From: Reinekea forsetii
GTDB taxonomy: Bacteria > Pseudomonadota > Gammaproteobacteria > Pseudomonadales > Natronospirillaceae
Reading direction: 5' to 3'
Length of the DNA: 64,000 nt
NCBI RefSeq assembly: GCF_002795845.1
Contig: NZ_CP011797.1
Location: forward strand, 3,138,001 to 3,202,000
Both the position numbers and the translations under genes were made by a program. This document shows positions 1 through 64,000 of this stretch, piece after piece. The notes beneath the pieces are model-generated. The model saw nothing but the letters and a program-made list of their open reading frames with translations. It did not search any database and was not told the DNA's origin. Numbering within the stretch: the stretch's first letter is position 1; the number at the start of each line of letters is the position of its first letter.

Positions 1-2
1 TG

Positions 3-98
3 CAAGACAATCAGATTCACTGGCTAAACCAATTTGCCCGCCTCGGGATTCACGCCCAGGTCTGCTATGTAAGCTACGATGCCCAGCCGACGTTATAG
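3..98 (+). CDS. VRR-NUC domain nuclease, C-terminal end (partial)
   Basis: An open frame runs in from the left edge and ends at TAG 96-98. The 31 visible residues include HWLNQFARLGIHAQVCYVSY, which resembles the end of VRR-NUC (FAN1-like) nucleases, where a QxxWL helix is followed by a strand ending in VCxV. In Pseudomonas-type genomes a VRR-NUC protein of about 550 residues lies directly upstream of the same helicase found here. Its stop lies 20 bases inside the helicase gene, so the two are probably co-transcribed and translationally coupled. Only the tail is visible, so the family call rests on a short match plus gene context. Function as a structure-specific DNA repair nuclease is inferred from the family. 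Confidence 0.6.
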   Translation, partial: QDNQIHWLNQFARLGIHAQVCYVSYDAQPTL

Positions 99-2358
99 GG
101 TCTCGGTGCGTGCGCTGGCCGATTTCTGCCAGATCCAAGGCGATCTGATCAGCGTCTATCGGCCCGGCCCGAGCGCGTTCGAGGGCCAACAGACGCACAA
201 TGCACTGCAGAGCAAGCGCGCCAAACCCTATCAGGCGGAAACGCCGCTCAGCTTTCGTTGGCAAAACCCGGCGTTTGAACTGGTAGTCAGCGGCCGGGCC
301 GATGGCACCTTCCCCGATGGGGTCGAGGAAATCAAAACCACGCGCGTGCCGCCGCACGATATTCCCAGCGGCCTGCGCGACCTGCATCACAGCCAGGCCA
401 AGCTCTATGCCGCAATCTACGCCTTGCAGTTCGACGCCGGGCCCATGCTGCGGGTATGCAACACCTACGTGCATCCGCAAACATTGGAAGAGTGGCCGCT
501 GGAGCGTGCTTATCCGGTCGAACAACTGCTCGATTATCTGCTCGACTGTTGCCTGCGCTATGATGCCTGGCTGATGCGGGTCGATCGCCATCAACGGGAT
601 CGGCAACCCTTCTTGGCGCAGCTGTCATTCCCCTTTGCAACCATGCGGCCAGCCCAACGCCTGATGGCCGAAAGTGTTTACAAGGCTTGTCGGGTCGGCA
701 AAGACCTGTGCGTCGAAGCCCCGACCGGCACCGGTAAAACCTTGGCGGCGCTGTTTCCGGCCCTGAAGGCGATGACCGAGGTCGAGGTGCGCAGCCTGTT
801 TTTCCTCACCATGAAAACCACCGGCCAGGTGGCCGCGCACGATGCATTGCAACGACTGGACCCGGCGCATCGGCTTAGCGTCGTCGCCCTGACCGCCAAA
901 ACCCGCCTCTGCCGTTCGCCCGACACACCCTGCGATGGCCAATTCTGCCCCTATGCACGGGACTATTTTGCCAAACGGGACCGGCTACGCGAGCAGTTGT
1001 TCGAGCCCATCCGCTGGGATCCCGATGCGCTGATTGAATTGGCCGAGAAGGAACAAATTTGCCCCTATTACCTGAGCCAGGACTGGGCTATTTGGTCGGA
1101 TGTGGTCATTGGCGATCTGAACTATATCTACGACACGACCGCGGTGCAGCCCTATCTGTTGCGCGAGATCGACAACCGGGCCACGGTACTGATCGATGAA
1201 TGCCACAACCTGATCGACCGCGGCCGGATGATGTTCAGCGCCGAGTTTTCCGGCTTTGCGCTGCAGCAGTTGCTGCATCAATGTCCCAAGAAAATCCAGA
1301 ACCGCTTGCGCAAAATCCAGACGCGCTTGCGCGAGGTCTGCACTAAGTTTGGCCCCGGTCTGTGTTATGAGTCGCCCCAGACTCTGCTGCACAGTCTGCG
1401 CGACTTTATGGCCGACAGCGCCGCGCTGCTAAGAGACAACCCCCAGTTTGAACCGGATGCGCTCTGGCAGCCTTTTTTGTTCAGTTGTACGCGTTTTATT
1501 CGCTTGCATGACTTGGCCGACGCCGGCGACTTCTGCTGGCGCTACGGCACCGGCAGCCCAGAGCTGCGTGGTATTGAACTGATCTGTTTGAATCCCGCCC
1601 GGCTCTTGATGAGCAAACATCAGCTGGTCAATAATGTCGTCGCCTTCAGTGCTACCCTTAAGCCTTGGCCCTATAGCCAGCAACTCAACGGCCTGGCCGG
1701 CGCTATCACCCAAGAGCTGCCGTCACCCTTTCAAGCCAGCCAGTTTAGTGTCTACTTGGCCAACGATGTGTCGACCCGCTTTCGCGATCGGACCCACTTG
1801 CCGGAACGCCTGCGCCCGCTCCTGAACAGCCTGGTCGGGAACGGCAAAAACACCCTGGTGTTTTTTTCCAGCTACCAACAATTGCAGCAGGCCGCCCGTC
1901 TCTTGGACCCCGCCGAGGCGCTGTTGGTGCAACGCGCCGATTGGACTGCACGCGAACGCGACGCGGTGTTAGCGCAATTCCGTGCGCACCGTGGGCTCAC
2001 GCTACTCACCGTATTGGGCGGCGTCTTTGGTGAGGGCATCGACTTGCCGGGCGAACAATTGGAGCAGGTGGTCGTGATCGGTCCTGGCTTGCCGCAGGTC
2101 AATGACGTCAACAACGCTATCCGCTTGCAGATGGACCAGCAACAACTGCCGGGGTTCGACTTCGCTTATGCCTTTCCGGGCTTGCAGAAAGTGTTACAGG
2201 CGGCCGGGCGTTGTGTCCGCACCGACACCGATCAGGGCGAGATCCTCTTGATCGACGATCGTTTTGACGCCTATGGACAGCAGGGCTGGTTACCGGTGCA
2301 TTGGACGGTGCACAGCGGTCCATTGCAGCGTTGGCCCGGTTCACTCACGGCGCTTTAA
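79..2358 (+). CDS. DinG/XPD-like Fe-S DNA helicase with N-terminal PD-(D/E)XK nuclease domain
   Basis: 759 residues. Residues 1-130 look like a PD-(D/E)XK nuclease domain: GRADG with Asp75, then E84-I-K86 as the E-x-K motif. A superfamily 2 helicase follows. The Walker A motif APTGTGKT is at 214-221. Four cysteines at 278, 285, 290 and 328 fit the [4Fe-4S] cluster of XPD/DinG enzymes. The DECH box is at 373-376, and the C-terminal half carries the GEGIDLPG and QAAGRCVR motifs. By family it unwinds DNA 5' to 3' in repair. The start overlaps the VRR-NUC gene by 20 bases, suggesting that the nuclease and helicase act on the same lesions. Its stop overlaps the convergent hemerythrin gene by 4 bases. 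Confidence 0.88.
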   Translation: MPSRRYRVSVRALADFCQIQGDLISVYRPGPSAFEGQQTHNALQSKRAKPYQAETPLSFRWQNPAFELVVSGRADGTFPDGVEEIKTTRVPPHDIPSGLRDLHHSQAKLYAAIYALQFDAGPMLRVCNTYVHPQTLEEWPLERAYPVEQLLDYLLDCCLRYDAWLMRVDRHQRDRQPFLAQLSFPFATMRPAQRLMAESVYKACRVGKDLCVEAPTGTGKTLAALFPALKAMTEVEVRSLFFLTMKTTGQVAAHDALQRLDPAHRLSVVALTAKTRLCRSPDTPCDGQFCPYARDYFAKRDRLREQLFEPIRWDPDALIELAEKEQICPYYLSQDWAIWSDVVIGDLNYIYDTTAVQPYLLREIDNRATVLIDECHNLIDRGRMMFSAEFSGFALQQLLHQCPKKIQNRLRKIQTRLREVCTKFGPGLCYESPQTLLHSLRDFMADSAALLRDNPQFEPDALWQPFLFSCTRFIRLHDLADAGDFCWRYGTGSPELRGIELICLNPARLLMSKHQLVNNVVAFSATLKPWPYSQQLNGLAGAITQELPSPFQASQFSVYLANDVSTRFRDRTHLPERLRPLLNSLVGNGKNTLVFFSSYQQLQQAARLLDPAEALLVQRADWTARERDAVLAQFRAHRGLTLLTVLGGVFGEGIDLPGEQLEQVVVIGPGLPQVNDVNNAIRLQMDQQQLPGFDFAYAFPGLQKVLQAAGRCVRTDTDQGEILLIDDRFDAYGQQGWLPVHWTVHSGPLQRWPGSLTAL

Positions 2359-2912
2359 TCGGCGTCGGCAAAGTTAATAATGGCATCGCGCAGGTTGTCA
2401 TATTCCCGCTGGGCATTGTTATCTAATGAATCGAGCACCTGCTGGGCGGCCTCTTCAACATCCGCCCAATCGTCTTCGTCGAGGCACTCTTCGGCGAGCG
2501 GAAACAAGACACTTTCTTCGGCATCCAAATGCAACATCTGGCGCGACAAATAGAGGGTTGCCGTGCGATACAGCAGCGATACCGGAACGGCAATATCCAT
2601 GGCGACTCGCTCGAACGCCGTTCTAAGCTCTTGGGTCAGCCGTTCCAGCTCGCTGTGCTCATTCATTACGGCTTGAATTTGTTCCGGGTGGGGTGGGTTT
2701 TTTTCGAGCAAGCGGGTGAACAATATGTCTTCGACCGGGTGGTGCCAGCGTTCCGGCACGGTGCAGATATAATCCAATATATCCATGATTTGACCGATAT
2801 TCGGTTCAACCTCCGGGTCGTCATAGCCCTTGATCTGAGCGCGCAGGCAATAGAGCACTTTGGCGATGCTTTTGTGATCGGCATTGAGCTTCTGGAGAAT
2901 AGCTGTGCTCAT
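2355..2912 (-). CDS. Hemerythrin/HHE domain protein
   Basis: 185 residues, predicted cytoplasmic and largely alpha-helical. Candidate iron ligands of a hemerythrin-like four-helix bundle are visible: HKS near residue 13, the WHHPVEDILF stretch near 57, NEHSELE near 85 and the HLDAEESVLFPLAEE block near 128-142. The last is the classic HxxxE signature. Proteins of this family bind a di-iron centre and sense or buffer oxygen, nitric oxide or iron; the exact role here is unknown. The ATG at 2912 is the only good start. The gene converges with the helicase gene (4-base overlap). A spacer of about 70 bases separates it from the upstream signalling operon on the same strand, so read-through from that operon is possible. 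Confidence 0.85.
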   Translation of the reverse strand: MSTAILQKLNADHKSIAKVLYCLRAQIKGYDDPEVEPNIGQIMDILDYICTVPERWHHPVEDILFTRLLEKNPPHPEQIQAVMNEHSELERLTQELRTAFERVAMDIAVPVSLLYRTATLYLSRQMLHLDAEESVLFPLAEECLDEDDWADVEEAAQQVLDSLDNNAQREYDNLRDAIINFADAD

Positions 2913-2984
2913 AAAAACACCTGCAAATAACCGCTTAGTGAAATCTGAGCATAGTTGGTCACTTTTTTTTTGCCATGATTCAGG

Positions 2985-3944
2985 TCAACCCGCCTCGATC
3001 GAAGTCTGATTCCGGCCCTGATCTTTTGACCGATAGAGCCCTCGATCGGCCGCCTCGATCCATTGGCCGTGATGCTGAAACTGGGGTAGCCAACGGGCGA
3101 CCCCCAGACTGACCGTAACCTGTAAAATTCCCGCTTCGGTTGCCACTTGCAAGGCGGCAATTTTCTTGCGCAGACGCTCGGCAAACTGGTAGCTGTTCTG
3201 GGCATCGGAGTCGAGCAACAGAAGTGCAAATTCTTCTCCGCCGTAGCGGCCGGCAATGTCGGTTGTGCGCGAATTATCTCGGATCGCCTTGGACACCGCG
3301 CGAATGACATCGTCGCCGGCTTGGTGCCCGTAGGTATCGTTAACCCGTTTAAAGTGGTCGATATCCAGCATGATTAGGCAGACCTCAGCCTCTTGGCGCT
3401 GCAGGCGCATATATTCGGAGCTAAAGAGCGTTTCCCAATAGGCTCGATTATAGAGTTGCGTCAAACCATCGGTGCGACTTAGTTGTGCCAGACGTTGATT
3501 GACCAGATTTAATTCGATTTTGCCGGTGGCGATATCGGTGACGTCGTAGACAATGACCGCCAGATTCTCAACCTCGCCACTGGTGCTGATCACCGGTATA
3601 AAGGTGCAGTTTTGATACATAAATTCGGTCACGCCCGTGATCGGCCGATTGTGGCGGAATTTAAACACAAAGGGCCGTTGTTCCCACGTGGTGAACGCTC
3701 TATTACGCAACTGCACCACCGTATCGGCCTTATGTTTGAACCATTCCTGCGACACCTCAGGAAACACCGTAAACAAACTTTGGTCCAAGGCCTGCGTCGA
3801 ATTGATACCGGAATTATTTTCCATAAAGCCGTTCCAAGCGGTAATACGATATTCTAAGTCGAGCACTAAGATACCGACATCGACCGTCTGCAACACCTCG
3901 ATCAACCAATGAAACTCCGTTAGGCCCTGAGGGCTTTGAGTCAT
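2985..3944 (-). CDS. PAS-GGDEF diguanylate cyclase
   Basis: About 319 residues. The N-terminal 130 residues form a PAS fold (DLEYRITAWNGFMENNSGI and a PAC-like continuation). The C-terminal 170 form a GGDEF domain with the signature GRYGGEEFALLLL, preceded by MLDIDHFKRVNDTYGH. The active-site GGEEF is intact, so synthesis of cyclic di-GMP from GTP is expected. No clear RxxD inhibitory site was seen just before it. GTG 3950, ATG 3947 and ATG 3944 are all in frame. The last has a GGAG five bases upstream and is preferred. The gene touches the end of the CheC-like gene, so it is the third gene of a receiver-phosphatase-cyclase operon. Confidence 0.9.
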   Translation of the reverse strand: MTQSPQGLTEFHWLIEVLQTVDVGILVLDLEYRITAWNGFMENNSGINSTQALDQSLFTVFPEVSQEWFKHKADTVVQLRNRAFTTWEQRPFVFKFRHNRPITGVTEFMYQNCTFIPVISTSGEVENLAVIVYDVTDIATGKIELNLVNQRLAQLSRTDGLTQLYNRAYWETLFSSEYMRLQRQEAEVCLIMLDIDHFKRVNDTYGHQAGDDVIRAVSKAIRDNSRTTDIAGRYGGEEFALLLLDSDAQNSYQFAERLRKKIAALQVATEAGILQVTVSLGVARWLPQFQHHGQWIEAADRGLYRSKDQGRNQTSIEAG

Positions 3945-3946
3945 CA

Positions 3947-4555
3947 TCACTCCAGCATATACGCGACCTTGTCGCGTAAAACGGCGAGGCTGTCGTTGCT
4001 AAATAACAACAGCAAATCGCAATTTACGAGTCGGCCTTCGAGCTTATAGGGTAATTCAATGGTCAACAGTCGTTGCCAACCCGAGGGGTTGCGACTCAAT
4101 AGTTCATCGATATTAATATGCTGCCCGAGCAGATAGGGCTGCCCCTGGGAAAAGTTAATATCGAGTTGCTCGGCTAAGCCCTTTAGGCACGCACCAATTA
4201 GAATATTGGAAATATCCATCAGCAACTCCAGTTCAATCTGTTCGGTAATTTCCCCTTCGAAATGTGTCAATTCGGCCATGTCGGTAAAGCTGGCATCATT
4301 GAAAATCAATAGGGCCTCGCCAGCGATTTTCGAGCCGGTAAAGCCCTGACACACCGCGCTGACCGAATGGGTTCCCTGGACCGATGACAGTGCCATGCTC
4401 AGCTCCGAACGCTCCAGCAAGTTGACCGCCGGGATCGGCATAATCACAAAGGTGTCGAGCAGGCGGGCCAACAGATCGGCGGCGCGGCCCACTGCGATAT
4501 TGCTGAGCTCGCGCAAACTGTCGCGCAGATCTTCGTCTAAAACATCGCTGTCCAA
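3947..4555 (-). CDS. CheC/CheX-like chemotaxis phosphatase family protein
   Basis: 202 residues. The segment RELSNIAVGRAADLLARLL carries Glu16 and Asn19, the ExxN pair that CheC-type phosphatases use to strip phosphate from CheY. A second pseudo-symmetric motif near residues 109-120 reads MDISNILIG, with Asp where the family normally has Glu. The gene sits 10 bases downstream of a CheY-like receiver and abuts a diguanylate cyclase. The simplest reading is that it dephosphorylates that receiver and so gates cyclic di-GMP output. No flagellar or chemotaxis cluster is present here. The family call is strong; the partner is inferred from position. Confidence 0.8.
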   Translation of the reverse strand: MDSDVLDEDLRDSLRELSNIAVGRAADLLARLLDTFVIMPIPAVNLLERSELSMALSSVQGTHSVSAVCQGFTGSKIAGEALLIFNDASFTDMAELTHFEGEITEQIELELLMDISNILIGACLKGLAEQLDINFSQGQPYLLGQHINIDELLSRNPSGWQRLLTIELPYKLEGRLVNCDLLLLFSNDSLAVLRDKVAYMLE

Positions 4556-4565
4556 TGCTGAGCCC

Positions 4566-4937
4566 TTATTCTGAATAGATGCCGAAGTCGCTCAATATTT
4601 GGCTGAGCTGTTCAGGGTTGAGTGGTTTTTTGATAAAAGCCAAGGCACCCAAACGCATCACGCGCGCCGAGGCTTCAGGTTGAATATCGCCAGAAATAAC
4701 AATCACCATGGCGGGTAGATCGCGTGCCTTAATGGCTTCTAACACGCCAAAGCCATCCATCACCGGCATGGTTAAATCCAATAACACCACGTCGCCTAGG
4801 CCCTGCTCTATTTTTTCCAGCGCCTCGATGCCATTGCCGGCCTGAGAGATCTCGACCGGCCAATCTTTCGGCAAGGCACGAATCACCTGCTTGCGCGCAA
4901 AACCGGAGTCGTCAACAATTAATAAGGGTAACGACAT
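4566..4937 (-). CDS. CheY-like single-domain response regulator
   Basis: 123 residues: one receiver domain and no output domain. The acidic pocket Asp9-Asp10, the phosphoacceptor Asp54 in VVLLDLTMP, the Thr/Ser switch position in VISGD and the conserved Lys in FIKKP are all present, so it should be phosphorylated by a histidine kinase encoded elsewhere. It is the first gene of the operon that continues with a CheC-like phosphatase and a PAS-GGDEF cyclase. An output through protein-protein contact is expected, possibly with one of these two. The start at 4937 (ATG) gives a standard-length receiver. Confidence 0.9.
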   Translation of the reverse strand: MSLPLLIVDDSGFARKQVIRALPKDWPVEISQAGNGIEALEKIEQGLGDVVLLDLTMPVMDGFGVLEAIKARDLPAMVIVISGDIQPEASARVMRLGALAFIKKPLNPEQLSQILSDFGIYSE

Positions 4938-5158
4938 GTGAACTCCAATGGGTCATTACTCTTAACTAAAGACAACTGGACACCTTTGTGCAACTTTTGA
5001 GGGGGGAGGATTCTGCTGTTTTCCGGGCACGACGAACAGTGACTTGATAAAACATGCCACTGACCGACTAGGGTGATTGGAGAGAGATTTTACCGGGATT
5101 TGGAGCTGTGCTAACCGCAAGGGACCCGGGCGAATAAGCACCCGGGCGAAGTCCAGAC

Positions 5159-7957
5159 TTAGTGCGCCGACTCCCAAGATGGGCCGCTATCAATATCGAC
5201 GATCAGTGGCACATCCAGATTGGCACAGTGTTGCATGCGAAACCGCACCCCGGCTATCAGGGCCGCCTGATCGTCTTGGTGGACTTCAAATACCAATTCA
5301 TCGTGCACCTGCATAATCATTTTCGCGCGCAAACGACTGGCCGCTAACCAATTACCGACATCGACCATGGCCATCTTGATGATGTCGGCTGCGGTACCCT
5401 GCATCGGAGCATTAATAGCGGTGCGTTCAGCGCCCTTGCGTACCATCTGATTGGACGACTGTAGACCCGGTAAATAGAGCCGACGGCCAAAGACCGTTTC
5501 GACATAGCCGGTTTCGGCAGCTTCGGCACGGGTTTCATCCATATAACGCCGCACCCCGGGATAGCGCTCAAAGTAGGCATCGACATAGGCCTTGGCCTCG
5601 GTGCGACTGATGCCCAACTGTTTGGCCAAACCAAAGGCGGACATGCCATAAATCAAACCGAAGTTGATCGCTTTAGCCGAGCGACGTTGCTCGGTGGTGA
5701 CCTCGCTTTCCGGGACGCCCATGACATCGGCCGCGGTGGCACGGTGGATATCCTTACCCTCTTGGAACGCGGCAATCAGATTCGCATCCTGACTCAGGTG
5801 GGTCATGATGCGTAATTCAATTTGCGAATAGTCAGCCGCAACGATCTGATAATTTAGCGGTGCGATAAAGGCCTTACGAATCGAGCGGCCCTCATCGGTG
5901 CGCACGGGAATATTTTGCAAATTGGGATCGTTAGAACTTAATCGCCCGGTTTGCGCACCGGTCTGGTTATAGGTGGTGTGCAGCCGGTAGTTTGCCCGAG
6001 CATCGGCTTGCGCCAAGATGGGTAACGGGTCGGTATAGGTACCCACCAGCTTACGCAAATGGCGCGACTGCAAGATCAGCCTGGGCAGTTCGTAGTCTTC
6101 GGCCAGATCACTGAGCACCTCTTCATTGGTCGACGGCGCGCCATTGGCGGTCTTAACCAACACCGGCAACCCCATCTTTTCGAACAGGATTTCGGCCAAC
6201 TGCTTGGGCGAGTCGACGTTAAAGGTGGTGCCCGCTATATTGTGCGCCTGCTGCTCGATGGTCGCCAAACGGGCCTTAAACTGCACGCTGAGATCGTTGA
6301 TAAAATCTATATCGAGCACTACGCCGTTGCGCTCGATTAGCGCCAAAGCCGACGACAGCGGGCGTTCAATCTGATCATAGACCCGGGTCAGGTTGCGACT
6401 GGCCAAGCCCTGTTCGAAGCGCGCGCCAAGGCGCAACAGCAAATCACAGCGTTCGGCCCACCAGGGGCCGATGACATCGGCCTTGACCGCGCTCGCTGCC
6501 AACTGCCGTTTGCCGGCGCTGCCCAAGAAATATTCAATAGTCTGCGGCGCCTGCTGTAAATAACAGATCGCCAGATTGTCGATCGACAAATTGGCAAAGT
6601 GGTTGCTCAGACTCTTATCGCGTTTGAGCGTGCTGTCGTAGACAAAGGCCATCAGCTGAACATCTTTCGCCAGCCGCGCTGGGGTCCAGCCCAAGGTGTG
6701 AAACCAATGATGATCGGCCTTGATGTCGAAGCCGGTTTTGACAATTGCATGGGCCGACCAGAGTGGCGCTAACTGAGCCAGCACCTCGGCCGCCGGCAGC
6801 GCCGGCTGATCTTCGGCACTGAACGGCAGATACCAGGCGCGGCCCGGTTCGGTGGCCAGCGCCAAACCAATCCAAACCGGATCCCGATAGTGGCCCTTGG
6901 CCAGAACCGGCAAATAGGCCAGCTGGCGAGTCTGTTCGGCCGAGGCGATAATGGCCGCCAACTCGTCGAGGTGTTCCACCACCCGATAGTCGCATGCGCT
7001 GGGCACGACGAGCTCAGGTAACACGGCCGATACCGGTTCCGGCCGAGCGCTCGCAGTCGGGCTGGCGGTCGGGCTGGCGCCATCGGTCAGATCGCGAATC
7101 CAGGAGCGAAACTGAAACTGTTCAAACAGAGCCAACAGCGCGTCCTTATCCGCGGCCTCGGTCTGATATTCCTGCACCCCTAGATCGAGCGCAACATCGA
7201 GTTTAATGGTCGCCAGCTGATAACTCATATAAGCCGACTCGCGGTGCTCGGCTAACTTGGCGGCCATATTTTTAGCACCGCGGAAGGTCAGGCCAGCGAT
7301 CTCGTCTAAGCGACCATAGATATCATCAAGCCCACCCAGGCCTTGAATCAGAGCCAGGGCGGTCTTTTCGCCCACGCCGGGCACGCCGGGAATGTTGTCG
7401 ACCTTATCACCCATCAGGGCCAGGTAATCGATCATCCGCTCCGGGCCGAAACCGTATTTTTTGCCGACGCCGGCGACATCCAGGTATTCGTTGTTCATGG
7501 TATTGATCAGCGAAACATGCGCGCTGACCAGCTGTGCCATGTCCTTATCGCCGGTGCTGATGACGCAATCGCGACCCTGTTGCGTGGCCTGCTCGGCCAG
7601 GGTGCCGATCACATCATCGGCCTCGACGCCGGCGATACACAGCAGCGGCAAACCCATGGCCCGGACCGTCTCGTGGATCGGCGCAATCTGTGCGCGCAAC
7701 TCCTCGGGCATGGGCGGCCGATTGGCCTTGTATTGATCGTACATCTCGTTGCGGAAGGTTGGGCCCTTGGCATCGAACACCACGACCACCGGGCTCGACG
7801 GATAGGCTTCGATCAGCTTGCGTAACATCGAGACAACACCCTTGATCGCACCGGTCTGCATGCCAGCGGCGTTGGCCAGCGGTGGGAGTGCATGATAGGC
7901 GCGAAACAGGTAGGACGAACCATCGACGAGCACCACAGGTGTTGAATTGTTAACCAT
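5159..7957 (-). CDS. polA: DNA polymerase I
   Basis: 932 residues, the usual Pol I length. An N-terminal 5'-3' (flap) exonuclease domain (VLVDGSSYLFRAYHALPP; GDKDMAQLV; GDKVDNIPGVPGVGEKTA) is followed by a central domain and the family A polymerase domain. The latter has motif A (AADYSQIELR), motif B (RRSAKAINFGLIYG) and motif C (MQVHDELVFEV). It fills gaps after excision repair and removes Okazaki primers. The central domain looks degenerate: where E. coli has the D355-x-E357 pair in FDTETDSL, this protein reads LAYLPVLAKGH, and the position of D501 appears to be Lys. Proofreading activity is therefore doubtful. It is a monocistronic gene; the 220 bases downstream hold no clear intrinsic terminator. 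Confidence 0.97.
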   Translation of the reverse strand: MVNNSTPVVLVDGSSYLFRAYHALPPLANAAGMQTGAIKGVVSMLRKLIEAYPSSPVVVVFDAKGPTFRNEMYDQYKANRPPMPEELRAQIAPIHETVRAMGLPLLCIAGVEADDVIGTLAEQATQQGRDCVISTGDKDMAQLVSAHVSLINTMNNEYLDVAGVGKKYGFGPERMIDYLALMGDKVDNIPGVPGVGEKTALALIQGLGGLDDIYGRLDEIAGLTFRGAKNMAAKLAEHRESAYMSYQLATIKLDVALDLGVQEYQTEAADKDALLALFEQFQFRSWIRDLTDGASPTASPTASARPEPVSAVLPELVVPSACDYRVVEHLDELAAIIASAEQTRQLAYLPVLAKGHYRDPVWIGLALATEPGRAWYLPFSAEDQPALPAAEVLAQLAPLWSAHAIVKTGFDIKADHHWFHTLGWTPARLAKDVQLMAFVYDSTLKRDKSLSNHFANLSIDNLAICYLQQAPQTIEYFLGSAGKRQLAASAVKADVIGPWWAERCDLLLRLGARFEQGLASRNLTRVYDQIERPLSSALALIERNGVVLDIDFINDLSVQFKARLATIEQQAHNIAGTTFNVDSPKQLAEILFEKMGLPVLVKTANGAPSTNEEVLSDLAEDYELPRLILQSRHLRKLVGTYTDPLPILAQADARANYRLHTTYNQTGAQTGRLSSNDPNLQNIPVRTDEGRSIRKAFIAPLNYQIVAADYSQIELRIMTHLSQDANLIAAFQEGKDIHRATAADVMGVPESEVTTEQRRSAKAINFGLIYGMSAFGLAKQLGISRTEAKAYVDAYFERYPGVRRYMDETRAEAAETGYVETVFGRRLYLPGLQSSNQMVRKGAERTAINAPMQGTAADIIKMAMVDVGNWLAASRLRAKMIMQVHDELVFEVHQDDQAALIAGVRFRMQHCANLDVPLIVDIDSGPSWESAH

Positions 7958-8242
7958 AGAGACGGTTCCAGCTGCTAATTTTTTTGGGGGTTCCAGTCGG
8001 CCAGTGTAACACGGCTTAACGGACTTTCTACGCGCACGCGACGGGCCCGATTATTCTCAAAACCCAGCAGGCACCGATCCAATGTTCACTCGATCGTATT
8101 CGCTAGGCCCAATTTATGAACCTCTGTACGCGACCTGACACGGCCGCACCAACGACTCATTCACTCGCCGGGCTATGATGGCGGCAACGGGTATGGAATA
8201 CTCCTCGGTTATTTGGTCATCTAACAAGGCATGCTGGCGTCT

Positions 8243-9166
8243 ATGTCCGTCTACACCGAATTACTCCAACTCGATATCGAGGATCTGCTCGCGCGTTATG
8301 CGCTGGGTGAATATCGCGCGCACCGAGGCATCAGCGCCGGGGTCGAAAATACCAACTATTTTGTCGATACCAGCACTCATCGCTTGGTGTTGACCCTGTT
8401 TGAAAAACACAGCCACGAGGAACTGCCTTTTTTTCTCAACCTGGGCGAGCATCTGTTTCGGCATCAGTGCAAGGTGCCGCAACCCTTTCGCTGTGATCAG
8501 GGCTTCCTGCTGCAGACCGTCAAGGGCAAGCCGGCGGTATTGATTGAACGGCTCGCCGGCGATCACGTCATCCCGAGCCCAGACTATGCCCAGGACATAG
8601 CCCGAGCCCTCGGTCAGGTCCATATCGCCACGGCAAGCTTTGCCGAGAGTCGCGGCCATTCGCATAATCTGGCCTGGGTGCAACGCAGCGCTGATCATTT
8701 GCTCGCGCAATTGACCCCGGCCGATCGCCAGGTATTGCAGCAGAGCCTCACTCTGCTGGACCAGTTGCCCGACAATCTGCCCCAAGGCATCATCCACGCC
8801 GATCTGTTTCACGACAATGCCATGTTTGACCAAGGCCACATCTCGGGCATCATCGACTGGTATTTTGCCGGGCGGGATGCCTATGCATTGGATATTGCCA
8901 TCGCCTTAAATGATTGGTGTGTCGACGCGAATGGTCGCCTGGATCGCGCCCTGGTGAGCGAATTTGTCGCGGCTTACCAGAGTCAACGGCCGCTCAGCCC
9001 GATCGAATTGGATGCGCTGCTGCTGTTGCAGATACAGGCCGCGACCCGCTTCTGGCTGAGTCGGCTGATGGCTCAGGCACAACATCGCCAATCCGATGCC
9101 CACATCACCGTCAAAGACCCTGAGCCGATGAAAGCCCTGCTGGTGCAATTGATCGGCTACACTTAG
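8243..9166 (+). CDS. thrB: Homoserine kinase (ThrB, APH-fold type)
   Basis: About 307 residues, starting MSVYTELLQLD as is typical for the Pseudomonas-type enzyme. An in-frame ATG at 8231 has no room for a ribosome binding site, since AAGG lies one base away, so 8243 is preferred. The protein has the aminoglycoside phosphotransferase fold: GVENTNYFVDT near the nucleotide loop, the catalytic block GIIHADLFHDNAMFD and the following metal-binding IIDWYFAGRD. By family it phosphorylates homoserine in threonine synthesis in the cytoplasm. A polA-thrB neighbourhood is also found in Pseudomonas. A TATGAT-like element near 8175 could be the -10 of its promoter. Confidence 0.9.
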   Translation: MSVYTELLQLDIEDLLARYALGEYRAHRGISAGVENTNYFVDTSTHRLVLTLFEKHSHEELPFFLNLGEHLFRHQCKVPQPFRCDQGFLLQTVKGKPAVLIERLAGDHVIPSPDYAQDIARALGQVHIATASFAESRGHSHNLAWVQRSADHLLAQLTPADRQVLQQSLTLLDQLPDNLPQGIIHADLFHDNAMFDQGHISGIIDWYFAGRDAYALDIAIALNDWCVDANGRLDRALVSEFVAAYQSQRPLSPIELDALLLLQIQAATRFWLSRLMAQAQHRQSDAHITVKDPEPMKALLVQLIGYT

Positions 9167-9248
9167 GACAGCCGCTGCCTCAACAAGCTGTTTTTATATC
9201 CCGGCCTGCCCTGCATCGGTGCGGCCGATCTATTAGAAGAAGCCCCTT

Positions 9249-10619
9249 ATGAATTTCAAAAAGACTATCGACGCCTCGATTACGCCCATCGGCAGTTTGG
9301 AGGTCTTGTCTCAAGCGGAAGTCGCTGGACTCAAACAGGCCGGCGAAAACGGCCTCTACGAGCTGTTTCGCTGCTGTGTATTGGCCATTCTGAACACCGG
9401 TTCGGATAGCGACAATGCCAAAACCCTGCTCCAAGCCTACCCCAACTTTGCCATCGACATCGTGCAGCAGGACCGAGGCATTCGACTGAATCTGCTCCAC
9501 GCCCCGGCCGATGCCTTCGTCGATGGTGAGATGATTCGCTCGACCCGGGAGATGGTCTTTGCCGCCTTGCGCGATATTGTTTACGCCGAGAGCGAACGCG
9601 CCAGTCCGCTATTGGATCTGGAGAGTGGCTCGGACATTACCGATTACGTCTTTCACTTCTTGCGCAACGCGCGGATGATGCGGCCCGGCGAAGAACCGCG
9701 CATCGTGGTCTGCTGGGGTGGCCATTCGATCGGTGCACTGGAGTATGAATACACCAAGGAGGTGGGCCACGAGTTGGGCCTGCGCGGTCTCGATGTTTGC
9801 ACCGGCTGCGGCCCGGGGGTGATGAAGGGGCCGATGAAGGGTGCGACCATCTCGCACGCCAAGCAACGGATCCTGAACGCCCGTTATATCGGCCTAACGG
9901 AACCAGGCATTATTGCCGCCGAGGCCCCGAACCCGATCGTTAACGAACTGGCCATCCTGCCCGATATTGAAAAACGCTTAGAAGCCTTCGTGCGCTTGGG
10001 TCATGGTATTTTAGTCTTTCCCGGCGGGGCCGGTACCGCCGAAGAACTGCTCTATCTGCTCGGCATTCTGTTGCATCCGGCCAATCGGGACATCCCCTTC
10101 CCACTGGTCTTAACCGGGCCCAAGAGCACCGAACCCTACTTTAAGCAGCTGCACAGCTTTATTGCCAAGACCCTCGGCTTCGAAGCCCAGCAAAAATACA
10201 AGATCATTATCGCTGACCACGAAAGTGCCGCCTGTGAGATGGCCTTGGGCATGCAGCAGGTGTTTGACTATCGCAAGAAAAACAATGACGCCTACCATTT
10301 CAATTGGCAGCTCACCATTGCCGATGACTACCAACGACCCTTTGTGCCGAACCATCAAAATATGGCCGCACTGGATCTCCACAAGGACATCCCGGTGCAT
10401 CTGTTGGCGGCCAACTTACGCCGTGCCTTCAGCGGCATCGTAGCGGGCAATGTTAAGGAACAGGGCATCGGCATGATTGAGCAACTCGGTCCCTTTGAGA
10501 TCCATGGCGACCGGGAGATTACCGATCCACTCGATGAACTGCTTGCCGCCTTCGTCGAGCAAGGCCGTATGAAGCTGCCAGGCAGTGATTACGTGCCCTG
10601 TTATCGGGTGGTAAAATAG
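9249..10619 (+). CDS. ppnN: Pyrimidine/purine nucleotide 5'-monophosphate nucleosidase
   Basis: 456 residues, aligning from end to end with E. coli PpnN (YgdH) from memory. The N-terminal domain begins PIGSLEVLSQAEV. The LOG-family core has VVCWGGHSIG, CTGCGPGVMKGPMKGA and the diagnostic PGGAGTAEELLYLLGIL (PGGxGTxxE). The C-terminal block LRRAFSGIVAGNVKEQGIG is characteristic. The enzyme cleaves nucleoside monophosphates to the base and ribose 5-phosphate, and in E. coli it is activated by (p)ppGpp. The gene stands alone, 82 bases after thrB, with no obvious terminator between them, so co-transcription with thrB is possible. Confidence 0.95.
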   Translation: MNFKKTIDASITPIGSLEVLSQAEVAGLKQAGENGLYELFRCCVLAILNTGSDSDNAKTLLQAYPNFAIDIVQQDRGIRLNLLHAPADAFVDGEMIRSTREMVFAALRDIVYAESERASPLLDLESGSDITDYVFHFLRNARMMRPGEEPRIVVCWGGHSIGALEYEYTKEVGHELGLRGLDVCTGCGPGVMKGPMKGATISHAKQRILNARYIGLTEPGIIAAEAPNPIVNELAILPDIEKRLEAFVRLGHGILVFPGGAGTAEELLYLLGILLHPANRDIPFPLVLTGPKSTEPYFKQLHSFIAKTLGFEAQQKYKIIIADHESAACEMALGMQQVFDYRKKNNDAYHFNWQLTIADDYQRPFVPNHQNMAALDLHKDIPVHLLAANLRRAFSGIVAGNVKEQGIGMIEQLGPFEIHGDREITDPLDELLAAFVEQGRMKLPGSDYVPCYRVVK

Positions 10620-10652
10620 GCCGCCGGGCGACAGCCTTAGCTCAGGCGTGGC

Positions 10653-11453
10653 TCAGTAACCGCCACTGAACGCATTGGGGTAAATCCATTGATAACCCGA
10701 TGCCTGCAGGCGCGTGGGGATTAAACATTTCCCGCCCTGGACTGCAGGCATCGGATGCAGCAGCGGCATGCCTTCGCGCTGGCGAAAGAAGTTATACATC
10801 TGTAACAACGGGATCGGCTCCGGATCGCTGACCACATAAGACTCGGCCAGCTGTTCTTGTGCTAACAGGTGGATGATTGCGCCGGCGGCATCATCGACGT
10901 GAATCCTATTGGTCCACTTATTGGCGGGCAGGTGGTTCGGGTCGACGGCTAAGGCTGTCCGTTTCAGCCAATCCCGACCCGGGCCATAGATGCCACTCAG
11001 CCGCACCACGGTACTCGGGCAGGGCAGTTGGCGCACGCTGGACTCCATCGCCAAGAGTATCTCGCCGAACCGGTCGGGCGAGTCGATCGGCGTGTCATCA
11101 TCTACGCGTCGACCGTCGTCAATACCAAAGACTCGGGTCGAACTGACCACGATCACCTTCGAGGGCAGCGCATGCCAGCCGGCCATCGACTCGGCCAAGC
11201 GCAGCAATGGCAGCTGATAGGCGGCCCGGTAGCCGGCCTCGGTGCGTTCATGCGCGGACAGCGCGACGACCAGCACATCGGCACCCAGATCCGGCCAGGC
11301 TGCCTGGCTCAGATCCAGCGACTGCTGCGCAAACGCCAAGTCCGGATCCACGGGGCCACGGCGCAGTCCAATAACCTCGCCCTGATGGGCCTGCCACAGA
11401 CCGGCCACCCGGCGATTAAGCGAGCCGACACCGGCACAGACTAATAACGACAT
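10653..11453 (-). CDS. NAD(P)-binding SDR/epimerase family protein (YeeZ-like)
   Basis: 266 residues from ATG 11453, which is preceded by GAGGAG at good spacing. The open frame extends 41 codons upstream, but those codons lie before this ribosome binding site and do not look like protein of this family. A Rossmann start (LLVCAGVGSLNRRVA) replaces the usual GxxGxxG. VIVVSSTRVFG, VVRLSGIYGPGRDW and NRIHVDDAAGAIIHLL are typical of extended SDR enzymes acting on nucleotide sugars or similar substrates. The substrate is unknown. The gene converges with ppnN and diverges from oxyR, so the 250-base spacer to oxyR should hold both promoters. Confidence 0.8.
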   Translation of the reverse strand: MSLLVCAGVGSLNRRVAGLWQAHQGEVIGLRRGPVDPDLAFAQQSLDLSQAAWPDLGADVLVVALSAHERTEAGYRAAYQLPLLRLAESMAGWHALPSKVIVVSSTRVFGIDDGRRVDDDTPIDSPDRFGEILLAMESSVRQLPCPSTVVRLSGIYGPGRDWLKRTALAVDPNHLPANKWTNRIHVDDAAGAIIHLLAQEQLAESYVVSDPEPIPLLQMYNFFRQREGMPLLHPMPAVQGGKCLIPTRLQASGYQWIYPNAFSGGY

Positions 11454-11512
11454 TAAAACTCCTCTTGGACCGCTTGATTCAATGACTAAGCCTCGATACT
11501 CGACTCGGTCGC

Positions 11513-11518
11513 TATAAT
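11513..11518 (+). promoter_or_regulatory. Candidate -10 element upstream of oxyR
   Basis: TATAAT matches the sigma-70 -10 consensus and lies in the spacer between the divergent SDR gene and oxyR. The matching -35 region (about 11490-11495) is poor, and the implied leader is about 185 bases, so this is a weak call. No clear OxyR-type ATAG/CTAT repeat pattern was found around it. Confidence 0.3.
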
Positions 11519-11703
11519 GGTTGCAGACTCTAGCGCATTCATCGGCGCAATAGAACCGGCCAACGGATCGAGGCACCGCCGGCCTTGCATCGGCTTATCA
11601 ATCGGGCCGAACCAGACTTATTTGCGTTTTCGACCATTGACTGCTTGTATCAGGGAGCCATTTTCGATAGCTTTTACCCTCTTATTCAACATCGACCCCA
11701 GCC

Positions 11704-12615
11704 ATGACCTTGACCGAACTAAAGTATATCGTTGCCCTGGCCCAGGAAAAGCATTTTGGTCATGCCGCGAGCCAATGCCGGGTGTCGCAGCCAACCCTGA
11801 GCGTGGCGATTCGCAAGCTCGAAGACCGCCTCAAGGTGGCTATCTTCGAGCGCAATAAACAGGGCGTTACCGTGACCCCGATCGGGGAACAGATTGTGGC
11901 CCAGGCCAACCGAGTGTTAGAAGAAAGCGCCAAGATTGACGATATCGCCATGGCGGGCAAAAACCAGTTGGCGACGCCGTTGCGATTGGGCGTAATTTTT
12001 ACCATCGGGCCCTACCTATTACCCCATATTATCCCGCAACTGCGGCGCAATACCCCGGCCATGCCGCTGATGATCGATGAGAATTTCACCGGGGTGTTGC
12101 GTCAACGCTTGCGCGATGGCCGGCTCGATGCCGTAATTATCGCCCTGCCATTTGTCGAAACGGATGTACTCACCAAAGCGCTGTATGACGAGCCCTTCGA
12201 TATTCTTCTGCCGGCATCGCACCCTCTGACCCAGCAAGAAAGCATCGCCGCCGAAGCGCTGAACGATGAGACGCTGCTCTTGCTCGGTGAGGGCCATTGT
12301 TTCCGCGATCAAATTCTCAGTGCCTGCCCGACCATTGCCGCCGCGACCCGCAACCCACAAGGCAAGATTCAAACCATGGCCGACGGCTCGTCGTTGGAAA
12401 CCCTGCGCCATATGGTCGCGTCCAACTTGGGGCTGACCATCTTGCCGCGCTCCGCGACCGGCTCGCACCTCTATAAGGACGATTTGGTGCAGGTGCGGCC
12501 CTTTTCTGGCAAGAGCCCAACGCGCACCGTGGCCCTGGCTTGGCGCACCAGCTTTCCGCGCCCGTCGGCCATCGAGGCACTGGAAACGGCGATTCGTCAA
12601 TGCAAGACACACTAA
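11704..12615 (+). CDS. oxyR: Hydrogen peroxide-sensing LysR regulator OxyR
   Basis: 303 residues. The N-terminal winged helix is LysR type (FGHAASQCRVSQPTLSVAIR). The redox pair falls exactly at Cys199 and Cys208 (GEGHCFRDQILSAC), the same numbering and spacing as E. coli OxyR. Disulfide formation between them on peroxide exposure converts the family member to an activator of catalase and peroxidase genes. The C-terminal LysR sensor domain is complete. The stop overlaps the recG start by 16 bases, reproducing the oxyR-recG operon of Pseudomonas. It is autoregulated in other species; a binding site could not be picked out by eye here. Confidence 0.96.
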   Translation: MTLTELKYIVALAQEKHFGHAASQCRVSQPTLSVAIRKLEDRLKVAIFERNKQGVTVTPIGEQIVAQANRVLEESAKIDDIAMAGKNQLATPLRLGVIFTIGPYLLPHIIPQLRRNTPAMPLMIDENFTGVLRQRLRDGRLDAVIIALPFVETDVLTKALYDEPFDILLPASHPLTQQESIAAEALNDETLLLLGEGHCFRDQILSACPTIAAATRNPQGKIQTMADGSSLETLRHMVASNLGLTILPRSATGSHLYKDDLVQVRPFSGKSPTRTVALAWRTSFPRPSAIEALETAIRQCKTH

Positions 12616-14681
12616 CCCTAGACCACCCGGTGGAGCGCCTCAAGGGTGCCGGCCCCAAGCTGGCGGAAAAGCTCCAGCTGCTCGGCGTGGTCAGCATCGC
12701 CGATCTGCTCTTTCATCTACCCTACAAGTATCAGGACCGCACGCGCCTGATGCCAATCGCCAGTTTGCGTCTGGGCATGGCGGTGGTGATTGAGGGCGAA
12801 ATCAAGGCCGCTCAGGTGATCTTTGGCAAGCGACGCGCACTGCTGTGTCGTATTCAGGACGGCAGCGGTCTGCTGACCGTGCGCTTGTTTCATTTTTCCC
12901 ATGCCCAGCAGGCCAGCCTGAAGAGTGGTCATCGCATTCGCTGTTATGGCGAGGTGCGGCTCGGGCCGACCGGACTGGAAATGATACATCCAGAATACCT
13001 GGCTCGAGCCGACGGCCAATTTCCACCCCTAGACAACCGCCTAACACCGCTCTATCCGGCCTCGGAAGGGCTCAATCAGACTCGCTTGCGCAGCCTGATC
13101 GACCAGGCGCTTGCGGTCTTAGCGCGCCAGGGTGGCTTGGCCGAGTGGATCCCACCAGACTGGCTCACGCCCTGGGATTTACCCTCCCTGACCGAGGCCG
13201 TGCAGACCTTGCACCATCCCGATTCGGCGAGCAGCACCCGGGCCCTATTGGCCGGTGAACACCCTGCCCAGCAGCGCCTAGCGTTAGAAGAATTGCTCGC
13301 GCACCATCTGCGCCTGATGGCGCTGCGCCAAATGACCCAGGCGCGCGGCGCACACCCCATTCCCGCGTCGACCCGATTGGCACCACAGCTGCTGGCCGCC
13401 CTGCCCTTTGCCCTGACCGGCGCGCAACATCGAGTCTGTCAGGAGATCGGCCTAGATTTGGCCAAGCCCATGCCGATGCTGCGCCTGGTCCAGGGTGATG
13501 TCGGCTCGGGTAAAACCCTGGTCGCGGTGATGGCCGCCTTACAGGTGATCGAGTCGGGCATGCAGGTTGCCCTCATGGCACCGACTGAACTGCTCGCCGA
13601 GCAGCATTATCAAAACATGAGTCTGTGGTGTGGCGATCTGGGCGTGCAGGTTGAGTTGTTGCTCGGTAAAACCGGCAAGAAAGCGCGTGATGGGCTGCTC
13701 GATCGGCTCGAGGTGGGCACCACCGACCTGCTGATCGGCACCCATGCCCTGTTTCAGAAGGGGGTCGACTACCATAATCTCGGCCTGGTGATCATCGACG
13801 AGCAACATCGCTTTGGCGTGCAGCAGCGCTTGGCGCTCAAAGAGAAGGCCGTTAATGGCTCGCCCCACCAGCTGACCATGACGGCAACGCCAATTCCGCG
13901 CACCCTGGCGATGACCGCCTTTGCCGATATGGATATCTCGGTGATCGACGAACTGCCGCCCGGGCGCACGCCGGTGACCACCACCCTGATCAGTCAAGAT
14001 CGGCGCGACGCGGTGATTCGCCGCGTCAATGTCGCCTGTGAGGCGGGCAAACAGATCTATTGGGTTTGCACCCTGATCGAAGAGTCAGAAGAGCTGCAGG
14101 CCGAAGCCGCCGAAGCGAGCGCGAACCGACTCACCGAAGCCATACCGCAGCGCCGCATTGGTCTGATCCATGGCAAGTTAAAGTCACCGGAAAAATCCCG
14201 CCTGATGGCCGAGTTTAAAGCCGGGGCGCTCGATATATTGGTGGCCACCACGGTGATTGAGGTCGGCGTTGATGTGCCCAATGCCAGCGTGATGATCATT
14301 GAAAATCCGGAACGGCTCGGGCTCGCCCAGTTGCACCAGTTGCGCGGCCGAGTAGGCCGAGGTACCGCCGAGAGTTTTTGCCTGCTAATGTTTGGCCAAC
14401 CGCTCTCAGAGCAGGGCAAGCAGCGTTTAGAGGTGATGCGCAATACCAGTGACGGTTTTGTCATCGCCGAAGAAGACCTCAAGTTGCGCGGCCCGGGCGA
14501 AGTATTGGGCACTCGCCAGACCGGTGCGATCGGCTTTCGCGTCGCCGATATGGCGCGCGATCAGCACCTGTTAGCGCTTATTCCCGAGCTGGCCGAACGC
14601 TTAAGCGCCGAATACCCCAGCCATTGTCAGCCGATAGTCGCGCGCTGGCTCAGTGAAACCGACCGCTATGCCCAGGTGTGA
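12600..14681 (+). CDS. recG: ATP-dependent DNA helicase RecG
   Basis: 693 residues from ATG 12600, the usual RecG length; upstream in-frame codons lie inside oxyR. An N-terminal wedge (OB) domain (MAVVIEGEIKAAQVIFGKRRALLCRI) is followed by Walker A GDVGSGKT, a DExH box read as IIDEQHRFGVQQR, and motif VI QLRGRVGRG. A C-terminal TRG-like region includes LKLRGPGEVLGTRQTG. The enzyme regresses stalled replication forks and branch-migrates Holliday junctions. It is co-transcribed and translationally coupled with oxyR. Confidence 0.97.
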   Translation: MQDTLTLDHPVERLKGAGPKLAEKLQLLGVVSIADLLFHLPYKYQDRTRLMPIASLRLGMAVVIEGEIKAAQVIFGKRRALLCRIQDGSGLLTVRLFHFSHAQQASLKSGHRIRCYGEVRLGPTGLEMIHPEYLARADGQFPPLDNRLTPLYPASEGLNQTRLRSLIDQALAVLARQGGLAEWIPPDWLTPWDLPSLTEAVQTLHHPDSASSTRALLAGEHPAQQRLALEELLAHHLRLMALRQMTQARGAHPIPASTRLAPQLLAALPFALTGAQHRVCQEIGLDLAKPMPMLRLVQGDVGSGKTLVAVMAALQVIESGMQVALMAPTELLAEQHYQNMSLWCGDLGVQVELLLGKTGKKARDGLLDRLEVGTTDLLIGTHALFQKGVDYHNLGLVIIDEQHRFGVQQRLALKEKAVNGSPHQLTMTATPIPRTLAMTAFADMDISVIDELPPGRTPVTTTLISQDRRDAVIRRVNVACEAGKQIYWVCTLIEESEELQAEAAEASANRLTEAIPQRRIGLIHGKLKSPEKSRLMAEFKAGALDILVATTVIEVGVDVPNASVMIIENPERLGLAQLHQLRGRVGRGTAESFCLLMFGQPLSEQGKQRLEVMRNTSDGFVIAEEDLKLRGPGEVLGTRQTGAIGFRVADMARDQHLLALIPELAERLSAEYPSHCQPIVARWLSETDRYAQV

Positions 14682-14783
14682 TCGACCCAATGGCTAAAAA
14701 ACGGCCTATCAGCCTGCCATTATTCAAAGCTCCGCTATACTGCTGTGGATCTGCCGAATAATTAGCCAAATAGGAAGGTACCC

Positions 14784-16172
14784 GTGATCAGTCATGCGGA
14801 TGCGAATATCCCCATTAGCGTGCGTCAACACCTAAGTCAACAGAGCATTGTCCATGCTTTAGGTACGACGCAGGCCTCCCCAGAGCAGGTCGAGGTGTGC
14901 CTACTGTCCGACGCCAAGGGCATCGTTCAGGTCTTCACCTCATCCCATGCTGTGGTCGAGCTGGATAAGGTGCGCGCCGTTACCGGGCGAGACTTGACCC
15001 CGCTGTCGATCAATCAGGTGCGCGCGCTCAAACTGCGCCTAGAAGTGGATACCTTGCCGGCCTTCGATGACCTGATTCCGGCCGACACCCTGATCGACTC
15101 TGGGCTTTACCGGTGTGAACAAATTTTTGTCCACAGCGGCAATGCCCAATTCCGGATTGCCTTGAAAAACGGCGCCGCCATGAAGCGCAAAGACAGCACC
15201 GCGATTGCCGACGTCGCCACGGCCTTGCCGCTCGGGCAGGTCGACTATCAGCTCGGCTTGTTTGATGACGATCCCACGCTAATACATTCTGCCCTGACCC
15301 AGTTTACCGCGCTGCGCATTCGCCAACGCTTGGCCGAGACACTCGAAGTGCCGCCCTTGCCCGACACGGCACAGGCCATTATCCGCCTGCGCGTCGATCC
15401 CTATTCCAATATTGAGAAGCTCAGTCGTATAGTCGAACGCGATCCAAGCTTGGCGGCGCAGGTCGTGAGCTGGGCCAGTTCCTCCTATTATGCCGCCCCG
15501 GGTTCGGTAAAGTCGGTCCAGGATGCCATCGTCCGGGTACTCGGCTTTGACCTGGTGATGAACCTGGCCTTGGGCCTGTCGCTGGGTAAAACACTGACTT
15601 TACCGACCGACCCAGACCAGGGTGCCAACGCCTACTGGCACCGGGCGATCTATGTCGCCGCCTGTGTCGGCGCCTTAGTCGGGGCCATACCGCGAGAATT
15701 TCGCCCGGGTTTTGGCCTCTGTTATTTGGCTGGCCTGTTGCACAACTTTGGTTACCTGCTTATGGCCCACGCATTCAAACCCCATTTTGAGGCGACACAT
15801 CTGATGATTGCGCTCAATCGTCACCTTGAACATCAGCATATTGAAAAACATATCTTGGGGATCACGCGCGAACAGATGGCCTCCGGTCTGATGGGCAGTT
15901 GGAGTATGCCCAGCGAAGTCACCTTAGGTATCCGTTACCAGGGTGACCCGCACTACTTGGGCGCCCACTGTGACCAGGCGCAACTGATCTACCTGGCTCA
16001 GCACCTGTTACAAGAGTACGGTTTACTGCCGCCGCGCCATCATTTGTTTGACGCTAGCGTCTATGAACGCCTGCATATCAACACGGATTCAATCGAAGCA
16101 TTGATGACCCAGCTGCAACAGAGCCAGCCTGAGCTCGATCTTATGGCCAGCGCCCTTGCGACGGGTCGCTAA
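14784..16172 (+). CDS. HDOD domain protein with N-terminal YbaK-like domain
   Basis: 462 residues, GTG start with AGGAAGG upstream. Residues 1-150 resemble a YbaK/ProRS-editing (aminoacyl-tRNA deacylase) fold (SIVHALGTTQ, LDKVRAVTGRDLTPLS, IFVHSGNAQFRIAL). Residues 185-390 form an HDOD domain: LPPLPDTAQAIIRLRVDP, ERDPSLAAQVVSWASSSYY, VLGFDLVMNLALGLSLG and LCYLAGLLHNFGYLLMA. HDOD proteins are signalling outputs related to HD-GYP enzymes but usually lack phosphodiesterase activity. The role is unknown, probably in stress or cyclic di-GMP signalling. A hairpin with a T-run at 16343-16364 should end its transcript. Confidence 0.8.
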   Translation: MISHADANIPISVRQHLSQQSIVHALGTTQASPEQVEVCLLSDAKGIVQVFTSSHAVVELDKVRAVTGRDLTPLSINQVRALKLRLEVDTLPAFDDLIPADTLIDSGLYRCEQIFVHSGNAQFRIALKNGAAMKRKDSTAIADVATALPLGQVDYQLGLFDDDPTLIHSALTQFTALRIRQRLAETLEVPPLPDTAQAIIRLRVDPYSNIEKLSRIVERDPSLAAQVVSWASSSYYAAPGSVKSVQDAIVRVLGFDLVMNLALGLSLGKTLTLPTDPDQGANAYWHRAIYVAACVGALVGAIPREFRPGFGLCYLAGLLHNFGYLLMAHAFKPHFEATHLMIALNRHLEHQHIEKHILGITREQMASGLMGSWSMPSEVTLGIRYQGDPHYLGAHCDQAQLIYLAQHLLQEYGLLPPRHHLFDASVYERLHINTDSIEALMTQLQQSQPELDLMASALATGR

Positions 16173-16342
16173 CCCAAGATCGTGACTTTGGCTTGGTTGT
16201 CTGTGGTGCGCAGGGTTTAAGCACTCAATGTCATGCAGTGATTCATTTTAAGGCCCCATGCCCCTGTGGCGACCGATTCCGCCCCGTTGCAGTGCATCGA
16301 CCCTTTCCCACGAGTTGCATTAAAATCAAAGACCTAACCTAC

Positions 16343-16364
16343 AGCCCCAAAAATAGGGCTTTTT
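16343..16364 (+). terminator. Intrinsic terminator after the HDOD gene
   Basis: AGCCC and GGGCT form a 5-bp stem with an 8-base A-rich loop, followed by a run of five T. It ends just 6 bases before the sigma-54 promoter of the nrt genes, so it insulates them from upstream transcription. The stem is short, so termination may be partial. Confidence 0.6.
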
Positions 16365-16370
16365 GTACAG

Positions 16371-16387
16371 TTGGCACAACAATCGCT
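16371..16387 (+). promoter_or_regulatory. Sigma-54 (-24/-12) promoter of the nrt operon
   Basis: TTGGCACAACAATCGCT matches the consensus YTGGCAC-N8-TGCW in the -24 block. The invariant GG (16373-16374) and GC (16385-16386) are exactly 12 bases apart, as required. One mismatch lies in the -12 block (TCGC for TTGC). Transcription would start near 16398. Nitrogen control through NtrC is expected for nitrate uptake genes, but the activator sites are not identified. Confidence 0.72.
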
Positions 16388-16518
16388 TAGAGAAGATGCA
16401 GTCAGACAATGCAGACCCAAAATATTCCGGGGTCCAGAGGACCAAACGACCAATGAGGGTCCAACTGAACCCGATACGTAATACCGCAGTACCTATTTTT
16501 GCAGACTATTTGCAATGG

Positions 16519-16549
16519 CGCATACCCTCAACGGGTATGCGTTTTTTTT
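16519..16549 (+). terminator. Leader terminator (attenuator) upstream of nrtA
   Basis: A perfect 9-bp stem (CGCATACCC and GGGTATGCG) with a 5-base loop is followed by eight T. It lies after the sigma-54 promoter and 27 bases before the nrtA start, so transcripts must read through it to express the transporter. This is the arrangement of nitrate-assimilation leaders controlled by ANTAR antiterminators such as NasT or NasR. The two-hexaloop ANTAR RNA motif could not be identified with confidence in the upstream leader. Confidence 0.85.
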
Positions 16550-16576
16550 GCGCCAACAAAAGCAATGGAGACGGAC

Positions 16577-17953
16577 ATGTCCTTAGTATTCAGCAAGCAA
16601 GCCAAGTCACTCGGTACCATCTTGGGGCTCGTTATCGCCAGCCATTGGCCGGCCATGGCCAGTGCCGACGTCGGGTGGCCGGAACAAGAAGAGCTCAAGT
16701 TTGGCTTTATTAAATTGACCGATATGGCACCGTTGGCGGTTGCCTATGAAAAGGGTTTTTTTGAGGATGAAGGCCTATACGTTACCCTCGAAGCGCAGGC
16801 AAACTGGAAAGTTCTGCTCGATCGAGTAATCACCGGTGAACTGGATGGCGCGCACATGTTGGCCGGCCAACCATTAGCCGCCACCATTGGCTATGGCACC
16901 AAGGCCGACATCATCACGCCCTTCTCGATGGATCTGAATGGCAATGGCATCACTGTTTCCAACAGCGTTTGGGCGCAGATGAAGAAAAACATACCCCACC
17001 AGGACGGCAAGCCGGTTCACCCGATTAAGGCCGATACACTTAAGCCGATCATCGCGTCCTATGCTGACGAGGGAAAGGCCTTCAAGATGGGCATGGTCTT
17101 TCCGGTCTCGACCCACAACTATGAACTGAGATATTGGTTGGCCTCCGGCGGCATTCATCCGGGCTACTATGCCCCCCACAAGGGCGATACCAGCGGACAA
17201 ATCAAGGCCGAGGTGTTACTCAGCGTCACCCCGCCGCCGCAAATGCCCGCGACCATGGAGGCCGGCACGATCGATGGTTACTGCGTGGGCGAGCCCTGGA
17301 ACCAACAGGCCGTGTTCAAAGGCATCGGGGTTCCGGTGATCACCGATTACGAGATCTGGAAAAACAACCCAGAGAAGGTTTTCGGCATTACCAAGGCCTT
17401 TGCCGAAGAGAATCCCAACACCACCACTCGCCTGGTTAAGGCCCTGATACGGGCCGCCGAATGGCTCGATGCCAATAACAATGCGAATCGTCCAGAAGCC
17501 GTGCGCATACTCGCCAAGCCCGACTATGTCGGCGCCGACTATGACGTCATTGCCAACTCCATGACCGGAACATTCGAGTACGAGAAAGGCGACAAACGTG
17601 ATGTACCGGACTTCAATGTGTTCTTCCGTTACAACGCCACCTATCCCTACTATTCCGACGCGATCTGGTATTTGACCCAAATGCGCCGCTGGGGACAGAT
17701 TTCCGAACCCAAGAGCGATGACTGGTATAAAGAGATTGCCGCCCAGGTTTACCGCCCAGACCTGTATCGCCTAGCCGCTCAAGCCTTGATTGATGAAGGC
17801 GTGATCGCTGCCGATGCGTTCCCTGCCTTTGCGACGGAGACCGGTTTCAAACCCGTTCAAGACGGCTTTATCGATGGCATCAGCTATAACGGTCTACTGC
17901 CCAATGACTATCTCAACAAATTCAGTATTGGCCTTAAAGACGAGATTTTATAG
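16577..17953 (+). CDS. nrtA: Nitrate-type ABC transporter substrate-binding protein (NrtA/CmpA family)
   Basis: 458 residues from ATG 16577, which has GGAG seven bases upstream; the frame remains open further 5' across the leader terminator. A signal peptide ends near MASA, giving a periplasmic protein. The body matches NrtA/Cmp[70 protein letters not shown] and [17 protein letters not shown]. Family members bind nitrate, nitrite or bicarbonate; nitrate is more likely given the sigma-54 promoter and attenuator. Downstream are the permease and ATPase. No nitrate or nitrite reductase lies in this window. Confidence 0.88.
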
Positions 17954-18009
17954 GGCTGAGCTCTGAGGGTCGGTGTTCGCACGTTGCCCAACCAAGCTCT
18001 ACTGTTTAT

Positions 18010-18030
18010 TGCCCGGCCCTCGGCCGGGCA
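18010..18030 (+). other. GC-rich hairpin between nrtA and the permease gene
   Basis: TGCCCGGCC and GGCCGGGCA form a perfect 9-bp stem with a CTC loop, and no T-run follows. It lies in the spacer after the binding-protein gene. In many binding-protein operons such a hairpin protects the 3' end of the upstream message, so that the periplasmic protein is made in excess over the membrane parts. That role is inferred. Confidence 0.7.
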
Positions 18031-18058
18031 GTGTTACTCTTCCATGAGGTCGATAAGC

Positions 18059-19045
18059 ATGACCAGTCAAGCCCAGCCCAATCCTGTCGGGCGGTCTAAA
18101 ATACCGCTGCCCAGTCTGAACCTATCCTCAGCATTGGCCCTGATCCTCCCCGCCATGGGGATTAGCCTGTTTCTGTTACTCTGGAGCGCTGCGGCACCGC
18201 GTATCGATACGTCCTTGGGTGCCTTTCCGGGCCCCGGGCAAGTACTCGACCAGGCTCAGACCCTGCTAGCAGAACACCAACAGGAACGCGCCAAGGAAGT
18301 CGGCTTTTACCAACGCCAAACTGAACGCAATGCCGACCGTTTGGCCACCGATCCGAATTACGACGCAAAAATTCGGCCCTATACCGGCAAACCCACCTTC
18401 GTCGATCAAATTGGCACCAGCTTGATTACGGTGATTGCCGGCTTTTTGCTGGCCAGCGCGATCGCCATTCCGTTGGGTATCTTTATGGGCCTGTCGGAAC
18501 GGCTTAACCAAACCCTGAATCCGATCGTACAGATTTTAAAACCGGTTTCTCCCTTAGCCTGGTTACCCTTGGTGACCATGGTGGTCAGCGCCGTCTATGT
18601 CTCGGACGATCCCTATTTTCAAAAATCCTTTATTACCTCATTAATTACCGTCAGCCTATGTTCGCTCTGGCCAACCTTGCTCAATACCACGGTCGGCGTG
18701 GCCAATATCGATCAGGACCTGATGAATGTCAGCAAGGTCCTACGCCTCTCTACCCTGACACATATTCGTAAGATCGTCCTACCGGCCTCGATTCCGATGG
18801 TGTTTACCGGCTTACGGCTGTCGATGGGCACAGCCTGGATGGTCTTGATAGCGGCCGAGATGCTGGCGCAAAACCCAGGTTTGGGTAAGTTTGTCTGGGA
18901 TGAATTTCAGAATGGCAGCTCCAACTCCTTGGCGCGCATTATTGTCGCCGTGCTCACCATCGGCTTCGTCGGCTATTGCCTCGATCGGATCATGCTATTC
19001 ATTCAGCAGCGAGTGAATTGGGATAAGAACACCCAGGTGCGCTAA
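18059..19045 (+). CDS. nrtB: Nitrate-type ABC transporter permease (NrtB family)
   Basis: 328 residues from ATG 18059, with GAGG nine bases upstream; an upstream in-frame start at 17984 precedes the intercistronic hairpin and is unlikely. An N-terminal membrane segment (LALILPAMGISLFLLLWSA) is followed by a loop of about 70 residues and a five-helix permease core (DQIGTSLITVIAGFLLASAIAIPLG). The EAA-type loop reads LRLSMGTAWMVLIAAEML. The long N-terminal insert also occurs in other proteobacterial NrtB-like permeases. Second gene of the nrt operon. Confidence 0.88.
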   Translation: MTSQAQPNPVGRSKIPLPSLNLSSALALILPAMGISLFLLLWSAAAPRIDTSLGAFPGPGQVLDQAQTLLAEHQQERAKEVGFYQRQTERNADRLATDPNYDAKIRPYTGKPTFVDQIGTSLITVIAGFLLASAIAIPLGIFMGLSERLNQTLNPIVQILKPVSPLAWLPLVTMVVSAVYVSDDPYFQKSFITSLITVSLCSLWPTLLNTTVGVANIDQDLMNVSKVLRLSTLTHIRKIVLPASIPMVFTGLRLSMGTAWMVLIAAEMLAQNPGLGKFVWDEFQNGSSNSLARIIVAVLTIGFVGYCLDRIMLFIQQRVNWDKNTQVR

Positions 19046-19078
19046 CCGGGTAACCCGTTTTAATCTCCTGTCTTGCGG

Positions 19079-19137
19079 CCCTGTTTTGTAAACAAGTTTT
19101 TGTGACCGAGTAAGACGCAAACAGGGTTTCAGTTTTT
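19079..19137 (+). other. Imperfect stem-loop between nrtB and the ATPase gene
   Basis: CCCTGTTT (19079-19086) pairs with AAACAGGG (19119-19126) across a 32-base loop and is followed by a T-rich tract. A smaller CGGG-TAA-CCCG hairpin followed by TTTT lies just before it (19048-19060). The pair may reduce read-through into the ATPase gene or mark an RNA processing site. The large loop makes it a weak terminator. Confidence 0.4.
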
Positions 19138-19184
19138 TAGATCAAGCGTCGCTCGCAGCTGGGCACGCACAGAGGAATGTCGTT

Positions 19185-20033
19185 ATGTCTAAACCCCATT
19201 TGGAATTATCGGCCGTCGGTATTGAGTTTGCCACGCCGACGGGCAGCTTTCGCGCCCTGGACAACGTGAATTTAAAAATCAACCAGGGCGAATTTATTTC
19301 CCTGATCGGCCATTCCGGCTGCGGTAAGTCGACCGTGCTCAATATCGTCGCCGGGCTCTATCAGGCCAGTGAGGGCGGCGCCCTACTCGACGGCCGAGAG
19401 GTCAATGAGCCAGGCCCGGAACGCGCTGTGGTGTTCCAAAATCACAGCCTACTGCCCTGGCTAACGGCCTATGAAAATGTCGAACTGGCAGTCAATCAGG
19501 TCTTTACCCGGACCATGTCCAAGCCGGAGAAGCGAGAGTGGATTGAACACAATCTGGCCTTGGTGCACATGAGCCATGCCATACACAAGCGTCCCAGCGA
19601 ACTGTCTGGCGGCATGAAGCAACGGGTCGGCATCGCTCGCGCCCTGTCGATGCAACCGCAGGTCCTGCTGATGGATGAGCCCTTTGGCGCCTTGGACGCT
19701 CTGACTCGAGCCCATCTACAAGATTCCTTGATGGAGATCCAAGCGCAACTGGGCAATACGGTGATTATGATCACCCACGATGTTGACGAGGCCGTGCTGC
19801 TATCCGATCGCATCGTGATGATGACCAACGGGCCGGCCGCGACCGTCGGCGAAGTTCTCACCATCGAGCTGGAGAGGCCCAGGAACCGACTGGCGCTGGC
19901 CGATGATCCGATCTATAACCGCTACCGTTCGGAAGTGTTACGCTTCTTGTATGAGAAGCAACGCAAGGTAGCCGATATCGGCGACGCTAAGCTGGACAGG
20001 ATAGAACCTGAGGGCAAACGCGCGGTTGCCTAG
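19185..20033 (+). CDS. nrtD: Nitrate-type ABC transporter ATP-binding protein (NrtD family)
   Basis: 282 residues. Walker A GHSGCGKST, the Q-loop (VVFQNHSLLPWL, typical of nitrate/taurine/sulfonate importers), the ABC signature LSGGMKQR, Walker B VLLMDEPFGALD and the switch histidine in MITHDVDEA are all present. It is a single ATPase domain without the NrtA-like C-terminal fusion of cyanobacterial NrtC, so it should work as a homodimer with the NrtB-type permease. It is preceded by AGAGGAA. Third and last gene of the operon; a bidirectional terminator follows. Confidence 0.88.
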   Translation: MSKPHLELSAVGIEFATPTGSFRALDNVNLKINQGEFISLIGHSGCGKSTVLNIVAGLYQASEGGALLDGREVNEPGPERAVVFQNHSLLPWLTAYENVELAVNQVFTRTMSKPEKREWIEHNLALVHMSHAIHKRPSELSGGMKQRVGIARALSMQPQVLLMDEPFGALDALTRAHLQDSLMEIQAQLGNTVIMITHDVDEAVLLSDRIVMMTNGPAATVGEVLTIELERPRNRLALADDPIYNRYRSEVLRFLYEKQRKVADIGDAKLDRIEPEGKRAVA

Positions 20034-20047
20034 ATACAAAGGGTTTA

Positions 20048-20082
20048 GGAATAGCAGGGAATAGCAGGGAATAGCAGGAATC
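20048..20082 (+). repeat. Three tandem 10-bp repeats after nrtD
   Basis: The unit GGAATAGCAG is repeated perfectly three times (20048-20077) with a partial fourth copy, in the 3' untranslated region between the nrtD stop and its terminator. Such exact short tandem copies can vary in number between strains. No function is evident. Confidence 0.85.
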
Positions 20083-20098
20083 ATAATAGCGTAAAATG

Positions 20099-20125
20099 AA
20101 AAACGCCTCGAATGAGGCGTTTTTT
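20099..20125 (+). terminator. Intrinsic terminator of the nrt operon
   Basis: AAAAACGCCTC and GAGGCGTTTTT form an 11-bp stem with a 4-base loop, flanked by A and T runs on both sides, so it could work in both directions. It lies 65 bases after nrtD. A separate perfect palindrome, TGCCCCTAGGGGCA, follows at 20149-20162 with no assigned role. Confidence 0.88.
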
Positions 20126-20268
20126 ATGGGCTGAACTAAGGCTCGCAGTGCCCCTAGGGGCATTATAGTCAGGTTTAGGGTTCATCCCTGACCAATGCGC
20201 CTAACCTTAAGACAAGATATGAGAGGACGACTGCTGCCGTCCTGGGCTTATCATTAGGTCTCGCCCAT

Positions 20269-20292
20269 AAAAAAACCAACCCGAAGGTTGGT
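20269..20292 (-). terminator. Intrinsic terminator of the porin gene
   Basis: On the minus strand ACCAACC-TTCG-GGTTGGT forms a 7-bp stem closed by a very stable UUCG tetraloop, followed by seven T. It lies about 30 bases after the porin stop, as expected for a strongly expressed monocistronic gene. Confidence 0.9.
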
Positions 20293-20323
20293 CTTATGTT
20301 CTAGGTTTCAGACGAGTCTGAAC

Positions 20324-21409
20324 TTAGAAAGAGTACTTAGCACCCAATGTAACGCTGTTAGTCGCGTCACCTTGCATGGCGTAATCACCGTAGTAAGAAA
20401 CACCAGAAGCAGCAGAGTAAGTCGCGTTCAACTCGATCAAAGCGTCAGAAGCTGTAGCAGCATCGAACTCTCCGAGGGTAACGTCTGCAGAGTAAGCCAT
20501 CAGGCCAGCAGAGTAACCCAAACCAGCAGTCACTTCATCGCCAGCGTCAGCAAGTGTAGTCATCTTGTAACCGGCAGACAATGTGATCACGTCAATAGCG
20601 TAAGAAACACCACCGAACATCTCTTCGTCGTCTGTAGTCTCGGTGCTAGGCTCCAAGTAACCAACAGTCAGAGTCGCGCCGGCAACTGTAGTAGTCGCGT
20701 TAACCGCATAATCTGTATCAGTAGCGCCAGCAGTGTCGCTAGTGTAGTTCAGTGCAGCCATAACGGTTGCGATATCAGCGCTGTAAGTTGCAGCAGCACC
20801 GACAAACATCGGCGCGTCTAAGCCCAGTTCAGAACCGAGTGCACTAGCCTTCATTTGGCCTTCAACAACATAGGCCAAAGAACCAGCAGCACCAGCGTAT
20901 TGAGCAGAAGCAATGATAGAAGTACCAGTTGTGTTGGCTTCATCGCCACCCAACTGAACAGTAACGCCTTCAGCTGCGACATAACGGAAGGCAATTCCGT
21001 CTTCCATGTCGTCATCACCGGCCATAGTAACAGAGGCATCGATGTATTCATCAGTAGACATAAGCCCGCCAACCTGACCGAAGGACAGGTTGCCGTCAGT
21101 AACGACTAAGTCGCCCAGAGTAGCAGTAACACCAGTATCTTCGTCAGACTCAATACCTAAAGAGCCAGAAAAAGGACCGTTTGTTACAGCAACTTCCATA
21201 GAGATGCCATATAGGAAGTCATCATCATCGTTCAAATCTACGTCGAAAGTAGAATCAAGAGGAGTCAGAACTTCGGTAGCGCCAGCCATGTTATAAATAA
21301 CACGAGCATCCAGAGCACCGGAAAAAGTTGTAGTTGTTTCTGTATCAGCCGCAAGTGCTTGACCAGAGATAGCAGCAGCGAGAGCAGTAACTGCAAAAAT
21401 AGCTTTCAT
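20324..21409 (-). CDS. Outer-membrane porin, acidic beta-barrel
   Basis: 361 residues with a clear signal peptide (MKAIFAVTALAAAISGQALA, cleaved before ADTET) and a C-terminal Phe in GAKYSF, the signal for outer-membrane insertion. Alternating polar/apolar strands run throughout, including YSADIATVMAALNYTS and GYKMTTLADAGDEVTAGLGY. The protein is rich in Asp, Glu, Ala and Thr and has almost no Cys. It resembles general porins of marine Oceanospirillales-type bacteria. Codon use is skewed towards a small set (for example gca and gta) and GC is lower than in neighbours, as for abundant proteins. A strong promoter, structured leader and UUCG terminator agree with high expression. Substrate unknown. 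Confidence 0.8.
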   Translation of the reverse strand: MKAIFAVTALAAAISGQALAADTETTTTFSGALDARVIYNMAGATEVLTPLDSTFDVDLNDDDDFLYGISMEVAVTNGPFSGSLGIESDEDTGVTATLGDLVVTDGNLSFGQVGGLMSTDEYIDASVTMAGDDDMEDGIAFRYVAAEGVTVQLGGDEANTTGTSIIASAQYAGAAGSLAYVVEGQMKASALGSELGLDAPMFVGAAATYSADIATVMAALNYTSDTAGATDTDYAVNATTTVAGATLTVGYLEPSTETTDDEEMFGGVSYAIDVITLSAGYKMTTLADAGDEVTAGLGYSAGLMAYSADVTLGEFDAATASDALIELNATYSAASGVSYYGDYAMQGDATNSVTLGAKYSF

Positions 21410-21516
21410 TAGATTCCCCTATTTTTATTATCAAACCTGGTTAAAAGACCAGAGTAATTGATAGGATTTGTAATTCGGAATGAATTACTTTTCCTTGTTA
21501 TCGTTAACCCTGCATA

Positions 21517-21545
21517 CAATTATCTCAAAAAGCATGCGGTGTCAA
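21517..21545 (-). promoter_or_regulatory. Sigma-70 promoter of the porin gene
   Basis: On the minus strand a perfect -35 box TTGACA (21545-21540) is followed after 17 bases by TAATTG (21522-21517), with an overlapping GATAAT as an alternative -10. Transcription would start near 21510, giving a leader of about 100 bases with two small hairpins. Porin leaders of this kind are often targets of small RNAs; that is inference. Confidence 0.6.
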
Positions 21546-21769
21546 AACGTTACTGTGACAAACTAACTAACTAAGATGTCATCTATATTATGATAGGCGA
21601 TTCTCATCGGCTGGGTAGAAGACTTCTTGTCATTTATTTTTATCCCAGGGCTGGCCGGTGAGCCGAACAGCCATCGCCAACTATAAAAACAGAGCGGCAC
21701 GGTCCGGTCAACCCCTTTTTTCGCCCTAAGGCCCAGTATTTAAGCTTTTCCCCCCGATCGAATCCCACC

Positions 21770-21783
21770 TTGATCAAAATCAA
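21770..21783. promoter_or_regulatory. Perfect FNR/Anr box (orphan)
   Basis: TTGATCAAAATCAA matches the FNR/Anr consensus TTGAT-N4-ATCAA at all ten positions. It lies 361 bases upstream of the porin start and about 225 bases beyond the dapB stop, so neither gene is at the usual distance. No strong -10 lies at class II spacing on either strand; the nearest on the minus strand is TTAAAT at 21743-21738. It may drive an unrecognised small RNA or a second porin promoter. Confidence 0.6.
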
Positions 21784-22006
21784 CTCATGTAGACTGTCAT
21801 TTTGAATGACTAACTAGCTTTTCAGGTCGAAATCAACACTTTGAGCAAAATGGCCTTATTGGTAGTAGAGTCTTAACAGTTGGCCATAAGTTGTTCAATT
21901 TTGGTGCTTTTATGATCAACAATCAACCTAACTGGCCGGCCCGACCCCCTAAGTATAGTCGAACCTTCCGCCCTAACTCCAACTGGCAGGGGAAAATTTC
22001 CGGTGC

Positions 22007-22813
22007 CTAACGAAAACCTAGGACATCTTCCATGTTATACAGGCCCAATTTGTCCTGATCGGCTAACCATTGAGCCGCTTTGAGCGCCCCGCGCGCGAAG
22101 GTTTGGCGACTGCTAGCCTTATGGCTGATTTCCAAGCGCTCGCCCTCGGCGGCAAACAACACAGTATGCTCACCGACTGTGTCACCGCCACGTAAGGACG
22201 CGAAGCCGATGGTGCCAGGGGCTCGTGCGCCAACTTGACCGGCGCGATCGGTAACCGCTAAGGCTTGCAACGGCTGGCCCAGCGCCTCGGCGACGGCCTC
22301 GCCCATCATCAGAGCGGTACCGCTGGGCGCATCGACCTTATGGCGGTGGTGCGCCTCGATAATCTCGATATCGCTATCCGCACCCATGACTCGGGTTGCC
22401 AGGCGCAGTAGTTGCAGTGACAGGTTAACGCCCACCGAGTAATTGCCGGCGTAGACCACGGCTAGTCGATCAGCATAGCTATTCATCTCGATCAGTTGCT
22501 CGGCGTTAAAACCGGTGGTGCCAATCACCACACCTGAGCGATGCTTAAGGGCTGCCGCGAGATTGTCCAGCGTGGCCTGTGGCGCGGTAAAGTCAATTAG
22601 AATGGTGTCGGAGGCGAGTAGGCTGGACAAATCACTACTGAGCGCGATATCCAGTCGCCCACGGCCGATTAGTTCACCGACATCCGCGCCAATCAGGCTA
22701 GAATCGGCCTTAACCACGGCGCCGACCAATTGCAGCTGCGGATTGTCCAAGACCGCACTCAGAAGCGCTCGGCCCATACGGCCGTCGGCCCCGGTGATAA
22801 TGATTTTTTGCAT
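22007..22813 (-). CDS. dapB: 4-hydroxy-tetrahydrodipicolinate reductase
   Basis: 268 residues. The N-terminal nucleotide-binding motif IIITGADGRMGRAL, the stretch DFTAPQATLDNL, GTTGFNAEQL and the catalytic signature EAHHRHKVDAPSGTAL (active-site His pair and Lys) are diagnostic. It makes tetrahydrodipicolinate in the diaminopimelate/lysine pathway, using NAD(P)H. The order dapB after dnaJ follows Pseudomonas, but the carAB genes that usually come next are replaced by the porin region. The terminator of dnaJ separates the two genes, so dapB has its own promoter in the 22814-22860 interval. Confidence 0.96.
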   Translation of the reverse strand: MQKIIITGADGRMGRALLSAVLDNPQLQLVGAVVKADSSLIGADVGELIGRGRLDIALSSDLSSLLASDTILIDFTAPQATLDNLAAALKHRSGVVIGTTGFNAEQLIEMNSYADRLAVVYAGNYSVGVNLSLQLLRLATRVMGADSDIEIIEAHHRHKVDAPSGTALMMGEAVAEALGQPLQALAVTDRAGQVGARAPGTIGFASLRGGDTVGEHTVLFAAEGERLEISHKASSRQTFARGALKAAQWLADQDKLGLYNMEDVLGFR

Positions 22814-22864
22814 CTGTGGCTCTCTCGTTAGTTAACGGCTGTGAGTATAGGGAACATTCGGTTC

Positions 22865-22910
22865 AAAAAAAAAGGCCTAACAGCGCCATTGGTGCACTAT
22901 TAAGCCTTTT
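22865..22910 (-). terminator. Intrinsic terminator after dnaJ
   Basis: On the minus strand a stem of about 15 bp with several G-T pairs, starting AAGGCTTAATAG and closing with GTTAGGCCTT, is followed by nine T. It lies about 50 bases after dnaJ and separates the chaperone genes from dapB. Confidence 0.85.
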
Positions 22911-22959
22911 CACCAGCCTCTTTTCGATCAGAGACCCTGGTTGGGTGGCACTGACAGGC

Positions 22960-24075
22960 CTAGACCTCGTCGAAGAACTTCTTCACCCCGTCAAACCAGC
23001 CCTTGCTGCGCGGTGAGTGTTTCTTGCCCTCGAGACTTTGCTGCAACTCTTGCAACAATTCCTTTTGCCGAGCCGTCAAATGCACGGGCGTTTCGATCAC
23101 CACACGGCACATCAGGTCGCCAACGGCTTGGCCGCGAACTGGCTTAACGCCCTTGCCGCGCAAACGGAAGAGTTTACCGGTCTGAGTTTCGTGCGGAATC
23201 TTCAGCTTAACCCGACCCTCTAGGGTCGGCACTTCCAATTCGCCACCCAAGGCGGCTTCGGTCATGCTGATAGGCACTTCACAATAGAGATTGGCCCCGT
23301 CGCGCTCGAAGATTTCATGCTGCTTCACATGCACTTCAACATAGAGATCCCCGGCCGGTCCGCCGTGACGACCGGCTTCGCCTTCACCGGAGAGGCGAAT
23401 GCGATCACCGGTGTCGACGCCCGGTGGTACCTTGACGTTGAGGGTTTTCGTCTCTTCTTTAACGCCACGACCGTAACACCCGGTACAGGGGTCCTTGATG
23501 ATCTTGCCAGCACCGGAGCAGGCCGGGCAGGTTTGCTGCACGGCGAAGAAGCCCTGCTGCATGCGCACCTGGCCCGAACCACCACATGTGGTGCAGCCGA
23601 TCGGCGAGGTGCCCTTCTTGGCACCAGAACCGGCGCAAATACCACAATTGGCCAGCGATGGAATCCGGATAGTCTTTTCGATGCCGCGAACGGCCTCTTC
23701 CAGAGTGAGTTCCATATTGTATTTTAGGTCTGAGCCACGCTGTACTGACGATCGCCCGCGACCGCCACTGCCGCCGAATATATCGCCAAAGACATCGCCA
23801 AAGATATCGCTGAAACCGCCCGCACCCTGACCGCCCTGACCGGCTTGGCCGTTGACACCAGCATGGCCGAACTGGTCGTAGGCCTGTCGTTTCTGGCTGT
23901 CGGACAAGACCTCATAGGCCTCATTGATCTCTTTGAATTTGCCTTCAGACTCTTTGTCGTCCGGGTTCCGATCGGGATGAAATTTCATCGCCATACGACG
24001 ATAAGCCTTCTTGATTTCCTTTTCGTCGGTACCCTTGGCTACACCCAGAATCTCGTAATAGTCGCGCTGTGACAT
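22960..24075 (-). CDS. dnaJ: Chaperone protein DnaJ
   Basis: 371 residues from ATG 24075; an upstream in-frame TTG would add seven residues not found in the family. The J domain has HPD in MKFHPDRNP, followed by a Gly/Phe-rich linker ([21 protein letters not shown]). Four zinc-binding CxxCxGxG repeats lie near residues 140-205 ([32 protein letters not shown]), then the substrate-binding C-terminal domains. It delivers unfolded proteins to DnaK and stimulates its ATPase. It lies 121 bases after dnaK, beyond an intercistronic terminator, so part of its expression may come from read-through. Confidence 0.97.
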
Positions 24076-24099
24076 AATGCTGATTGCCTTACTCAATAC

Positions 24100-24123
24100 A
24101 AAAACGCGGGTCGATGACCCGCG
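24100..24123 (-). terminator. Terminator/attenuator between dnaK and dnaJ
   Basis: On the minus strand CGCGGGTC-ATC-GACCCGCG forms a perfect 8-bp GC-rich stem followed by five T. It sits between dnaK and dnaJ, 25 bases upstream of the dnaJ start, and would lower dnaJ transcription relative to dnaK. Confidence 0.85.
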
Positions 24124-24196
24124 ATTTAACCATCCTGTATCAGCCTAGAAGCGGCACGCTAAGGTGCGCCCGGTCGGCCGGTTATCGGGATATCAC

Positions 24197-26116
24197 TTAC
24201 TTATCTTTAACTTCTTCAAACTCTGCATCCACTGCGTCGTCAGCACTTTCGGCAGATGCATCGGCACCGGCTTCGGGTCCTGCACCGGCTTCTTGAGCGG
24301 CGTCGGCATAGATTTTCTGTGAAAATGCAGAAGAGGCTTCGCTCAGGGCTTCTACAGCCTTGTCGATCGCTTCCTTGTCTTCATCCTTAATGGCAGCTTC
24401 TACCGCGACACAGGCCGCTTCGATGCTTTCTTTCTCTTCGTCCGTGGCCTTGTCACCATTTTCTTTCAGTGACTTGCGCGTGGCATGAACCAGGCCATCG
24501 GCGGTGTTACGCGCTTGGGCAAGTTGTTCAAACTTCAGGTCTTCTTCGGCATTGGCTTCGGCGTCTTTAATCATCTGATCGATTTCTTCATCGGACAGAC
24601 CGGAGTTGGCCTTGATGATGATCGATTGCTCCTTGCCGGTGCCCTTGTCTTTAGCCGAGACGTTCAGGATGCCGTTGGCGTCCAGGTCAAAGCTCACTTC
24701 AATCTGTGGTACACCGCGTGGTGACGGCGGAATATCGGCAAGGTCAAAACGCCCCAGGGATTTATTCTGACCGGCCATCTTACGCTCACCCTGCAGCACG
24801 TGAATGGTCACGGCGGCCTGGTTATCGTCTGCAGTAGAGAAGGTCTGGCTCTTCTTAGTTGGGATGGTGGTGTTCTTGTCGATCAGCGGCGTTAAGACAC
24901 CACCCATGGTTTCAATACCCAGGGTTAATGGCGTCACGTCTAACAACAATACATCTTTCACTTCACCCGACAGAACGGCGCCCTGAATGGCTGCGCCAAC
25001 AGCAACGGCTTCATCTGGGTTAACATCTTTGCGCGGCTCTTTACCGAAGAATTCAGCAACCTTGGCTTGGACCATCGGCATACGCGTTTGGCCACCCACC
25101 AGAATAACTTCATCGATATCGGAGATATCGTGGTCGGCATCCTTCAGAGCGATACGAACCGGCTCTAATGAGCGTTCGATCAAGTCTTCAACCAGTGATT
25201 CCAGCTTGGCGCGGGTGACCTTGACATTTAAGTGCTTCGGGCCACTGGCATCGGCGGTGATGTACGGCAGGTTTACGTCGGTCTGCGCGGCAGAGGACAG
25301 TTCAACCTTAGCCTTCTCGCCAGCTTCTTTCAAACGTTGCATTGCCAGGGCGTCGCCTTTTAGATCGATACCCGACTCTTTCTTGAAGGTTTCAGCCAGG
25401 TAGTTAATCATGCGCATGTCGAAGTCTTCGCCACCTAGGAAGGTGTCACCGTTGGTTGCCAGTACTTCAAACTGGTGCTCGCCATCGACTTCAGCAATTT
25501 CAATGATCGAGATATCGAAGGTACCGCCACCGAGGTCGTAGACCGCAATGACGCTGTCACCACGACGCTTGTCCATGCCGTATGCCAGTGCCGCAGCAGT
25601 AGGTTCGTTAATAATGCGTTTAACATCCAGACCGGCGATACGGCCAGCGTCTTTAGTGGCCTGACGCTGAGCGTCGTTAAAATAGGCCGGTACGGTGATA
25701 ACCGCTTCACTGACAGATTCGCCCAGATAGTCTTCGGCCGTCTTCTTCATCTTCTTTAATATTTCGGCAGAAATCTGTGGTGGCGCTTTCTTGTCGCCCT
25801 TCACTTCAACCCACGCGTCACCGTTGTCGGCCTTGACGATCTTGTAGGGCACCATGGCGATGTCTTTTTGCACGACATCGTCTTCAAAGCGACGGCCAAT
25901 CAAACGCTTTACCGCATAAACGGTGTTGGCGGGGTTGGTAACGGCTTGGCGCTTGGCAGACTGACCGACGAGGATTTCATCGTCATCTGTGTATGCAACG
26001 ATCGATGGTGTGGTGCGATCGCCTTCAGAATTCTCGATAACTTTAGGCTTGCCGCCTTCCAGGACCGATACACACGAGTTGGTCGTGCCCAGGTCAATAC
26101 CGATGATTTTGCCCAT
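24197..26116 (-). CDS. dnaK: Chaperone protein DnaK (Hsp70)
   Basis: 639 residues, full length. It starts [19 protein letters not shown], with the ATPase signatures [14 protein letters not shown] and [14 protein letters not shown], the linker [12 protein letters not shown], a substrate-binding domain and an acidic C-terminal tail ending EFEEVKDK. It folds and disaggregates proteins with DnaJ and GrpE and restrains the heat-shock sigma factor. It lies 86 bases after grpE, and that spacer contains its own sigma-32-like promoter. The Ala/Asp/Gly-rich stretch before the tail is normal for the family. Confidence 0.98.
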
Positions 26117-26157
26117 TCTAATTTACTCCGTAAAAGTTCGTTCTTGCGTGCTCAACG

Positions 26158-26185
26158 ATATGTGAGCAATCAAATATATTTCAAG
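26158..26185 (-). promoter_or_regulatory. Sigma-32-like heat-shock promoter of dnaK
   Basis: On the minus strand CTTGAAA (26185-26179) matches the heat-shock -35 consensus. After 14 bases CACATAT (26164-26158) resembles the CCCATnT -10. Transcription would start near 26150, about 35 bases before dnaK. Confidence 0.6.
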
Positions 26186-26202
26186 TCCTGACGCTGCGTA
26201 AA

Positions 26203-26808
26203 TCAGGCTGTTTCATCAATCGTTTTGCTGGCAGCAGTGCCGCCCTTGCTGACCATCACCATGGCTGGGCGAATAAGCCGGCCATTGAGCAGATAGCCCT
26301 TTTGCATCACCGCTATCACGGTATTGGGTTCGACGTTCGGGTTTTCGACCATGGTCATTGCTTGGTGCAATTGTGGGTCAAAAGGATTGCCTTCCGGATC
26401 GATAGCTTCGATATTGAACTTAATAAAGAGGTCTTTCAGGCCCTTTAGGGTGAGATCGACCCCCTCTTTGAGCGATACCAGGTCGGCGCTCTCGCTTTCG
26501 CTCGATAACACCGCTCGTTCCAGATTGTCTGCCACCGCTAGCAGCTCGCGGGACAGTTTTTCCTGCCCGTACTTATGCGCGTTTTCGACATCTTTCTCGA
26601 CCCGGCGACGCAGATTAGCCATTTCGGCTTCCGAGCGTAGGTACTGGTCGCGCATTTTGCTGGCTTCTTCTCGAGCAGCAGCTAATTGCACGACCAGATC
26701 ACTCGACGCTTCGCTTTCGCTGGCCATCACGTCTTCCACCGTCACATCCTCAGGACTAACGGGCTCATTTACTGGCATTTCTTCAACTGACTTATCTTCA
26801 CTGGTCAT
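26203..26808 (-). CDS. grpE: Nucleotide exchange factor GrpE
   Basis: 201 residues. An acidic, disordered N-terminus (about 45 residues) leads into a long coiled coil (LAAAREEASKMRDQYLRSEA, then EMANLRRRVEKDVENAHKYG) and the beta-rich head (GNPFDPQLHQAMTMVENPN; TVIAVMQKGYLLNGRLIRPA). It releases ADP from DnaK and acts as a thermosensor. It is the first gene of the chaperone block, divergent from recN, and is preceded by a very good heat-shock promoter. Confidence 0.96.
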   Translation of the reverse strand: MTSEDKSVEEMPVNEPVSPEDVTVEDVMASESEASSDLVVQLAAAREEASKMRDQYLRSEAEMANLRRRVEKDVENAHKYGQEKLSRELLAVADNLERAVLSSESESADLVSLKEGVDLTLKGLKDLFIKFNIEAIDPEGNPFDPQLHQAMTMVENPNVEPNTVIAVMQKGYLLNGRLIRPAMVMVSKGGTAASKTIDETA

Positions 26809-26853
26809 TGCTTACCCTATCCACTCAACACTGAACTTAACTGACGGCGGATT

Positions 26854-26883
26854 TAATTGGGGTTTACCCTTTCTTTTCAAGGG
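26854..26883 (-). promoter_or_regulatory. Sigma-32 heat-shock promoter of grpE
   Basis: On the minus strand CCCTTGAA (26883-26876) and CCCCAATTA (26862-26854) are separated by 13 bases. This differs from the heat-shock consensus (CCCTTGAA-N13-15-CCCCATTTA) at a single -10 position. Transcription would start near 26846, about 38 bases before grpE. Confidence 0.8.
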
Positions 26884-26963
26884 GGCTTTGCACGCTAGAA
26901 CCAATAAAACTGTGTTAAAAACAGCAGTTCAAGGCTTTTTTAGTGTTCGCTGGTACAAACAAC

Positions 26964-26999
26964 TTGATCGATAACCAGCTTAGCTGTATACATATACAG
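26964..26999 (+). promoter_or_regulatory. recN promoter with LexA (SOS) box
   Basis: CTGTATACATATACAG (26984-26999) is a near-perfect LexA operator (CTG-N10-CAG, AT-rich centre). It overlaps a sigma-70 promoter: -35 TTGATC (26964-26969), 17-base spacer, -10 TATACA (26987-26992). LexA binding would cover the -10 box. Translation of recN begins 25 bases after the operator. Confidence 0.88.
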
Positions 27000-27023
27000 T
27001 ATACGACCACAAGGAATTCCACC

Positions 27024-28697
27024 ATGTTGAAGAATCTATTGATCCGAAATATTGCCATTGCCGATAATATCGACATCGATTGGCAGCCCGGCATGACCTC
27101 GATCTCGGGCGAGACCGGTGCCGGTAAGTCAATTTTGCTTAACAGCCTGAATCTGGCCTTGGGCGATCGCGCCGAAAGCAACATAGTGCGCCATGGTGAA
27201 AAGCGTGCCGAAGTGGTCGCATCCTTTAGCGTCGAGCGGATCCCGATGGCGGCAAAGTGGTTGCTCGAACGCGATCTCGATAATGGCGTGGAGTGCATTT
27301 TGCGTCGCATAGTGTCCAGTGACGGTCGATCGCGGGCCTTTATCAATGGTCAACCGGTGCCCTTGGCCGAACTTAAAACACTGGGCGAGTTTCTCATCGA
27401 TATCCACAGCCAACATGCCCATCAGTCGCTGATGCGCACTGATACCCACCTTCGCATGCTCGATGAATATGCCGGTCTGGGCGCTAAAACAGCGCAAGTC
27501 AAGGACGCCTGGGTCAGTTGGCAGGGCCTCGATCGTAAGTTGAAACAGTTGGTGCAAAACACCGCCGAGAAAAACGCACGCTTGCAGCTGCTGCAATACC
27601 AATGCGATGAATTAGAAGAGTTAGATTTACAGGACGGTGAGGTCGAGCAACTCGAGGCCGATTTCAAACGGATAGATAAGAGTACTGTGCTATTAGCGGG
27701 CGCTCATTCGGCGTTAAGCAAGCTGGGCGATGATGGCGATATTGATCTGACCCAAGAGTTAAAAAGTGCCTTACATTTATTGCAGGGTTTGAACGACAGT
27801 TCAACGCACCTGACCAATGCCTTAAGTTTGCTCGACAGTGCTCTGATTCAAATTGAGGAAAGCAGCCACGATCTAAACAGCTATATCGAGAGTTTTGTGG
27901 TTGATGACGAAACCCGGTTTCAGATTGAGGAACGGCTCAATCAAATCCATGAATTGGCTCGAAAGCATCGGGTTAATTCGCCCGATTTGGTCGCGCATCA
28001 ACAAACTTTGCTCGCCGAGCTCGCCGAGCTGAAAAACGATGACGAATTGCTCGTTGGCCTGAGCGACGATGTCGAGCGTCGCAAGCTGACCTATATTAAA
28101 CTGGCAACCGCCCTGTCCAAACTGCGCAAAAAGAAGGCCTGCACCTTTGCTGAGGAGGTCGTTGAGAAGTTGAACCAACTGGCCATGCCCGGTGCCAAGT
28201 TTAGCCTACAATTTAATCCGGAGGGACGCGCCTCCTCCGTCGGCATCGATCAGGTCGAATACCTCATCAGCCTCAACCCGGGTCAGCCATTGCAAGCCTT
28301 GGCTAAGGTGGCTTCCGGTGGTGAATTGTCACGCGTATCGCTCGCAATTCAGGTGGTCTGTGCCGAACATTCGACCATCCCTACCTTAGTATTTGATGAG
28401 GTGGATGTCGGCATCAGTGGTGCCACGGCAGAAATAGTGGGCCATATGCTGCGGTCGGTTGGTGCCCGGGGTCAGGTAATCTGCGTGACCCACTTACCGC
28501 AAGTCGCGTCTTTGGGTCACAACCATTGCATTGTGCAAAAGGTCCAGGGGTTGGAAACCACCAGTACTCATATCCACCAACTGCAAGCAGACCAACGCAT
28601 CGATGAAATCGCGCGCATGCTCGGCGGCATCGATATCACGGCGCAAACGCGTGCTCATGCCGCAGAAATGCTACAGAGCCATTTACACGCTCACTAA
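27024..28697 (+). CDS. recN: DNA repair protein RecN
   Basis: 557 residues from ATG 27024, preceded by AAGGA. It is an SMC-like ATPase: the N-terminal Walker A is in SGETGAGKSILL, a long coiled-coil region covers the middle, and the C-terminal signature VASGGELSRVSLA and Walker B PTLVFDEVDVGISG complete the ATP site. It helps double-strand break repair. Control by LexA, seen in the promoter, is the rule for this gene. A bidirectional terminator follows the stop. Confidence 0.96.
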   Translation: MLKNLLIRNIAIADNIDIDWQPGMTSISGETGAGKSILLNSLNLALGDRAESNIVRHGEKRAEVVASFSVERIPMAAKWLLERDLDNGVECILRRIVSSDGRSRAFINGQPVPLAELKTLGEFLIDIHSQHAHQSLMRTDTHLRMLDEYAGLGAKTAQVKDAWVSWQGLDRKLKQLVQNTAEKNARLQLLQYQCDELEELDLQDGEVEQLEADFKRIDKSTVLLAGAHSALSKLGDDGDIDLTQELKSALHLLQGLNDSSTHLTNALSLLDSALIQIEESSHDLNSYIESFVVDDETRFQIEERLNQIHELARKHRVNSPDLVAHQQTLLAELAELKNDDELLVGLSDDVERRKLTYIKLATALSKLRKKKACTFAEEVVEKLNQLAMPGAKFSLQFNPEGRASSVGIDQVEYLISLNPGQPLQALAKVASGGELSRVSLAIQVVCAEHSTIPTLVFDEVDVGISGATAEIVGHMLRSVGARGQVICVTHLPQVASLGHNHCIVQKVQGLETTSTHIHQLQADQRIDEIARMLGGIDITAQTRAHAAEMLQSHLHAH

Positions 28698-28722
28698 TGC
28701 TTCAACCCTCAGGTATGACAAC

Positions 28723-28750
28723 AAAAAAAGCCCGCAAGCGGGCTTTTTTT
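28723..28750. terminator. Bidirectional intrinsic terminator between recN and the thioredoxin gene
   Basis: AAAAAAAGCCCGC and GCGGGCTTTTTTT form a 13-bp stem including the A and T runs, with a two-base nominal AA loop. It can end recN on the plus strand and the convergent TlpA-like gene on the minus strand. Confidence 0.9.
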
Positions 28751-28775
28751 GTTCTTTGTGCGCGCGGCCTAGGGC

Positions 28776-29261
28776 CTATTGAGCCGCCAACTCCAACAAT
28801 AGTGCCTTGGTTTTGGCCTTGCCGGCGAAGCCGGCCTTAACCGTGTGCACAATGCCGTCCTTGCCCACTATATAGGCAGTCGGGAATCCCTTGGGTTGAA
28901 AGAACTCGACTATTTTTTGCGTGCGATCGGAGACATTCAAGAAATTGACCGGTGTTTTAAGAAGAAATTTATTCGCCAAGGCCACGTCTTCATCGGTGTT
29001 AATACCGAGGAAAAACACATTAGTGCCCTGCAGTTCGGTGTTCAGTTCGCTCAGTATAGGGAAGGACTCCTTACAGGTGGTACACCAACTGGCCCAAAAA
29101 TCCACATAGAGCACCCGGCCTGTCAATTGAGCGGTATCCAGCACCTTGCCATCCAGAGTGGGTATTTTGAACGCGGGGAAGGCATCGCCTTCTTGGACAT
29201 CGGCAAAACTTAATCCTGCGAGTATCACCGAAAACAACCAAACCGTTAACTGCTTATGCAT
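28776..29261 (-). CDS. TlpA/ResA-like periplasmic thioredoxin-fold protein
   Basis: 161 residues from ATG 29261, which has GAGGA eight bases upstream; a TTG 15 bases further 5' overlaps that site and is rejected. A signal peptide ends near LAGLSFA. The thioredoxin fold has the redox motif WCTTC within VDFWASWCTTCKESFP and the cis-Pro region GFPTAYIVGKDG. By family it is a periplasmic disulfide reductase or oxidoreductase, often linked to cytochrome maturation, but no cyc genes are nearby. It is inserted between recN and fur, which are adjacent in Pseudomonas. Confidence 0.85.
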   Translation of the reverse strand: MHKQLTVWLFSVILAGLSFADVQEGDAFPAFKIPTLDGKVLDTAQLTGRVLYVDFWASWCTTCKESFPILSELNTELQGTNVFFLGINTDEDVALANKFLLKTPVNFLNVSDRTQKIVEFFQPKGFPTAYIVGKDGIVHTVKAGFAGKAKTKALLLELAAQ

Positions 29262-29401
29262 CTGCCCGATCCTCAAAATGATTAGCCGTATTGACCGTTA
29301 GCAGAATTATAGCCGTTGAACCTTAATATTACCTGAAACGCGTCACACAATTGGCCAAGACAGTTTTGCTCAGCGGTGCGCCGACGGCGGCAGGTTGCTA
29401 T

Positions 29402-29809
29402 TCACTCGGCCTTTTTGACGTAGAGGACAAGGCTGTGGCCGACGATCGTTAAGCCATGCTCAGCCGCTATCTGATGCTGGCGTTGCTCGATCAAGCTGTC
29501 GACAAACTCGATCACCTCACCGGTCTTGATATTGATCATATGGTCGTGGTGATCGTCGGTCGCCAATTCATAGATGGCATGGGTGCCATCGAAGTTATGC
29601 TTGGTGATTAGGCCGGCAGCTTCAAACTGGGTTAAGACCCGATAGACGGTCGCCAGGCCAACGTCCTCACCGGTCTCCTGCAGGGCTTTGTATATATCCT
29701 CGGCACTGAGATGGCCACTATCATTGGTTGCAAACATCTGCAGGATTTTCACCCTCGGCAGGGTGACCTTAAGGCCCGCATCTTTCAAATCTTGATTCTG
29801 TGTCGCCAC
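29402..29809 (-). CDS. fur: Ferric uptake regulator Fur
   Basis: 135 residues from GTG 29809, with GGAG eight bases upstream; this gives MATQNQDLKDAGLKVTLPR, the expected Fur start. The longer open frame upstream runs into the promoter region. The winged helix (LSAEDIYKAL, DVGLATVYRVL) and metal-site residues HHDH, with the following KTGEVIEF, are present. No cysteine occurs anywhere, so the structural Cys4 zinc site of E. coli Fur is absent. It represses iron-uptake genes when loaded with iron. It is divergent from bamE with a 58-base spacer, as in Pseudomonas. Confidence 0.95.
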   Translation of the reverse strand: MATQNQDLKDAGLKVTLPRVKILQMFATNDSGHLSAEDIYKALQETGEDVGLATVYRVLTQFEAAGLITKHNFDGTHAIYELATDDHHDHMINIKTGEVIEFVDSLIEQRQHQIAAEHGLTIVGHSLVLYVKKAE

Positions 29810-29867
29810 CTTCTCGTCTCCGAATAAATGTGTACAATGTCCGGCATCAATTACCGCGAACAAAAGG
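29810..29867. promoter_or_regulatory. Divergent fur/bamE promoter region
   Basis: A 58-base spacer must hold both promoters. TACAAT at 29833-29838 is a good -10 for bamE. On the minus strand TTGATG and TTATTC, 17 bases apart, are a possible fur promoter. The two would overlap. No clear Fur box was seen. Confidence 0.45.
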
Positions 29868-30182
29868 ATGAATTCATTGCGCGCCAGACTATCAAACTTT
29901 GGGTTACTGTGCCTAGTTGCATTCGCACTCTCCGCCTGTGGCATGTTACAACCCTACCAAGCTGAACTTGGTCAGGGCAATGTGGTTCGGCCCGAGCAGA
30001 TCGATCAGCTGATTATCGGCCAGACCCCCGAGCAGGTGACCTTTATCTTGGGCAGTCCGCTGTTGACAGGTGAGCAAACCCAGGTGCGCTGGGTCTATCC
30101 AATCTATGACTCGGCAACCGGCTTTTCCAATCTGATCATCTACTTCTCGGCCGGACGGGTTGCCAACATTGAACAAAACTAA
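29868..30182 (+). CDS. bamE: Outer-membrane assembly lipoprotein BamE (OmlA)
   Basis: 104 residues. A lipoprotein signal ends in LSAC with the lipidated Cys24. The SmpA/OmlA domain shows IDQLIIGQTPEQVTFILGSP and VRWVYPIYDSATG. It is an accessory part of the BAM complex that folds outer-membrane proteins, anchored to the inner face of the outer membrane. Divergent from fur and convergent with rnfH (9-base gap), as in Pseudomonas. Confidence 0.95.
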   Translation: MNSLRARLSNFGLLCLVAFALSACGMLQPYQAELGQGNVVRPEQIDQLIIGQTPEQVTFILGSPLLTGEQTQVRWVYPIYDSATGFSNLIIYFSAGRVANIEQN

Positions 30183-30191
30183 CCCGATCAC

Positions 30192-30500
30192 CTAGCCCTT
30201 AGGGGATTGCGCTTTCTCGCCCTTGGTTTTAGCCGCGCGATTCAAGCGTGCCTGCTTAGGGTCGATAGTCAGGGGGCGGTATATTTCAATACGGTCACCA
30301 GCTGCTACCAGCTGAGCCTCCGGCTGGGCTACCTTACGCCCGAACAGCCCAAGCGGGGCAATGCTGACATCCAAGCCAGGAAAGGTCTTAGCAATGCCGC
30401 TGAGCAGCACGGCGCTGCGCAAATCGGTATGCTCAGGCACCGAAAGCGCCAGAACCAGCTGCTGTTCGGGTGTTGCATAGGCCACTTCTATTTCGATCAT
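30192..30500 (-). CDS. rnfH: RnfH family protein (UPF0125)
   Basis: 102 residues with a ubiquitin-like beta-grasp fold: MIEIEVAYATPEQQLVLALSVP, FPGLDVSIAPLGLFGRKV and the end of the domain at GDRIEIYRPL. A basic tail of about 25 residues follows. AAGGAG lies six bases before the ATG. The function is not settled; the name comes from an Rnf cluster in Rhodobacter. It is the last gene of a transporter-ratA-rnfH operon, 23 bases after ratA, and the ratA-rnfH pairing is widely conserved. Confidence 0.9.
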   Translation of the reverse strand: MIEIEVAYATPEQQLVLALSVPEHTDLRSAVLLSGIAKTFPGLDVSIAPLGLFGRKVAQPEAQLVAAGDRIEIYRPLTIDPKQARLNRAAKTKGEKAQSPKG

Positions 30501-30523
30501 TGCATGCTCCTTAACACTTTTGC

Positions 30524-30955
30524 TTAGGATTTCAGGTCTTGGGCGCGCGCCACAAAGGCACTTACCATGGTGTCCGCTAACTGTTTGAGCATCAGGCTAA
30601 AAGCCGCTGCTTTAAGGCCCTGGCTGGCATGAAAGCTTAGGTCAAAAGTGACCTTGCAACCGGCATCACCCAATGGCTTGATTTGCCATAGTCCCGTTAG
30701 ACTGTCCAGGGGTCCTTCGACTAGATTCATTGCAATCGAGAGCGGGCGTACCAGGGTATTACGGGTCACCAAAGTCCGTTCGAATCCGGCTTTGCGCACG
30801 GTCAACTCGCCCAACATCTCGGTGGAACTGGCCTCAAGCAGGCGAGTCGCGACCACACCCTCGAGAAACTGAGGATATTGTTCAATATCGTTAATCAGGT
30901 CATAGAGTTGTTCGGCAGAAACCAAGACTAGGGCGGAGCGATGTATTTCAATCAT
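30524..30955 (-). CDS. ratA: RatA/COQ10-like START-domain protein
   Basis: 143 residues, a polyketide cyclase/START fold (SAEQLYDLINDIEQYPQFLEG; LTGLWQIKPLGDAGCKVTFDLSF). E. coli RatA was described as inhibiting 70S ribosome association. The eukaryotic relatives (COQ10) bind ubiquinone, so the true role remains open. ATG overlaps the stop of the upstream transporter-like gene (ATGA), showing translational coupling. smpB, its usual divergent neighbour, is not here. Confidence 0.92.
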   Translation of the reverse strand: MIEIHRSALVLVSAEQLYDLINDIEQYPQFLEGVVATRLLEASSTEMLGELTVRKAGFERTLVTRNTLVRPLSIAMNLVEGPLDSLTGLWQIKPLGDAGCKVTFDLSFHASQGLKAAAFSLMLKQLADTMVSAFVARAQDLKS

Positions 30956-32325
30956 ATGCGGGGAAGTAAGGCTCTATTTTTCACCCAATAGTAAAGGCGA
31001 AATATTAGTAAAATGGCACATACGCAGGCCAGCGCCTGGTATAGATCAATCGCAATCAGGCTCACTGTGGCGCGCACGAATACTAACCCAAGCACTAACG
31101 GCACGACAAATTTTAATACCAGCCGCCAAAGAAAATAACGCAGGCCGCCGTGCGGATTGACCTGCAGCAATACCCGATTGGGCCAGACCACCCAGCCAAT
31201 CCAGAGCGCAATAGAAGCCGTAATAAAGGGAATAATCACCCCCTGACTGAGCTGCTGCACATAGTGATATACCGGCTTGCCGTACCAAATTAAGGGCGAA
31301 TCTGGGTCATGAGAATAAACCAAGACACCACTCAAGGCGACGACCGAGGCGATGGTGCCCATCAGTAACCAGCGCCGACCTGGAACGTGGCGTTCCTGGG
31401 TAACCAACAATAGCAGGGGCAAACTGCTAATACTGCCCACCAAAGCGGTAAAAAATAGCCAGACGGCAATCGGAAAGGGTAACAGAACGGTATCTGACAG
31501 ACTGGCGGTCAAGGCCCGTAACAGTGTACCCACGTCCAAATTGGCGACGGCCTGGGCGCTAATCCACTGCCATGAAATGGCGAGCATGGCCATGCCATAA
31601 AGCACGTCAAATGCCTGAACACCGATAATAACGCGGCCGGTCGGTAAACGATCGGACAGATTGGTGCCGACCACATACCAGATCAATAGCCCAGCCATCG
31701 ATGAGGTTAGGGCGTGCTGCATGGCCACTAATAGATCCTCCACAGACAGCGCCGGCCAGGCCATGTCCAGCAGCATTCGACCAATACTCGGTAATGATAG
31801 GACGATAAAGAGCGCTACTAGGGGTACCACGGCTAGGAAAATCGCCGCGATCACGCGCCAGGCCAGTCCACCGAGCATGACCAACAGGACGCCCTGCACC
31901 ACGACTAGGATCATGATTCGGCTGATGTCTTGATTTTGAGCAAACCAGTAGAGATTCTGATCGAGTGGCTTTAACGACAGCAGATCGCCCTGCAGACCGT
32001 CGAAGCCGAACATAAGGGCCCAGGATGTATTAAACAAATTCGTCGCCATAACCAAGATAATGGCGGTCAACAGAATTCCAAATAGAACGCGCGTTGTCGT
32101 CTTATTGAGGATTGAAAAGGAAAATTCGAACGGAGTTACTCGATAGAGGCGACCCGCTACCAGCTCAGCCTGCAGCACCGGCAGGATAAACAATAGCTTC
32201 AAGACGGTATAGACCGCCAAGAAACTACCCTGACCGTGATCGGCCACCAGAGTCGGCAGTATCAGGCCGTCCGACAGGCCAATTTGCGTACCTACTAGCA
32301 GCGCCAGCAGTAAAATTAGATTCAC
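30952..32325 (-). CDS. Diverged NSS (sodium:neurotransmitter symporter)-like membrane protein
   Basis: 457 residues with about 11-12 membrane segments. The first helix and following loop (LLVGTQIGLSDGLILPTLVA, then DHGQGSFLAVY) align with the NSS signature GxxxGLGNxWRFPYL...NGGGAFL. However, the GLGNxWRFP unwound region that binds Na+ and substrate is replaced by GLSDGLILP. The N-terminus is shorter than usual, with a GTG start at 32325 just before helix 1. It may transport an unusual substrate or have lost sodium coupling. It is the first gene of an operon with ratA (4-base overlap) and rnfH. The family call is from pattern similarity only. Confidence 0.6.
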   Translation of the reverse strand: MNLILLLALLVGTQIGLSDGLILPTLVADHGQGSFLAVYTVLKLLFILPVLQAELVAGRLYRVTPFEFSFSILNKTTTRVLFGILLTAIILVMATNLFNTSWALMFGFDGLQGDLLSLKPLDQNLYWFAQNQDISRIMILVVVQGVLLVMLGGLAWRVIAAIFLAVVPLVALFIVLSLPSIGRMLLDMAWPALSVEDLLVAMQHALTSSMAGLLIWYVVGTNLSDRLPTGRVIIGVQAFDVLYGMAMLAISWQWISAQAVANLDVGTLLRALTASLSDTVLLPFPIAVWLFFTALVGSISSLPLLLLVTQERHVPGRRWLLMGTIASVVALSGVLVYSHDPDSPLIWYGKPVYHYVQQLSQGVIIPFITASIALWIGWVVWPNRVLLQVNPHGGLRYFLWRLVLKFVVPLVLGLVFVRATVSLIAIDLYQALACVCAILLIFRLYYWVKNRALLPRI

Positions 32326-32423
32326 GTAAGAGTTCCCGTCGGATTCATCACAAGGTTCCCAGCTTTAAAGCCAACCTGCTACGCTAGGCTATACTCTAGT
32401 AAGTTCATGAAGATAGATAGTTT

Positions 32424-33077
32424 ATGGCCGAACAACAGTACGATCTCTTTTTCCGGGGCGACCTGGTCGACGGCTTTTTCCGCGACTTCGTCCAGGCCGA
32501 CCTGCAAGTCCTCTTAAAGGCCAATGATGCCTATATGGCAAGGCTCTTTTCGGGTCAAGAACAGCTGATTAAGCAGCAAGTCGATAAGGCCACGGCCATT
32601 AAGTACCAGACGGCTTTTAAGCAGGCTGGTGCTAAGTTAATTGTCCGGCCCCATCAGGCGGCCAACCGGACGGCGCCAACAACATCTGTGGATGACGCCA
32701 AAGCGGAGCCGCCCGTCGCAAATAATACACTCGGATTCACCGACAGCCAATCGGGTGAAAATGACCCCGATCTAATAGAACAGCACCAACCGCCCCTACA
32801 AGCGCCTGTCATCGTTCCAACTTGGGATTTAGCGCCACCCGGGGTCGACCTGGGCGTGGCTCGCGGCTTTACCCCGACCCTTGTCGATACCAGCGCCTTG
32901 ACCGTGGCCTCGCTCGGCGCGGACCTGTTGTTGCCAGACCGGTTCGAGTCGCCGATCCCCAGCGTCAATACCGATGGCCTAAGCCTAGCCCCCGTCGGCG
33001 GCCTGATTGAGACGTTGACTGGGCAAGCACCCGAGGTGAAGGTCGATATCGGTCATCTGCGCGTCGAACCGCTATGA
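32424..33077 (+). CDS. Uncharacterised protein with an N-terminal FSG-type module
   Basis: 217 residues, no membrane segment. Residues 6-75 (YDLFFRGDLVDGFFRDFVQA; ARLFSGQEQLIKQQVDKATA; KYQTAFKQAGAKLIV) look like a small alpha/beta module. It also appears at the N-terminus of some bacterial RDD/DUF805 membrane proteins, where it reads roughly GxLxxGxxxxxVxxxLxxLF and so on. The remaining 140 residues are proline-, aspartate- and leucine-rich with no recognised domain, and probably disordered. Function unknown. It stands alone between the transporter-ratA-rnfH operon and a TauE/SafE gene. Confidence 0.65.
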   Translation: MAEQQYDLFFRGDLVDGFFRDFVQADLQVLLKANDAYMARLFSGQEQLIKQQVDKATAIKYQTAFKQAGAKLIVRPHQAANRTAPTTSVDDAKAEPPVANNTLGFTDSQSGENDPDLIEQHQPPLQAPVIVPTWDLAPPGVDLGVARGFTPTLVDTSALTVASLGADLLLPDRFESPIPSVNTDGLSLAPVGGLIETLTGQAPEVKVDIGHLRVEPL

Positions 33078-33096
33078 AAAAGTAGGTCAGCCAAAA

Positions 33097-33852
33097 TTAG
33101 AGCAGTGCAGCAATACTGACTACAACCGTCATTACAAACAACACCCATTTCATCACCAATGGGCTAATGTTTAAGGCTAGACGCACGCCGATAAGACCGC
33201 CCGCCATGGTCGCCGACGCCAAGATAAGACCCGGCACCCAGACCACCTGGCCGCGCCAAATAAAGAGCGCCAAGGCCACGCTGGTAAAGGTACCGGTACA
33301 GAGGATCTTGAGCGCATTGGTGCGCACCAGATCGTAGCGCAGCCCACCGGCGATCACAGCGATCAGGACAAAGCCGACCCCGGCCTGGACAAAACCACCG
33401 TAGACACCCGACAGCAGCAGCAGCCACCAGGACTTGCTCCAGCGCACCAGAGCCTGGGGTTGTTCATGAGCTGAGGGAAAGACCATGCCGGGACGAAACA
33501 GCATCACCAACGACATACTGATCATAGTGGTCAACAAAATGGGCTTGAGCAGGGTGGCCGGTAGGTAAGAGGCAAGTATTGAGCCGATCACCCCGCCCAC
33601 TAATACCGGCACAAACAGCCCCTTGGCGCCCTGCATCGGCAACTTACCGTGCCGGGAAAAGCTGCGCAGGGTGACCATGGTGTGCATGATAACCCCGACC
33701 CTGTTGGTCGCATTGGCCATATCTGCTGGCAGGCCCATGATCATTAGGGCGGGTAGGGTCAGGTTGGATCCGCCACCGGCCAAGGTATTGATAATGCCAG
33801 CGATCAGGCCAGTGCCTAACAGCAGGCTCACGGTTATTACGGTAATTTCCAT
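33097..33852 (-). CDS. TauE/SafE family membrane permease
   Basis: 251 residues with about eight membrane segments. It starts with the family pattern GTGLIAGIINTLAGGGSNLTLPAL, and the second half repeats it as LLSGVYGGFVQAGVGFVLIAVIAGGL. Members export sulfite or sulfonate-derived anions, or import organic sulfur compounds; the substrate here is unknown. No sulfur genes flank it. It converges with the 32424 gene and diverges from folM. Confidence 0.85.
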   Translation of the reverse strand: MEITVITVSLLLGTGLIAGIINTLAGGGSNLTLPALMIMGLPADMANATNRVGVIMHTMVTLRSFSRHGKLPMQGAKGLFVPVLVGGVIGSILASYLPATLLKPILLTTMISMSLVMLFRPGMVFPSAHEQPQALVRWSKSWWLLLLSGVYGGFVQAGVGFVLIAVIAGGLRYDLVRTNALKILCTGTFTSVALALFIWRGQVVWVPGLILASATMAGGLIGVRLALNISPLVMKWVLFVMTVVVSIAALL

Positions 33853-34017
33853 AAACTAGGTCGTCTAAATCGGGACGACACGTTACCAGCCCTCAAGGCG
33901 GCACGCCATAGCACCTTTTGCTTAGTCGCACGGGTCTACTCTTTGGCCATCCAATCTATTGCCTTATTCGTACATTCAACCGATTATGTTTTCAATCACT
34001 TCAGCTTTGAGGATTCT

Positions 34018-34716
34018 ATGCCACATGCACTGATTACCGGCGGCAGCCGCCGGCTCGGCTTATATATGACCGAACACCTGTTGGCCGATGGCTGGCAGGT
34101 CACGGTGTTGACTCGCAGCAGCAGCGCCGAACTGGACCGCTTGCGTGGCGAGCGCCTTAATATCGTCACGTTGGACTATTATCAACTGGATCAGATCAAG
34201 ACCTTTTGCCAACAAATTGCCGCCCAACCCCTGGATCTATTGATACACAATGCCTCACTCTTTGTCGGCGGTGTCGACACCGGTTCGAGTGAAGCGTTCG
34301 GCCAATTGTTTCATATCCACATGCAATTGCCCGCGTTGCTCAACACCGAATTGGCCGCCGCCTTGGCGCGTTCAGACAACGGTAATATCATTCATATGAC
34401 TGATATCTATGCCGAGAACCCCAATTCAGACTATGCCCTCTATTGCGCTACCAAGGCTGGCTTGGAGAATCTATCGAAATCTTTTGCCAAGCTGCTGGCC
34501 CCGCAGGTACGCGTCAATTCGATTCAACCGGGCGCGCTAAAATTCTTACCAGATCATAGTGCTGAGAGTAAAATACAGGTGCTCAAAGATAGTCTGTTAC
34601 CCCATGAGGCTGGCTTTGAACCGATCTTCCAAACCGTACAATATTTATTGGCCAACAGCTTTATCACCGGCACTGCCATCAAGGTTGACGGTGGCCGTTC
34701 GATCAGCCGCAACTAA
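34018..34716 (+). CDS. folM: Dihydromonapterin reductase FolM (SDR)
   Basis: 232 residues from ATG 34018, with GAGG five bases upstream; the earlier in-frame ATG at 33943 lacks a binding site. It is a short-chain dehydrogenase with ITGGSRRLGLYM (a variant TGxxxRxG as in FolM/PTR1), LLIHNASLFVGG, the active-site YALYCATKAG (Tyr-x3-Lys) and VNSIQPGAL. It reduces dihydromonapterin or dihydrofolate with NADPH. Next to folX and folE, it fits the tetrahydromonapterin pathway that supplies the phenylalanine hydroxylase cofactor in Pseudomonas. Confidence 0.9.
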   Translation: MPHALITGGSRRLGLYMTEHLLADGWQVTVLTRSSSAELDRLRGERLNIVTLDYYQLDQIKTFCQQIAAQPLDLLIHNASLFVGGVDTGSSEAFGQLFHIHMQLPALLNTELAAALARSDNGNIIHMTDIYAENPNSDYALYCATKAGLENLSKSFAKLLAPQVRVNSIQPGALKFLPDHSAESKIQVLKDSLLPHEAGFEPIFQTVQYLLANSFITGTAIKVDGGRSISRN

Positions 34717-34759
34717 TTCATTATCCGCCGCAAACAGCAACCTAACCAACGGGACAGAC

Positions 34760-35116
34760 ATGACAACAGCCATCATTAACATCAAGAATCTGCGCTTACG
34801 CACCTATATTGGTTTTAATCCGGAAGAGCTGCAAAAACAGCAGGATGTGATTATCAATGCCGAAATTCACTATCCAGCCGATTTGGCGTGCGCCACTGAC
34901 AGTGAAAATAATGCCGTCAACTATAAGGTGATCACTAAAAAGATGATCGCTTTGGTGGAAGAGGGTCAATTTAAACTACTGGAGCGTTTAGCGGCTGACC
35001 TGCTGGCAATTGCCCATGAACACCCCGATGTCAGTTATGCCAGCGTGTCGGTTGATAAACCGCACGCCTTGCGCTTTGCTGATTCGGTGTCCATTACGAT
35101 GACCGGCAAGAAATAA
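34760..35116 (+). CDS. folX: Dihydroneopterin triphosphate 2'-epimerase FolX
   Basis: 118 residues from ATG 34760; the open frame extends upstream but overlaps folM in another frame. The FolB/FolX fold shows IINIKNLRLRTYIGFNPEEL, AVNYKVITKKMIALVEEGQF, LLERLAADLL and VSVDKPHALRFADSV. It converts 7,8-dihydroneopterin triphosphate to dihydromonapterin triphosphate. It follows folM by 43 bases and converges with folE, so all three early pterin steps are clustered. FolB (aldolase) is the alternative, but the neighbours favour FolX. Confidence 0.88.
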   Translation: MTTAIINIKNLRLRTYIGFNPEELQKQQDVIINAEIHYPADLACATDSENNAVNYKVITKKMIALVEEGQFKLLERLAADLLAIAHEHPDVSYASVSVDKPHALRFADSVSITMTGKK

Positions 35117-35131
35117 CAAGAGGCTATATGA

Positions 35132-35151
35132 TCAGGCCCGAACGGGCCTGA
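35132..35151. other. GC-rich hairpin between folX and folE
   Basis: TCAGGCCC-GAAC-GGGCCTGA forms an 8-bp stem in the spacer of the convergent genes. No T-run follows on either strand, so it is not a standard intrinsic terminator; it could protect 3' ends or work with Rho. Confidence 0.65.
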
Positions 35152-35168
35152 CGTCAGAGCGGAACATG

Positions 35169-35810
35169 TTAGCGGACAAAATCCCGACGCAGGTCACGAT
35201 CGGTCAAAAACTGCCCCCCCAGCGATAGCGTTTCAGTGCTGGAATGGCTATCCATCACGCCACGCGCCTTAACACAGTAGTGGGTGGCATTGATCTTCAC
35301 GGCCACATCTTCAGTATCCAGTAGCGTTTGCAACGCCACCAATACCTGCTGATTCAACCGTTCTTGTACCTGAGGTCGCTGCGCAAAGAAACGCACTATG
35401 CGATTTATTTTCGACAATCCGATAATCCTCTGACCCGGGATGTATGCCACGTCTGCAAAGCCATCAATGGTCACAAAGTGGTGTTCGCAGGTACTGGTCA
35501 GCTCAATATCGCGGATCCGAATCATTTCAGTCGCAGACATCTTATTTTCAATAAGAGTTATTTTTGGGAACTTGTTGTAGTCCAGCCCTGAAAATATTTC
35601 ATTTACATACATTTTGGCAATTCGATGCGGCGTTTCCGCCATGCTGTCGTCGGTTAGGTCCAACGCCAAAGCACCCATCACCTGATGCATCAAGCCTTCT
35701 ATCTTTTCAATCTGAGCCGCGGGGGTTAATTTCTGCTCCATCACGGGCGTTTCCAAACCCAATTCGAGGAGCCTTTTATGGACCGCGTGCGCTTCTACTG
35801 ATATTGCCAT
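35169..35810 (-). CDS. folE: GTP cyclohydrolase I
   Basis: 213 residues. Zinc and active-site signatures are clear: [21 protein letters not shown] (Cys and two His), [22 protein letters not shown] and the second zinc Cys in [10 protein letters not shown]. It converts GTP to 7,8-dihydroneopterin triphosphate, the first step of folate and tetrahydromonapterin synthesis. The ATG at 35810 has AGGA six bases upstream. It faces folX in convergent orientation. Confidence 0.96.
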
Positions 35811-36007
35811 GGGTTGTCCTTTACTGATGAGGATACCGACCTGGCGCCAGATCCTATTGTCGTAATATGAGTGTCATAATATCACAGAGCCTTTCATTCT
35901 TATCCATAGGCCTTATAGGGACATTAGGCACACCCCAGTAGGCGAGAGTTTCCCTAACTGGGCGGATTTCCGGTTGACTTGCCCGATCTTTCGCTGTCAA
36001 ATCCGCG

Positions 36008-36097
36008 TTCGTTCATACGGAATGCGGTGTAAAACCGCAGCGGTCGCGCCACTGTAATTGACAGTTCTTGGGTCATCAGCCAGAAGACGTGAACGAA
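36008..36097 (+). ncRNA. Cobalamin (B12) riboswitch
   Basis: The core GGAATGCGGTGTAAAACCGC and the B12 box GCGCCACTGTAA (36047-36057) match the conserved cobalamin riboswitch. The later CAGCCAGAAGAC corresponds to the conserved GCCAGxxxAC element. An outer stem of 8 perfect pairs, TTCGTTCA (36008-36015) with TGAACGAA (36090-36097), closes the structure. The btu start at 36142 with its AGGAG lies 34 bases later, so adenosylcobalamin binding probably hides the ribosome binding site; no terminator hairpin was seen. Confidence 0.9.
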
Positions 36098-36141
36098 ACA
36101 AACCCTATTTTATTACTGTACGCGCCATACAGGAGATTCAG

Positions 36142-37071
36142 ATGCCTTTAAATTTGACTATAGTTGCAGTTTTTGCAATTTTTTTCTTCGCCGGGCCAAT
36201 TAGCGCCGAGACGGCCTACCCCATTAGCCGTATCGATGGCATGAATAAGACGATAAGGCTGGAGCGTGAACCGCAAAATATATCCTCCAAAACTCTCTTT
36301 ACCGATGAGGTCCTAACCGCCATTCTGCCGAGCAACCGCCTGACCAGCATCACCAGTCTAGCCAGTGATCCAAATTACTCCAATATTGCCGATCGCCTGC
36401 CCAAGGGCGTGGCCCAGCTCGATTTTTACGTTGAGCCGATCCTCAACAACTTTCCCGACCTGGTCTTTGCCGCCAACTGGAGCGAGATCAACAAGGTCAC
36501 TCAGCTGCGCCAAGCCGGCATCCAGGTTTATCTGGTTAATACCCCCTTTACTTTGGCGGCGATCGAAGCTGAAATTACCAAGCTGGGCGAGCTGCTCAAT
36601 CGCAGCACGCAGGCAGCTGACTTGATTGCTAACATGCAAGGCGACCTAGCCTCACTGGCCGAACAAAAGGCGGCCATCGAACGGCAACAATGGGTTGCTC
36701 TGGACTATAACAGTTGGGGTACCGCTAGTGGTGCAGACACTACTTGGCAGGCCATTCTAGATGGCGTGGGCCTGATCAACGGCACAGCCCCTTATGAGCA
36801 GGGTGACTTTGGTCAGGTCGCCATGTCGAAAGAATTGATCATCAAGATCGACCCCGACGTCCTCTTCTTGCCCGGCGGCCTCTATGGCGCAGATCCGGCC
36901 AGCAATACCTTTTACCAACAAGTTATTAACGACCCGGCCCTGGCAGATGTGCAGGCGGTTAAAAATCGACGGGTCTATGAAATTCCAGGCGCACTGCGCG
37001 GCACCTACAGTCACCATATAGTTCGCACAATTCGCTATGTCAGCGACCAACTCAGCCACGATCTACCATAG
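36142..37071 (+). CDS. btuF: Cobalamin-type ABC transporter substrate-binding protein (BtuF-like)
   Basis: 309 residues from ATG 36142 (AGGAG at 36131-36135); longer in-frame starts lie inside the riboswitch. A signal peptide ends near PISA. The helical-backbone metal-receptor fold shows LFTDEVLTAILPSNRLTSIT, FPDLVFAANWSEINKVTQLR and IIKIDPDVLFLPGG, typical of class III binding proteins for corrinoids and ferric siderophores. The riboswitch argues for cobalamin or cobinamide. A permease and ATPase follow directly; the outer-membrane receptor BtuB is not in the window. Confidence 0.82.
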   Translation: MPLNLTIVAVFAIFFFAGPISAETAYPISRIDGMNKTIRLEREPQNISSKTLFTDEVLTAILPSNRLTSITSLASDPNYSNIADRLPKGVAQLDFYVEPILNNFPDLVFAANWSEINKVTQLRQAGIQVYLVNTPFTLAAIEAEITKLGELLNRSTQAADLIANMQGDLASLAEQKAAIERQQWVALDYNSWGTASGADTTWQAILDGVGLINGTAPYEQGDFGQVAMSKELIIKIDPDVLFLPGGLYGADPASNTFYQQVINDPALADVQAVKNRRVYEIPGALRGTYSHHIVRTIRYVSDQLSHDLP

Positions 37072-37081
37072 GCGGCCGGCA

Positions 37082-38122
37082 ATGTTAGGCATGTTTCGAC
37101 CCACCTTGATCGCTGCATTACTAGCCAGTGGCCCCCTCCTCTTGCTGGCCTATCTGGCACTGGGCGCCGTGGCGTTGCCGATCGGTGAGCTGCTGTCCGT
37201 GATCAAGTATGCCTTGTTGGGCGACCTCGATAGTGCGCGCGAGCTGTTTCCGCGCACCAGCGCCATCCTGCTGCACATTCGCCTACCACGAGCTTTGGCT
37301 GGGCTATTGGCGGGCAGCAGCCTGGCTATAGCCGGCGCGGCGATGCAGGGCTTATTTCGAAATCCGCTGGCCAGCCCCGATATATTGGGCATCAGTGCCG
37401 GCAGCAGCCTGGGCGCCGTCTTGGCCATTACCACCGGCACCGCGCTGCTCCATCCATTGGTTTTACCGGCCTACGCCATCGTCGGCGCCTTAATCAGTGC
37501 GGCCCTGATCTACGCCCTAGCGTTGCGCTCGGAGGCGGGCCAGCAATTGCTGTTTATCATCTTGGCTGGACTGGCCTTATCCAGCCTGCTCACCGGCGCC
37601 ACCTCTGCGGCCCTGTTGCTCGCCGAACAATATGAGATCAGCCAGTTTATTTTTTGGACCATGGGCGGACTGGAAGGCCGGATGTGGCCGCATGTACTCT
37701 GGCCGGCACCCTTTTTAATACTCTTTGGCAGCCTGCTGATCCGCCTGGCCAAGGCTTTGGATTTGATTTCCTTGGGGGAAGAAAATGCCCACGGCATGGG
37801 GCTCGATGTCGAACAGACGCGCCGCCGCACCCTGATTCTCTGTTCCGTGGTGACCGCCCTAGCCATCGCAATTGCCGGACCCATTGGCTTTATCGGCCTG
37901 ATGGTGCCGCATCTGGTGCGGCTACTGTTTGGCCCCAATCACCGCTTACTATTGCCCCTATCTGCCTTTATCGGCGCCTGGCTGGTACTGGCCGCCGATC
38001 TGATCGGTCGCACCCTAATAGCGCCCCATGAGATCAAGGTCGGCATTATCACCGCCGTGCTCGGTGGCAGTTACTTTATTTTCCTAATAGTTCGGTTACA
38101 GCGACAGGGGAAACTGGCATGA
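37082..38122 (+). CDS. btuC: Cobalamin-type ABC transporter permease (BtuC/FecCD family)
   Basis: 346 residues with about ten membrane helices. Family motifs include RLPRALAGLLAGSSLAIAGA, AMQGLFRNPLASPDILGISAG, GPIGFIGLMVPHLVRLLFGP and GRTLIAPHEIKVGIITAVLGG. The start at 37082 has a weak ribosome binding site; ATG 37091 is a possible alternative. The stop overlaps the start of the ATPase gene by 4 bases (ATGA). By family it forms a homodimeric channel for vitamin B12 or ferric chelates. Confidence 0.88.
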   Translation: MLGMFRPTLIAALLASGPLLLLAYLALGAVALPIGELLSVIKYALLGDLDSARELFPRTSAILLHIRLPRALAGLLAGSSLAIAGAAMQGLFRNPLASPDILGISAGSSLGAVLAITTGTALLHPLVLPAYAIVGALISAALIYALALRSEAGQQLLFIILAGLALSSLLTGATSAALLLAEQYEISQFIFWTMGGLEGRMWPHVLWPAPFLILFGSLLIRLAKALDLISLGEENAHGMGLDVEQTRRRTLILCSVVTALAIAIAGPIGFIGLMVPHLVRLLFGPNHRLLLPLSAFIGAWLVLAADLIGRTLIAPHEIKVGIITAVLGGSYFIFLIVRLQRQGKLA

Positions 38123-39369
38123 ACGCGCCGCTCTTATCGGTCCAAAAGCTCGGCTTTTATCGCCAAGATCGGGCCCTATTGCGCGACCTCAGCTTTGCCC
38201 TGGAACCGGGCGAACTGGTCGGTGTAATCGGCCCCAATGGCGCGGGTAAAAGTACCCTATTGAAGCTCTTGGTCGATTATCACCAACCGACCGAAGGGCA
38301 CATTAGTCTATCGGATACGCCCTTGGCGTCGTTGAGCCATCCCGAACGCGCCCGACGCATCAGTTATATGGCACAACATTCGGCCCCGTCGTTACCCTTT
38401 CTAGTGCGCGATGTCATCGCCCTCGGCGCCCACAGTCGGCAGGCGAGTCAGATCCCGTCAGCCCAGGTGCTACGCAACGACGTGGCCGAACTGGCCGAGC
38501 AACTTGAATTGACCCATCTGCTCGACCGAAAGCTCACCGAGCTGTCTGGGGGTGAGAATCAGCTGGTCCAGTTTGCTCGTATCCTGATGCAACAGGCCCC
38601 GCTGATGTTGTTGGATGAGCCCACCGCCAGCCTGGATATCGGCCATGAAGCGCAACTCATGAACCTGTTGCGGCGCCATTGCGAGCACCAACATTCCGCC
38701 TTGGTGGCCATTCATAATTTAAATATTGCCGCGGTATTTTGTGACCGCTTGCTGCTCTTGGACAAGGGGCGATTGATTGCCAGCGGTACGCCGGAGCAGG
38801 TGATCACCCAGGCCAATATGGCCCAACTGTATCAACAGCAGGTCACGGTCAGCCAACATCCGGTGACCGGCACGGTCACAGTACTGCCGGTAAAACAGGC
38901 ACCCATAGCGGTGCCCCTGCATGTTCATCTGATCGGTGGGGCAGGCAGTACGGTCGCCTTGGCGCGTTGGTTGTTGCAACGCGGCGTCACGGTGAGCGGC
39001 GGCATCGGTCATGAACAGGACTCCGACACCGACTTCTGGACGGCCACCGGTATGCGCCATATTGCGGTGCCCGCCTTCGCCCCAATCGATCAAGACGCGA
39101 TCGACCAGGCCCAGGCCATGGTTGAATCGGCCGATCTGACTATCGTTTGCGATTTCCCAATCGGCGCTATGAATGAGGGCAACCTGATCCTGGCCGGTCA
39201 CGCCAAACTGCTGTGGTTATTGCAGGAAGACGCTGAAACCGCGCATCAACGCTTTTATAGCGAGGCTCAAGCCAAGGACTTCGCGCAACTGCAACAACAG
39301 GGCGTCCGGCTGACGGCCTTGGCAGCCATCGAACAATTGACCGGACGCATCGGCGAGCTGAGCGCGTAG
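38119..39369 (+). CDS. btuD: Cobalamin-type ABC transporter ATPase with extra C-terminal domain (BtuD-like)
   Basis: 416 residues; typical BtuD/FecE proteins have about 250-270. Residues 1-260 form a complete ATPase: Walker A GPNGAGKSTLL, Q-loop YMAQHS, signature LSGGENQLVQFARIL, Walker B LMLLDEPTASLD and the switch His in IHNLN. Residues 268-416 (LHVHLIGGAGSTVALARWLL; GIGHEQDSDTDFWTATG; MVESADLTIVCDFPIGAMNEG) are an added alpha/beta domain with a glycine-rich loop after the first strand. Similar tails appear on some corrinoid-type ATPases, but I know of no assigned function. It is last in the riboswitch-controlled operon. Confidence 0.85.
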   Translation: MNAPLLSVQKLGFYRQDRALLRDLSFALEPGELVGVIGPNGAGKSTLLKLLVDYHQPTEGHISLSDTPLASLSHPERARRISYMAQHSAPSLPFLVRDVIALGAHSRQASQIPSAQVLRNDVAELAEQLELTHLLDRKLTELSGGENQLVQFARILMQQAPLMLLDEPTASLDIGHEAQLMNLLRRHCEHQHSALVAIHNLNIAAVFCDRLLLLDKGRLIASGTPEQVITQANMAQLYQQQVTVSQHPVTGTVTVLPVKQAPIAVPLHVHLIGGAGSTVALARWLLQRGVTVSGGIGHEQDSDTDFWTATGMRHIAVPAFAPIDQDAIDQAQAMVESADLTIVCDFPIGAMNEGNLILAGHAKLLWLLQEDAETAHQRFYSEAQAKDFAQLQQQGVRLTALAAIEQLTGRIGELSA

Positions 39370-39505
39370 CACAGCAAAGACCTGCACAGGGCTATACTGA
39401 AAATGACACGGGGACATATCTTTCCGCCTCGATAGCCCTATAATCACTCTTTTTCGACCGGCGCTGCATTGCTTGCAACGCCCATGTTAGAAGGATGCCC
39501 TGCGC

Positions 39506-40849
39506 TTGGCCGACGAATTTTTGAATCCAGTTGACGACACCATTGATGTACAGAGCCAGGAGCAGGAAATGCTCATTGGCAGGATGTTGGTGCATCAAGA
39601 ATTTGACGACGTCGCGTTAATCCTTGAATCGTTGCCGCTCGATAAACGGCTCGAGCGCTGGGCAAAAATACCGACCGCCAGTCGTCTAAACATTCTTGTG
39701 GTAATGCGCGGCGATCCGCGTGAAACATTGCTCGACGCCATGTCACTCGACGAGCTGGATGCCTTATTCCAAGAGATGGACGCCGAGGATCTGGTTGAGT
39801 TGGCCGACTCCTTGCCGAATCGCTTGGTCGATCGGGCTTTACAGGCAATGGATTCCAAGCAGCGCCAATATTATGAAGGGGCGCAAAAATACGCCGATGA
39901 GCTGGCCGGGCACTGGGTCGATCACAATCAACTTATCTTGCCGCAAAACGCCAAGGTGCGGGATGGTTTGCGCCTGTTGCGGCGAGAACTTCCCGACCAT
40001 GTCGACGCCGTCTTCCTGATCAATAGGGCTGGGCATTTTTCCCGCGCGGTCCATATCGGCGATATTATCGGCGCCCCCGACCATGTGCCCTTAACCGACC
40101 TGAGTGAGCCAGACCCGCACGAATTTTTAGTGATTGCGGCATCCGACAGCGCCGTCGACGCGGCCTTTCGGGTCCAGAAGAGTGGCTACTCAGCCCTACC
40201 CGTGGTCGATGCCCAGGGTCTGCTGCTGGGCCGCATGGATGTACGCACGGCCAGTGAAATCGTCAATGAGTATTACGAAGGTCAGATCATGGCCGGCGCC
40301 GGTATGGATGAAGATGAGGATCTGTTCTCGCCGGTGGTCACCAGCGCAAAGAACCGCGCTTTTTGGCTCGGCATCAATCTGTTAACGGCCTTCGCCGCCT
40401 CTTGGTTTATCGGCCTCTTTACCATCACATTGCAGGAAATTGTCGCCTTAGCGGTTTTGATGCCGATTGTCGCCAGTATGGGCGGGATCGCCGGTAGCCA
40501 AACCCTCACCCTGATCATTCGCGGTTTGGCGCTCGGCCAAGTGACCAAAGACAACCGCCGCGCGCTGCTTAAAAAAGAGCTCAGCGTGGGCGGTTTGAAT
40601 GGCATTATCTGGGCCATCACCGTGGGTATCATCGTTTCGATCTGGTTTGCCAATCCGATGATTGGCGTGGTGATTGCCCTGGCCATCCTGGTGAACATTT
40701 GCGCCGGTGCGCTGTCCGGCGTGGTCATCCCGATCGTGCTCAGTAAACTCAAATTGGATCCGGCCCTATCGGGCTCGGTGGTGCTGACCACGGTCACCGA
40801 TATAGTCGGCTTTGTCGTCTTCTTAGGTTTGGGATCGTTAATTCTATGA
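39506..40849 (+). CDS. mgtE: Magnesium transporter MgtE
   Basis: 447 residues, normal MgtE length. It appears to start at TTG 39506 with AAGGA ten bases upstream; the nearby ATG 39495 is out of frame. The N-terminal superhelical domain has MSLDELDALFQEMDAEDLVEL. A CBS pair (DHVPLTDLSEPDPHEFLVIA; GYSALPVVDAQGLLLGRM) precedes five membrane helices with LMPIVASMGGIAGSQTLTLI, close to the pore motif. It is a Mg2+ channel gated by cytoplasmic Mg2+. The stop overlaps the next gene by 4 bases. A TATACT element near 39393 may be its -10. Confidence 0.93.
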   Translation: MADEFLNPVDDTIDVQSQEQEMLIGRMLVHQEFDDVALILESLPLDKRLERWAKIPTASRLNILVVMRGDPRETLLDAMSLDELDALFQEMDAEDLVELADSLPNRLVDRALQAMDSKQRQYYEGAQKYADELAGHWVDHNQLILPQNAKVRDGLRLLRRELPDHVDAVFLINRAGHFSRAVHIGDIIGAPDHVPLTDLSEPDPHEFLVIAASDSAVDAAFRVQKSGYSALPVVDAQGLLLGRMDVRTASEIVNEYYEGQIMAGAGMDEDEDLFSPVVTSAKNRAFWLGINLLTAFAASWFIGLFTITLQEIVALAVLMPIVASMGGIAGSQTLTLIIRGLALGQVTKDNRRALLKKELSVGGLNGIIWAITVGIIVSIWFANPMIGVVIALAILVNICAGALSGVVIPIVLSKLKLDPALSGSVVLTTVTDIVGFVVFLGLGSLIL

Positions 40850-41646
40850 CATACCCTGATATACCGCACGGCCAAGCAATAGACCGTGAAACGGCCAGAT
40901 CGGCGGCGGCCCTCCTATTAGCGGGGCGCGCCACCCAACAACCCATGGCCCGCTTACCCGATGCCATTCGACCGCACAGTCTGGCGGCGGCACTGGCCAT
41001 TCAGCGCGAGGTAATTGCTCAGCAGTCCGATGCCGTCGCCGGTTGGAAATGCGCGCTGCCCAGTAAGGATAAACTGGTGCTGGCGCCGATTTTCGCGCGC
41101 ACCGTTTTTCGCGGCTCGACCTGCACAGTAGAGCCCGAACAAGGACGCGCCCTGGTTGAGCCGGAAATTGCCTTTGTGCTGGGCGCTGATTTACCGGCAC
41201 GCGCGGCCGCCTATACTCCAGCCGAGATCGATGCCGCCGTAGGCAGCTGCCATATGGCATTGGAATTGGTGCAACAGCGTTACGCCGGCGATGCCCAGGT
41301 TGGCTTTCTCGATCAATTGGCCGATGGCCTGCTCAACCAGGGTTTGTTTTTGGGTCCGGTTATTGACCGTGTCGCGGCTTACCAATGCATGACCATGACC
41401 ATCCGCTTTGAACTGCCGGAGCAGACCCAATCCTTGGCTGGCGTGCACCCGAATGAATTGCCGCAACGGCCGCTCTATTGGTTGGTCAATTATCTCAGCC
41501 AGAGCGGTGTCGATTTGAGCGCCGGCCAGGCCATTATCACCGGCACCTATGCCGGGCTGATTGAGATGCCGCTGGCGACACCGATTCAGCTGCACTATCA
41601 GGGTTTGGGCCAGTGCGGCCTGACGATCGAAGCGCGATCGCGCTAG
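40846..41646 (+). CDS. 2-keto-4-pentenoate hydratase family (FAH superfamily) protein
   Basis: 266 residues. It shows AVAGWKCALPSKDKLVLAPI, EPEIAFVLGADLPARAAAYT, the acidic metal-binding pattern and VHPNELPQRPLYWLVNYLSQ. The family comprises 2-hydroxypenta-2,4-dienoate hydratases and oxaloacetate/4-oxalocrotonate decarboxylases. No aromatic degradation genes surround it, so the true substrate is unknown. It overlaps mgtE by 4 bases (ATGA), an odd pairing that suggests co-expression by position only. Its stop overlaps the convergent DUF3024 gene by 4 bases. Confidence 0.8.
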   Translation: MTYPDIPHGQAIDRETARSAAALLLAGRATQQPMARLPDAIRPHSLAAALAIQREVIAQQSDAVAGWKCALPSKDKLVLAPIFARTVFRGSTCTVEPEQGRALVEPEIAFVLGADLPARAAAYTPAEIDAAVGSCHMALELVQQRYAGDAQVGFLDQLADGLLNQGLFLGPVIDRVAAYQCMTMTIRFELPEQTQSLAGVHPNELPQRPLYWLVNYLSQSGVDLSAGQAIITGTYAGLIEMPLATPIQLHYQGLGQCGLTIEARSR

Positions 41647-41990
41647 CCGTAAAAGCAACCGTGACTGTCCTCATCGACCAGTTTGATGAAGTCATCTAAT
41701 TGTCGGACGATTGGGTGCGAGTCGTAAGGCACCCATTTCAGATCGGCCCGTTGCCAATAGATCTTCCAGCACTGGTCTTTTTTAACAAATACGGCCTTAG
41801 CCAAGCCGCTTTCAAGCCGAACGGCAGAATCGCGCGGGTCGGCCCGAGTCTCGAACAATTCAACGCTTTGGCCGCTTATTCGATAGTCTATATCGAACTC
41901 ATGACGCAGATGTGCCGCGGGCCGCTTGAGCACTAGGTATTGGTCCAGGACCCGAGCACAACGTTTGAGTTCAAATTCACTGATCGTCAC
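41643..41990 (-). CDS. DUF3024 family protein
   Basis: 115 residues, GTG start with AGGA six bases upstream. The C-terminal block WKIYWQRADLKWVPYDSHPI and VDEDSHGCFYG is characteristic of DUF3024, a small conserved family without known function. No signal peptide or membrane segment. Convergent with the hydratase gene and divergent from the threonine aldolase gene; the 260-base spacer upstream shows no recognised sites. Confidence 0.8.
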   Translation of the reverse strand: MTISEFELKRCARVLDQYLVLKRPAAHLRHEFDIDYRISGQSVELFETRADPRDSAVRLESGLAKAVFVKKDQCWKIYWQRADLKWVPYDSHPIVRQLDDFIKLVDEDSHGCFYG

Positions 41991-42250
41991 CGTGCGTCCT
42001 CCGGGTTAAGTCAGATTCCAATCCTAATTCCAATCGGCCGTTCATGGCAACGCATTTGCTACTGGTTCAGTGCTAGCTTAATGGTCTGAACGGAAAAAAA
42101 ATCGTCGTGGCTCTGGTCGTGGCTCAGGCCGAGCTGCTAATCTATGGCTGATTGGACGGTAGCGTATTTCAAGCTGAATTAGCGATAACATCCGACCGGT
42201 CCCTACCCGCCAGCCCGGCGGTTCAACCAACCCAAGAGAAGGATCTTAGT

Positions 42251-43318
42251 ATGTATTTTGGCAGTGATAATCAAAGTGGCGCATCCGATGCGGTCTTTGC
42301 CGCATTAGCACAGGCGAATCAGGGTATCTCCGCCGCCTATGGCGACGATGAGTGGACCCAACAGGCCGTTCGCGCGATTCAAACTACCTTTGACAGCCCG
42401 GCCGAGGTGTTCTTTGTCAGTACCGGCACGGCAGCGAATGCTCTAGCGCTGGCTTGCATGAGCTCGCCTTGGCAGATCATCCTGTGTCATGCCCAGGCGC
42501 ATATCCTGAATGATGAACTGACCGCGCCGGAGTTTTTTACCGGCGGCGCGCGCATGATTGGGCTCGACGCCGGGCGCGAAAAACTCAGCCTGGAGACCCT
42601 GAGCCAATACCTCAGCCAGGGCTCTGCCCACCCGCCACACAATGCCGAGCCGGCGGTCCTGAGCCTGACCCAGGTCACCGAATCGGGTCAGGTTTACAGC
42701 ATCGAAGAGCTGGCCGCGCTGTGCGCTGTGGCCCATCAACATGGCCTAACCGTCCATATGGACGGCGCGCGCTTTGCCAATGCCGTGGCCGGCTTGAACT
42801 GCCATCCGGCGGCCATCAGCTGGCAGGCAGGAGTCGACGTACTGAGCCTCGGCGCGACCAAAAACGGCGCTCTCAGCGCCGAGGCCATCGTGTTTTTCAA
42901 TCGTCCCCTGGCCGCTAATCTGGTGCCCCTGCGCAAGCGTTCCGGTCACCTAGTGTCTAAAGGCCGTTGGCTTGGGGCGCAATTCAGTGCCTGGCTTAAC
43001 GACGGGCACTGGCTCGAGCTGGCCGCCCATGCCAACCGCATGGCCACCTTGTTGGAACAGGGTATGGCGGCATGCCCGGCCAGCCAGGTCATTTGGCCGG
43101 TCGCCGCGAATGAGGTCTTTGCTATTTTGCCGAGCCCAGTGATCGAACAGCTGCGCGCTCAGGGTGCAGTTTTTTATCAGTGGCCGCGGCATTTTGTGCC
43201 CAGTCACTTCAACCTGAGCGAGCACGATGAGGTGGTCCGACTGGTCACCTCCTTTCGCACCAGCGAAGCAGATGTCACGACCTTCCTCGGCCACCTGAAC
43301 GCCGCCGAGCGAGGCTAA
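42251..43318 (+). CDS. ltaE: Low-specificity L-threonine aldolase
   Basis: 355 residues from ATG 42251, which has AAGGA seven bases upstream; the frame is open another 33 codons 5' but without a binding site. It is a fold type I PLP enzyme: STGTAANALALACM, HAQAHILNDELTAPEFFTGG, VHMDGARFANAV and the PLP lysine in LGATKNGALSAEAIVFF. It cleaves threonine (and allo-threonine) to glycine and acetaldehyde. A 9-bp hairpin without a T-run follows the stop. Confidence 0.9.
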   Translation: MYFGSDNQSGASDAVFAALAQANQGISAAYGDDEWTQQAVRAIQTTFDSPAEVFFVSTGTAANALALACMSSPWQIILCHAQAHILNDELTAPEFFTGGARMIGLDAGREKLSLETLSQYLSQGSAHPPHNAEPAVLSLTQVTESGQVYSIEELAALCAVAHQHGLTVHMDGARFANAVAGLNCHPAAISWQAGVDVLSLGATKNGALSAEAIVFFNRPLAANLVPLRKRSGHLVSKGRWLGAQFSAWLNDGHWLELAAHANRMATLLEQGMAACPASQVIWPVAANEVFAILPSPVIEQLRAQGAVFYQWPRHFVPSHFNLSEHDEVVRLVTSFRTSEADVTTFLGHLNAAERG

Positions 43319-43335
43319 CGCCTGCGTCGGCTCAA

Positions 43336-43358
43336 GGCCGCGATTCCAGATCGCGGCC
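43336..43358 (+). other. GC-rich hairpin after the threonine aldolase gene
   Basis: GGCCGCGAT-TCCAG-ATCGCGGCC is a perfect 9-bp inverted repeat 17 bases after the stop. No T-run follows, so it is at best part of a Rho-dependent terminator or a 3'-end stabiliser. Confidence 0.7.
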
Positions 43359-43501
43359 ACTCTATGGTCCATTGCTTGCGCTCCAGATTGATGCGGCTCA
43401 CGAGTCTTATTATCGGCCCATGGCCGTGACGAAAATCTTGCCTCGACCTTGGTCAAGCACCACGGCATAATCGCCGCTTTCTTGCCTTAGAGTAGTACCC
43501 T

Positions 43502-43891
43502 ATGACCGCACCTATCGATCAGACCCTATTAGCCCAATTGGAAACTCAAGCGTCGGATAAGCGTTACGATTATCTGGTGCAGCAACTGATCGCACGCGGC
43601 GAACTGTGGATCTTGGTTGGCGACGGCGGCAGTGTGTTGTTAAACAGCGATGGCGACGACTGCGTCCCGGTCTGGCCGCACCAAAGCAGCGCGAGCGCTT
43701 GGGTCAAGGACGAGTGGGCCGACTGCACCGTCACCGCCATCAGCCTAAGCGATTGGCAAGCGCGCTGGACCGAGGGTCTGCTGAGCGATGGCCTGAGCCT
43801 GGCCGTCTTTCCCAACCTCGACGAAGAGGCCTTGGTGGTCAGCCCCGATGCCTTTGATGAAGATATTTATGACGCCGTATCGGCACAGTAA
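43502..43891 (+). CDS. DUF2750 family protein
   Basis: 129 residues, soluble and acidic. The pattern RYDYLVQQLIARGELWILVG, VPVWPHQSSASAW and LAVFPNLDEEALVVSPDAF fits DUF2750, a small family of unknown function, often described as immunity-like or regulatory. Stands alone between two hairpins without T-runs (43336-43358 and 43915-43937). Confidence 0.8.
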   Translation: MTAPIDQTLLAQLETQASDKRYDYLVQQLIARGELWILVGDGGSVLLNSDGDDCVPVWPHQSSASAWVKDEWADCTVTAISLSDWQARWTEGLLSDGLSLAVFPNLDEEALVVSPDAFDEDIYDAVSAQ

Positions 43892-43914
43892 CGTAACTTA
43901 TTGAACGCGCCACC

Positions 43915-43937
43915 GGGGCCGCTAATCGGGCGGCCCC
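43915..43937 (+). other. GC-rich hairpin after the DUF2750 gene
   Basis: GGGGCCGC-TAATCGG-GCGGCCCC forms an 8-bp stem 23 bases after the stop, again with no T-run. One of several such structures in this window. Confidence 0.65.
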
Positions 43938-43979
43938 AGTGAGTCCGCCCACCCAGACCTGATCACTACCGATAGAGCC

Positions 43980-45110
43980 ATGCCGATGCCGACCTCGCAA
44001 ACGAACACCAACCCTTTAACTGAACTCAGCGCAGCCACTTTGCCGGCGGCCTTTATTGACCTGCTCGCCCTATTGATGCGCAGTCCATCCGTGGTTGGCG
44101 CAGAGCATTCCTTTTGCCGTGTGCTACAGCGCGAATTGGAAGAGCGCGGCGCTACCGTAACCTGGTATGAAGGGCTACTGGTCGCGCAGGGCAAACAACC
44201 GGATTCTCTCTATCTGGCCGCCCATATGGATCGCCACGGATTAATCTGCACCGGGCCGAATGAATTTCAATTTGCCGCCTTCGTCGCTGGGGCCCGCTCC
44301 GATCTGCTCGGCAATTCGGTCAGTGAACAGTTGATGCGCAAGGTGGTTGACCGCTTTGACGGCGAACAGGTCTATGCCTATGAACCCTGGTCGGGCACCT
44401 ATCGTGGCAAAGGCACCATCCAAGAGGCCCATATTTGCGAATATCGCAACAACCTGATTTTTTCCGTCGCCGGCTTAGAGCATCTTATCGCGGGCACCCC
44501 GGTGGCCTTTCTTGATAAGTTGCGGGTCACCGATGAGGCGTTGGTCGGCCAACTCGATAATGTGCTCACCGTCGCCGCACTGGTCTATTTGTTTGAGTGT
44601 GGCTTTCAAGGTACTGCCTTCTTTACCGCTCAGGAAGAGGCCGGTAAAAGTTGGCGCTATCTGCTGGAGTGGTTTCGTCGTTTCGGCGGTTCGACCAACC
44701 AATTGATCGTAGTCGACACCAGTCCCTTTCCCGATTTCGCCAGCGCCCAACAACAGCAATTGGTGTTGCGCAACAAGGACGCGAACGCCCAATTCAGTGC
44801 CGAACTGACCGCTCAACTGGCGCAAGTTTGCCACCAGCTGGCCATCCCCATTCAATACAAGGACACCTTTGTTGAGGCACAAAATAACCTGCTGGTTGCG
44901 CAGGGCCTGCCACCAGGTTCCTTAGGTTCCACCGAAATGGGGCGAATCATTGCCGCGTCTAAGGGCTTGGTGATTGGCACAACGGTACAGATACCCACAT
45001 CGGGTTATCATACCCTGTCGGAAACGGCACCAAAAGAAGCGGTAGCGGCCTTTCTTAAGGTCATGTCCTATCTGGCCAACGTGCCGGCCAGCGCAGTAAA
45101 TGCTGATTGA
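43980..45110 (+). CDS. M42/M20-type metallopeptidase
   Basis: 376 residues. Candidate metal ligands are spread as in M42 aminopeptidases: His in LYLAAHMDRHGLI, Asp in GQLDNVLTVAAL, Glu-Glu in FFTAQEEAGKSW, Asp in LIVVDTSPF and His in TSGYHTLSETAP. It would remove N-terminal residues from peptides in the cytoplasm; exact specificity is unknown. ATG 43980 and 43986 are both possible, and neither has a strong ribosome binding site. Flanking genes give no pathway clue. Confidence 0.8.
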   Translation: MPMPTSQTNTNPLTELSAATLPAAFIDLLALLMRSPSVVGAEHSFCRVLQRELEERGATVTWYEGLLVAQGKQPDSLYLAAHMDRHGLICTGPNEFQFAAFVAGARSDLLGNSVSEQLMRKVVDRFDGEQVYAYEPWSGTYRGKGTIQEAHICEYRNNLIFSVAGLEHLIAGTPVAFLDKLRVTDEALVGQLDNVLTVAALVYLFECGFQGTAFFTAQEEAGKSWRYLLEWFRRFGGSTNQLIVVDTSPFPDFASAQQQQLVLRNKDANAQFSAELTAQLAQVCHQLAIPIQYKDTFVEAQNNLLVAQGLPPGSLGSTEMGRIIAASKGLVIGTTVQIPTSGYHTLSETAPKEAVAAFLKVMSYLANVPASAVNAD

Positions 45111-45213
45111 TAAGCCTTTAATCGATAAAGACCGGCTTCATTAATCCATTACCCACAGGTTGCCATTGCGACCTGCCACACAGGGGTCCGAACCGGACTC
45201 AAAAGGATAATCC

Positions 45214-45885
45214 TTGACTGCATTGACCCTAGCCGATGGCCGTTTTGATGATAGTGGCCATCTAGTATTGTTTGAGAATATCAGTCGCGATTTGCTGCAC
45301 AAGGGTTACAGTATCAACCCCTTTGCCCTGCCCCTAGGGCTGGCGGAAAATCTCCTGGAGCATCTGCAGCAGATGCCTGAAGTGGCGTTTTCGGCCGCCG
45401 GCGTCGGTCGCCAACAGGATTACAGCTTGAACGGCTTTGTGCGCAGCAACCAGATTGCCTGGATCGAGGGCAACTCCGACGCCGGGGCCCAATGGCTGCA
45501 GTGGGTAAAGGGCTTACAGACCTATCTCAATCGAAGGCTGTTCCTCGGCCTATTTTCGTTCGAAAGCCACTTTGCCCATTATGCCAGCGGTGATTTTTAC
45601 AAACGCCATGTCGATGCGTTTAAGGGCCAGGCCAACCGGGTTATTTCTTTGATTGTCTATTTGAATCGAGACTGGAATCCGGCCGACGGCGGTGAGCTGG
45701 TGATCTATCAAGACAGCACAGATTGGGAGGGTATCCGTGTTACACCCGCCTTTGGTACGGTGGTCGCCTTTATCAGTGAGGATTTTCCGCACGAGGTCCT
45801 GCCGGCCCGGCGCGACCGCTATTCGATTGCCGGCTGGTATCGCCTGAACGGCTCCCAGCCGGATCGGATCGACCCACCGAACTAG
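45214..45885 (+). CDS. 2-oxoglutarate/Fe(II)-dependent oxygenase (prolyl 4-hydroxylase-like)
   Basis: 223 residues, apparently from TTG 45214 with AAAGGA upstream. The iron-binding facial triad is His132-x-Asp134 (YKRHVDAF) and His193 (FPHEVLP), and the 2-oxoglutarate Arg lies in RDRYSIAGWYRL. A double-stranded beta-helix core is evident (VISLIVYLNRDWNPADGGEL). It hydroxylates a protein or small molecule that cannot be named. No signal peptide. Confidence 0.85.
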   Translation: MTALTLADGRFDDSGHLVLFENISRDLLHKGYSINPFALPLGLAENLLEHLQQMPEVAFSAAGVGRQQDYSLNGFVRSNQIAWIEGNSDAGAQWLQWVKGLQTYLNRRLFLGLFSFESHFAHYASGDFYKRHVDAFKGQANRVISLIVYLNRDWNPADGGELVIYQDSTDWEGIRVTPAFGTVVAFISEDFPHEVLPARRDRYSIAGWYRLNGSQPDRIDPPN

Positions 45886-45904
45886 GTCCAAAGCTTGTGT
45901 TTGG

Positions 45905-45935
45905 CCCTTGTGTTTACCGATAGCAGCCCCACATC
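45905..45935 (+). promoter_or_regulatory. Possible sigma-32-like promoter of hflKC
   Basis: CCCTTGTG and CCCCACATC are separated by 14 bases, resembling the heat-shock consensus CCCTTGAA-N13-15-CCCCATTTA with five mismatches in total. It lies 49 bases before hflK. Tentative. Confidence 0.3.
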
Positions 45936-45983
45936 GCGTATTGTGCGAAAAATTAATTTTGCCATCGATGGAGGGACATATAT

Positions 45984-47057
45984 ATGCCATCTCAACAGGA
46001 TAGTGGCTACCGTAGCGACCCGTGGTCAAACGGCAACCAACCCCCACCAGATCTCGATAAACTGATCAGCGACGGAATCAACCGGGTAAAGAAATCATTA
46101 CCCGGCGGAGGCGGCGGCAGCGCCGGCAACATTCTCGTCATATTACTGGTATTTCTGCTTGGCGTGGGCGTCTGGACCTCGCTCTTTACTGTGCCCAGCG
46201 ATTCGGTTGCCGTAGTGCAACGTTTTGGTAAGTACGTCAAGGAAATACCACCGGGTTTGCATTTCAAATTCCCATTGGGCATCGATAAAGCCACCATCGT
46301 ACCGGTTAAGCGTCAGCTTAAGCAGGAATTTGGTTTCGCTACCCCAGGCTCAACCGACCCATTTCAAAGTGGCCGCGGTACCAATGGTCAGCTGGAAACC
46401 CAGATGGTCACCGGCGACCTCAATGCCGCGTTGGTTGAATGGGTGGTGCAATATCGCATCGCCGATCCAGTGAAATTCCTGTTCGAAGTTCGGGAGCCGA
46501 GCGAGACGTTACGTTATGTGTCCGAATCGGTCATGCGTGAAGTGGTCGGTGACCGCACCGTCGATGAGGTGATCACCATTGGTCGCCAGGAAATCGAGTC
46601 CGAAGCGTTAGTTAAGATGCAGGCTCTGGCCGTCAAATACGTTATGGGCATCAGCATCGATCAGGTGCAATTGAAGAATATCAATCCGCCGCGCCCGGTG
46701 CAGGAGTCCTTTAACGAGGTCAACCAGGCCCAGCAGGAGAAAGAAAAGCTGATCAACGAGGCCCTACGAGACTACAACAAGGTCATTCCCTTGGCCGAAG
46801 GTGAAAAAGATCAGCGTATTCGAGAAGCCGACGGTTACCGCTTAAAACGCATCAACGAAGCCGAAGGTGACGCCGCCCGCTTTAATGCCCTGTTATCGGA
46901 ATATCAGAAGGCACCGGAAGTAACCCGACGCCGGATCTATATCGAAACCATGCAGGAGGTTCTGCCCACGATAAAATCGAAGATTATTATCGATGAACAG
47001 ACCCGCGGTCTCTTACCCTTCTTAAACCTCACTAGCGAGTCGGGAGCGAAGCCATGA
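45984..47057 (+). CDS. hflK: FtsH protease modulator HflK
   Basis: 357 residues, start preceded by GGAGGG. A hydrophilic N-terminus with a Gly-rich stretch is followed by one membrane anchor (NILVILLVFLLGVGVWTSLF, about residues 48-67) and a periplasmic SPFH/band 7 domain (VAVVQRFGKYVKEIPPGLHF; VVQYRIADPVKFLFEV). A coiled coil near residues 240-300 is rich in Glu/Lys. With HflC it forms a cage around FtsH and limits its access to substrates. The usual hfq-hflX genes are not upstream. Confidence 0.95.
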   Translation: MPSQQDSGYRSDPWSNGNQPPPDLDKLISDGINRVKKSLPGGGGGSAGNILVILLVFLLGVGVWTSLFTVPSDSVAVVQRFGKYVKEIPPGLHFKFPLGIDKATIVPVKRQLKQEFGFATPGSTDPFQSGRGTNGQLETQMVTGDLNAALVEWVVQYRIADPVKFLFEVREPSETLRYVSESVMREVVGDRTVDEVITIGRQEIESEALVKMQALAVKYVMGISIDQVQLKNINPPRPVQESFNEVNQAQQEKEKLINEALRDYNKVIPLAEGEKDQRIREADGYRLKRINEAEGDAARFNALLSEYQKAPEVTRRRIYIETMQEVLPTIKSKIIIDEQTRGLLPFLNLTSESGAKP

Positions 47058-48016
47058 GCAGTGTAATGAAAGTCGGTTCTCTGGCAGCTGTGGCGGTCGT
47101 CGTCATCTTGCTGCAGGGCAGTTTTTACACCGTCGATGAGGTTGAACAGGTTATTATTACTCAGTTCGGCAAGCCAGTCGGCGACCCGGTCACCAGTGCC
47201 GGTTTACACCTCAAGACGCCCTTCATCCAAGACGTGAATGCGATCGACAAGCGGGTCCTGGAATGGGACGGCGAACCGTCCGATATGCCGACCAAAGATA
47301 AGCTCTACATCTCAGTCGACCTCTTTGCGCGCTGGCGCATTACCGAACCGTTGCAGTACTTCTTGCGCCTGAAAGACGAGCGCAGCGCGCAGTCGCGTTT
47401 GGACGACATACTCGGCAGTGAAACGCGCAACGCGGTGGCTAAACACGAATTGATCGAAATAATTCGTACCACCAAAGATCGTGTGCCGTTGCGTGATGAA
47501 CTGTTGGCCGGCGACGACCGAACCGCCAACATGGGCAACCTGGTTCCCATTAGCAAGGGACGTCAGGGCGTCGAGGATGAAATATTCCGCGCCGCGGCTG
47601 AAAAAGTGAAGGTCTTCGGTATTGAATTACTCGACATTCGCTTTAAGCGCATCAACTACAACGCCAGCGTGCGGCCGAAAATCTATGACCGGATGATCAG
47701 TGAACGACGTCAGATTGCCGAACGATTCTTGTCCGAAGGTAATGGTGAGGCCGCTCGAATCCGGGGTGACCGCGTTCGTGATCTGAATAAAATCCAGTCT
47801 GAGGCTTATCGTGAGGTAGAGGAAATTCGCGGCATGGCCGACGCCAAGGCGACCGAAATCTATGCTCAGGCCTATAACCAGAGCGACGTATCGCGCGACC
47901 TGTATGAGTTCACTCGAACCCTGCAGGCGTACCAAACGATCATCGGTCAAGACACCACCCTGGTGTTATCAACTGACAGTGATCTGTTTAAATTTCTCAA
48001 GGGCATCGAGCCTTAG
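47054..48016 (+). CDS. hflC: FtsH protease modulator HflC
   Basis: 320 residues. One N-terminal membrane anchor (GSLAAVAVVVILLQGSF) and an SPFH domain: VDEVEQVIITQFGKPVGDPV, YISVDLFARWRITEPLQYFL and LGSETRNAVAKHELIEIIRT. A typical region GVEDEIFRAAAEKVKVFGIE leads into the coiled coil. The ATG overlaps the hflK stop by 4 bases, so the two partners are made together. An 8-bp hairpin without T-run follows. Confidence 0.95.
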   Translation: MSSVMKVGSLAAVAVVVILLQGSFYTVDEVEQVIITQFGKPVGDPVTSAGLHLKTPFIQDVNAIDKRVLEWDGEPSDMPTKDKLYISVDLFARWRITEPLQYFLRLKDERSAQSRLDDILGSETRNAVAKHELIEIIRTTKDRVPLRDELLAGDDRTANMGNLVPISKGRQGVEDEIFRAAAEKVKVFGIELLDIRFKRINYNASVRPKIYDRMISERRQIAERFLSEGNGEAARIRGDRVRDLNKIQSEAYREVEEIRGMADAKATEIYAQAYNQSDVSRDLYEFTRTLQAYQTIIGQDTTLVLSTDSDLFKFLKGIEP

Positions 48017-48036
48017 TTTCCCGAGACGTTAGCACA

Positions 48037-48055
48037 GCGCCCCTGACAGGGGCGC
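48037..48055 (+). other. GC-rich hairpin after hflC
   Basis: GCGCCCCT-GAC-AGGGGCGC is a perfect 8-bp stem 20 bases after the hflC stop. No T-run follows; the transcript may continue into the downstream co-chaperone gene. Confidence 0.7.
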
Positions 48056-48121
48056 AATCCGGCCGATCCTAGGCTGATGCCAATTAGCCTTAAGCGCTTT
48101 TTTTTTTATTTGGGCCACGCG

Positions 48122-49039
48122 ATGGACTTTAAAGACTACTACAAGATACTGGGGGTGAAACCCGACGCCAGTGATGCCGACATTAAGCTGGCCTATCGCC
48201 AACTGGCACGCCAATACCATCCCGACAAGAATCCCGCAGCGGGTGCTAGCGATAAATTTAAGGCCGCCGCCGAAGCCTATGAGGTTTTAAAGAGCAGCGA
48301 CCGACGCGCCGAATTTGATGAACTGCGCCGCTATGGCGGTCAACAACCCAATGGTTTTCGTGCACCACCGGGCTGGCAGAGTCGAGCTCGACCGAGCAGC
48401 GCTCAAGGCGATTATTCCGATTTCTTTAATTCGATGTTTGGCAGTTCCGGCAGGGCTCAACCCAAGCCCGTGAAGGGCCAGGATGTGGAACTTCCACTGG
48501 CCCTAAGCTTGGAAGAGACGCTCGCCGAGCTGACCCGCACCGTCGAATACGACCTGCCCGCCAGTCAAGCCGACCGGAGCCCAAGCCAGAAACATCTGCG
48601 CGTCAAGATCCACCAGGGCGCTACCGAGGGCGAACGGATCCGGGTCCGAGGCCAGGGTGGGCCCGGCCAACAGGGCGGCTTGGCCGGCGATCTGTATCTG
48701 GTGATCCAGTACGCGGCCCATTCGGTGTTCAGCGTGCAGGGCACAGACCTGTTGGTCACCCTGCCGCTCGCCCCATGGGAGGCCGCCTTGGGCGCCAAGG
48801 TCACGGTGCCGACCCTAACCGGCAGCATCACCCTGACCATTCCAGCCAATACCCCGGCGGGCAAACGCTTTCGTATCAAAGGCAAGGGCCTGATCGATAA
48901 GAGCCAGCAGGGCGATCTATACGCCGCGGTGCAGCTGGTCCTGCCGCCCCAAACCAACGAAAAAACGGCTCTTCTGTGGCAACAACTGGGCGCCGCGCAA
49001 CCATTCGACCCTAGAGGTCATTGGTCCGGACGGCAATAA
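48122..49039 (+). CDS. cbpA: CbpA-like DnaJ-class co-chaperone
   Basis: 305 residues from ATG 48122 (MDFKDYYKILGVKPDASDAD). The J domain has HPD in YHPDKNP, then a short Gly/Phe linker and two C-terminal substrate domains (LRVKIHQGATEGERIRVRGQ; KVTVPTLTGSITLTIPANTP). The zinc-finger repeats of DnaJ are missing, which identifies the CbpA type. It works with DnaK on stressed proteins and may bind nucleoid DNA. Its usual partner modulator cbpM is absent. Confidence 0.9.
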   Translation: MDFKDYYKILGVKPDASDADIKLAYRQLARQYHPDKNPAAGASDKFKAAAEAYEVLKSSDRRAEFDELRRYGGQQPNGFRAPPGWQSRARPSSAQGDYSDFFNSMFGSSGRAQPKPVKGQDVELPLALSLEETLAELTRTVEYDLPASQADRSPSQKHLRVKIHQGATEGERIRVRGQGGPGQQGGLAGDLYLVIQYAAHSVFSVQGTDLLVTLPLAPWEAALGAKVTVPTLTGSITLTIPANTPAGKRFRIKGKGLIDKSQQGDLYAAVQLVLPPQTNEKTALLWQQLGAAQPFDPRGHWSGRQ

Positions 49040-49043
49040 CCCG

Positions 49044-49817
49044 CTAAAAGCGAGCCGCCCATAAGGCGCTCGCCCCATCCACACTGAGCTTAATACCCGC
49101 CACCAGCAGCAAGCAGTAACACAACCAATAGAACCAGCCATCGGACAACCGATGGTGTAACAGCATGCCCAACCGAACCCCAATGGGGGCCAGTATGATC
49201 AGGCTTAGGGACGTCATCAGGTTAGTGGTGTCAAGCAGGCCCATCCAAGCATAGGGAATGAGCTTGGTATAGTTGGCCACGGCAAAAAAGATGATGGTGG
49301 TGCCCACAAAAACACCCTTGGGCAGCCGTTGCGGTAACAGATACATATCGAGCGGTGGACCACCGGAATGCACGCTAAAGCTGGTAAAGCCCGATATGGC
49401 ACCAAACACCCAACCCTTGATTCGATTCGGTGCTTTGGCGGCCGGGTTGTTGCCGCGCATGCGGTGATAGAGCCAGTTCAGACTAAACACCAAGGCGATC
49501 AAACCCACCATCAGCCGGATATGGCTATCGGACAGATAACTGTAGGTTGCCGCACCGACGCCGATACCGAGGATCGCCGCCGGCAATATGGTACGCAGAT
49601 TGGGCTTGTCGTATTGACCGCGAAAGCCCCACAGGGCGAAGCCATCCATCACACAGAGGATCGGCAGCATAATGGCCGCGGCCTGAGTCGGCGCGATCAC
49701 CAGGGACATTAACGGCACCGAGACAATGCCCAAGCCGCCGCCAAGACCGCCTTTGGAGATCCCCATAATCAGCAGGGCCGGTATGGCAACGAGGTAAAAG
49801 AGTGGATCTGTTAACAT
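49044..49817 (-). CDS. TauE/SafE family membrane permease (second copy)
   Basis: About 257 residues from ATG 49817 (a TTG two codons upstream is also possible), with eight membrane segments. Typical halves are PALLIMGISKGGLGGGLGIV and GAISGFTSFSVHSGGPPLDM. It is only distantly similar to the family member at 33097-33852. Substrate unknown, probably a sulfur oxyanion or organic acid. It converges with cbpA, 4 bases apart. Confidence 0.85.
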   Translation of the reverse strand: MLTDPLFYLVAIPALLIMGISKGGLGGGLGIVSVPLMSLVIAPTQAAAIMLPILCVMDGFALWGFRGQYDKPNLRTILPAAILGIGVGAATYSYLSDSHIRLMVGLIALVFSLNWLYHRMRGNNPAAKAPNRIKGWVFGAISGFTSFSVHSGGPPLDMYLLPQRLPKGVFVGTTIIFFAVANYTKLIPYAWMGLLDTTNLMTSLSLIILAPIGVRLGMLLHHRLSDGWFYWLCYCLLLVAGIKLSVDGASALWAARF

Positions 49818-49927
49818 TGACAATGACTGCGTAGGAAAAAAGGCATGATAGCGAACTCATCCGGCTAAAACGAGCCCAATCTACCGGATGCCGACCGCGA
49901 TGACAGCCGCTACGAGACCATTGCGCC

Positions 49928-50353
49928 TCAACGGTTGTCTTCGGCGCTCTGGTCCTGGTTGCGGAAGTTTTTAAAGGCCATCAGAATACTGCGTGCACTG
50001 ATCTGGCCCTTAAACTTGCCGTCTTCAATGACCGGCATCCGCCGCCGCTTGGTCTTAAGCAGCAGTTGTGCAGCATCGATTATATTGATGTTCTGATCGA
50101 TCGACTCGACATTGCGGGTCATAAAATCCCCGACATATCCGCCGCCTTGATCGTAATAACCGACGTTGATAATAGCCTGCAAACAATCCATCTCCGAGAT
50201 TACACCAACCGCCTCATTAGCGTCATTGACCACCGTTGCGCCGGAAATTTTGTTCTGTAGTAGAACCTGAATGGCCTCGAAAATATGGGTATCGGCACGG
50301 AATGTAACAGGTTTGATCGACATGTAGTCTTTAGCAACTATGGATCCGAACAT
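49928..50353 (-). CDS. CBS-domain pair protein
   Basis: 141 residues consisting of two CBS motifs: KDYMSIKPVTFRADTHIFEA through VGVISEMDCLQAI, and DFMTRNVESIDQNINIIDAA through GQISARSILMAF. No attached enzyme or membrane part. Such stand-alone pairs bind adenine nucleotides and modulate partner proteins; the partner is unknown. Separate from the exopolysaccharide operon, whose last gene ends 167 bases away. Confidence 0.88.
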   Translation of the reverse strand: MFGSIVAKDYMSIKPVTFRADTHIFEAIQVLLQNKISGATVVNDANEAVGVISEMDCLQAIINVGYYDQGGGYVGDFMTRNVESIDQNINIIDAAQLLLKTKRRRMPVIEDGKFKGQISARSILMAFKNFRNQDQSAEDNR

Positions 50354-50520
50354 AAGCCTATCTCCTACTATTTTTATTATTAATGAACAACAGCTTAGTT
50401 GATAGGGCCGTCGTTACCATGACTATAAGCTATCGGGACCTGCTGTACAGTCAAAACTGGCTCAACCGGTGTATGGAGAGCGTCAATACCGCAGCCTAGA
50501 AGGATGGGCGGACGCTGCAC

Positions 50521-51459
50521 CTATAGGCCACGCAACTGGCCCAGCCATATGCGCCCTTGGCAAAGCGTTTTCTTGACCCGTAAACGGTTACAGCGCCGGT
50601 CGGACAAAAGTGTCCGGGCGACCTGAAAACGCCCGAGCGATATATTCAGGCGCGCCAAATGCAACAGATGGGTTGCGGTGTAAGTTAACACGCTGGCGCG
50701 GCGATGAATCGGGATCCGTCCAGTCTTAATGGCCTGATTTAGGCGCCGACTGAAGCCGCATTCAACGCTCGGATAGTTCCGGGTGCAGGCCCTATTTTCC
50801 GCATCCAGGCGATAGAACGCCAGGACTTTCGGGCTAAAGGCAATGCTCGAATGCAATGACAAGCGCGCCCATAGATCCTGGTCCTCACCCATCGACTCAC
50901 CCTCGGGGAACCAGGGTGCATCGGTCACCCGCGTTTTATCAATGCACACCGACGAGGCCATAAAGGGCAGATCGCCGCGCGCACAAATTTCAAAGTAGCA
51001 GGGCAAAATAGTTGCTGTTGTAACCGCCGTTGGGAAGCGCACCTTGGGATCGACATAAAGATTGTCGCTGAGCATCTTCTGGTAACCGGTGGCGAAGGCA
51101 CCGGCCTGAGGAAAGCGTTCAATCAGATCATCAATTTCTGCTAAAAAATGCGCTTCCCAACTGTCATCTGCATCCAGCAAGGCAACAAAATCACTGTTTG
51201 CGGCCTCGATGCCGACATTGCGCGCCTTGGCGACGCCGCCGTTGGCCTGCTGGATCAGACGAACGCGTTGGTAGTCCGGGTTGGTCGCCAGCTGAGTCTG
51301 AATCAGCTCGGCACTCTGGTCCGTCGATCCGTCATCGACCACGATAATCTCTAAAGGCTGAAGGCTTTGCGCCAGTACCGATTGAATCGTGGCCAGAATA
51401 TGGGCCTGCTTATTGTGCAATGGAATCACCACGGAAATGTTAGGTCGGCCGGTCGTCAT
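50521..51459 (-). CDS. Family 2 glycosyltransferase
   Basis: 312 residues. The GT-A fold shows ISVVIPLHNKQAHILATIQS, LEIIVVDDGSTDQSAELIQ, GGVAKARNVGIEAANSDFVA and the metal-binding DADD (LLDADDSWE). It adds a sugar to the exopolysaccharide repeat unit on the cytoplasmic side; donor and acceptor are unknown. It is the last gene of the five-gene operon, one base after the pyruvyl transferase gene. No intrinsic terminator was recognised after it. Confidence 0.9.
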   Translation of the reverse strand: MTTGRPNISVVIPLHNKQAHILATIQSVLAQSLQPLEIIVVDDGSTDQSAELIQTQLATNPDYQRVRLIQQANGGVAKARNVGIEAANSDFVALLDADDSWEAHFLAEIDDLIERFPQAGAFATGYQKMLSDNLYVDPKVRFPTAVTTATILPCYFEICARGDLPFMASSVCIDKTRVTDAPWFPEGESMGEDQDLWARLSLHSSIAFSPKVLAFYRLDAENRACTRNYPSVECGFSRRLNQAIKTGRIPIHRRASVLTYTATHLLHLARLNISLGRFQVARTLLSDRRCNRLRVKKTLCQGRIWLGQLRGL

Positions 51460-51460
51460 A

Positions 51461-52546
51461 TCAGATACTCCAATTGGTCAAAGATTTTTCCACCGCCTCG
51501 GCGGGCGTCAGAGTCGGGGCCATAAAACCCTGACTCAGGCCGGCGCTGATTACCTGCACCAGTTGTTCAACCTCGATCTGCTTAGCATCGAACTGGAGCG
51601 ACTCGGGCTGACCTATTTGTCGACACCAGCCATCACATTTGCTGTGATAACTGAGTGAAACTACCGGCGTGTCGGCTAGGTAGGCCAGCACCGAACCGTG
51701 CAAGCGCATACTCACAACGACTTTAAAAGTGGCCAATTGTTGCAGTACAACTAACGGATTTTGTTGGTAATGCAGATGAGTCACCGGAACACTTGCTGGC
51801 AGCAATGCACGCAAGGCCACGTGCACCTGTTTGTCACCTAAGGTGGCATGGCCATTAAAGTCGAGCAGCGTGATGGCTTCGCCGGTCTCACGATGCACGC
51901 GAACAATGGCTTGCGCCAGCGCCATGAGTCGCTGGTGTTCGGCTGCGCTGTCACTGCTCAAGCGTTCGTATGGACAGAGACAAACACAAATGCCCGCGCG
52001 GGCTACTCGGTCAAATTTGAGCTCTTTATTTAACAGCAGCAGGGGCGCCAAATCGAAGGTCAGCTTAATCTTGGCTTGGGGCGCAATATGCTTGGCCAAG
52101 GCAAAGCTATCGACATCGCGAACGCCGACAAATTCACATTCATTAAGAAATTTCGCACAGTTTTTTTCCGCTGCGCTGTCCCGGAACGGGCCCAACCCGA
52201 CGCCAAGCGCCAAGCCTTGACGACCCGACAATGTCATCAATTGGCGTTTCAAATTTATATCGTGACTGTTGTGCAGCACCGAACCACCACCAAAGATAAC
52301 CCGCTTCGAGACCAATGCATGAAACGACTGCTTGAGCCGATTCTCGCCGCGAAAACGTTGTTGTACTTTTAAGCCAGCCGGTAAATAGGGCAGGCCGGAT
52401 AAGTGCAACGGCGCCACATTACTAACGCGATGGTTTTTATCACCCAGAAATTTCTTCGCCCCCCAGGCGGTAGCGAGCAAAAGGGCATCGTCGCCGGTAT
52501 TCTGCATGCCATAGTAGCCGCACAGATAGCTATCGGAAAATATCAT
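51461..52546 (-). CDS. Polysaccharide pyruvyl transferase family protein
   Basis: 361 residues. The pattern YLCGYYGMQNTGDDALLLAT, KRVIFGGGSVLHNS and the C-terminal VVSMRLHGSVLAYLADTPVV plus SLSYHSKCDGWCRQIG matches the CsaB/WcaK family. Members add pyruvate ketals to sugars of exopolysaccharides, giving the polymer extra negative charge. It lies one base from both neighbours in the operon, between the polymerase and the GT2 gene. Confidence 0.88.
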   Translation of the reverse strand: MIFSDSYLCGYYGMQNTGDDALLLATAWGAKKFLGDKNHRVSNVAPLHLSGLPYLPAGLKVQQRFRGENRLKQSFHALVSKRVIFGGGSVLHNSHDINLKRQLMTLSGRQGLALGVGLGPFRDSAAEKNCAKFLNECEFVGVRDVDSFALAKHIAPQAKIKLTFDLAPLLLLNKELKFDRVARAGICVCLCPYERLSSDSAAEHQRLMALAQAIVRVHRETGEAITLLDFNGHATLGDKQVHVALRALLPASVPVTHLHYQQNPLVVLQQLATFKVVVSMRLHGSVLAYLADTPVVSLSYHSKCDGWCRQIGQPESLQFDAKQIEVEQLVQVISAGLSQGFMAPTLTPAEAVEKSLTNWSI

Positions 52547-52547
52547 G

Positions 52548-53855
52548 CTAAGTCTCCTTAGGGTGTCGAGGTTTGCCGACCCAAGCCGTTGAATATGCCT
52601 CGGGACTGAGGCTGATACCTAACCAGAGCAATGCTGGCCAATAGAGGTAGACTAAAATTTCTAAATTTTCGAACAGGCTGTAACTGATAATGACAATGCA
52701 GATGCCCAACGAGGCCTGAGCAACCTTGGAATATTGCGCCAAAATCAACATTGCAAAACTGGTGAGCGCCAATGGCAGAGCCAGCGCTAAAAAGCCCACG
52801 GCACCCTTTACATACAACAGGCCATACCAACTGTGGTGACTGCCTATCGGCATATGTTCGACACTCTTGGGGCCGCGTTCGACAATGCCATGGCCCCAAA
52901 TGGGCGCCTCATTGGCCCAGCGTTGCACGGCGATGCGCGCCAGGGTTTCGCGCACCCGGGTCGAGCCCGGTCGGCTCTGCTTTACTTGGGTGTAGGAGTC
53001 CAGCAGCCAGTCATACAGGGGTTGCGCGAGAAGCAACAGGGCTGGAATCAGCACGCCGGTGGCCAGCCACACTCTGGGATTGCGCAATCGACTCAGGCCG
53101 AAGACCATGGGGATGATGGCGATAAAGATCACCCAGCCGGCGCGCGATTGGCACAATAGGCACATCACCGTTGCGCCCAGAACGCCCATGAAGCGCCATG
53201 CCCGATCCTGCTCCTGCAAGCAGATCAACAGATAAAAACAGGACATCAGCCCCGCGGCCGGAGCCCAGGGGGCAATAAATTGCCAGCGCGCCAGATGGGT
53301 TTCCGGATTAAGGCCAAATAGGCGCACATTGAACGCCTCAAGCGGCCCGCCGATAGCTTTTAACGGTGACATATAAAGCTCACCCGACAAGCCCACGGCA
53401 TAAAAAACAATGCCCACAATGGCAAAGGGCACCGCACTGAAAGCGGCGATACAACAGCCGCGCGCAACAATGGCTGGATTGACCTTGAGCAGATTACCAA
53501 GCAACGGGAACAGCGCGAGCAAGGCCCAACCTTTGGCCCAACCAATGGTTGACTTGATCGTCATACCAGTGCCCAAGCGTCTATCAATATGCGCAATCAA
53601 CAGCGCCAACAACATGGCTACCATACCGATCACCCACAACCAGACCAGGGGTGAAATGCGCAGCAGAGGATGGCCAGCACCATCTGCACTACTGCGAATG
53701 AAAATTTTTAATAAAAAAACCATGAGCAGGAGCCAACCCAAGACCGAGCCCAAGACATACATCCCACCCAAAATATAAACACCGTAGGTGCCAGCCAGGC
53801 TGTAAAAAATTATTCGCTCTTCAGGAGAAGATTTATAAAGAAGGTTCGATGCCAT
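52548..53855 (-). CDS. O-antigen ligase/Wzy-type polysaccharide polymerase
   Basis: 435 residues with about eleven membrane segments and a large periplasmic loop (roughly residues 290-360) containing RVRETLARIAVQRWANEAPI, WGHGIVERGPKS and HSWYGLLYVKGAVG. His and Arg there are typical of the O-antigen ligase/polymerase domain. It would polymerise lipid-linked repeat units in the periplasm. Its start lies 46 bases inside the 3' end of the chain-length gene, an unusually long overlap. A flippase gene was not found nearby. Confidence 0.85.
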   Translation of the reverse strand: MASNLLYKSSPEERIIFYSLAGTYGVYILGGMYVLGSVLGWLLLMVFLLKIFIRSSADGAGHPLLRISPLVWLWVIGMVAMLLALLIAHIDRRLGTGMTIKSTIGWAKGWALLALFPLLGNLLKVNPAIVARGCCIAAFSAVPFAIVGIVFYAVGLSGELYMSPLKAIGGPLEAFNVRLFGLNPETHLARWQFIAPWAPAAGLMSCFYLLICLQEQDRAWRFMGVLGATVMCLLCQSRAGWVIFIAIIPMVFGLSRLRNPRVWLATGVLIPALLLLAQPLYDWLLDSYTQVKQSRPGSTRVRETLARIAVQRWANEAPIWGHGIVERGPKSVEHMPIGSHHSWYGLLYVKGAVGFLALALPLALTSFAMLILAQYSKVAQASLGICIVIISYSLFENLEILVYLYWPALLWLGISLSPEAYSTAWVGKPRHPKET

Positions 53856-55219
53856 AGGGTCAGTAATCCAAAGGTGATGCAGAGGAATCCGAGTGCGGCA
53901 ATAGCCAGGGCGATTTTCATGTCGGGACTCTTGGCCTTAATCGGCAGGGACGGTGTCGCTAACAATTGCACCGCTGGGTAGGACGAAAACACATCAGCCT
54001 TACCGGACTCTAGGCGCGCTGCGGCTGACATAAAGACGGCTTCGGCCAACTGGTGCTCGCGCTCCAATCGTTCCAATTCAGAGGCTTCGCGGGTGAAGAT
54101 TTTCAGCCGATCGTTGAGTCGAGCATCAGCCAAATCGAGTTCGTTTAGCTCGGCCGTTAGTCCACTCAATTGGGCCGCGCTGTCGAGCAGTTGCGCGAAC
54201 AGTTGAGACCGTTGGGGACTGTATTGCAGGTCCATAGCAAACAGGGCATCGGAGCTGTTCGTGCCGAGCAACTCTTGGCTGCGTCTTTTCAACGCTTGTC
54301 GGGCCGCGTCATAGCGCAATTTTTGCGCCACTACCTTGGGGTGTTGACTGCCCCAACGGGAAGAGTACTGCGCAACCAGGCCCGCGCTCTCGTCAAGCTC
54401 CTTGAGAAAACCGCGAAATTCGGCATCGCTTTGCAGACGAAAGGCTTGGCCTGCCAACGAGGGCGACACACCAACGTCCAGGCTTAACCGATTAACAAAA
54501 TTTTCGATGCTGCGCAGATTGGCTTTCACGCTCAGACGTTTACTGTTTAAATCCGACAGCGTGACCACTAGCTGATCCAGTTGCGCCATCGACATCAGCA
54601 GGGCGCGTTGCTGAAATTCAATGATGGCTGCCCGGGTGCTCGCCAATTTCTGGCGATACTGGTCGAGGACGTTGCGAATGCTGTCGTCGCGGCGTTGCGT
54701 TTCGTCTAACCGCAGGGCGTCCAAGGATTCTTGAAACGACTCATAGAGTGCCCACGCCAGCTGCTCTGCCTGAGTGGGCGAACCGCCCTGGGCATAGACG
54801 AAGAGCAAAGAAGAGCTGTCGCGCAGTTCCACCTGCGGTCGCTCGATCGAATCCAGGCCAACACCCAGCCGCAGCGCCGAATTTTTGAGTACCACAGTAC
54901 TGGTCAGGATTGCCTTATAGTTGACCAACGGGTTAAACGAGGCATTGCCGAAGGCGGTATTGGTGGATTGGTTGGCCTGCCCGACCTCATCAATACTGAA
55001 GCTGCTCGATGAGCCCGACCCCGGCAGCACGACCGCCAGGCTGCTGGAAAAGACTGGCGAGCGCTGCAGGTAGAGGTACACGACGAGGCCGATCAAGGCG
55101 TAGCAAATAAGGGCCACCCAGACATAGCGCGGTATGCGCAGGCGGAATAGCTGTCGGCTGATAAAGTTGCCCGGATGCCAAAGGGCGGGCAAATTCTGAC
55201 TGCGCTCACGAGGGTCCAT
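53810..55219 (-). CDS. Wzz/GumC-type chain-length determinant protein
   Basis: 469 residues. Two membrane segments, near residues 34-53 (YVWVALICYALIGLVVYLYL) and near 440-462 (IALAIAALGFLCITFGLLTL), flank a long periplasmic coiled-coil region (for example LDQYRQKLASTRAAIIEFQQ and LDLADARLNDRLKIFTREAS). No cytoplasmic tyrosine-kinase domain is attached. It should control polymer length and bridge to the Wza-like channel. GGAGG lies nine bases before the ATG. Confidence 0.85.
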   Translation of the reverse strand: MDPRERSQNLPALWHPGNFISRQLFRLRIPRYVWVALICYALIGLVVYLYLQRSPVFSSSLAVVLPGSGSSSSFSIDEVGQANQSTNTAFGNASFNPLVNYKAILTSTVVLKNSALRLGVGLDSIERPQVELRDSSSLLFVYAQGGSPTQAEQLAWALYESFQESLDALRLDETQRRDDSIRNVLDQYRQKLASTRAAIIEFQQRALLMSMAQLDQLVVTLSDLNSKRLSVKANLRSIENFVNRLSLDVGVSPSLAGQAFRLQSDAEFRGFLKELDESAGLVAQYSSRWGSQHPKVVAQKLRYDAARQALKRRSQELLGTNSSDALFAMDLQYSPQRSQLFAQLLDSAAQLSGLTAELNELDLADARLNDRLKIFTREASELERLEREHQLAEAVFMSAAARLESGKADVFSSYPAVQLLATPSLPIKAKSPDMKIALAIAALGFLCITFGLLTLWHRTFFINLLLKSE

Positions 55220-55235
55220 CGGTTGACACCTCCGC

Positions 55236-56528
55236 CTAAAACAAAAGCTTTAAAGGTGCAAAAACATCACCCAGGGTACGCGCCGCTTCGCGCAGATTGG
55301 TGATGTCGGAGTCATAGCAGGCAATGGCATCATTGGGCATTAGATAGGGATTCTCCTGATCCAAATGCGCCTGCCTCATAAGCCGTTCAATCGACCGCTC
55401 GATCACCTGAAACTCGCCGCTGATTGGATTCTTACTGGCTAATACCACCTTGCGCGCCGCGTTAGTCGCCTGAACCCCACCGACACAGTTGGCCGAGACA
55501 ACCGCCTGCAACAGTCGCGTGCCATAGGGCAAACTGGTGCTGTAACTGGTGCTGCCACCCGAGGCATTGCCCTGCGAGGTGACCGTCAGGTTCGACATAA
55601 AGACTCTGAACCCCTTGGGCGTTATTTGCGATGGCCGCATCAGCTGTTGCTGGAAGCAACCGGTCGTCGGTACCACTATCCGGTCTCCGGCAATAAGGGC
55701 CAACTGGGTCACCGATGACCCGGTCAGCACGCCGCTCATATCGACTTCAAGCTGCCAACCGTTACGGATAACGATGACCTGGTCCAACTTGGCGTCTGGG
55801 CGAATACCCGAGGCCGCACGCAGCGCCTCGACGAGGGTGCGGCGACTGGCGTAATCGCCGAACGCATTGAGGCGCTCGACCAACACCGCACTGGGTTCCA
55901 GGTCATTAATCCGAACCTGACCAGCTTCGAATACCGCGCCAGAGACCGCCACTTCAATAGGCGCCCAATGCAGTACGCGCACACTGACGTGCACCGACTG
56001 GGGCTGAAAATAGCCGGCATTGACCAATGCGGCACCAATCCGCTCTGCCGCCTGCGTGACACCGTGGCCGACCACATCGATCGGTTTGAGTAAGGCCAGC
56101 TGTATGGTGCCATCGGGGTTGACCACGTAGCGCCCAGCGAAGCCATCTCCGTCCTCAATCTGGATATCGACTATTTCACCCGGACTGAGTGGCAAGTCAC
56201 TGTTAAGCAATTGTTGTTGCCTATTGGCCGATTGGATCGATGCGTCGAACGGCAGCGGCTGATAGCGCACATAATGGCCGGCCTGGTATTGTGAGGCTTG
56301 CCCTAGGCAGCTTCGGTCGGAAGCAAAAATAACCGCCCGGCCTTCGGCGCCAAAGTTCTCATCGGCGTTTGGAACTGTCGACGATTGAACGGGATTGGTC
56401 GGATTGCCATAGAAACTTTGGTCCACGTCACTAGTCGGTTGCACTGCATGCAACGGACTGCAGGCGCTCATGCCCAGCACCATACCCACGAGCGGGATAA
56501 CCAAAAAACATCGAAAAATCCTAACCAT
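55236..56528 (-). CDS. Wza-type polysaccharide export lipoprotein
   Basis: 430 residues. A lipoprotein signal ends GMSAC with Cys23. A polysaccharide export (Poly_export) domain (LSPGEIVDIQIEDGDGFAGR; YVVNPDGTIQLALLKPIDVV) is followed by SLBB-like repeats (VSGAVFEAGQVRINDLEPSA; LAIIAGDRI-type strands). It forms the outer-membrane channel for polymer release. First gene of the operon; a sigma-54-type promoter ends 37 bases upstream of the ATG. Confidence 0.88.
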   Translation of the reverse strand: MVRIFRCFLVIPLVGMVLGMSACSPLHAVQPTSDVDQSFYGNPTNPVQSSTVPNADENFGAEGRAVIFASDRSCLGQASQYQAGHYVRYQPLPFDASIQSANRQQQLLNSDLPLSPGEIVDIQIEDGDGFAGRYVVNPDGTIQLALLKPIDVVGHGVTQAAERIGAALVNAGYFQPQSVHVSVRVLHWAPIEVAVSGAVFEAGQVRINDLEPSAVLVERLNAFGDYASRRTLVEALRAASGIRPDAKLDQVIVIRNGWQLEVDMSGVLTGSSVTQLALIAGDRIVVPTTGCFQQQLMRPSQITPKGFRVFMSNLTVTSQGNASGGSTSYSTSLPYGTRLLQAVVSANCVGGVQATNAARKVVLASKNPISGEFQVIERSIERLMRQAHLDQENPYLMPNDAIACYDSDITNLREAARTLGDVFAPLKLLF

Positions 56529-56931
56529 ATAGGCTGAGCTCTCAGTTACGTTGGCTTAGGCAATTGCAAACGACATACCAACACTGATGCCAGGCTAACA
56601 GGTTGATTAATCGTAGAAATTATCAGCGCGCTGGACTCTTTTCGCATTTTAGAAATTGCATTTTGCTTGGCCTAATCAGCGTTTTTTGCAGTTTCGTAAT
56701 GCCGATTAACGGGGGATTGCTCGTTTTTTATAACCAGACTATTAAATCCTGAGGGTCGCGGACACCTCCGTTGCATGGGTACAAAACGGGGTTGCGCAAA
56801 ATTACTGCTATTCTGAATAGGGACTTGGCACTGGGCAGCCCAATCCGGAGTGGGCTTGGAGTTCGGGTCAGAAACCTATTTAACCGTTTAGCCGCCAAGG
56901 AATTATCCGGATAACAGACGAGGAGACTTAC
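56529..56931. other. Intergenic region between the Wza operon and the 56932 gene
   Basis: 403 bases between divergent genes. It contains the -24/-12 promoter of the minus-strand operon (56565-56581), AT-rich sequence with several T-runs, and a TTGGCAC element (56825-56831) on the plus strand whose GC partner is one base too close for sigma-54. Nothing else was recognised. Confidence 0.6.
56565..56581 (-). promoter_or_regulatory. Sigma-54-type promoter upstream of the Wza operon
   Basis: On the minus strand TTGGTATGTCGTTTGCA has GG and GC 12 bases apart, a perfect TTTGCA -12 block and a -24 block with two changes (TTGGTATG for CTGGCACG). Transcription would start near 56554, 26 bases before the ATG. 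Confidence 0.55.
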
Positions 56932-57327
56932 ATGAAGAGCAACAAGGTAGATGCCTATACCCAGCACACCCTGAGTAATATTAAGCCCGAGGTATTCAAG
57001 ACCCTCAATCTGGTGCAACTGGAAGCCATTCGCCAGGCGATCAGCACCAATGCGCCGTTTCGACAGCATCCGATCGATATCCGGATTGCTTTGCCGCTGT
57101 TCTTTGTTAAGTTTTATCTGGTGTTCTTGGTGGGGCAGGACCGCCGGTCCGATACGCGTGCTCGAGAGTCGCTGCGCCGAACGGCGGTAAGGGGCATGAT
57201 CTTTATTCTGATACTCTATGGCTTGGTTGCGTTGTCTATACCGTTGATATTCTTGATGCTCTATGCATTAAAATCTCTGATGGGCATCGATATTTTTCCA
57301 GACCAACACCTGCGCGATTTTTTCTAA
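56932..57327 (+). CDS. Small two-helix membrane protein of unknown function
   Basis: 131 residues, GAGGAGA upstream of the ATG. Residues 1-45 are soluble (YTQHTLSNIKPEVFKTLNLV; QLEAIRQAISTNAPFRQHPI). Two hydrophobic stretches follow, IALPLFFVKFYLVFLVGQ and MIFILILYGLVALSIPLIFL, separated by a basic segment rich in Arg (DRRSDTRARESLRRTAVRG). No known domain recognised. It is the only plus-strand gene inside the exopolysaccharide locus and faces the sugar transferase gene, so a role in polymer production is possible but unproven. Confidence 0.7.
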   Translation: MKSNKVDAYTQHTLSNIKPEVFKTLNLVQLEAIRQAISTNAPFRQHPIDIRIALPLFFVKFYLVFLVGQDRRSDTRARESLRRTAVRGMIFILILYGLVALSIPLIFLMLYALKSLMGIDIFPDQHLRDFF

Positions 57328-57367
57328 TTTCTCTATTAATTGCGCCCAGCTATCAGTCCAACCTATC

Positions 57368-58066
57368 TCAATAAGCGCCCTTGCCGAACGCCACCGCCGG
57401 CAGAGTATAGAGCAGTATCTTTAGGTCAAGGCTTAGACTCTGCTCGTGGATATAGCGTAGGTCCAGAGCGATTTGCTCGTCAAAGGTGGTGTCGGCGCGG
57501 CCGGATACCTGCCACAAGCCGGTCAAGCCGGGATTCACTTGCAATCGATGCATGGCCAGGGTGGAGTAGACCGCGACCTCGTCGATTAGGGCCGGCCGCG
57601 GACCAATTAAAACCATGTCGCCTTTTACAACATTCCACAGCTGGGGCAATTCGTCGATCGATAGCTTACGTATAATTCGACCCAGAGGCGTAATACGGGG
57701 ATCCTTAAATAATTTCTTGCATGCGCCTTCACGGTCACTTTGCAATTGGCTCGGGTCAATATATTTTGCATCGGTATTGAGATACATAGAGCGAAATTTA
57801 TAAAGCGTAAAACGTCTACCCTGCTTGCCGACTCGGACCTGAGAATAGATGGCGGCACCCTTACTTTCCCAACGCAGCGCCAGGCCAACCAATAACAATA
57901 TCGGCGAAATTAGCACCAGGCCGAGGGCGGCAGCCAAACGTTGAACAACTGAGGGCAGACAGGTCAGTTTTGCCGGTAGGAATTTTGCGACCCGGGGTGA
58001 GAGCCCGATCGGTAATGGGTTGGCTGGGGTGCTGTTATAAAATTCCGTGCTGTGGTGAGTGCTCAT
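57368..58066 (-). CDS. Initiating sugar transferase (undecaprenyl-phosphate glycosyl-1-phosphate transferase, WcaJ/ExoY type)
   Basis: 232 residues. One N-terminal membrane helix (VQRLAAALGLVLISPILLLV) is followed by the bacterial sugar transferase domain: YSQVRVGKQGRRFTLYKFRS, the catalytic block SIDELPQLWNVVKGDMVLIG, and GPRPAL with PGLTGLWQVSGRA. Only the short C-terminal catalytic form is present. It starts each repeat unit by moving a sugar phosphate onto undecaprenyl phosphate. GGGAG lies seven bases upstream, and a very good sigma-54 promoter precedes it. Confidence 0.93.
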   Translation of the reverse strand: MSTHHSTEFYNSTPANPLPIGLSPRVAKFLPAKLTCLPSVVQRLAAALGLVLISPILLLVGLALRWESKGAAIYSQVRVGKQGRRFTLYKFRSMYLNTDAKYIDPSQLQSDREGACKKLFKDPRITPLGRIIRKLSIDELPQLWNVVKGDMVLIGPRPALIDEVAVYSTLAMHRLQVNPGLTGLWQVSGRADTTFDEQIALDLRYIHEQSLSLDLKILLYTLPAVAFGKGAY

Positions 58067-58108
58067 GATTGTTCTCCCGTTAAAGTTGATTGCCTAGATA
58101 ATAAATAT

Positions 58109-58125
58109 TGCAATCAACATGCCAG
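58109..58125 (-). promoter_or_regulatory. Sigma-54 promoter of the sugar transferase gene
   Basis: On the minus strand CTGGCATGTTGATTGCA matches the consensus YTGGCACGrNNNTTGCW with one clear mismatch (CAT for CAC). GG and GC are exactly 12 bases apart. Transcription would start near 58098, 32 bases before the ATG. The best of the sigma-54 matches in this locus. Confidence 0.8.
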
Positions 58126-58322
58126 GCGAGCTAATAAAATTCCTATAAAAATAGCCGTTAACGATGGACTGTATTTCTAAACCTACGTCGTAATACCGTA
58201 AATATTTTTTAGATCGGGAAATTTATTTCGATTTTTTTTAGAATGCAAAAAAATACCATGTTATTTATAATTTAGAAATTTTTAGGTCCCATCTAGCACT
58301 TATACAGCCAGCAATACAGATC

Positions 58323-58343
58323 AAAAAAACCCCAAAATGGGGC
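58323..58343 (-). terminator. Intrinsic terminator after the WecG-type gene
   Basis: On the minus strand GCCCC-ATTTT-GGGGT forms a short GC stem followed by seven T, 47 bases after the stop. It separates this gene from the sugar transferase gene, so the latter needs its own promoter. Confidence 0.75.
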
Positions 58344-58389
58344 TTAATACTTACGGTCATTAGGTATCTAAGTCAGGGTTTGCAGTCCT

Positions 58390-59643
58390 TCACAGGTCCG
58401 CCTGAGATTTTTTAAGCACAAAGGCGCGCCATAAAAAAAGGGGATTGCCAATAACATAACGCGTGAACTTAACCCTCGGCTCCTGGATCAATCTAAACAC
58501 CCATTCCAGGCCCAGCTCGCGCATCCACAGCGGAGCCCTGGGAATATTACCGGATAAAAAATCAAACAGCCCACCCACCGCGATAGCGGTACCCACTTTT
58601 AGGCGCAGCCTATTTGCCATTACCCAGTCCTCCTGAATCGGCGAACCCAGCGCCACCAGAAGCACATCCGCCTGGGCCGCGTTAATGGCCTCAACTATCT
58701 GATCATTATCCAAATCCGTCAAATGGCCATGTTGGACACCGGCAATGATGAGCCCGGGATGGTTCGCCTGAAGCGCGACGGCCGCCTTCAGTGCAACCCC
58801 GGGTGCAGAGCCGAATAGATAAAGCGAGCGTTTCTGCGCTACCATCTGGGCGCACAGAATGGGCATCAGGTCGGTGCCGTTAATATTATCTTTCAACTGC
58901 ACCTGCATCGATCGAGCGCCCAAGCGAACACCCGAGCCATCGGCTAGGGTACAGTTAGCACGGTTCAGGGTGTGGCGAAAAGAACGGTTGCGGTAGGCCA
59001 GGTTAATCGAATTAACATTGATAAAGTTGACCACATTGCAGGGCCGGCGAACAGGGCCGACGCGCGGTGCAGCATCGGCGCAGATCAGATCGACTGCCTG
59101 CGCCATGCGTAAATTATCAATCCGGATACCGAACAGTTTAAAGGACGATGGCGCCCGCAGATGAGCCGTTCGGTAGAGTAGCGAAGAGAACAGCCCCTTC
59201 AAGAGATATTTCAGATATAGGCTAGTACTGCGCTGCGCCTGGTGATGAGCCATGCTCTGCTCAACGGTCAGGCCGATCAGTCCGACCCGGTGCTGTATCT
59301 CAGCGATACTGTAGAGCCCGGCCTTTAAGTTATGCAGATCGGCGCGATGAATGCTGCCAAAGCCGCCATTGAGCGATACCCCAACGAACGACAGCGATCC
59401 GTTCGCCACATTGAGCAGCGCGGCGCTGGTGGGTAAAAACCCTACCTGCCAGCGATAAAGGCCGTGATCCCGACAGAGCACGTCTTGCTGAACAATTTTT
59501 ACCAGAGGTGCCTTGTGTTGCCAGACGGCTAACAGCACATTAATCAGCCACAGGGGCGACAGAAGTAGCATGGTGACGCAGGCCAAACTCAGATCGAGCA
59601 GTCGTTCCAACTTAGGTTGTAGCGTTGAGTCAGTGTTGTGCAT
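58390..59643 (-). CDS. WecG/TagA/CpsF glycosyltransferase with an N-terminal degenerate sugar-transferase region
   Basis: 417 residues from ATG 59643 (AAAGGG eight bases upstream); a GTG three codons earlier is possible. Residues 165-410 are a complete WecG/TagA domain: FINVNSINLAYRNRSFRHTL, CTLADGSGVRLGAR, INGTDLMPIL, LFGSAPGVALKAAVAL and LVALGSPIQEDWV. Residues 8-150 (LERLLDLSLACVTMLLLSPL; VANGSLSFVGVSLNGG; KAGLYSIAEIQHRVGL) resemble a bacterial sugar transferase without its catalytic DELPQ and GPRP motifs. The enzyme probably adds the second sugar. A sigma-54-type promoter lies upstream. Confidence 0.85.
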   Translation of the reverse strand: MHNTDSTLQPKLERLLDLSLACVTMLLLSPLWLINVLLAVWQHKAPLVKIVQQDVLCRDHGLYRWQVGFLPTSAALLNVANGSLSFVGVSLNGGFGSIHRADLHNLKAGLYSIAEIQHRVGLIGLTVEQSMAHHQAQRSTSLYLKYLLKGLFSSLLYRTAHLRAPSSFKLFGIRIDNLRMAQAVDLICADAAPRVGPVRRPCNVVNFINVNSINLAYRNRSFRHTLNRANCTLADGSGVRLGARSMQVQLKDNINGTDLMPILCAQMVAQKRSLYLFGSAPGVALKAAVALQANHPGLIIAGVQHGHLTDLDNDQIVEAINAAQADVLLVALGSPIQEDWVMANRLRLKVGTAIAVGGLFDFLSGNIPRAPLWMRELGLEWVFRLIQEPRVKFTRYVIGNPLFLWRAFVLKKSQADL

Positions 59644-59741
59644 ATTTTTCACCCTTTCAGCATTGGCAAAATAAAAAGTGCCTAGACGAGCAGCACCGCA
59701 TTGAACCGGGCTGCCACACTGCGCCTAGGCCATTAAGCCAG

Positions 59742-59758
59742 AGCAATCTCTAGGCCAA
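59742..59758 (-). promoter_or_regulatory. Sigma-54-type promoter upstream of the WecG-type gene
   Basis: On the minus strand TTGGCCTAGAGATTGCT keeps TTGGC, the GG-GC distance of 12 bases and the TTGCT -12 block; two changes (CT for AC) lie in the -24 block. Transcription would start near 59731, about 90 bases before the start codon. Confidence 0.55.
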
Positions 59759-59801
59759 TAGCGCGGGCTAACCTGCCGGCTTGTCCACTGGCTGGCTCGA
59801 T

Positions 59802-60326
59802 TTATAAAACCACCTCAAAGCGAGCCTCGAGCGCATCGTCTTTTTCCCATACTGCAAAATCTGCTGGCTGATCCGTGTCAAAATACCAAACCACGGCAAG
59901 GACCGAGCTAACATTATTTGGCAGGTCAAGCGTGGCGGCAAAGTCGCCCTCCAGCGCGACACGAAGTTGACAGTTGGCATAGTTGACCACATAGCCTTGT
60001 TCTTGCTGACTGAAATCACTGCACACCGATAGATAACCGGCACGCTGTTGCTGGTTGGCCACAGCCAACTCCAAGGCATAGGTCTGGTTAAAACTGTAAC
60101 CTGCGGGCACCCGCAAATCAGCCGTAGCCACCGCCCCTTGATCGAGATTTTCCTCAAGCGGCATCGATGTCACAGCCACAGCGTCGGCCACAGGTGTTAT
60201 CGCAGTAACACTGGCGACTGGGCTGGCATCGGGCCCAGAACTGGGGCTCATAATCTCAGGGGCACAACCGACCAACACAAAACTGGCTGTCACCATGACC
60301 CAATAAAAAGCATTCCGTTTCATCAT
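59802..60326 (-). CDS. Small lipoprotein of unknown function, partner of the LruC protein
   Basis: About 174 residues. A signal ending LVGC predicts lipidation at Cys21. A linker rich in Ser, Pro, Ala and Val (about 50 residues) follows, then a domain of about 110 residues with beta-type patterns (VPAGYSFNQTYALELAVANQ; CQLRVALEGDFAATLDLPNN; VLAVVWYFDTDQPADFAVWE) and two Cys. No known family recognised. GTG 60335, ATG 60326 and ATG 60323 are possible starts; GTG 60335 directly abuts the stop of the LruC gene, so the pair is one operon. Probably surface-exposed or periplasmic. Confidence 0.7.
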   Translation of the reverse strand: MMKRNAFYWVMVTASFVLVGCAPEIMSPSSGPDASPVASVTAITPVADAVAVTSMPLEENLDQGAVATADLRVPAGYSFNQTYALELAVANQQQRAGYLSVCSDFSQQEQGYVVNYANCQLRVALEGDFAATLDLPNNVSSVLAVVWYFDTDQPADFAVWEKDDALEARFEVVL

Positions 60327-60335
60327 CGATCTCAC

Positions 60336-62438
60336 TTATTCAAATGTATTAGCACTATTGCTCTGTTCAACCACAAACCAATCGAGATCCAAGGCGCCAT
60401 TTGATTGGACATGCGTTTGGAAGTTCGGGTAGGCATAGCGGATGTCCATATTCTCCAATGGGTAGCGCCACTCATAGGGCAGATCGAGCGCCCACGGCAT
60501 GCCATGTTCATTGACATAAAACCGACCGAGCGTGGCATCGGAATCATCATCCCCACGACCGAAGAAGTTTTCTTGAAAAGCTTCGGTCGGCGCTTGGTTT
60601 TGCAGATGGATCTCATAGCGCCGGCCCGGCGCTTCGCCAAACAGATAACCGCGCTCTTGGTTCGGCGCGGAAAAGATAAACGGATCGAATGGAAACGCGG
60701 CTAGATCCGTGGCATCGACATCGTTTATCAACGGAACAATGATCCGGAATTCCATCTGAATATTGGAACCACAATCCTGCTCGGTACGATAAAAACGGCA
60801 TTGTTCACCCGCGGTTACATAATCCCAGAGGTCGTCGGAGATAATGATAATCGCCTCGTCCCGGCCAGTTTCCAATGGTGATGCCATAACCGGGTTGTCA
60901 TTGATCGTAAAGGTAATGTGGGCCTCATCAATTTGATCGCGGGTTAAACCAGTAAGACGGAAAGCCAAACCATTATGGTAGGCCGCGCCCAGTGCCACGA
61001 TGCGCCCCGCTAGGGTAATCCGTAACAGCTTATCCTCGTTGGTCACGGTACTCAGGCGGTAATTGGCGACCACATCGTTCATATCGTAATCGCCCTTGAG
61101 CGGCCAATTGTCTTCGAAGGCGAGGGTATTCCAACCCTGTTCACTGGGATGGTAGTGCACCACCACATTGGGCTCGATAATCGAAATTTCATAATCTTCA
61201 ACTTCGCCATCCCCGACACCGCCAACCGGTTCGAGCTGCATTTGGCTACTCAAGCGAAAGCGCGACCAGGTGTCGCCCACATTAGCCCAATTGGGAACTC
61301 GATAGATAATGGCGTTAGGACCGGCCTGCATAGCTTCGGCATCGGCAATGCGTTCATCCTTATCAAACAGGCCATTGCGATTCCAGTCGATCCAGACATT
61401 GAGGTAGCCCGGTGCCGAGGCGACTACCGTGGTGATCGAGTTGCGCCCCGGTTCAAAATTGGTAACAAAGGCGACGCCATCATTATCGCTTCCTTCCAAT
61501 CCATTGACGGCATAGGCATTGGGCTCACCACTAACAGATCCGCCTAGAAACAGGCTGCCGTCACCGACATCATGGCGCGGTCCGTTGGATCCGATTGAGG
61601 TCTGATAGGAATCAGGTGCATCCCCAAAGTCGGTCGTCGGGGATTCAATGGAGATGATCGGGGCCAAGGCACATCGAGCGCCATCGTTGTTACTGGAGGC
61701 CGGCCCAAAGGCGAAGAATTCGGCTATCGGATAATCCCATTGGGTGTTGACCCGATAGATATGACCGTCGCTGTTGCGACTGATATAGAGGTTGGCGTTG
61801 ACATCAAAATAGACCGCCCCGAAGGTACCGGCTTGCCCGACATTACTGATTTTTTCAGTCTTGCCTAAGACGACGTCTATTGCCCATAGATTGCCCCAAC
61901 GATCGACCGAATAGGCCAAGCCATTGTCGGGGTGAAAGGCCATATCATAGATGGACAGATTGATCTGGTTGCCATTGGCCACCTGCTGCGTGGTCAAATA
62001 GCCTGCCGCAGTGGGGTCCAGTGGAATACGATACAGACCATAACTGGCACCAGGCCGATAGAGATAATAGCTGTTTTCAGTTAAGGCGATATCACCAACA
62101 TAGAAACCCATATTGGGTAACCCCGTTAACCACAGCGGAGAAACCGCAAGTTGGGCGTCAATCGTTACGATGGTGCCGTAATGGTAATTGTACGCGTACA
62201 GATAACGGTCGTGAATGTTAAAGGCCAAAGCATTCATCTTTGCCTCACCCCAGTCATGCGGTGATTCTTTCTGGTAGTAGCCGGTCGCCAATTGGACGCC
62301 ATACAGATTGGCGACCTTATCTTGAATCAAAAATGCCTCCGTCGGACACTCGCCAAAGGCCTCTGCCGAGACCTGCGCCGACCAAGTTGCCAAGGCCGAC
62401 ATTAAGAATAGTAATAATTTATTTTTAAATCTTTTCAT
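60336..62438 (-). CDS. LruC-domain secreted protein with GEVED motif
   Basis: 700 residues with a signal peptide ending near AQVSA. Residues 30-265 look like a beta-propeller-type repeat region (LNALAFNIHDRYLYAYNYHY; IYDMAFHPDNGLAYSVDRWG). Residues 270-425 contain DFGDAPDSYQTS, a pattern common in bacterial surface proteins, and end in GDGEVEDYEISI (GEVED domain). Residues 430-700 match the LruC domain: LAFEDNWPLKGDYDMNDVVA, with acidic residues likely to bind calcium. Function is unknown. Within this locus it could be a matrix or surface protein. AAGG lies six bases before the ATG; a weak sigma-54-like element lies further upstream. Confidence 0.82.
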   Translation of the reverse strand: MKRFKNKLLLFLMSALATWSAQVSAEAFGECPTEAFLIQDKVANLYGVQLATGYYQKESPHDWGEAKMNALAFNIHDRYLYAYNYHYGTIVTIDAQLAVSPLWLTGLPNMGFYVGDIALTENSYYLYRPGASYGLYRIPLDPTAAGYLTTQQVANGNQINLSIYDMAFHPDNGLAYSVDRWGNLWAIDVVLGKTEKISNVGQAGTFGAVYFDVNANLYISRNSDGHIYRVNTQWDYPIAEFFAFGPASSNNDGARCALAPIISIESPTTDFGDAPDSYQTSIGSNGPRHDVGDGSLFLGGSVSGEPNAYAVNGLEGSDNDGVAFVTNFEPGRNSITTVVASAPGYLNVWIDWNRNGLFDKDERIADAEAMQAGPNAIIYRVPNWANVGDTWSRFRLSSQMQLEPVGGVGDGEVEDYEISIIEPNVVVHYHPSEQGWNTLAFEDNWPLKGDYDMNDVVANYRLSTVTNEDKLLRITLAGRIVALGAAYHNGLAFRLTGLTRDQIDEAHITFTINDNPVMASPLETGRDEAIIIISDDLWDYVTAGEQCRFYRTEQDCGSNIQMEFRIIVPLINDVDATDLAAFPFDPFIFSAPNQERGYLFGEAPGRRYEIHLQNQAPTEAFQENFFGRGDDDSDATLGRFYVNEHGMPWALDLPYEWRYPLENMDIRYAYPNFQTHVQSNGALDLDWFVVEQSNSANTFE

Positions 62439-62485
62439 AAAGAAACCTTAAAGAATTACAGTTAATTTCGTGCTGCATAGGTCTA

Positions 62486-62502
62486 TACAATATTCGGGCC
62501 AC
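62486..62502 (-). promoter_or_regulatory. Weak sigma-54-like element upstream of the LruC gene
   Basis: On the minus strand GTGGCCCGAATATTGTA keeps the spacing but has GT instead of the near-invariant GC in the -12 block, so it is doubtful alone. It is listed because three better matches lie in the same locus. Confidence 0.25.
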
Positions 62503-62648
62503 AATGGCCGACCCCTTTAGTTTTCAACAGGTCGTAGACAAGAGTGCAAAAAAAAGCCCGTTCCGCCGCTGTGCTTTCGCGAAATGAAAAATCATTATTG
62601 TAACGATTCAAACGATGCTCCATTGCCAGAGGGATGGCTTGGGTAGCC

Positions 62649-63383
62649 TTAGGGAGTCTGAAAGAGGGGGTATCGGTGCAGTGTGCTGGCGGTTAAGGTA
62701 GCCAATTGGGGACTTAGACTCGCACTGGCAGGGCATATAAAATGGTTCAGGCGCGTATAGGCCGCCAAACCATAGTGGCAAAGAATGTAAGCTAGGCGAG
62801 CCGGCCAGCTCACTTTGAAATGGCGACGCATAGGGCCCGCACTGTAGTGGCGGATATAATCGCGCAACTCCGGATCACTATTATTATTCCACCGCTGGTC
62901 CAAAATTTCGAGCAATGGGAATTGTCGACTGAAGTGAATCACATGGCCATTTTCACCCCAGCCAACATCGTCCTGCGCAGGCAGACTCATGTTCCGATGG
63001 CGCAGTATTGTTTCGAGCAGTTGAATGCTGTCAGTACAGCGTTTAAAAACCATCACCCCTGAATTGATGCGTGCTGAATACCCATGGGCGGCAAAAAATG
63101 CTTTCCGTGTGTCAATGCACTCCAGAATGTTTGGCGCCTCGGTGGCTATAGCGGCATCGGCGTCGACAAAGATAACCCAATCGTAACCGGCCCGTAACGC
63201 CGCCAAGATAAGACTGAGCTTGAGCCATGCGACCTCTATACCCAGCGCGGTAAAGTGCGGCCGAGTCACAATCACTCGACTAAAGTTTAGTCTATCAGCG
63301 TACTGAACAATCGATTTGAGATTGGCAGAGTATTGCAGGTTATAACCGTTTACAGCTATGGAAAAAATTAACGTTTTTGGCAT
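62649..63383 (-). CDS. Glycosyltransferase, GMA12/MNN10-like GT-A fold
   Basis: 244 residues. It shows LIFSIAVNGYNLQYSANLKS, a DxD motif in WVIFVDADAAIA (about residues 68-79), INSGVMVFKR and the late acceptor-site pattern AQDDVGWGENGHVI. These resemble galactosyl/mannosyltransferases that hold a nucleotide sugar with the DxD acids. The product is unknown. AGAGG lies nine bases before the ATG. It is transcribed away from the regulator at the right edge and lies 210 bases before the LruC gene on the same strand, with no clear terminator between them apart from a T8 run. Confidence 0.72.
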   Translation of the reverse strand: MPKTLIFSIAVNGYNLQYSANLKSIVQYADRLNFSRVIVTRPHFTALGIEVAWLKLSLILAALRAGYDWVIFVDADAAIATEAPNILECIDTRKAFFAAHGYSARINSGVMVFKRCTDSIQLLETILRHRNMSLPAQDDVGWGENGHVIHFSRQFPLLEILDQRWNNNSDPELRDYIRHYSAGPMRRHFKVSWPARLAYILCHYGLAAYTRLNHFICPASASLSPQLATLTASTLHRYPLFQTP

Positions 63384-63451
63384 CTAATTTAACCTCTTTA
63401 GCACACACCCACTATAGTTATTAAAACAACCGTAAACGGCAGGAAGAACAA

Positions 63452-64000
63452 ATGTCTACTGGCTCGACTCACTCCGTTCGAATTCTGTTCGTGGACGATG
63501 AACCGTCCATACTGAATAGCCTGCAACGGGTAGTACGCAACTTTCATGCCGAGTGCAGCTTTGTCGCCCAGGGCCGCAAAGCATTGGAGATGATGGCCGA
63601 GGAGCCGTTTGATTTGATCGTATCGGATATGCGAATGCCCGATATGGACGGCCTTGAATTGCTCTCTGAGGTGGCCGAACTGTACCCGGAGACGGTGCGC
63701 ATTGTGCTCACTGGTTACTCCGATGAGGAGTCGGTCTTAAAGGCGATCAATCAGGGCCGTGTCTGGGGCTTCGTGCACAAACCATGGCAACAAAACGATT
63801 TACTGAGCACTATTCAACAAGCATTGACCACGCAACAATTGATGGCCGAACGAGCCTTATTGCGGCGTACCGTGGCCAGCTATGCCAAAGATCGTAAGGA
63901 CAACTTCATGGGCTTTAAGGGCAATTCCATGGCGATGCAGCTGGTCTACAACACGATCCAACGGTGTGCCGGTAGCGATGCCTCGGTGTTTATCACCGGT
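63452..64000 (+). CDS. Sigma-54-dependent response regulator (partial, runs off the right edge)
   Basis: 183 residues visible, starting at ATG 63452 with AGGAAG upstream. Residues 9-125 are a receiver domain: Asp15-Asp16, phosphoacceptor Asp59 in LIVSDMRMPDMDG, Thr87, and Lys110 in GFVHKPW. A short helical linker follows. Then FMGFKGNSMAMQLVYNTIQR and SDASVFITG match the start of a sigma-54 interaction (AAA+) domain, just before its Walker A motif. The layout resembles HupR/HoxA regulators. It probably activates the -24/-12 promoters of the neighbouring exopolysaccharide genes; the cognate kinase is not in view. Confidence 0.85.
   Translation, partial: MSTGSTHSVRILFVDDEPSILNSLQRVVRNFHAECSFVAQGRKALEMMAEEPFDLIVSDMRMPDMDGLELLSEVAELYPETVRIVLTGYSDEESVLKAINQGRVWGFVHKPWQQNDLLSTIQQALTTQQLMAERALLRRTVASYAKDRKDNFMGFKGNSMAMQLVYNTIQRCAGSDASVFITG

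Follow-up and report, generated by a model that had tools for sequence, protein, structure and literature searches.

The exopolysaccharide cluster of the window (the whole 64-kb stretch of DNA analysed) is, with a probability of about 0.86, a sigma-54 regulon governed by the enhancer-binding protein that it encodes, as judged from its genes, predicted promoters and enhancer-like sites; the nitric oxide arm is excluded from this figure. The polymer would probably be made only upon a signal, which is possibly relayed by the adjoining nitric oxide sensor genes.

Gene content of the cluster

The following genes were assigned:

50521-56528, minus strand: run wza-wzc-wzy-PS_pyruv_trans-GT2, read from 56528 down to 50521 with wza as the first gene
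55236-56528, minus strand: wza-type export gene (Pfam match to Poly_export)
57368-58066, minus strand: initiating sugar transferase gene (Bac_transf, 198 bits)
58390-59652, minus strand: WecG/TagA/CpsF-family glycosyltransferase gene (Glyco_tran_WecG, 181 bits)
59802-60335, minus strand: small ORF 3' of lruC with a lipoprotein-like signal (judged by eye)
60336-62438, minus strand: LruC-domain protein gene, lruC (TIGR04456, 266 bits)
63452-65017, plus strand: sigma-54 enhancer-binding protein gene, REC-AAA+-Fis-type HTH, 521 aa (Sigma54_activat, 207 bits)
65198-67485, plus strand, past the window: wzx and GT2 (Polysacc_synt_3, Glycos_transf_2)
67599-68141, plus strand, past the window: H-NOX gene (HNOB, 114 bits)
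68134-69159, plus strand, past the window: histidine kinase gene overlapping the H-NOX gene (HATPase_c, 87.7)

The activator gene crosses the window edge (63452-64000 inside) and is complete at L003:13452-15017, L003 being the stretch that holds the parts past the window end, with coordinates equal to window coordinates minus 50000. Along the wza run, Poly_export, Wzy_C, PS_pyruv_trans and Glycos_transf_2 were matched in Pfam; its chain-length gene and the small ORF at 59802-60335 showed no Pfam match. The lruC product also matches DUF4842, DUF6923 and GEVED. The gene names given in the sequence-only reading (Wza, initiating transferase and WecG-type) proved correct by Pfam, which returned Poly_export, Bac_transf and Glyco_tran_WecG. 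The genome encodes rpoN, and an Rfam scan of the window, L003 and L004 gave a cobalamin riboswitch as the sole match.

A related polysaccharide cluster was found in 61 genome loci. The window's family supplies 21 further genomes, of which only 2 comprise an activator homologue (E <=1e-90, 46% identity), and the wza-wzc-wzy set was not seen in the stretch inspected around either; in one of them (G010), the activator homologue has a sugar transferase and a homologue of lruC nearby. This patchy presence within the family hints at transfer.

Sigma-54 elements and their conservation

Using a sigma-54 weight matrix with hand-set base frequencies, the following -24/-12 elements and transcription starts were predicted:

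58109-58125, minus strand: element 5' of the initiating sugar transferase gene, 19.1 bits
about 58098, minus strand: predicted transcription start of the sugar transferase promoter
56565-56581, minus strand: element 5' of wza-wzc-wzy-pyruvyl transferase-GT2, 17.4 bits
about 56554, minus strand: predicted transcription start of the wza promoter
59742-59758, minus strand: element 5' of the wecG-type gene, 14.3 bits
65149-65165, plus strand, past the window: element 5' of wzx, 14.1 bits
62486-62502, minus strand: weak sigma-54-like element 5' of lruC, 9.9 bits

The three elements that had been named from the letters alone, 5' of wza, the sugar transferase gene and the wecG-type gene, hold up, each showing the GG/GC spacing of 12 at 14.3-19.1 bits. 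They are the top three sigma-54 sites of the 64-kb window on both strands, followed by a site of 14.1 bits at 6591 within an ORF. On the minus strand they read CTGGCATG-TTGA-TTGCA (58125-58109), TTGGTATG-TCGT-TTGCA (56581-56565) and TTGGCCTA-GAGA-TTGCT (59758-59742). Together with the site at 65149, they carry the -24/-12 consensus with a 12-base GG-GC spacing (14.1-19.1 bits). The 58109 element is the best site in the 505 kb of genome examined and one of the 2 places genome-wide with TGGCAYGNNNNTTGCW; TTGGYNYGNNNNTTGCA, a pattern designed once the sites were known, occurs at 3 places genome-wide, two of them being 56565 and 65149. The site at 62486-62502, described earlier as weaker, is so indeed: with 9.9 bits and TGTA instead of TGCA at -12, it lacks the -12 GC of a sigma-54 promoter.

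In the related clusters, an element of at least 10 bits was present 5' of wza in 53/58 upstream regions, of wecG in 49/52 and of lruC in 26/32, and 5' of wzx in just 9/37 regions; the wzx element of Colwellia and of several Pseudoalteromonas has TTGA at its end in place of TTGC. As controls, such an element was found for 11/163 ORFs that share these loci but match none of the cluster proteins, and on the antisense strand of wza in 2/58. The counts showed a strong peak at a spacing of 12: at 11, both wza and wecG gave 0, and at 13 they gave 3 and 0, so that across wza, wecG and lruC these two spacings ranged from 0 to 3. Among the other spacings scanned (9 to 15), the highest counts were 8/58 for wza at 14 and 7/32 for lruC at 9.

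The activator gene lacks such an element, as it does in the relatives (0/31), and the spacers 5' of the gene at 62649-63383 and of the H-NOX gene comprise no element of at least 8 bits. The earlier claim that the whole locus is under sigma-54 control is thus too wide: it is supported for the main units but not for the activator gene and these two spacers.

Enhancer-like sites

A search for upstream motifs in the relatives recovered TTGCA-N3-TGCAA, which, according to excerpts of PMC10162802 and PMC11443567, is the published LuxO enhancer. Within 1 mismatch, it was found in 61 of 108 relative upstream regions (shuffled mean 0.45), the matches coming from 32 of 39 loci. All five local promoters carry degenerate versions, 67-117 bp upstream, the distances being counted from the -27 base:

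56639-56657, minus strand: UAS-like site for wza, at 67 bp with 11.4 bits (degenerate TTGCA-N3-TGCAA)
58233-58251, minus strand: UAS-like site for the sugar transferase promoter, at 117 bp with 13.3 bits
59842-59860, minus strand: UAS-like site for the wecG promoter, at 93 bp with 11.9 bits, within the 3' end of the lipoprotein-like ORF
62574-62592, minus strand: UAS-like site for the lruC promoter, at 81 bp with 13.0 bits
65040-65058, plus strand, past the window: UAS-like site of the wzx promoter, 16.4 bits

Among 168 sampled intergenic segments, 1 scored as high as the wza site, 1 as high as the wecG site, and none reached the sugar transferase, lruC or wzx sites. Element and enhancer occur 40-150 bp apart at five places in the window plus 6 kb, which are the five exopolysaccharide promoters, and at none in 22 other genome stretches (440 kb, of which 5 kb is N), the thresholds of this joint test having been fixed after the local scores were seen. 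The motif emerged only once relatives were included; a palindrome search of the five local promoters alone gave nothing in common beyond A/T runs. Allowing 1 mismatch, TTGCAWWWTGCAA occurs 9 times in the genome, each time away from the exopolysaccharide promoters.

The activator protein

The activator comprises Sigma54_activat (207 bits), Response_reg (86.6) and HTH_8 (34.5) domains in Pfam. It retains Walker A, Walker B, a GAFSGA loop and the phospho-acceptor D59, and thereby shows the parts of an enhancer-binding protein: an AAA+ domain with Walker A/B and loop, an HTH, and a receiver with an acceptor Asp. The loop is GAFSGA rather than GAFTGA, as in 39/41 homologues; regulon studies treat this variant as functional, as far as the excerpts of PMC4641369 and PMC6615313 go. 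The best match of the AAA+/HTH part was LuxO (404 bits) and that of the receiver NosR (179 bits over residues 11-138, the next match giving 72). Judged by these matches, the activator is a chimera whose receiver is NosR-like and whose output part is LuxO-like. As a whole it belongs to none of the families tried, scoring 458.3 bits against a cut-off of 800 for LuxO (NF041946) and 357.9 bits against 502.6 for PrsR (TIGR02915); for NosR (NF053512), the receiver alone matches, with 176-179 bits against a cut-off of 400.

The sequence-only reading had proposed a coordinated sigma-54 regulon that is switched on by an activator. This gains from the presence of rpoN, the activator gene, the 12-spaced elements, which recur in other genera where the corresponding transcription units begin, and the five enhancer-like motifs; the switching itself we infer. 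In the proposed mechanism, the activator gene would be expressed from another promoter and the protein would wait until it is phosphorylated on D59. It would then form a ring on the enhancers, loop onto RNA polymerase-sigma-54 and open the promoters by ATP hydrolysis, so that the polymer transcription units would come on together.

Nitric oxide sensor genes and the possible signal

The H-NOX/histidine-kinase pair lies 2.6 kb from the activator gene. The H-NOX protein is the sole H-NOX match of the genome (HNOB 114 bits vs 25.5), and its haem motifs (His and YxSxR) align with 2kii; we take the His to be the haem ligand and presume the known roles for both motifs. Since the neighbouring kinase is non-hybrid, with neither a receiver nor an Hpt domain found by Pfam, direct phosphotransfer to the activator is possible. 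With less confidence, this kinase may be paired with the activator, judged solely by proximity and receiver type, and would supply the phosphate. With similar reserve, binding of nitric oxide to H-NOX may inhibit the kinase and turn polymer synthesis off, for which Vibrio fischeri offers a precedent: in the excerpted accounts of PMC10804989, PMC12369376 and PMC10162802, NO-bound H-NOX (HnoX) inhibits the kinase HahK.

Alternatively, the sigma-54 regulon holds, but the activator answers one or more other kinases and the H-NOX/kinase pair serves, for example, c-di-GMP turnover. This is possible, with odds below even. In six relatives checked, a response regulator near the H-NOX pair combines an activator-like receiver with an HD_5 domain, so the kinase may have another partner, and parts of PMC8738867 describe H-NOX kinases that feed c-di-GMP enzymes. 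Among the 61 loci, an activator homologue of at least 200 bits was not seen in 24, H-NOX was observed in just 13, and both in 5, low counts that are partly caused by the flanks ending at 10 kb. On the other hand, no other receiver of this genome (E <=1e-10) is more than 36% identical to that of the activator, and 11 of 41 genomes in the order have H-NOX no further than 5 kb from an activator homologue. Eight of these 11 carry more distant activator homologues (43-47%), among which the neighbourhood was inspected in G174.

Taken with the regulon, the H-NOX reading amounts to a nitric oxide-gated exopolysaccharide module in one locus, which we put forward tentatively, at slightly less than even odds: H-NOX and kinase would drive the chimeric activator at four or five sigma-54 promoters via LuxO-type enhancers. 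Such a module would exist in many marine gammaproteobacterial genera outside Vibrio, with HnoX-HahK-SypG-syp of V. fischeri as a relative whose parts are scattered and rerouted via a phosphorelay.

Comparison with known systems

According to the portions of PMC10804989, PMC12369376 and PMC10162802 considered here, the closest known system is the syp polysaccharide locus of V. fischeri, taken together with SypG, SypF and HnoX-HahK. Like syp, the cluster comprises several operons, each with a (here predicted) sigma-54 promoter and enhancer sites, and includes its activator gene, which in syp is reported in these portions as the least induced. The activator shares with SypG a LuxO-related AAA+ domain, and an operon of H-NOX and histidine kinase is able to govern the activator in V. 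fischeri. Unlike syp, whose content is known to us by description, the cluster is of the Wza/Wzy type with a pyruvyl transferase and an LruC protein. The enhancer-like sites, degenerate in this genome, resemble the LuxO form TTGCA-N3-TGCAA, whereas the SypG form reported in these excerpts is TTCTCANNNTGMDWN; the receiver is NosR-like, unlike in V. fischeri, and HahK reportedly acts via SypF/LuxU, while the kinase here has no receiver or Hpt domain (Pfam).

LuxO (NF041946; PDB 5ep0) is the top family for the AAA+ part, and the enhancer motif of the relatives, seen in this genome in degenerate forms, agrees with that of LuxO/qrr at a similar distance, given in the available part of PMC11443567 as -89 to -120 from the transcription start. 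In contrast to LuxO, the activator sits in a polysaccharide cluster, and its receiver is not LuxO-like, scoring 50 bits. The receiver resembles that of the NosR-family regulator, a c-di-GMP phosphodiesterase (NF053512), but its output is a sigma-54 AAA+ domain and not a phosphodiesterase domain. A sigma-54-type response regulator at exopolysaccharide loci is also a feature of the PrsK/PrsR PEP-CTERM regulation (TIGR02915). In the literature searched, nothing joined H-NOX with sigma-54 and exopolysaccharide, or the LruC domain with exopolysaccharide; the wider literature may differ. Among the matches listed, mostly titles and abstract openings, none names this system; other papers may.

The analysis thus predicts promoters, regulator, DNA site and possibly the signal for a polymer cluster found in 61 loci, and would carry the sigma-54/LuxO-SypG polysaccharide circuit established in Vibrio to other genera. 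It lets a direct two-component link between nitric oxide and biofilm polymer outside Vibrio be tested simply, and illustrates how one signalling family's receiver domain can sit on the DNA-binding part of a different family.

Sigma factor usage and background of the elements

Vibrio VpsR is an enhancer-binding-protein-like regulator that works with sigma-70. The activator could act in this manner, the elements being accessory and sigma-54 not the transcribing factor; VpsR is indeed a distant match (7v2b, 144 bits). This is very improbable: Walker A, Walker B and the GAFSGA loop are all retained in the activator, and in the relatives, too, the elements sit as far from the genes as promoters would.

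In the eight locus spacers (1486 bp), 4 sites reach 14 bits or more, including 65149-65165 past the window, compared to a mean of 0.04 in dinucleotide shuffles, of which 0/400 reached 4. The weight-matrix scoring for enrichment suggested by the sequence-only reading, carried out on 20 evenly spaced 20-kb chromosome stretches (400 kb, 5 kb of N), came out in its favour: these unselected stretches showed no intergenic site of at least 14 bits and 2 such sites within ORFs. Loose consensus matches with 2 mismatches amounted to 38 in the window vs 42.0 expected, and to 589 in the genome vs 483 for a reversed-pattern control; these counts are without weight as evidence. The most improbable reading is that the elements are chance resemblances and that sigma-70 promoters drive the units. 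In its favour, loose matches in the window are no commoner than in shuffles; site rank, shuffles, sampled background, exact-spacing conservation and the joint enhancer test all argue against it. Sigma-70-like matches between 56400 and 62700 do not exceed chance either (7 vs 8.1 expected), the sole one in a spacer overlapping the 58109 element.

A further stretch, L005, picked for a strong match, showed three intergenic sites of 15.5-18.1 bits. It comprises two enhancer-binding protein genes and genes that look flagellar by eye.

Sigma-54 elements of the exopolysaccharide cluster

The inference of the sequence-only reading, that the exopolysaccharide (EPS) cluster is a sigma-54 regulon switched on by an activator, is well supported by the sequence. 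The three minus-strand elements named there were confirmed in coordinates and sequence and are the top three sites on both strands of the 64-kb window, scored with a sigma-54 matrix of manually entered frequencies (maximum 21.2 bits); its weaker site was found as well. Since the window (C1:3138001-3202000) lies inside a one-contig genome of 3.66 Mb, the sequence past its end (coordinates above 64000) was also read, and an additional site was found there, separated by 32 bases from a wzx-like gene.

58109, minus strand, sugar transferase element, 19.1 bits
56565, minus strand, wza element, 17.4 bits
59742, minus strand, wecG element, 14.3 bits
62486, weaker lruC element, 9.9 bits
65149-65165, past the window end, wzx element, 14.1 bits

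The next-ranked window sites after the top three (6591, 16371 and 42044) scored 14.1 to 13.4 bits. Eight locus spacers (1486 bp) comprised four sites of at least 14 bits, compared to a mean of 0.04 in dinucleotide shuffles, of which 0 of 400 reached four. The possibility that random spacers of this genome are equally dense in matches, named in advance as speaking against the regulon, was checked with 20 evenly spaced 20-kb stretches (5 kb of N in one), which showed no intergenic site of at least 14 bits and two within ORFs. With loose matching the window was not enriched and the genome slightly. Across the 505 kb examined, the 58109 site ranks first and the 56565 site fourth. L005, a stretch of the same genome selected for a strong match, contains three strong intergenic sigma-54 sites, two enhancer-binding protein genes and, by eye, flagellar-looking genes, and serves as positive control for the site search.

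Genes of the cluster

Pfam matches identified Wza-type export, a Wzy-like protein, a pyruvyl transferase, a GT2 enzyme, the initiating sugar transferase, a WecG-family enzyme and a DUF4842/DUF6923/GEVED protein, the latter being an LruC-domain protein according to NCBIfam. The gene between wza and wzy, taken as the chain-length gene, had no match in Pfam, and its NCBIfam matches were chain-length determinants far under the cut-offs. Past the activator gene, beyond the window, follow wzx, a GT2 gene, H-NOX and a histidine kinase.

The LruC-domain gene (60336-62438) and a small lipoprotein-like ORF (59802-60335) are further members of the cluster; many related loci also have lruC, often with a sigma-54 element of its own. 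A partly hydrophobic ORF of 131 aa (56932-57327, plus strand), located between wza and the sugar transferase and oriented against the EPS operons, had no Pfam match; its homologues recur in related EPS loci, with 32-39% in three of them (G188, G077, L166).

Elements in related loci

A Wza-family scan yielded 61 loci, including those of Colwellia, Pseudoalteromonas, Paraglaciecola, Glaciecola, Thalassotalea, Teredinibacter, Oleiphilus, Ketobacter and Spongiibacter. In 60 of the 61, counting genes that had 80 bp or more of upstream sequence, a sense-strand element of at least 10 bits was found upstream of wza (53/58), wecG (49/52), lruC (26/32), the 62649-type gene (19/41) and wzx (9/37), and before none of 31 activator genes. 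As controls, 11 of 163 same-locus ORFs without match to cluster proteins and 2 of 58 wza antisense strands showed such an element. With the spacing of 12 replaced by 11, an element remained before 0 of 58 wza, 0 of 52 wecG and 1 of 32 lruC genes, and with 13 before 3, 0 and 0; among spacings of 9 to 15 the top counts apart from 12 were 8/58 at 14 (wza) and 7/32 at 9 (lruC). Among 28 labelled groups of wza regions, 25 had at least one member with 10 bits or more.

Many wzx elements in relatives keep the position and the -24 half and end in TTGA, not TTGC. In Colwellia and Pseudoalteromonas loci such as L143 and L132, TTGA stands at -12 after a well-placed -24 element, mostly 34-45 bp upstream of wzx; the loop of the activator reads GAFSGA.

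A probable LuxO-type enhancer

A count of palindromes over 113 upstream regions (five local, near-duplicate loci taken out) showed TTGCA-N3-TGCAA in 20, compared to at most 4 for any same-size motif in mononucleotide shuffles; A/T-run palindromes likewise exceeded these shuffles, which do not preserve runs. With at most one mismatch, 61 of the 108 non-local regions contained the motif (shuffled mean 0.45), spread over 32 of 39 loci, and, measured from the -27 base, the centres of 63 of 78 such sites lay 60-119 bp upstream. Judged by its bases, the motif of the relatives is the published LuxO enhancer, given as TTGCAWWWTGCAA in two papers (PMC10162802, PMC11443567).

A matrix built without the local genome matched at all five local promoters, with 11.4-16.4 bits at 67-117 bp upstream; in a sample of 168 intergenic segments, each of these scores was reached by 0 or 1. 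A point against is that the local enhancer-like sites are degenerate: the exact motif within one mismatch occurs at 9 places genome-wide, all elsewhere. In the window plus 6 kb, four further places reached at least 11 bits, none with a paired sigma-54 element. Applying thresholds fixed after the local scores were seen (9.5 bits for the element, 10 bits for the enhancer, 40-150 bp), the pairs in this region were exactly the five EPS promoters, and none occurred in 22 other stretches including L005, whose three strong sites were without an enhancer-like site (best 1.0 bits).

The candidate activator

63452-65017, activator gene, crossing the window edge

The genome encodes RpoN and shows 17 matches to Sigma54_activat, 13 of them with at least 205 bits. 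The activator's receiver alone matched the NosR family with 179 bits (second family 72), the remainder matched LuxO with 404 bits, and the closest solved structure was LuxO (5ep0). An alignment with 40 homologues shows D59 to be invariant; the loop that contacts sigma-54 reads GAFSGA in 39 of the 41 sequences. This loop, counted as functional in two studies of other regulons (PMC4641369, PMC6615313), was found in none of nine other activators of this genome read by a motif search that missed three of 13 strong ones. The protein is a candidate regulator of the EPS promoters, and the LuxO-type motif is probably its binding site.

A possible connection to H-NOX

The H-NOX ORF overlaps the kinase ORF and is the single H-NOX match of the genome; Pfam found no receiver domain in this kinase. 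In the literature consulted, the nearest known system is HnoX-HahK-SypG-syp of V. fischeri: NO via HnoX restrains HahK, which promotes SypG-dependent polysaccharide (PMC12369376), and the four operons of the syp locus have sigma-54 promoters as well as SypG sites (PMC10804989). It is hypothesized that H-NOX and its kinase act on the activator in response to NO.

Among 390 genomes of the order, 102 had an H-NOX and 41 carried an activator homologue, called at an E-value of at most 1e-90 with three candidates per genome scored. Within the 41, H-NOX was present anywhere in 22, starting at most 5 kb from the homologue in 11 and at most 600 bases in 7; in 8 of these 11 the homologues are more distant (43-47% identity), the neighbourhood being read for G174 alone of the eight. 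In G188, H-NOX, kinase and activator follow each other on the same strand. The fetched DNA of 13 of the 61 Wza loci contained H-NOX, adjoined by a kinase-like ORF in all 13 and accompanied by the activator in 5. The response regulators tested near such pairs combined a receiver with an HD_5 domain in 6 of 6:

L089:15748-17112, HD-domain response regulator
L139:711-1979, HD-domain response regulator
L155:11437-12762, HD-domain response regulator
L170:2421-3701, HD-domain response regulator
L130:5909-7261, HD-domain response regulator
L164:2262-3743, HD-domain response regulator

Since their receivers resemble that of the activator (37-51% identity), one kinase with two outputs, the activator and an HD-domain regulator, is suggested.

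Other features

A cobalamin riboswitch (Rfam, 37.4 bits) lies at 35977-36110 on the plus strand, on the 5' side of ORFs with listed starts at 36058 and 37037. Beyond the EPS locus, an ORF of 2130 aa (L004:2832-9224, minus strand) is followed by ORFs that by eye look secretion-related.
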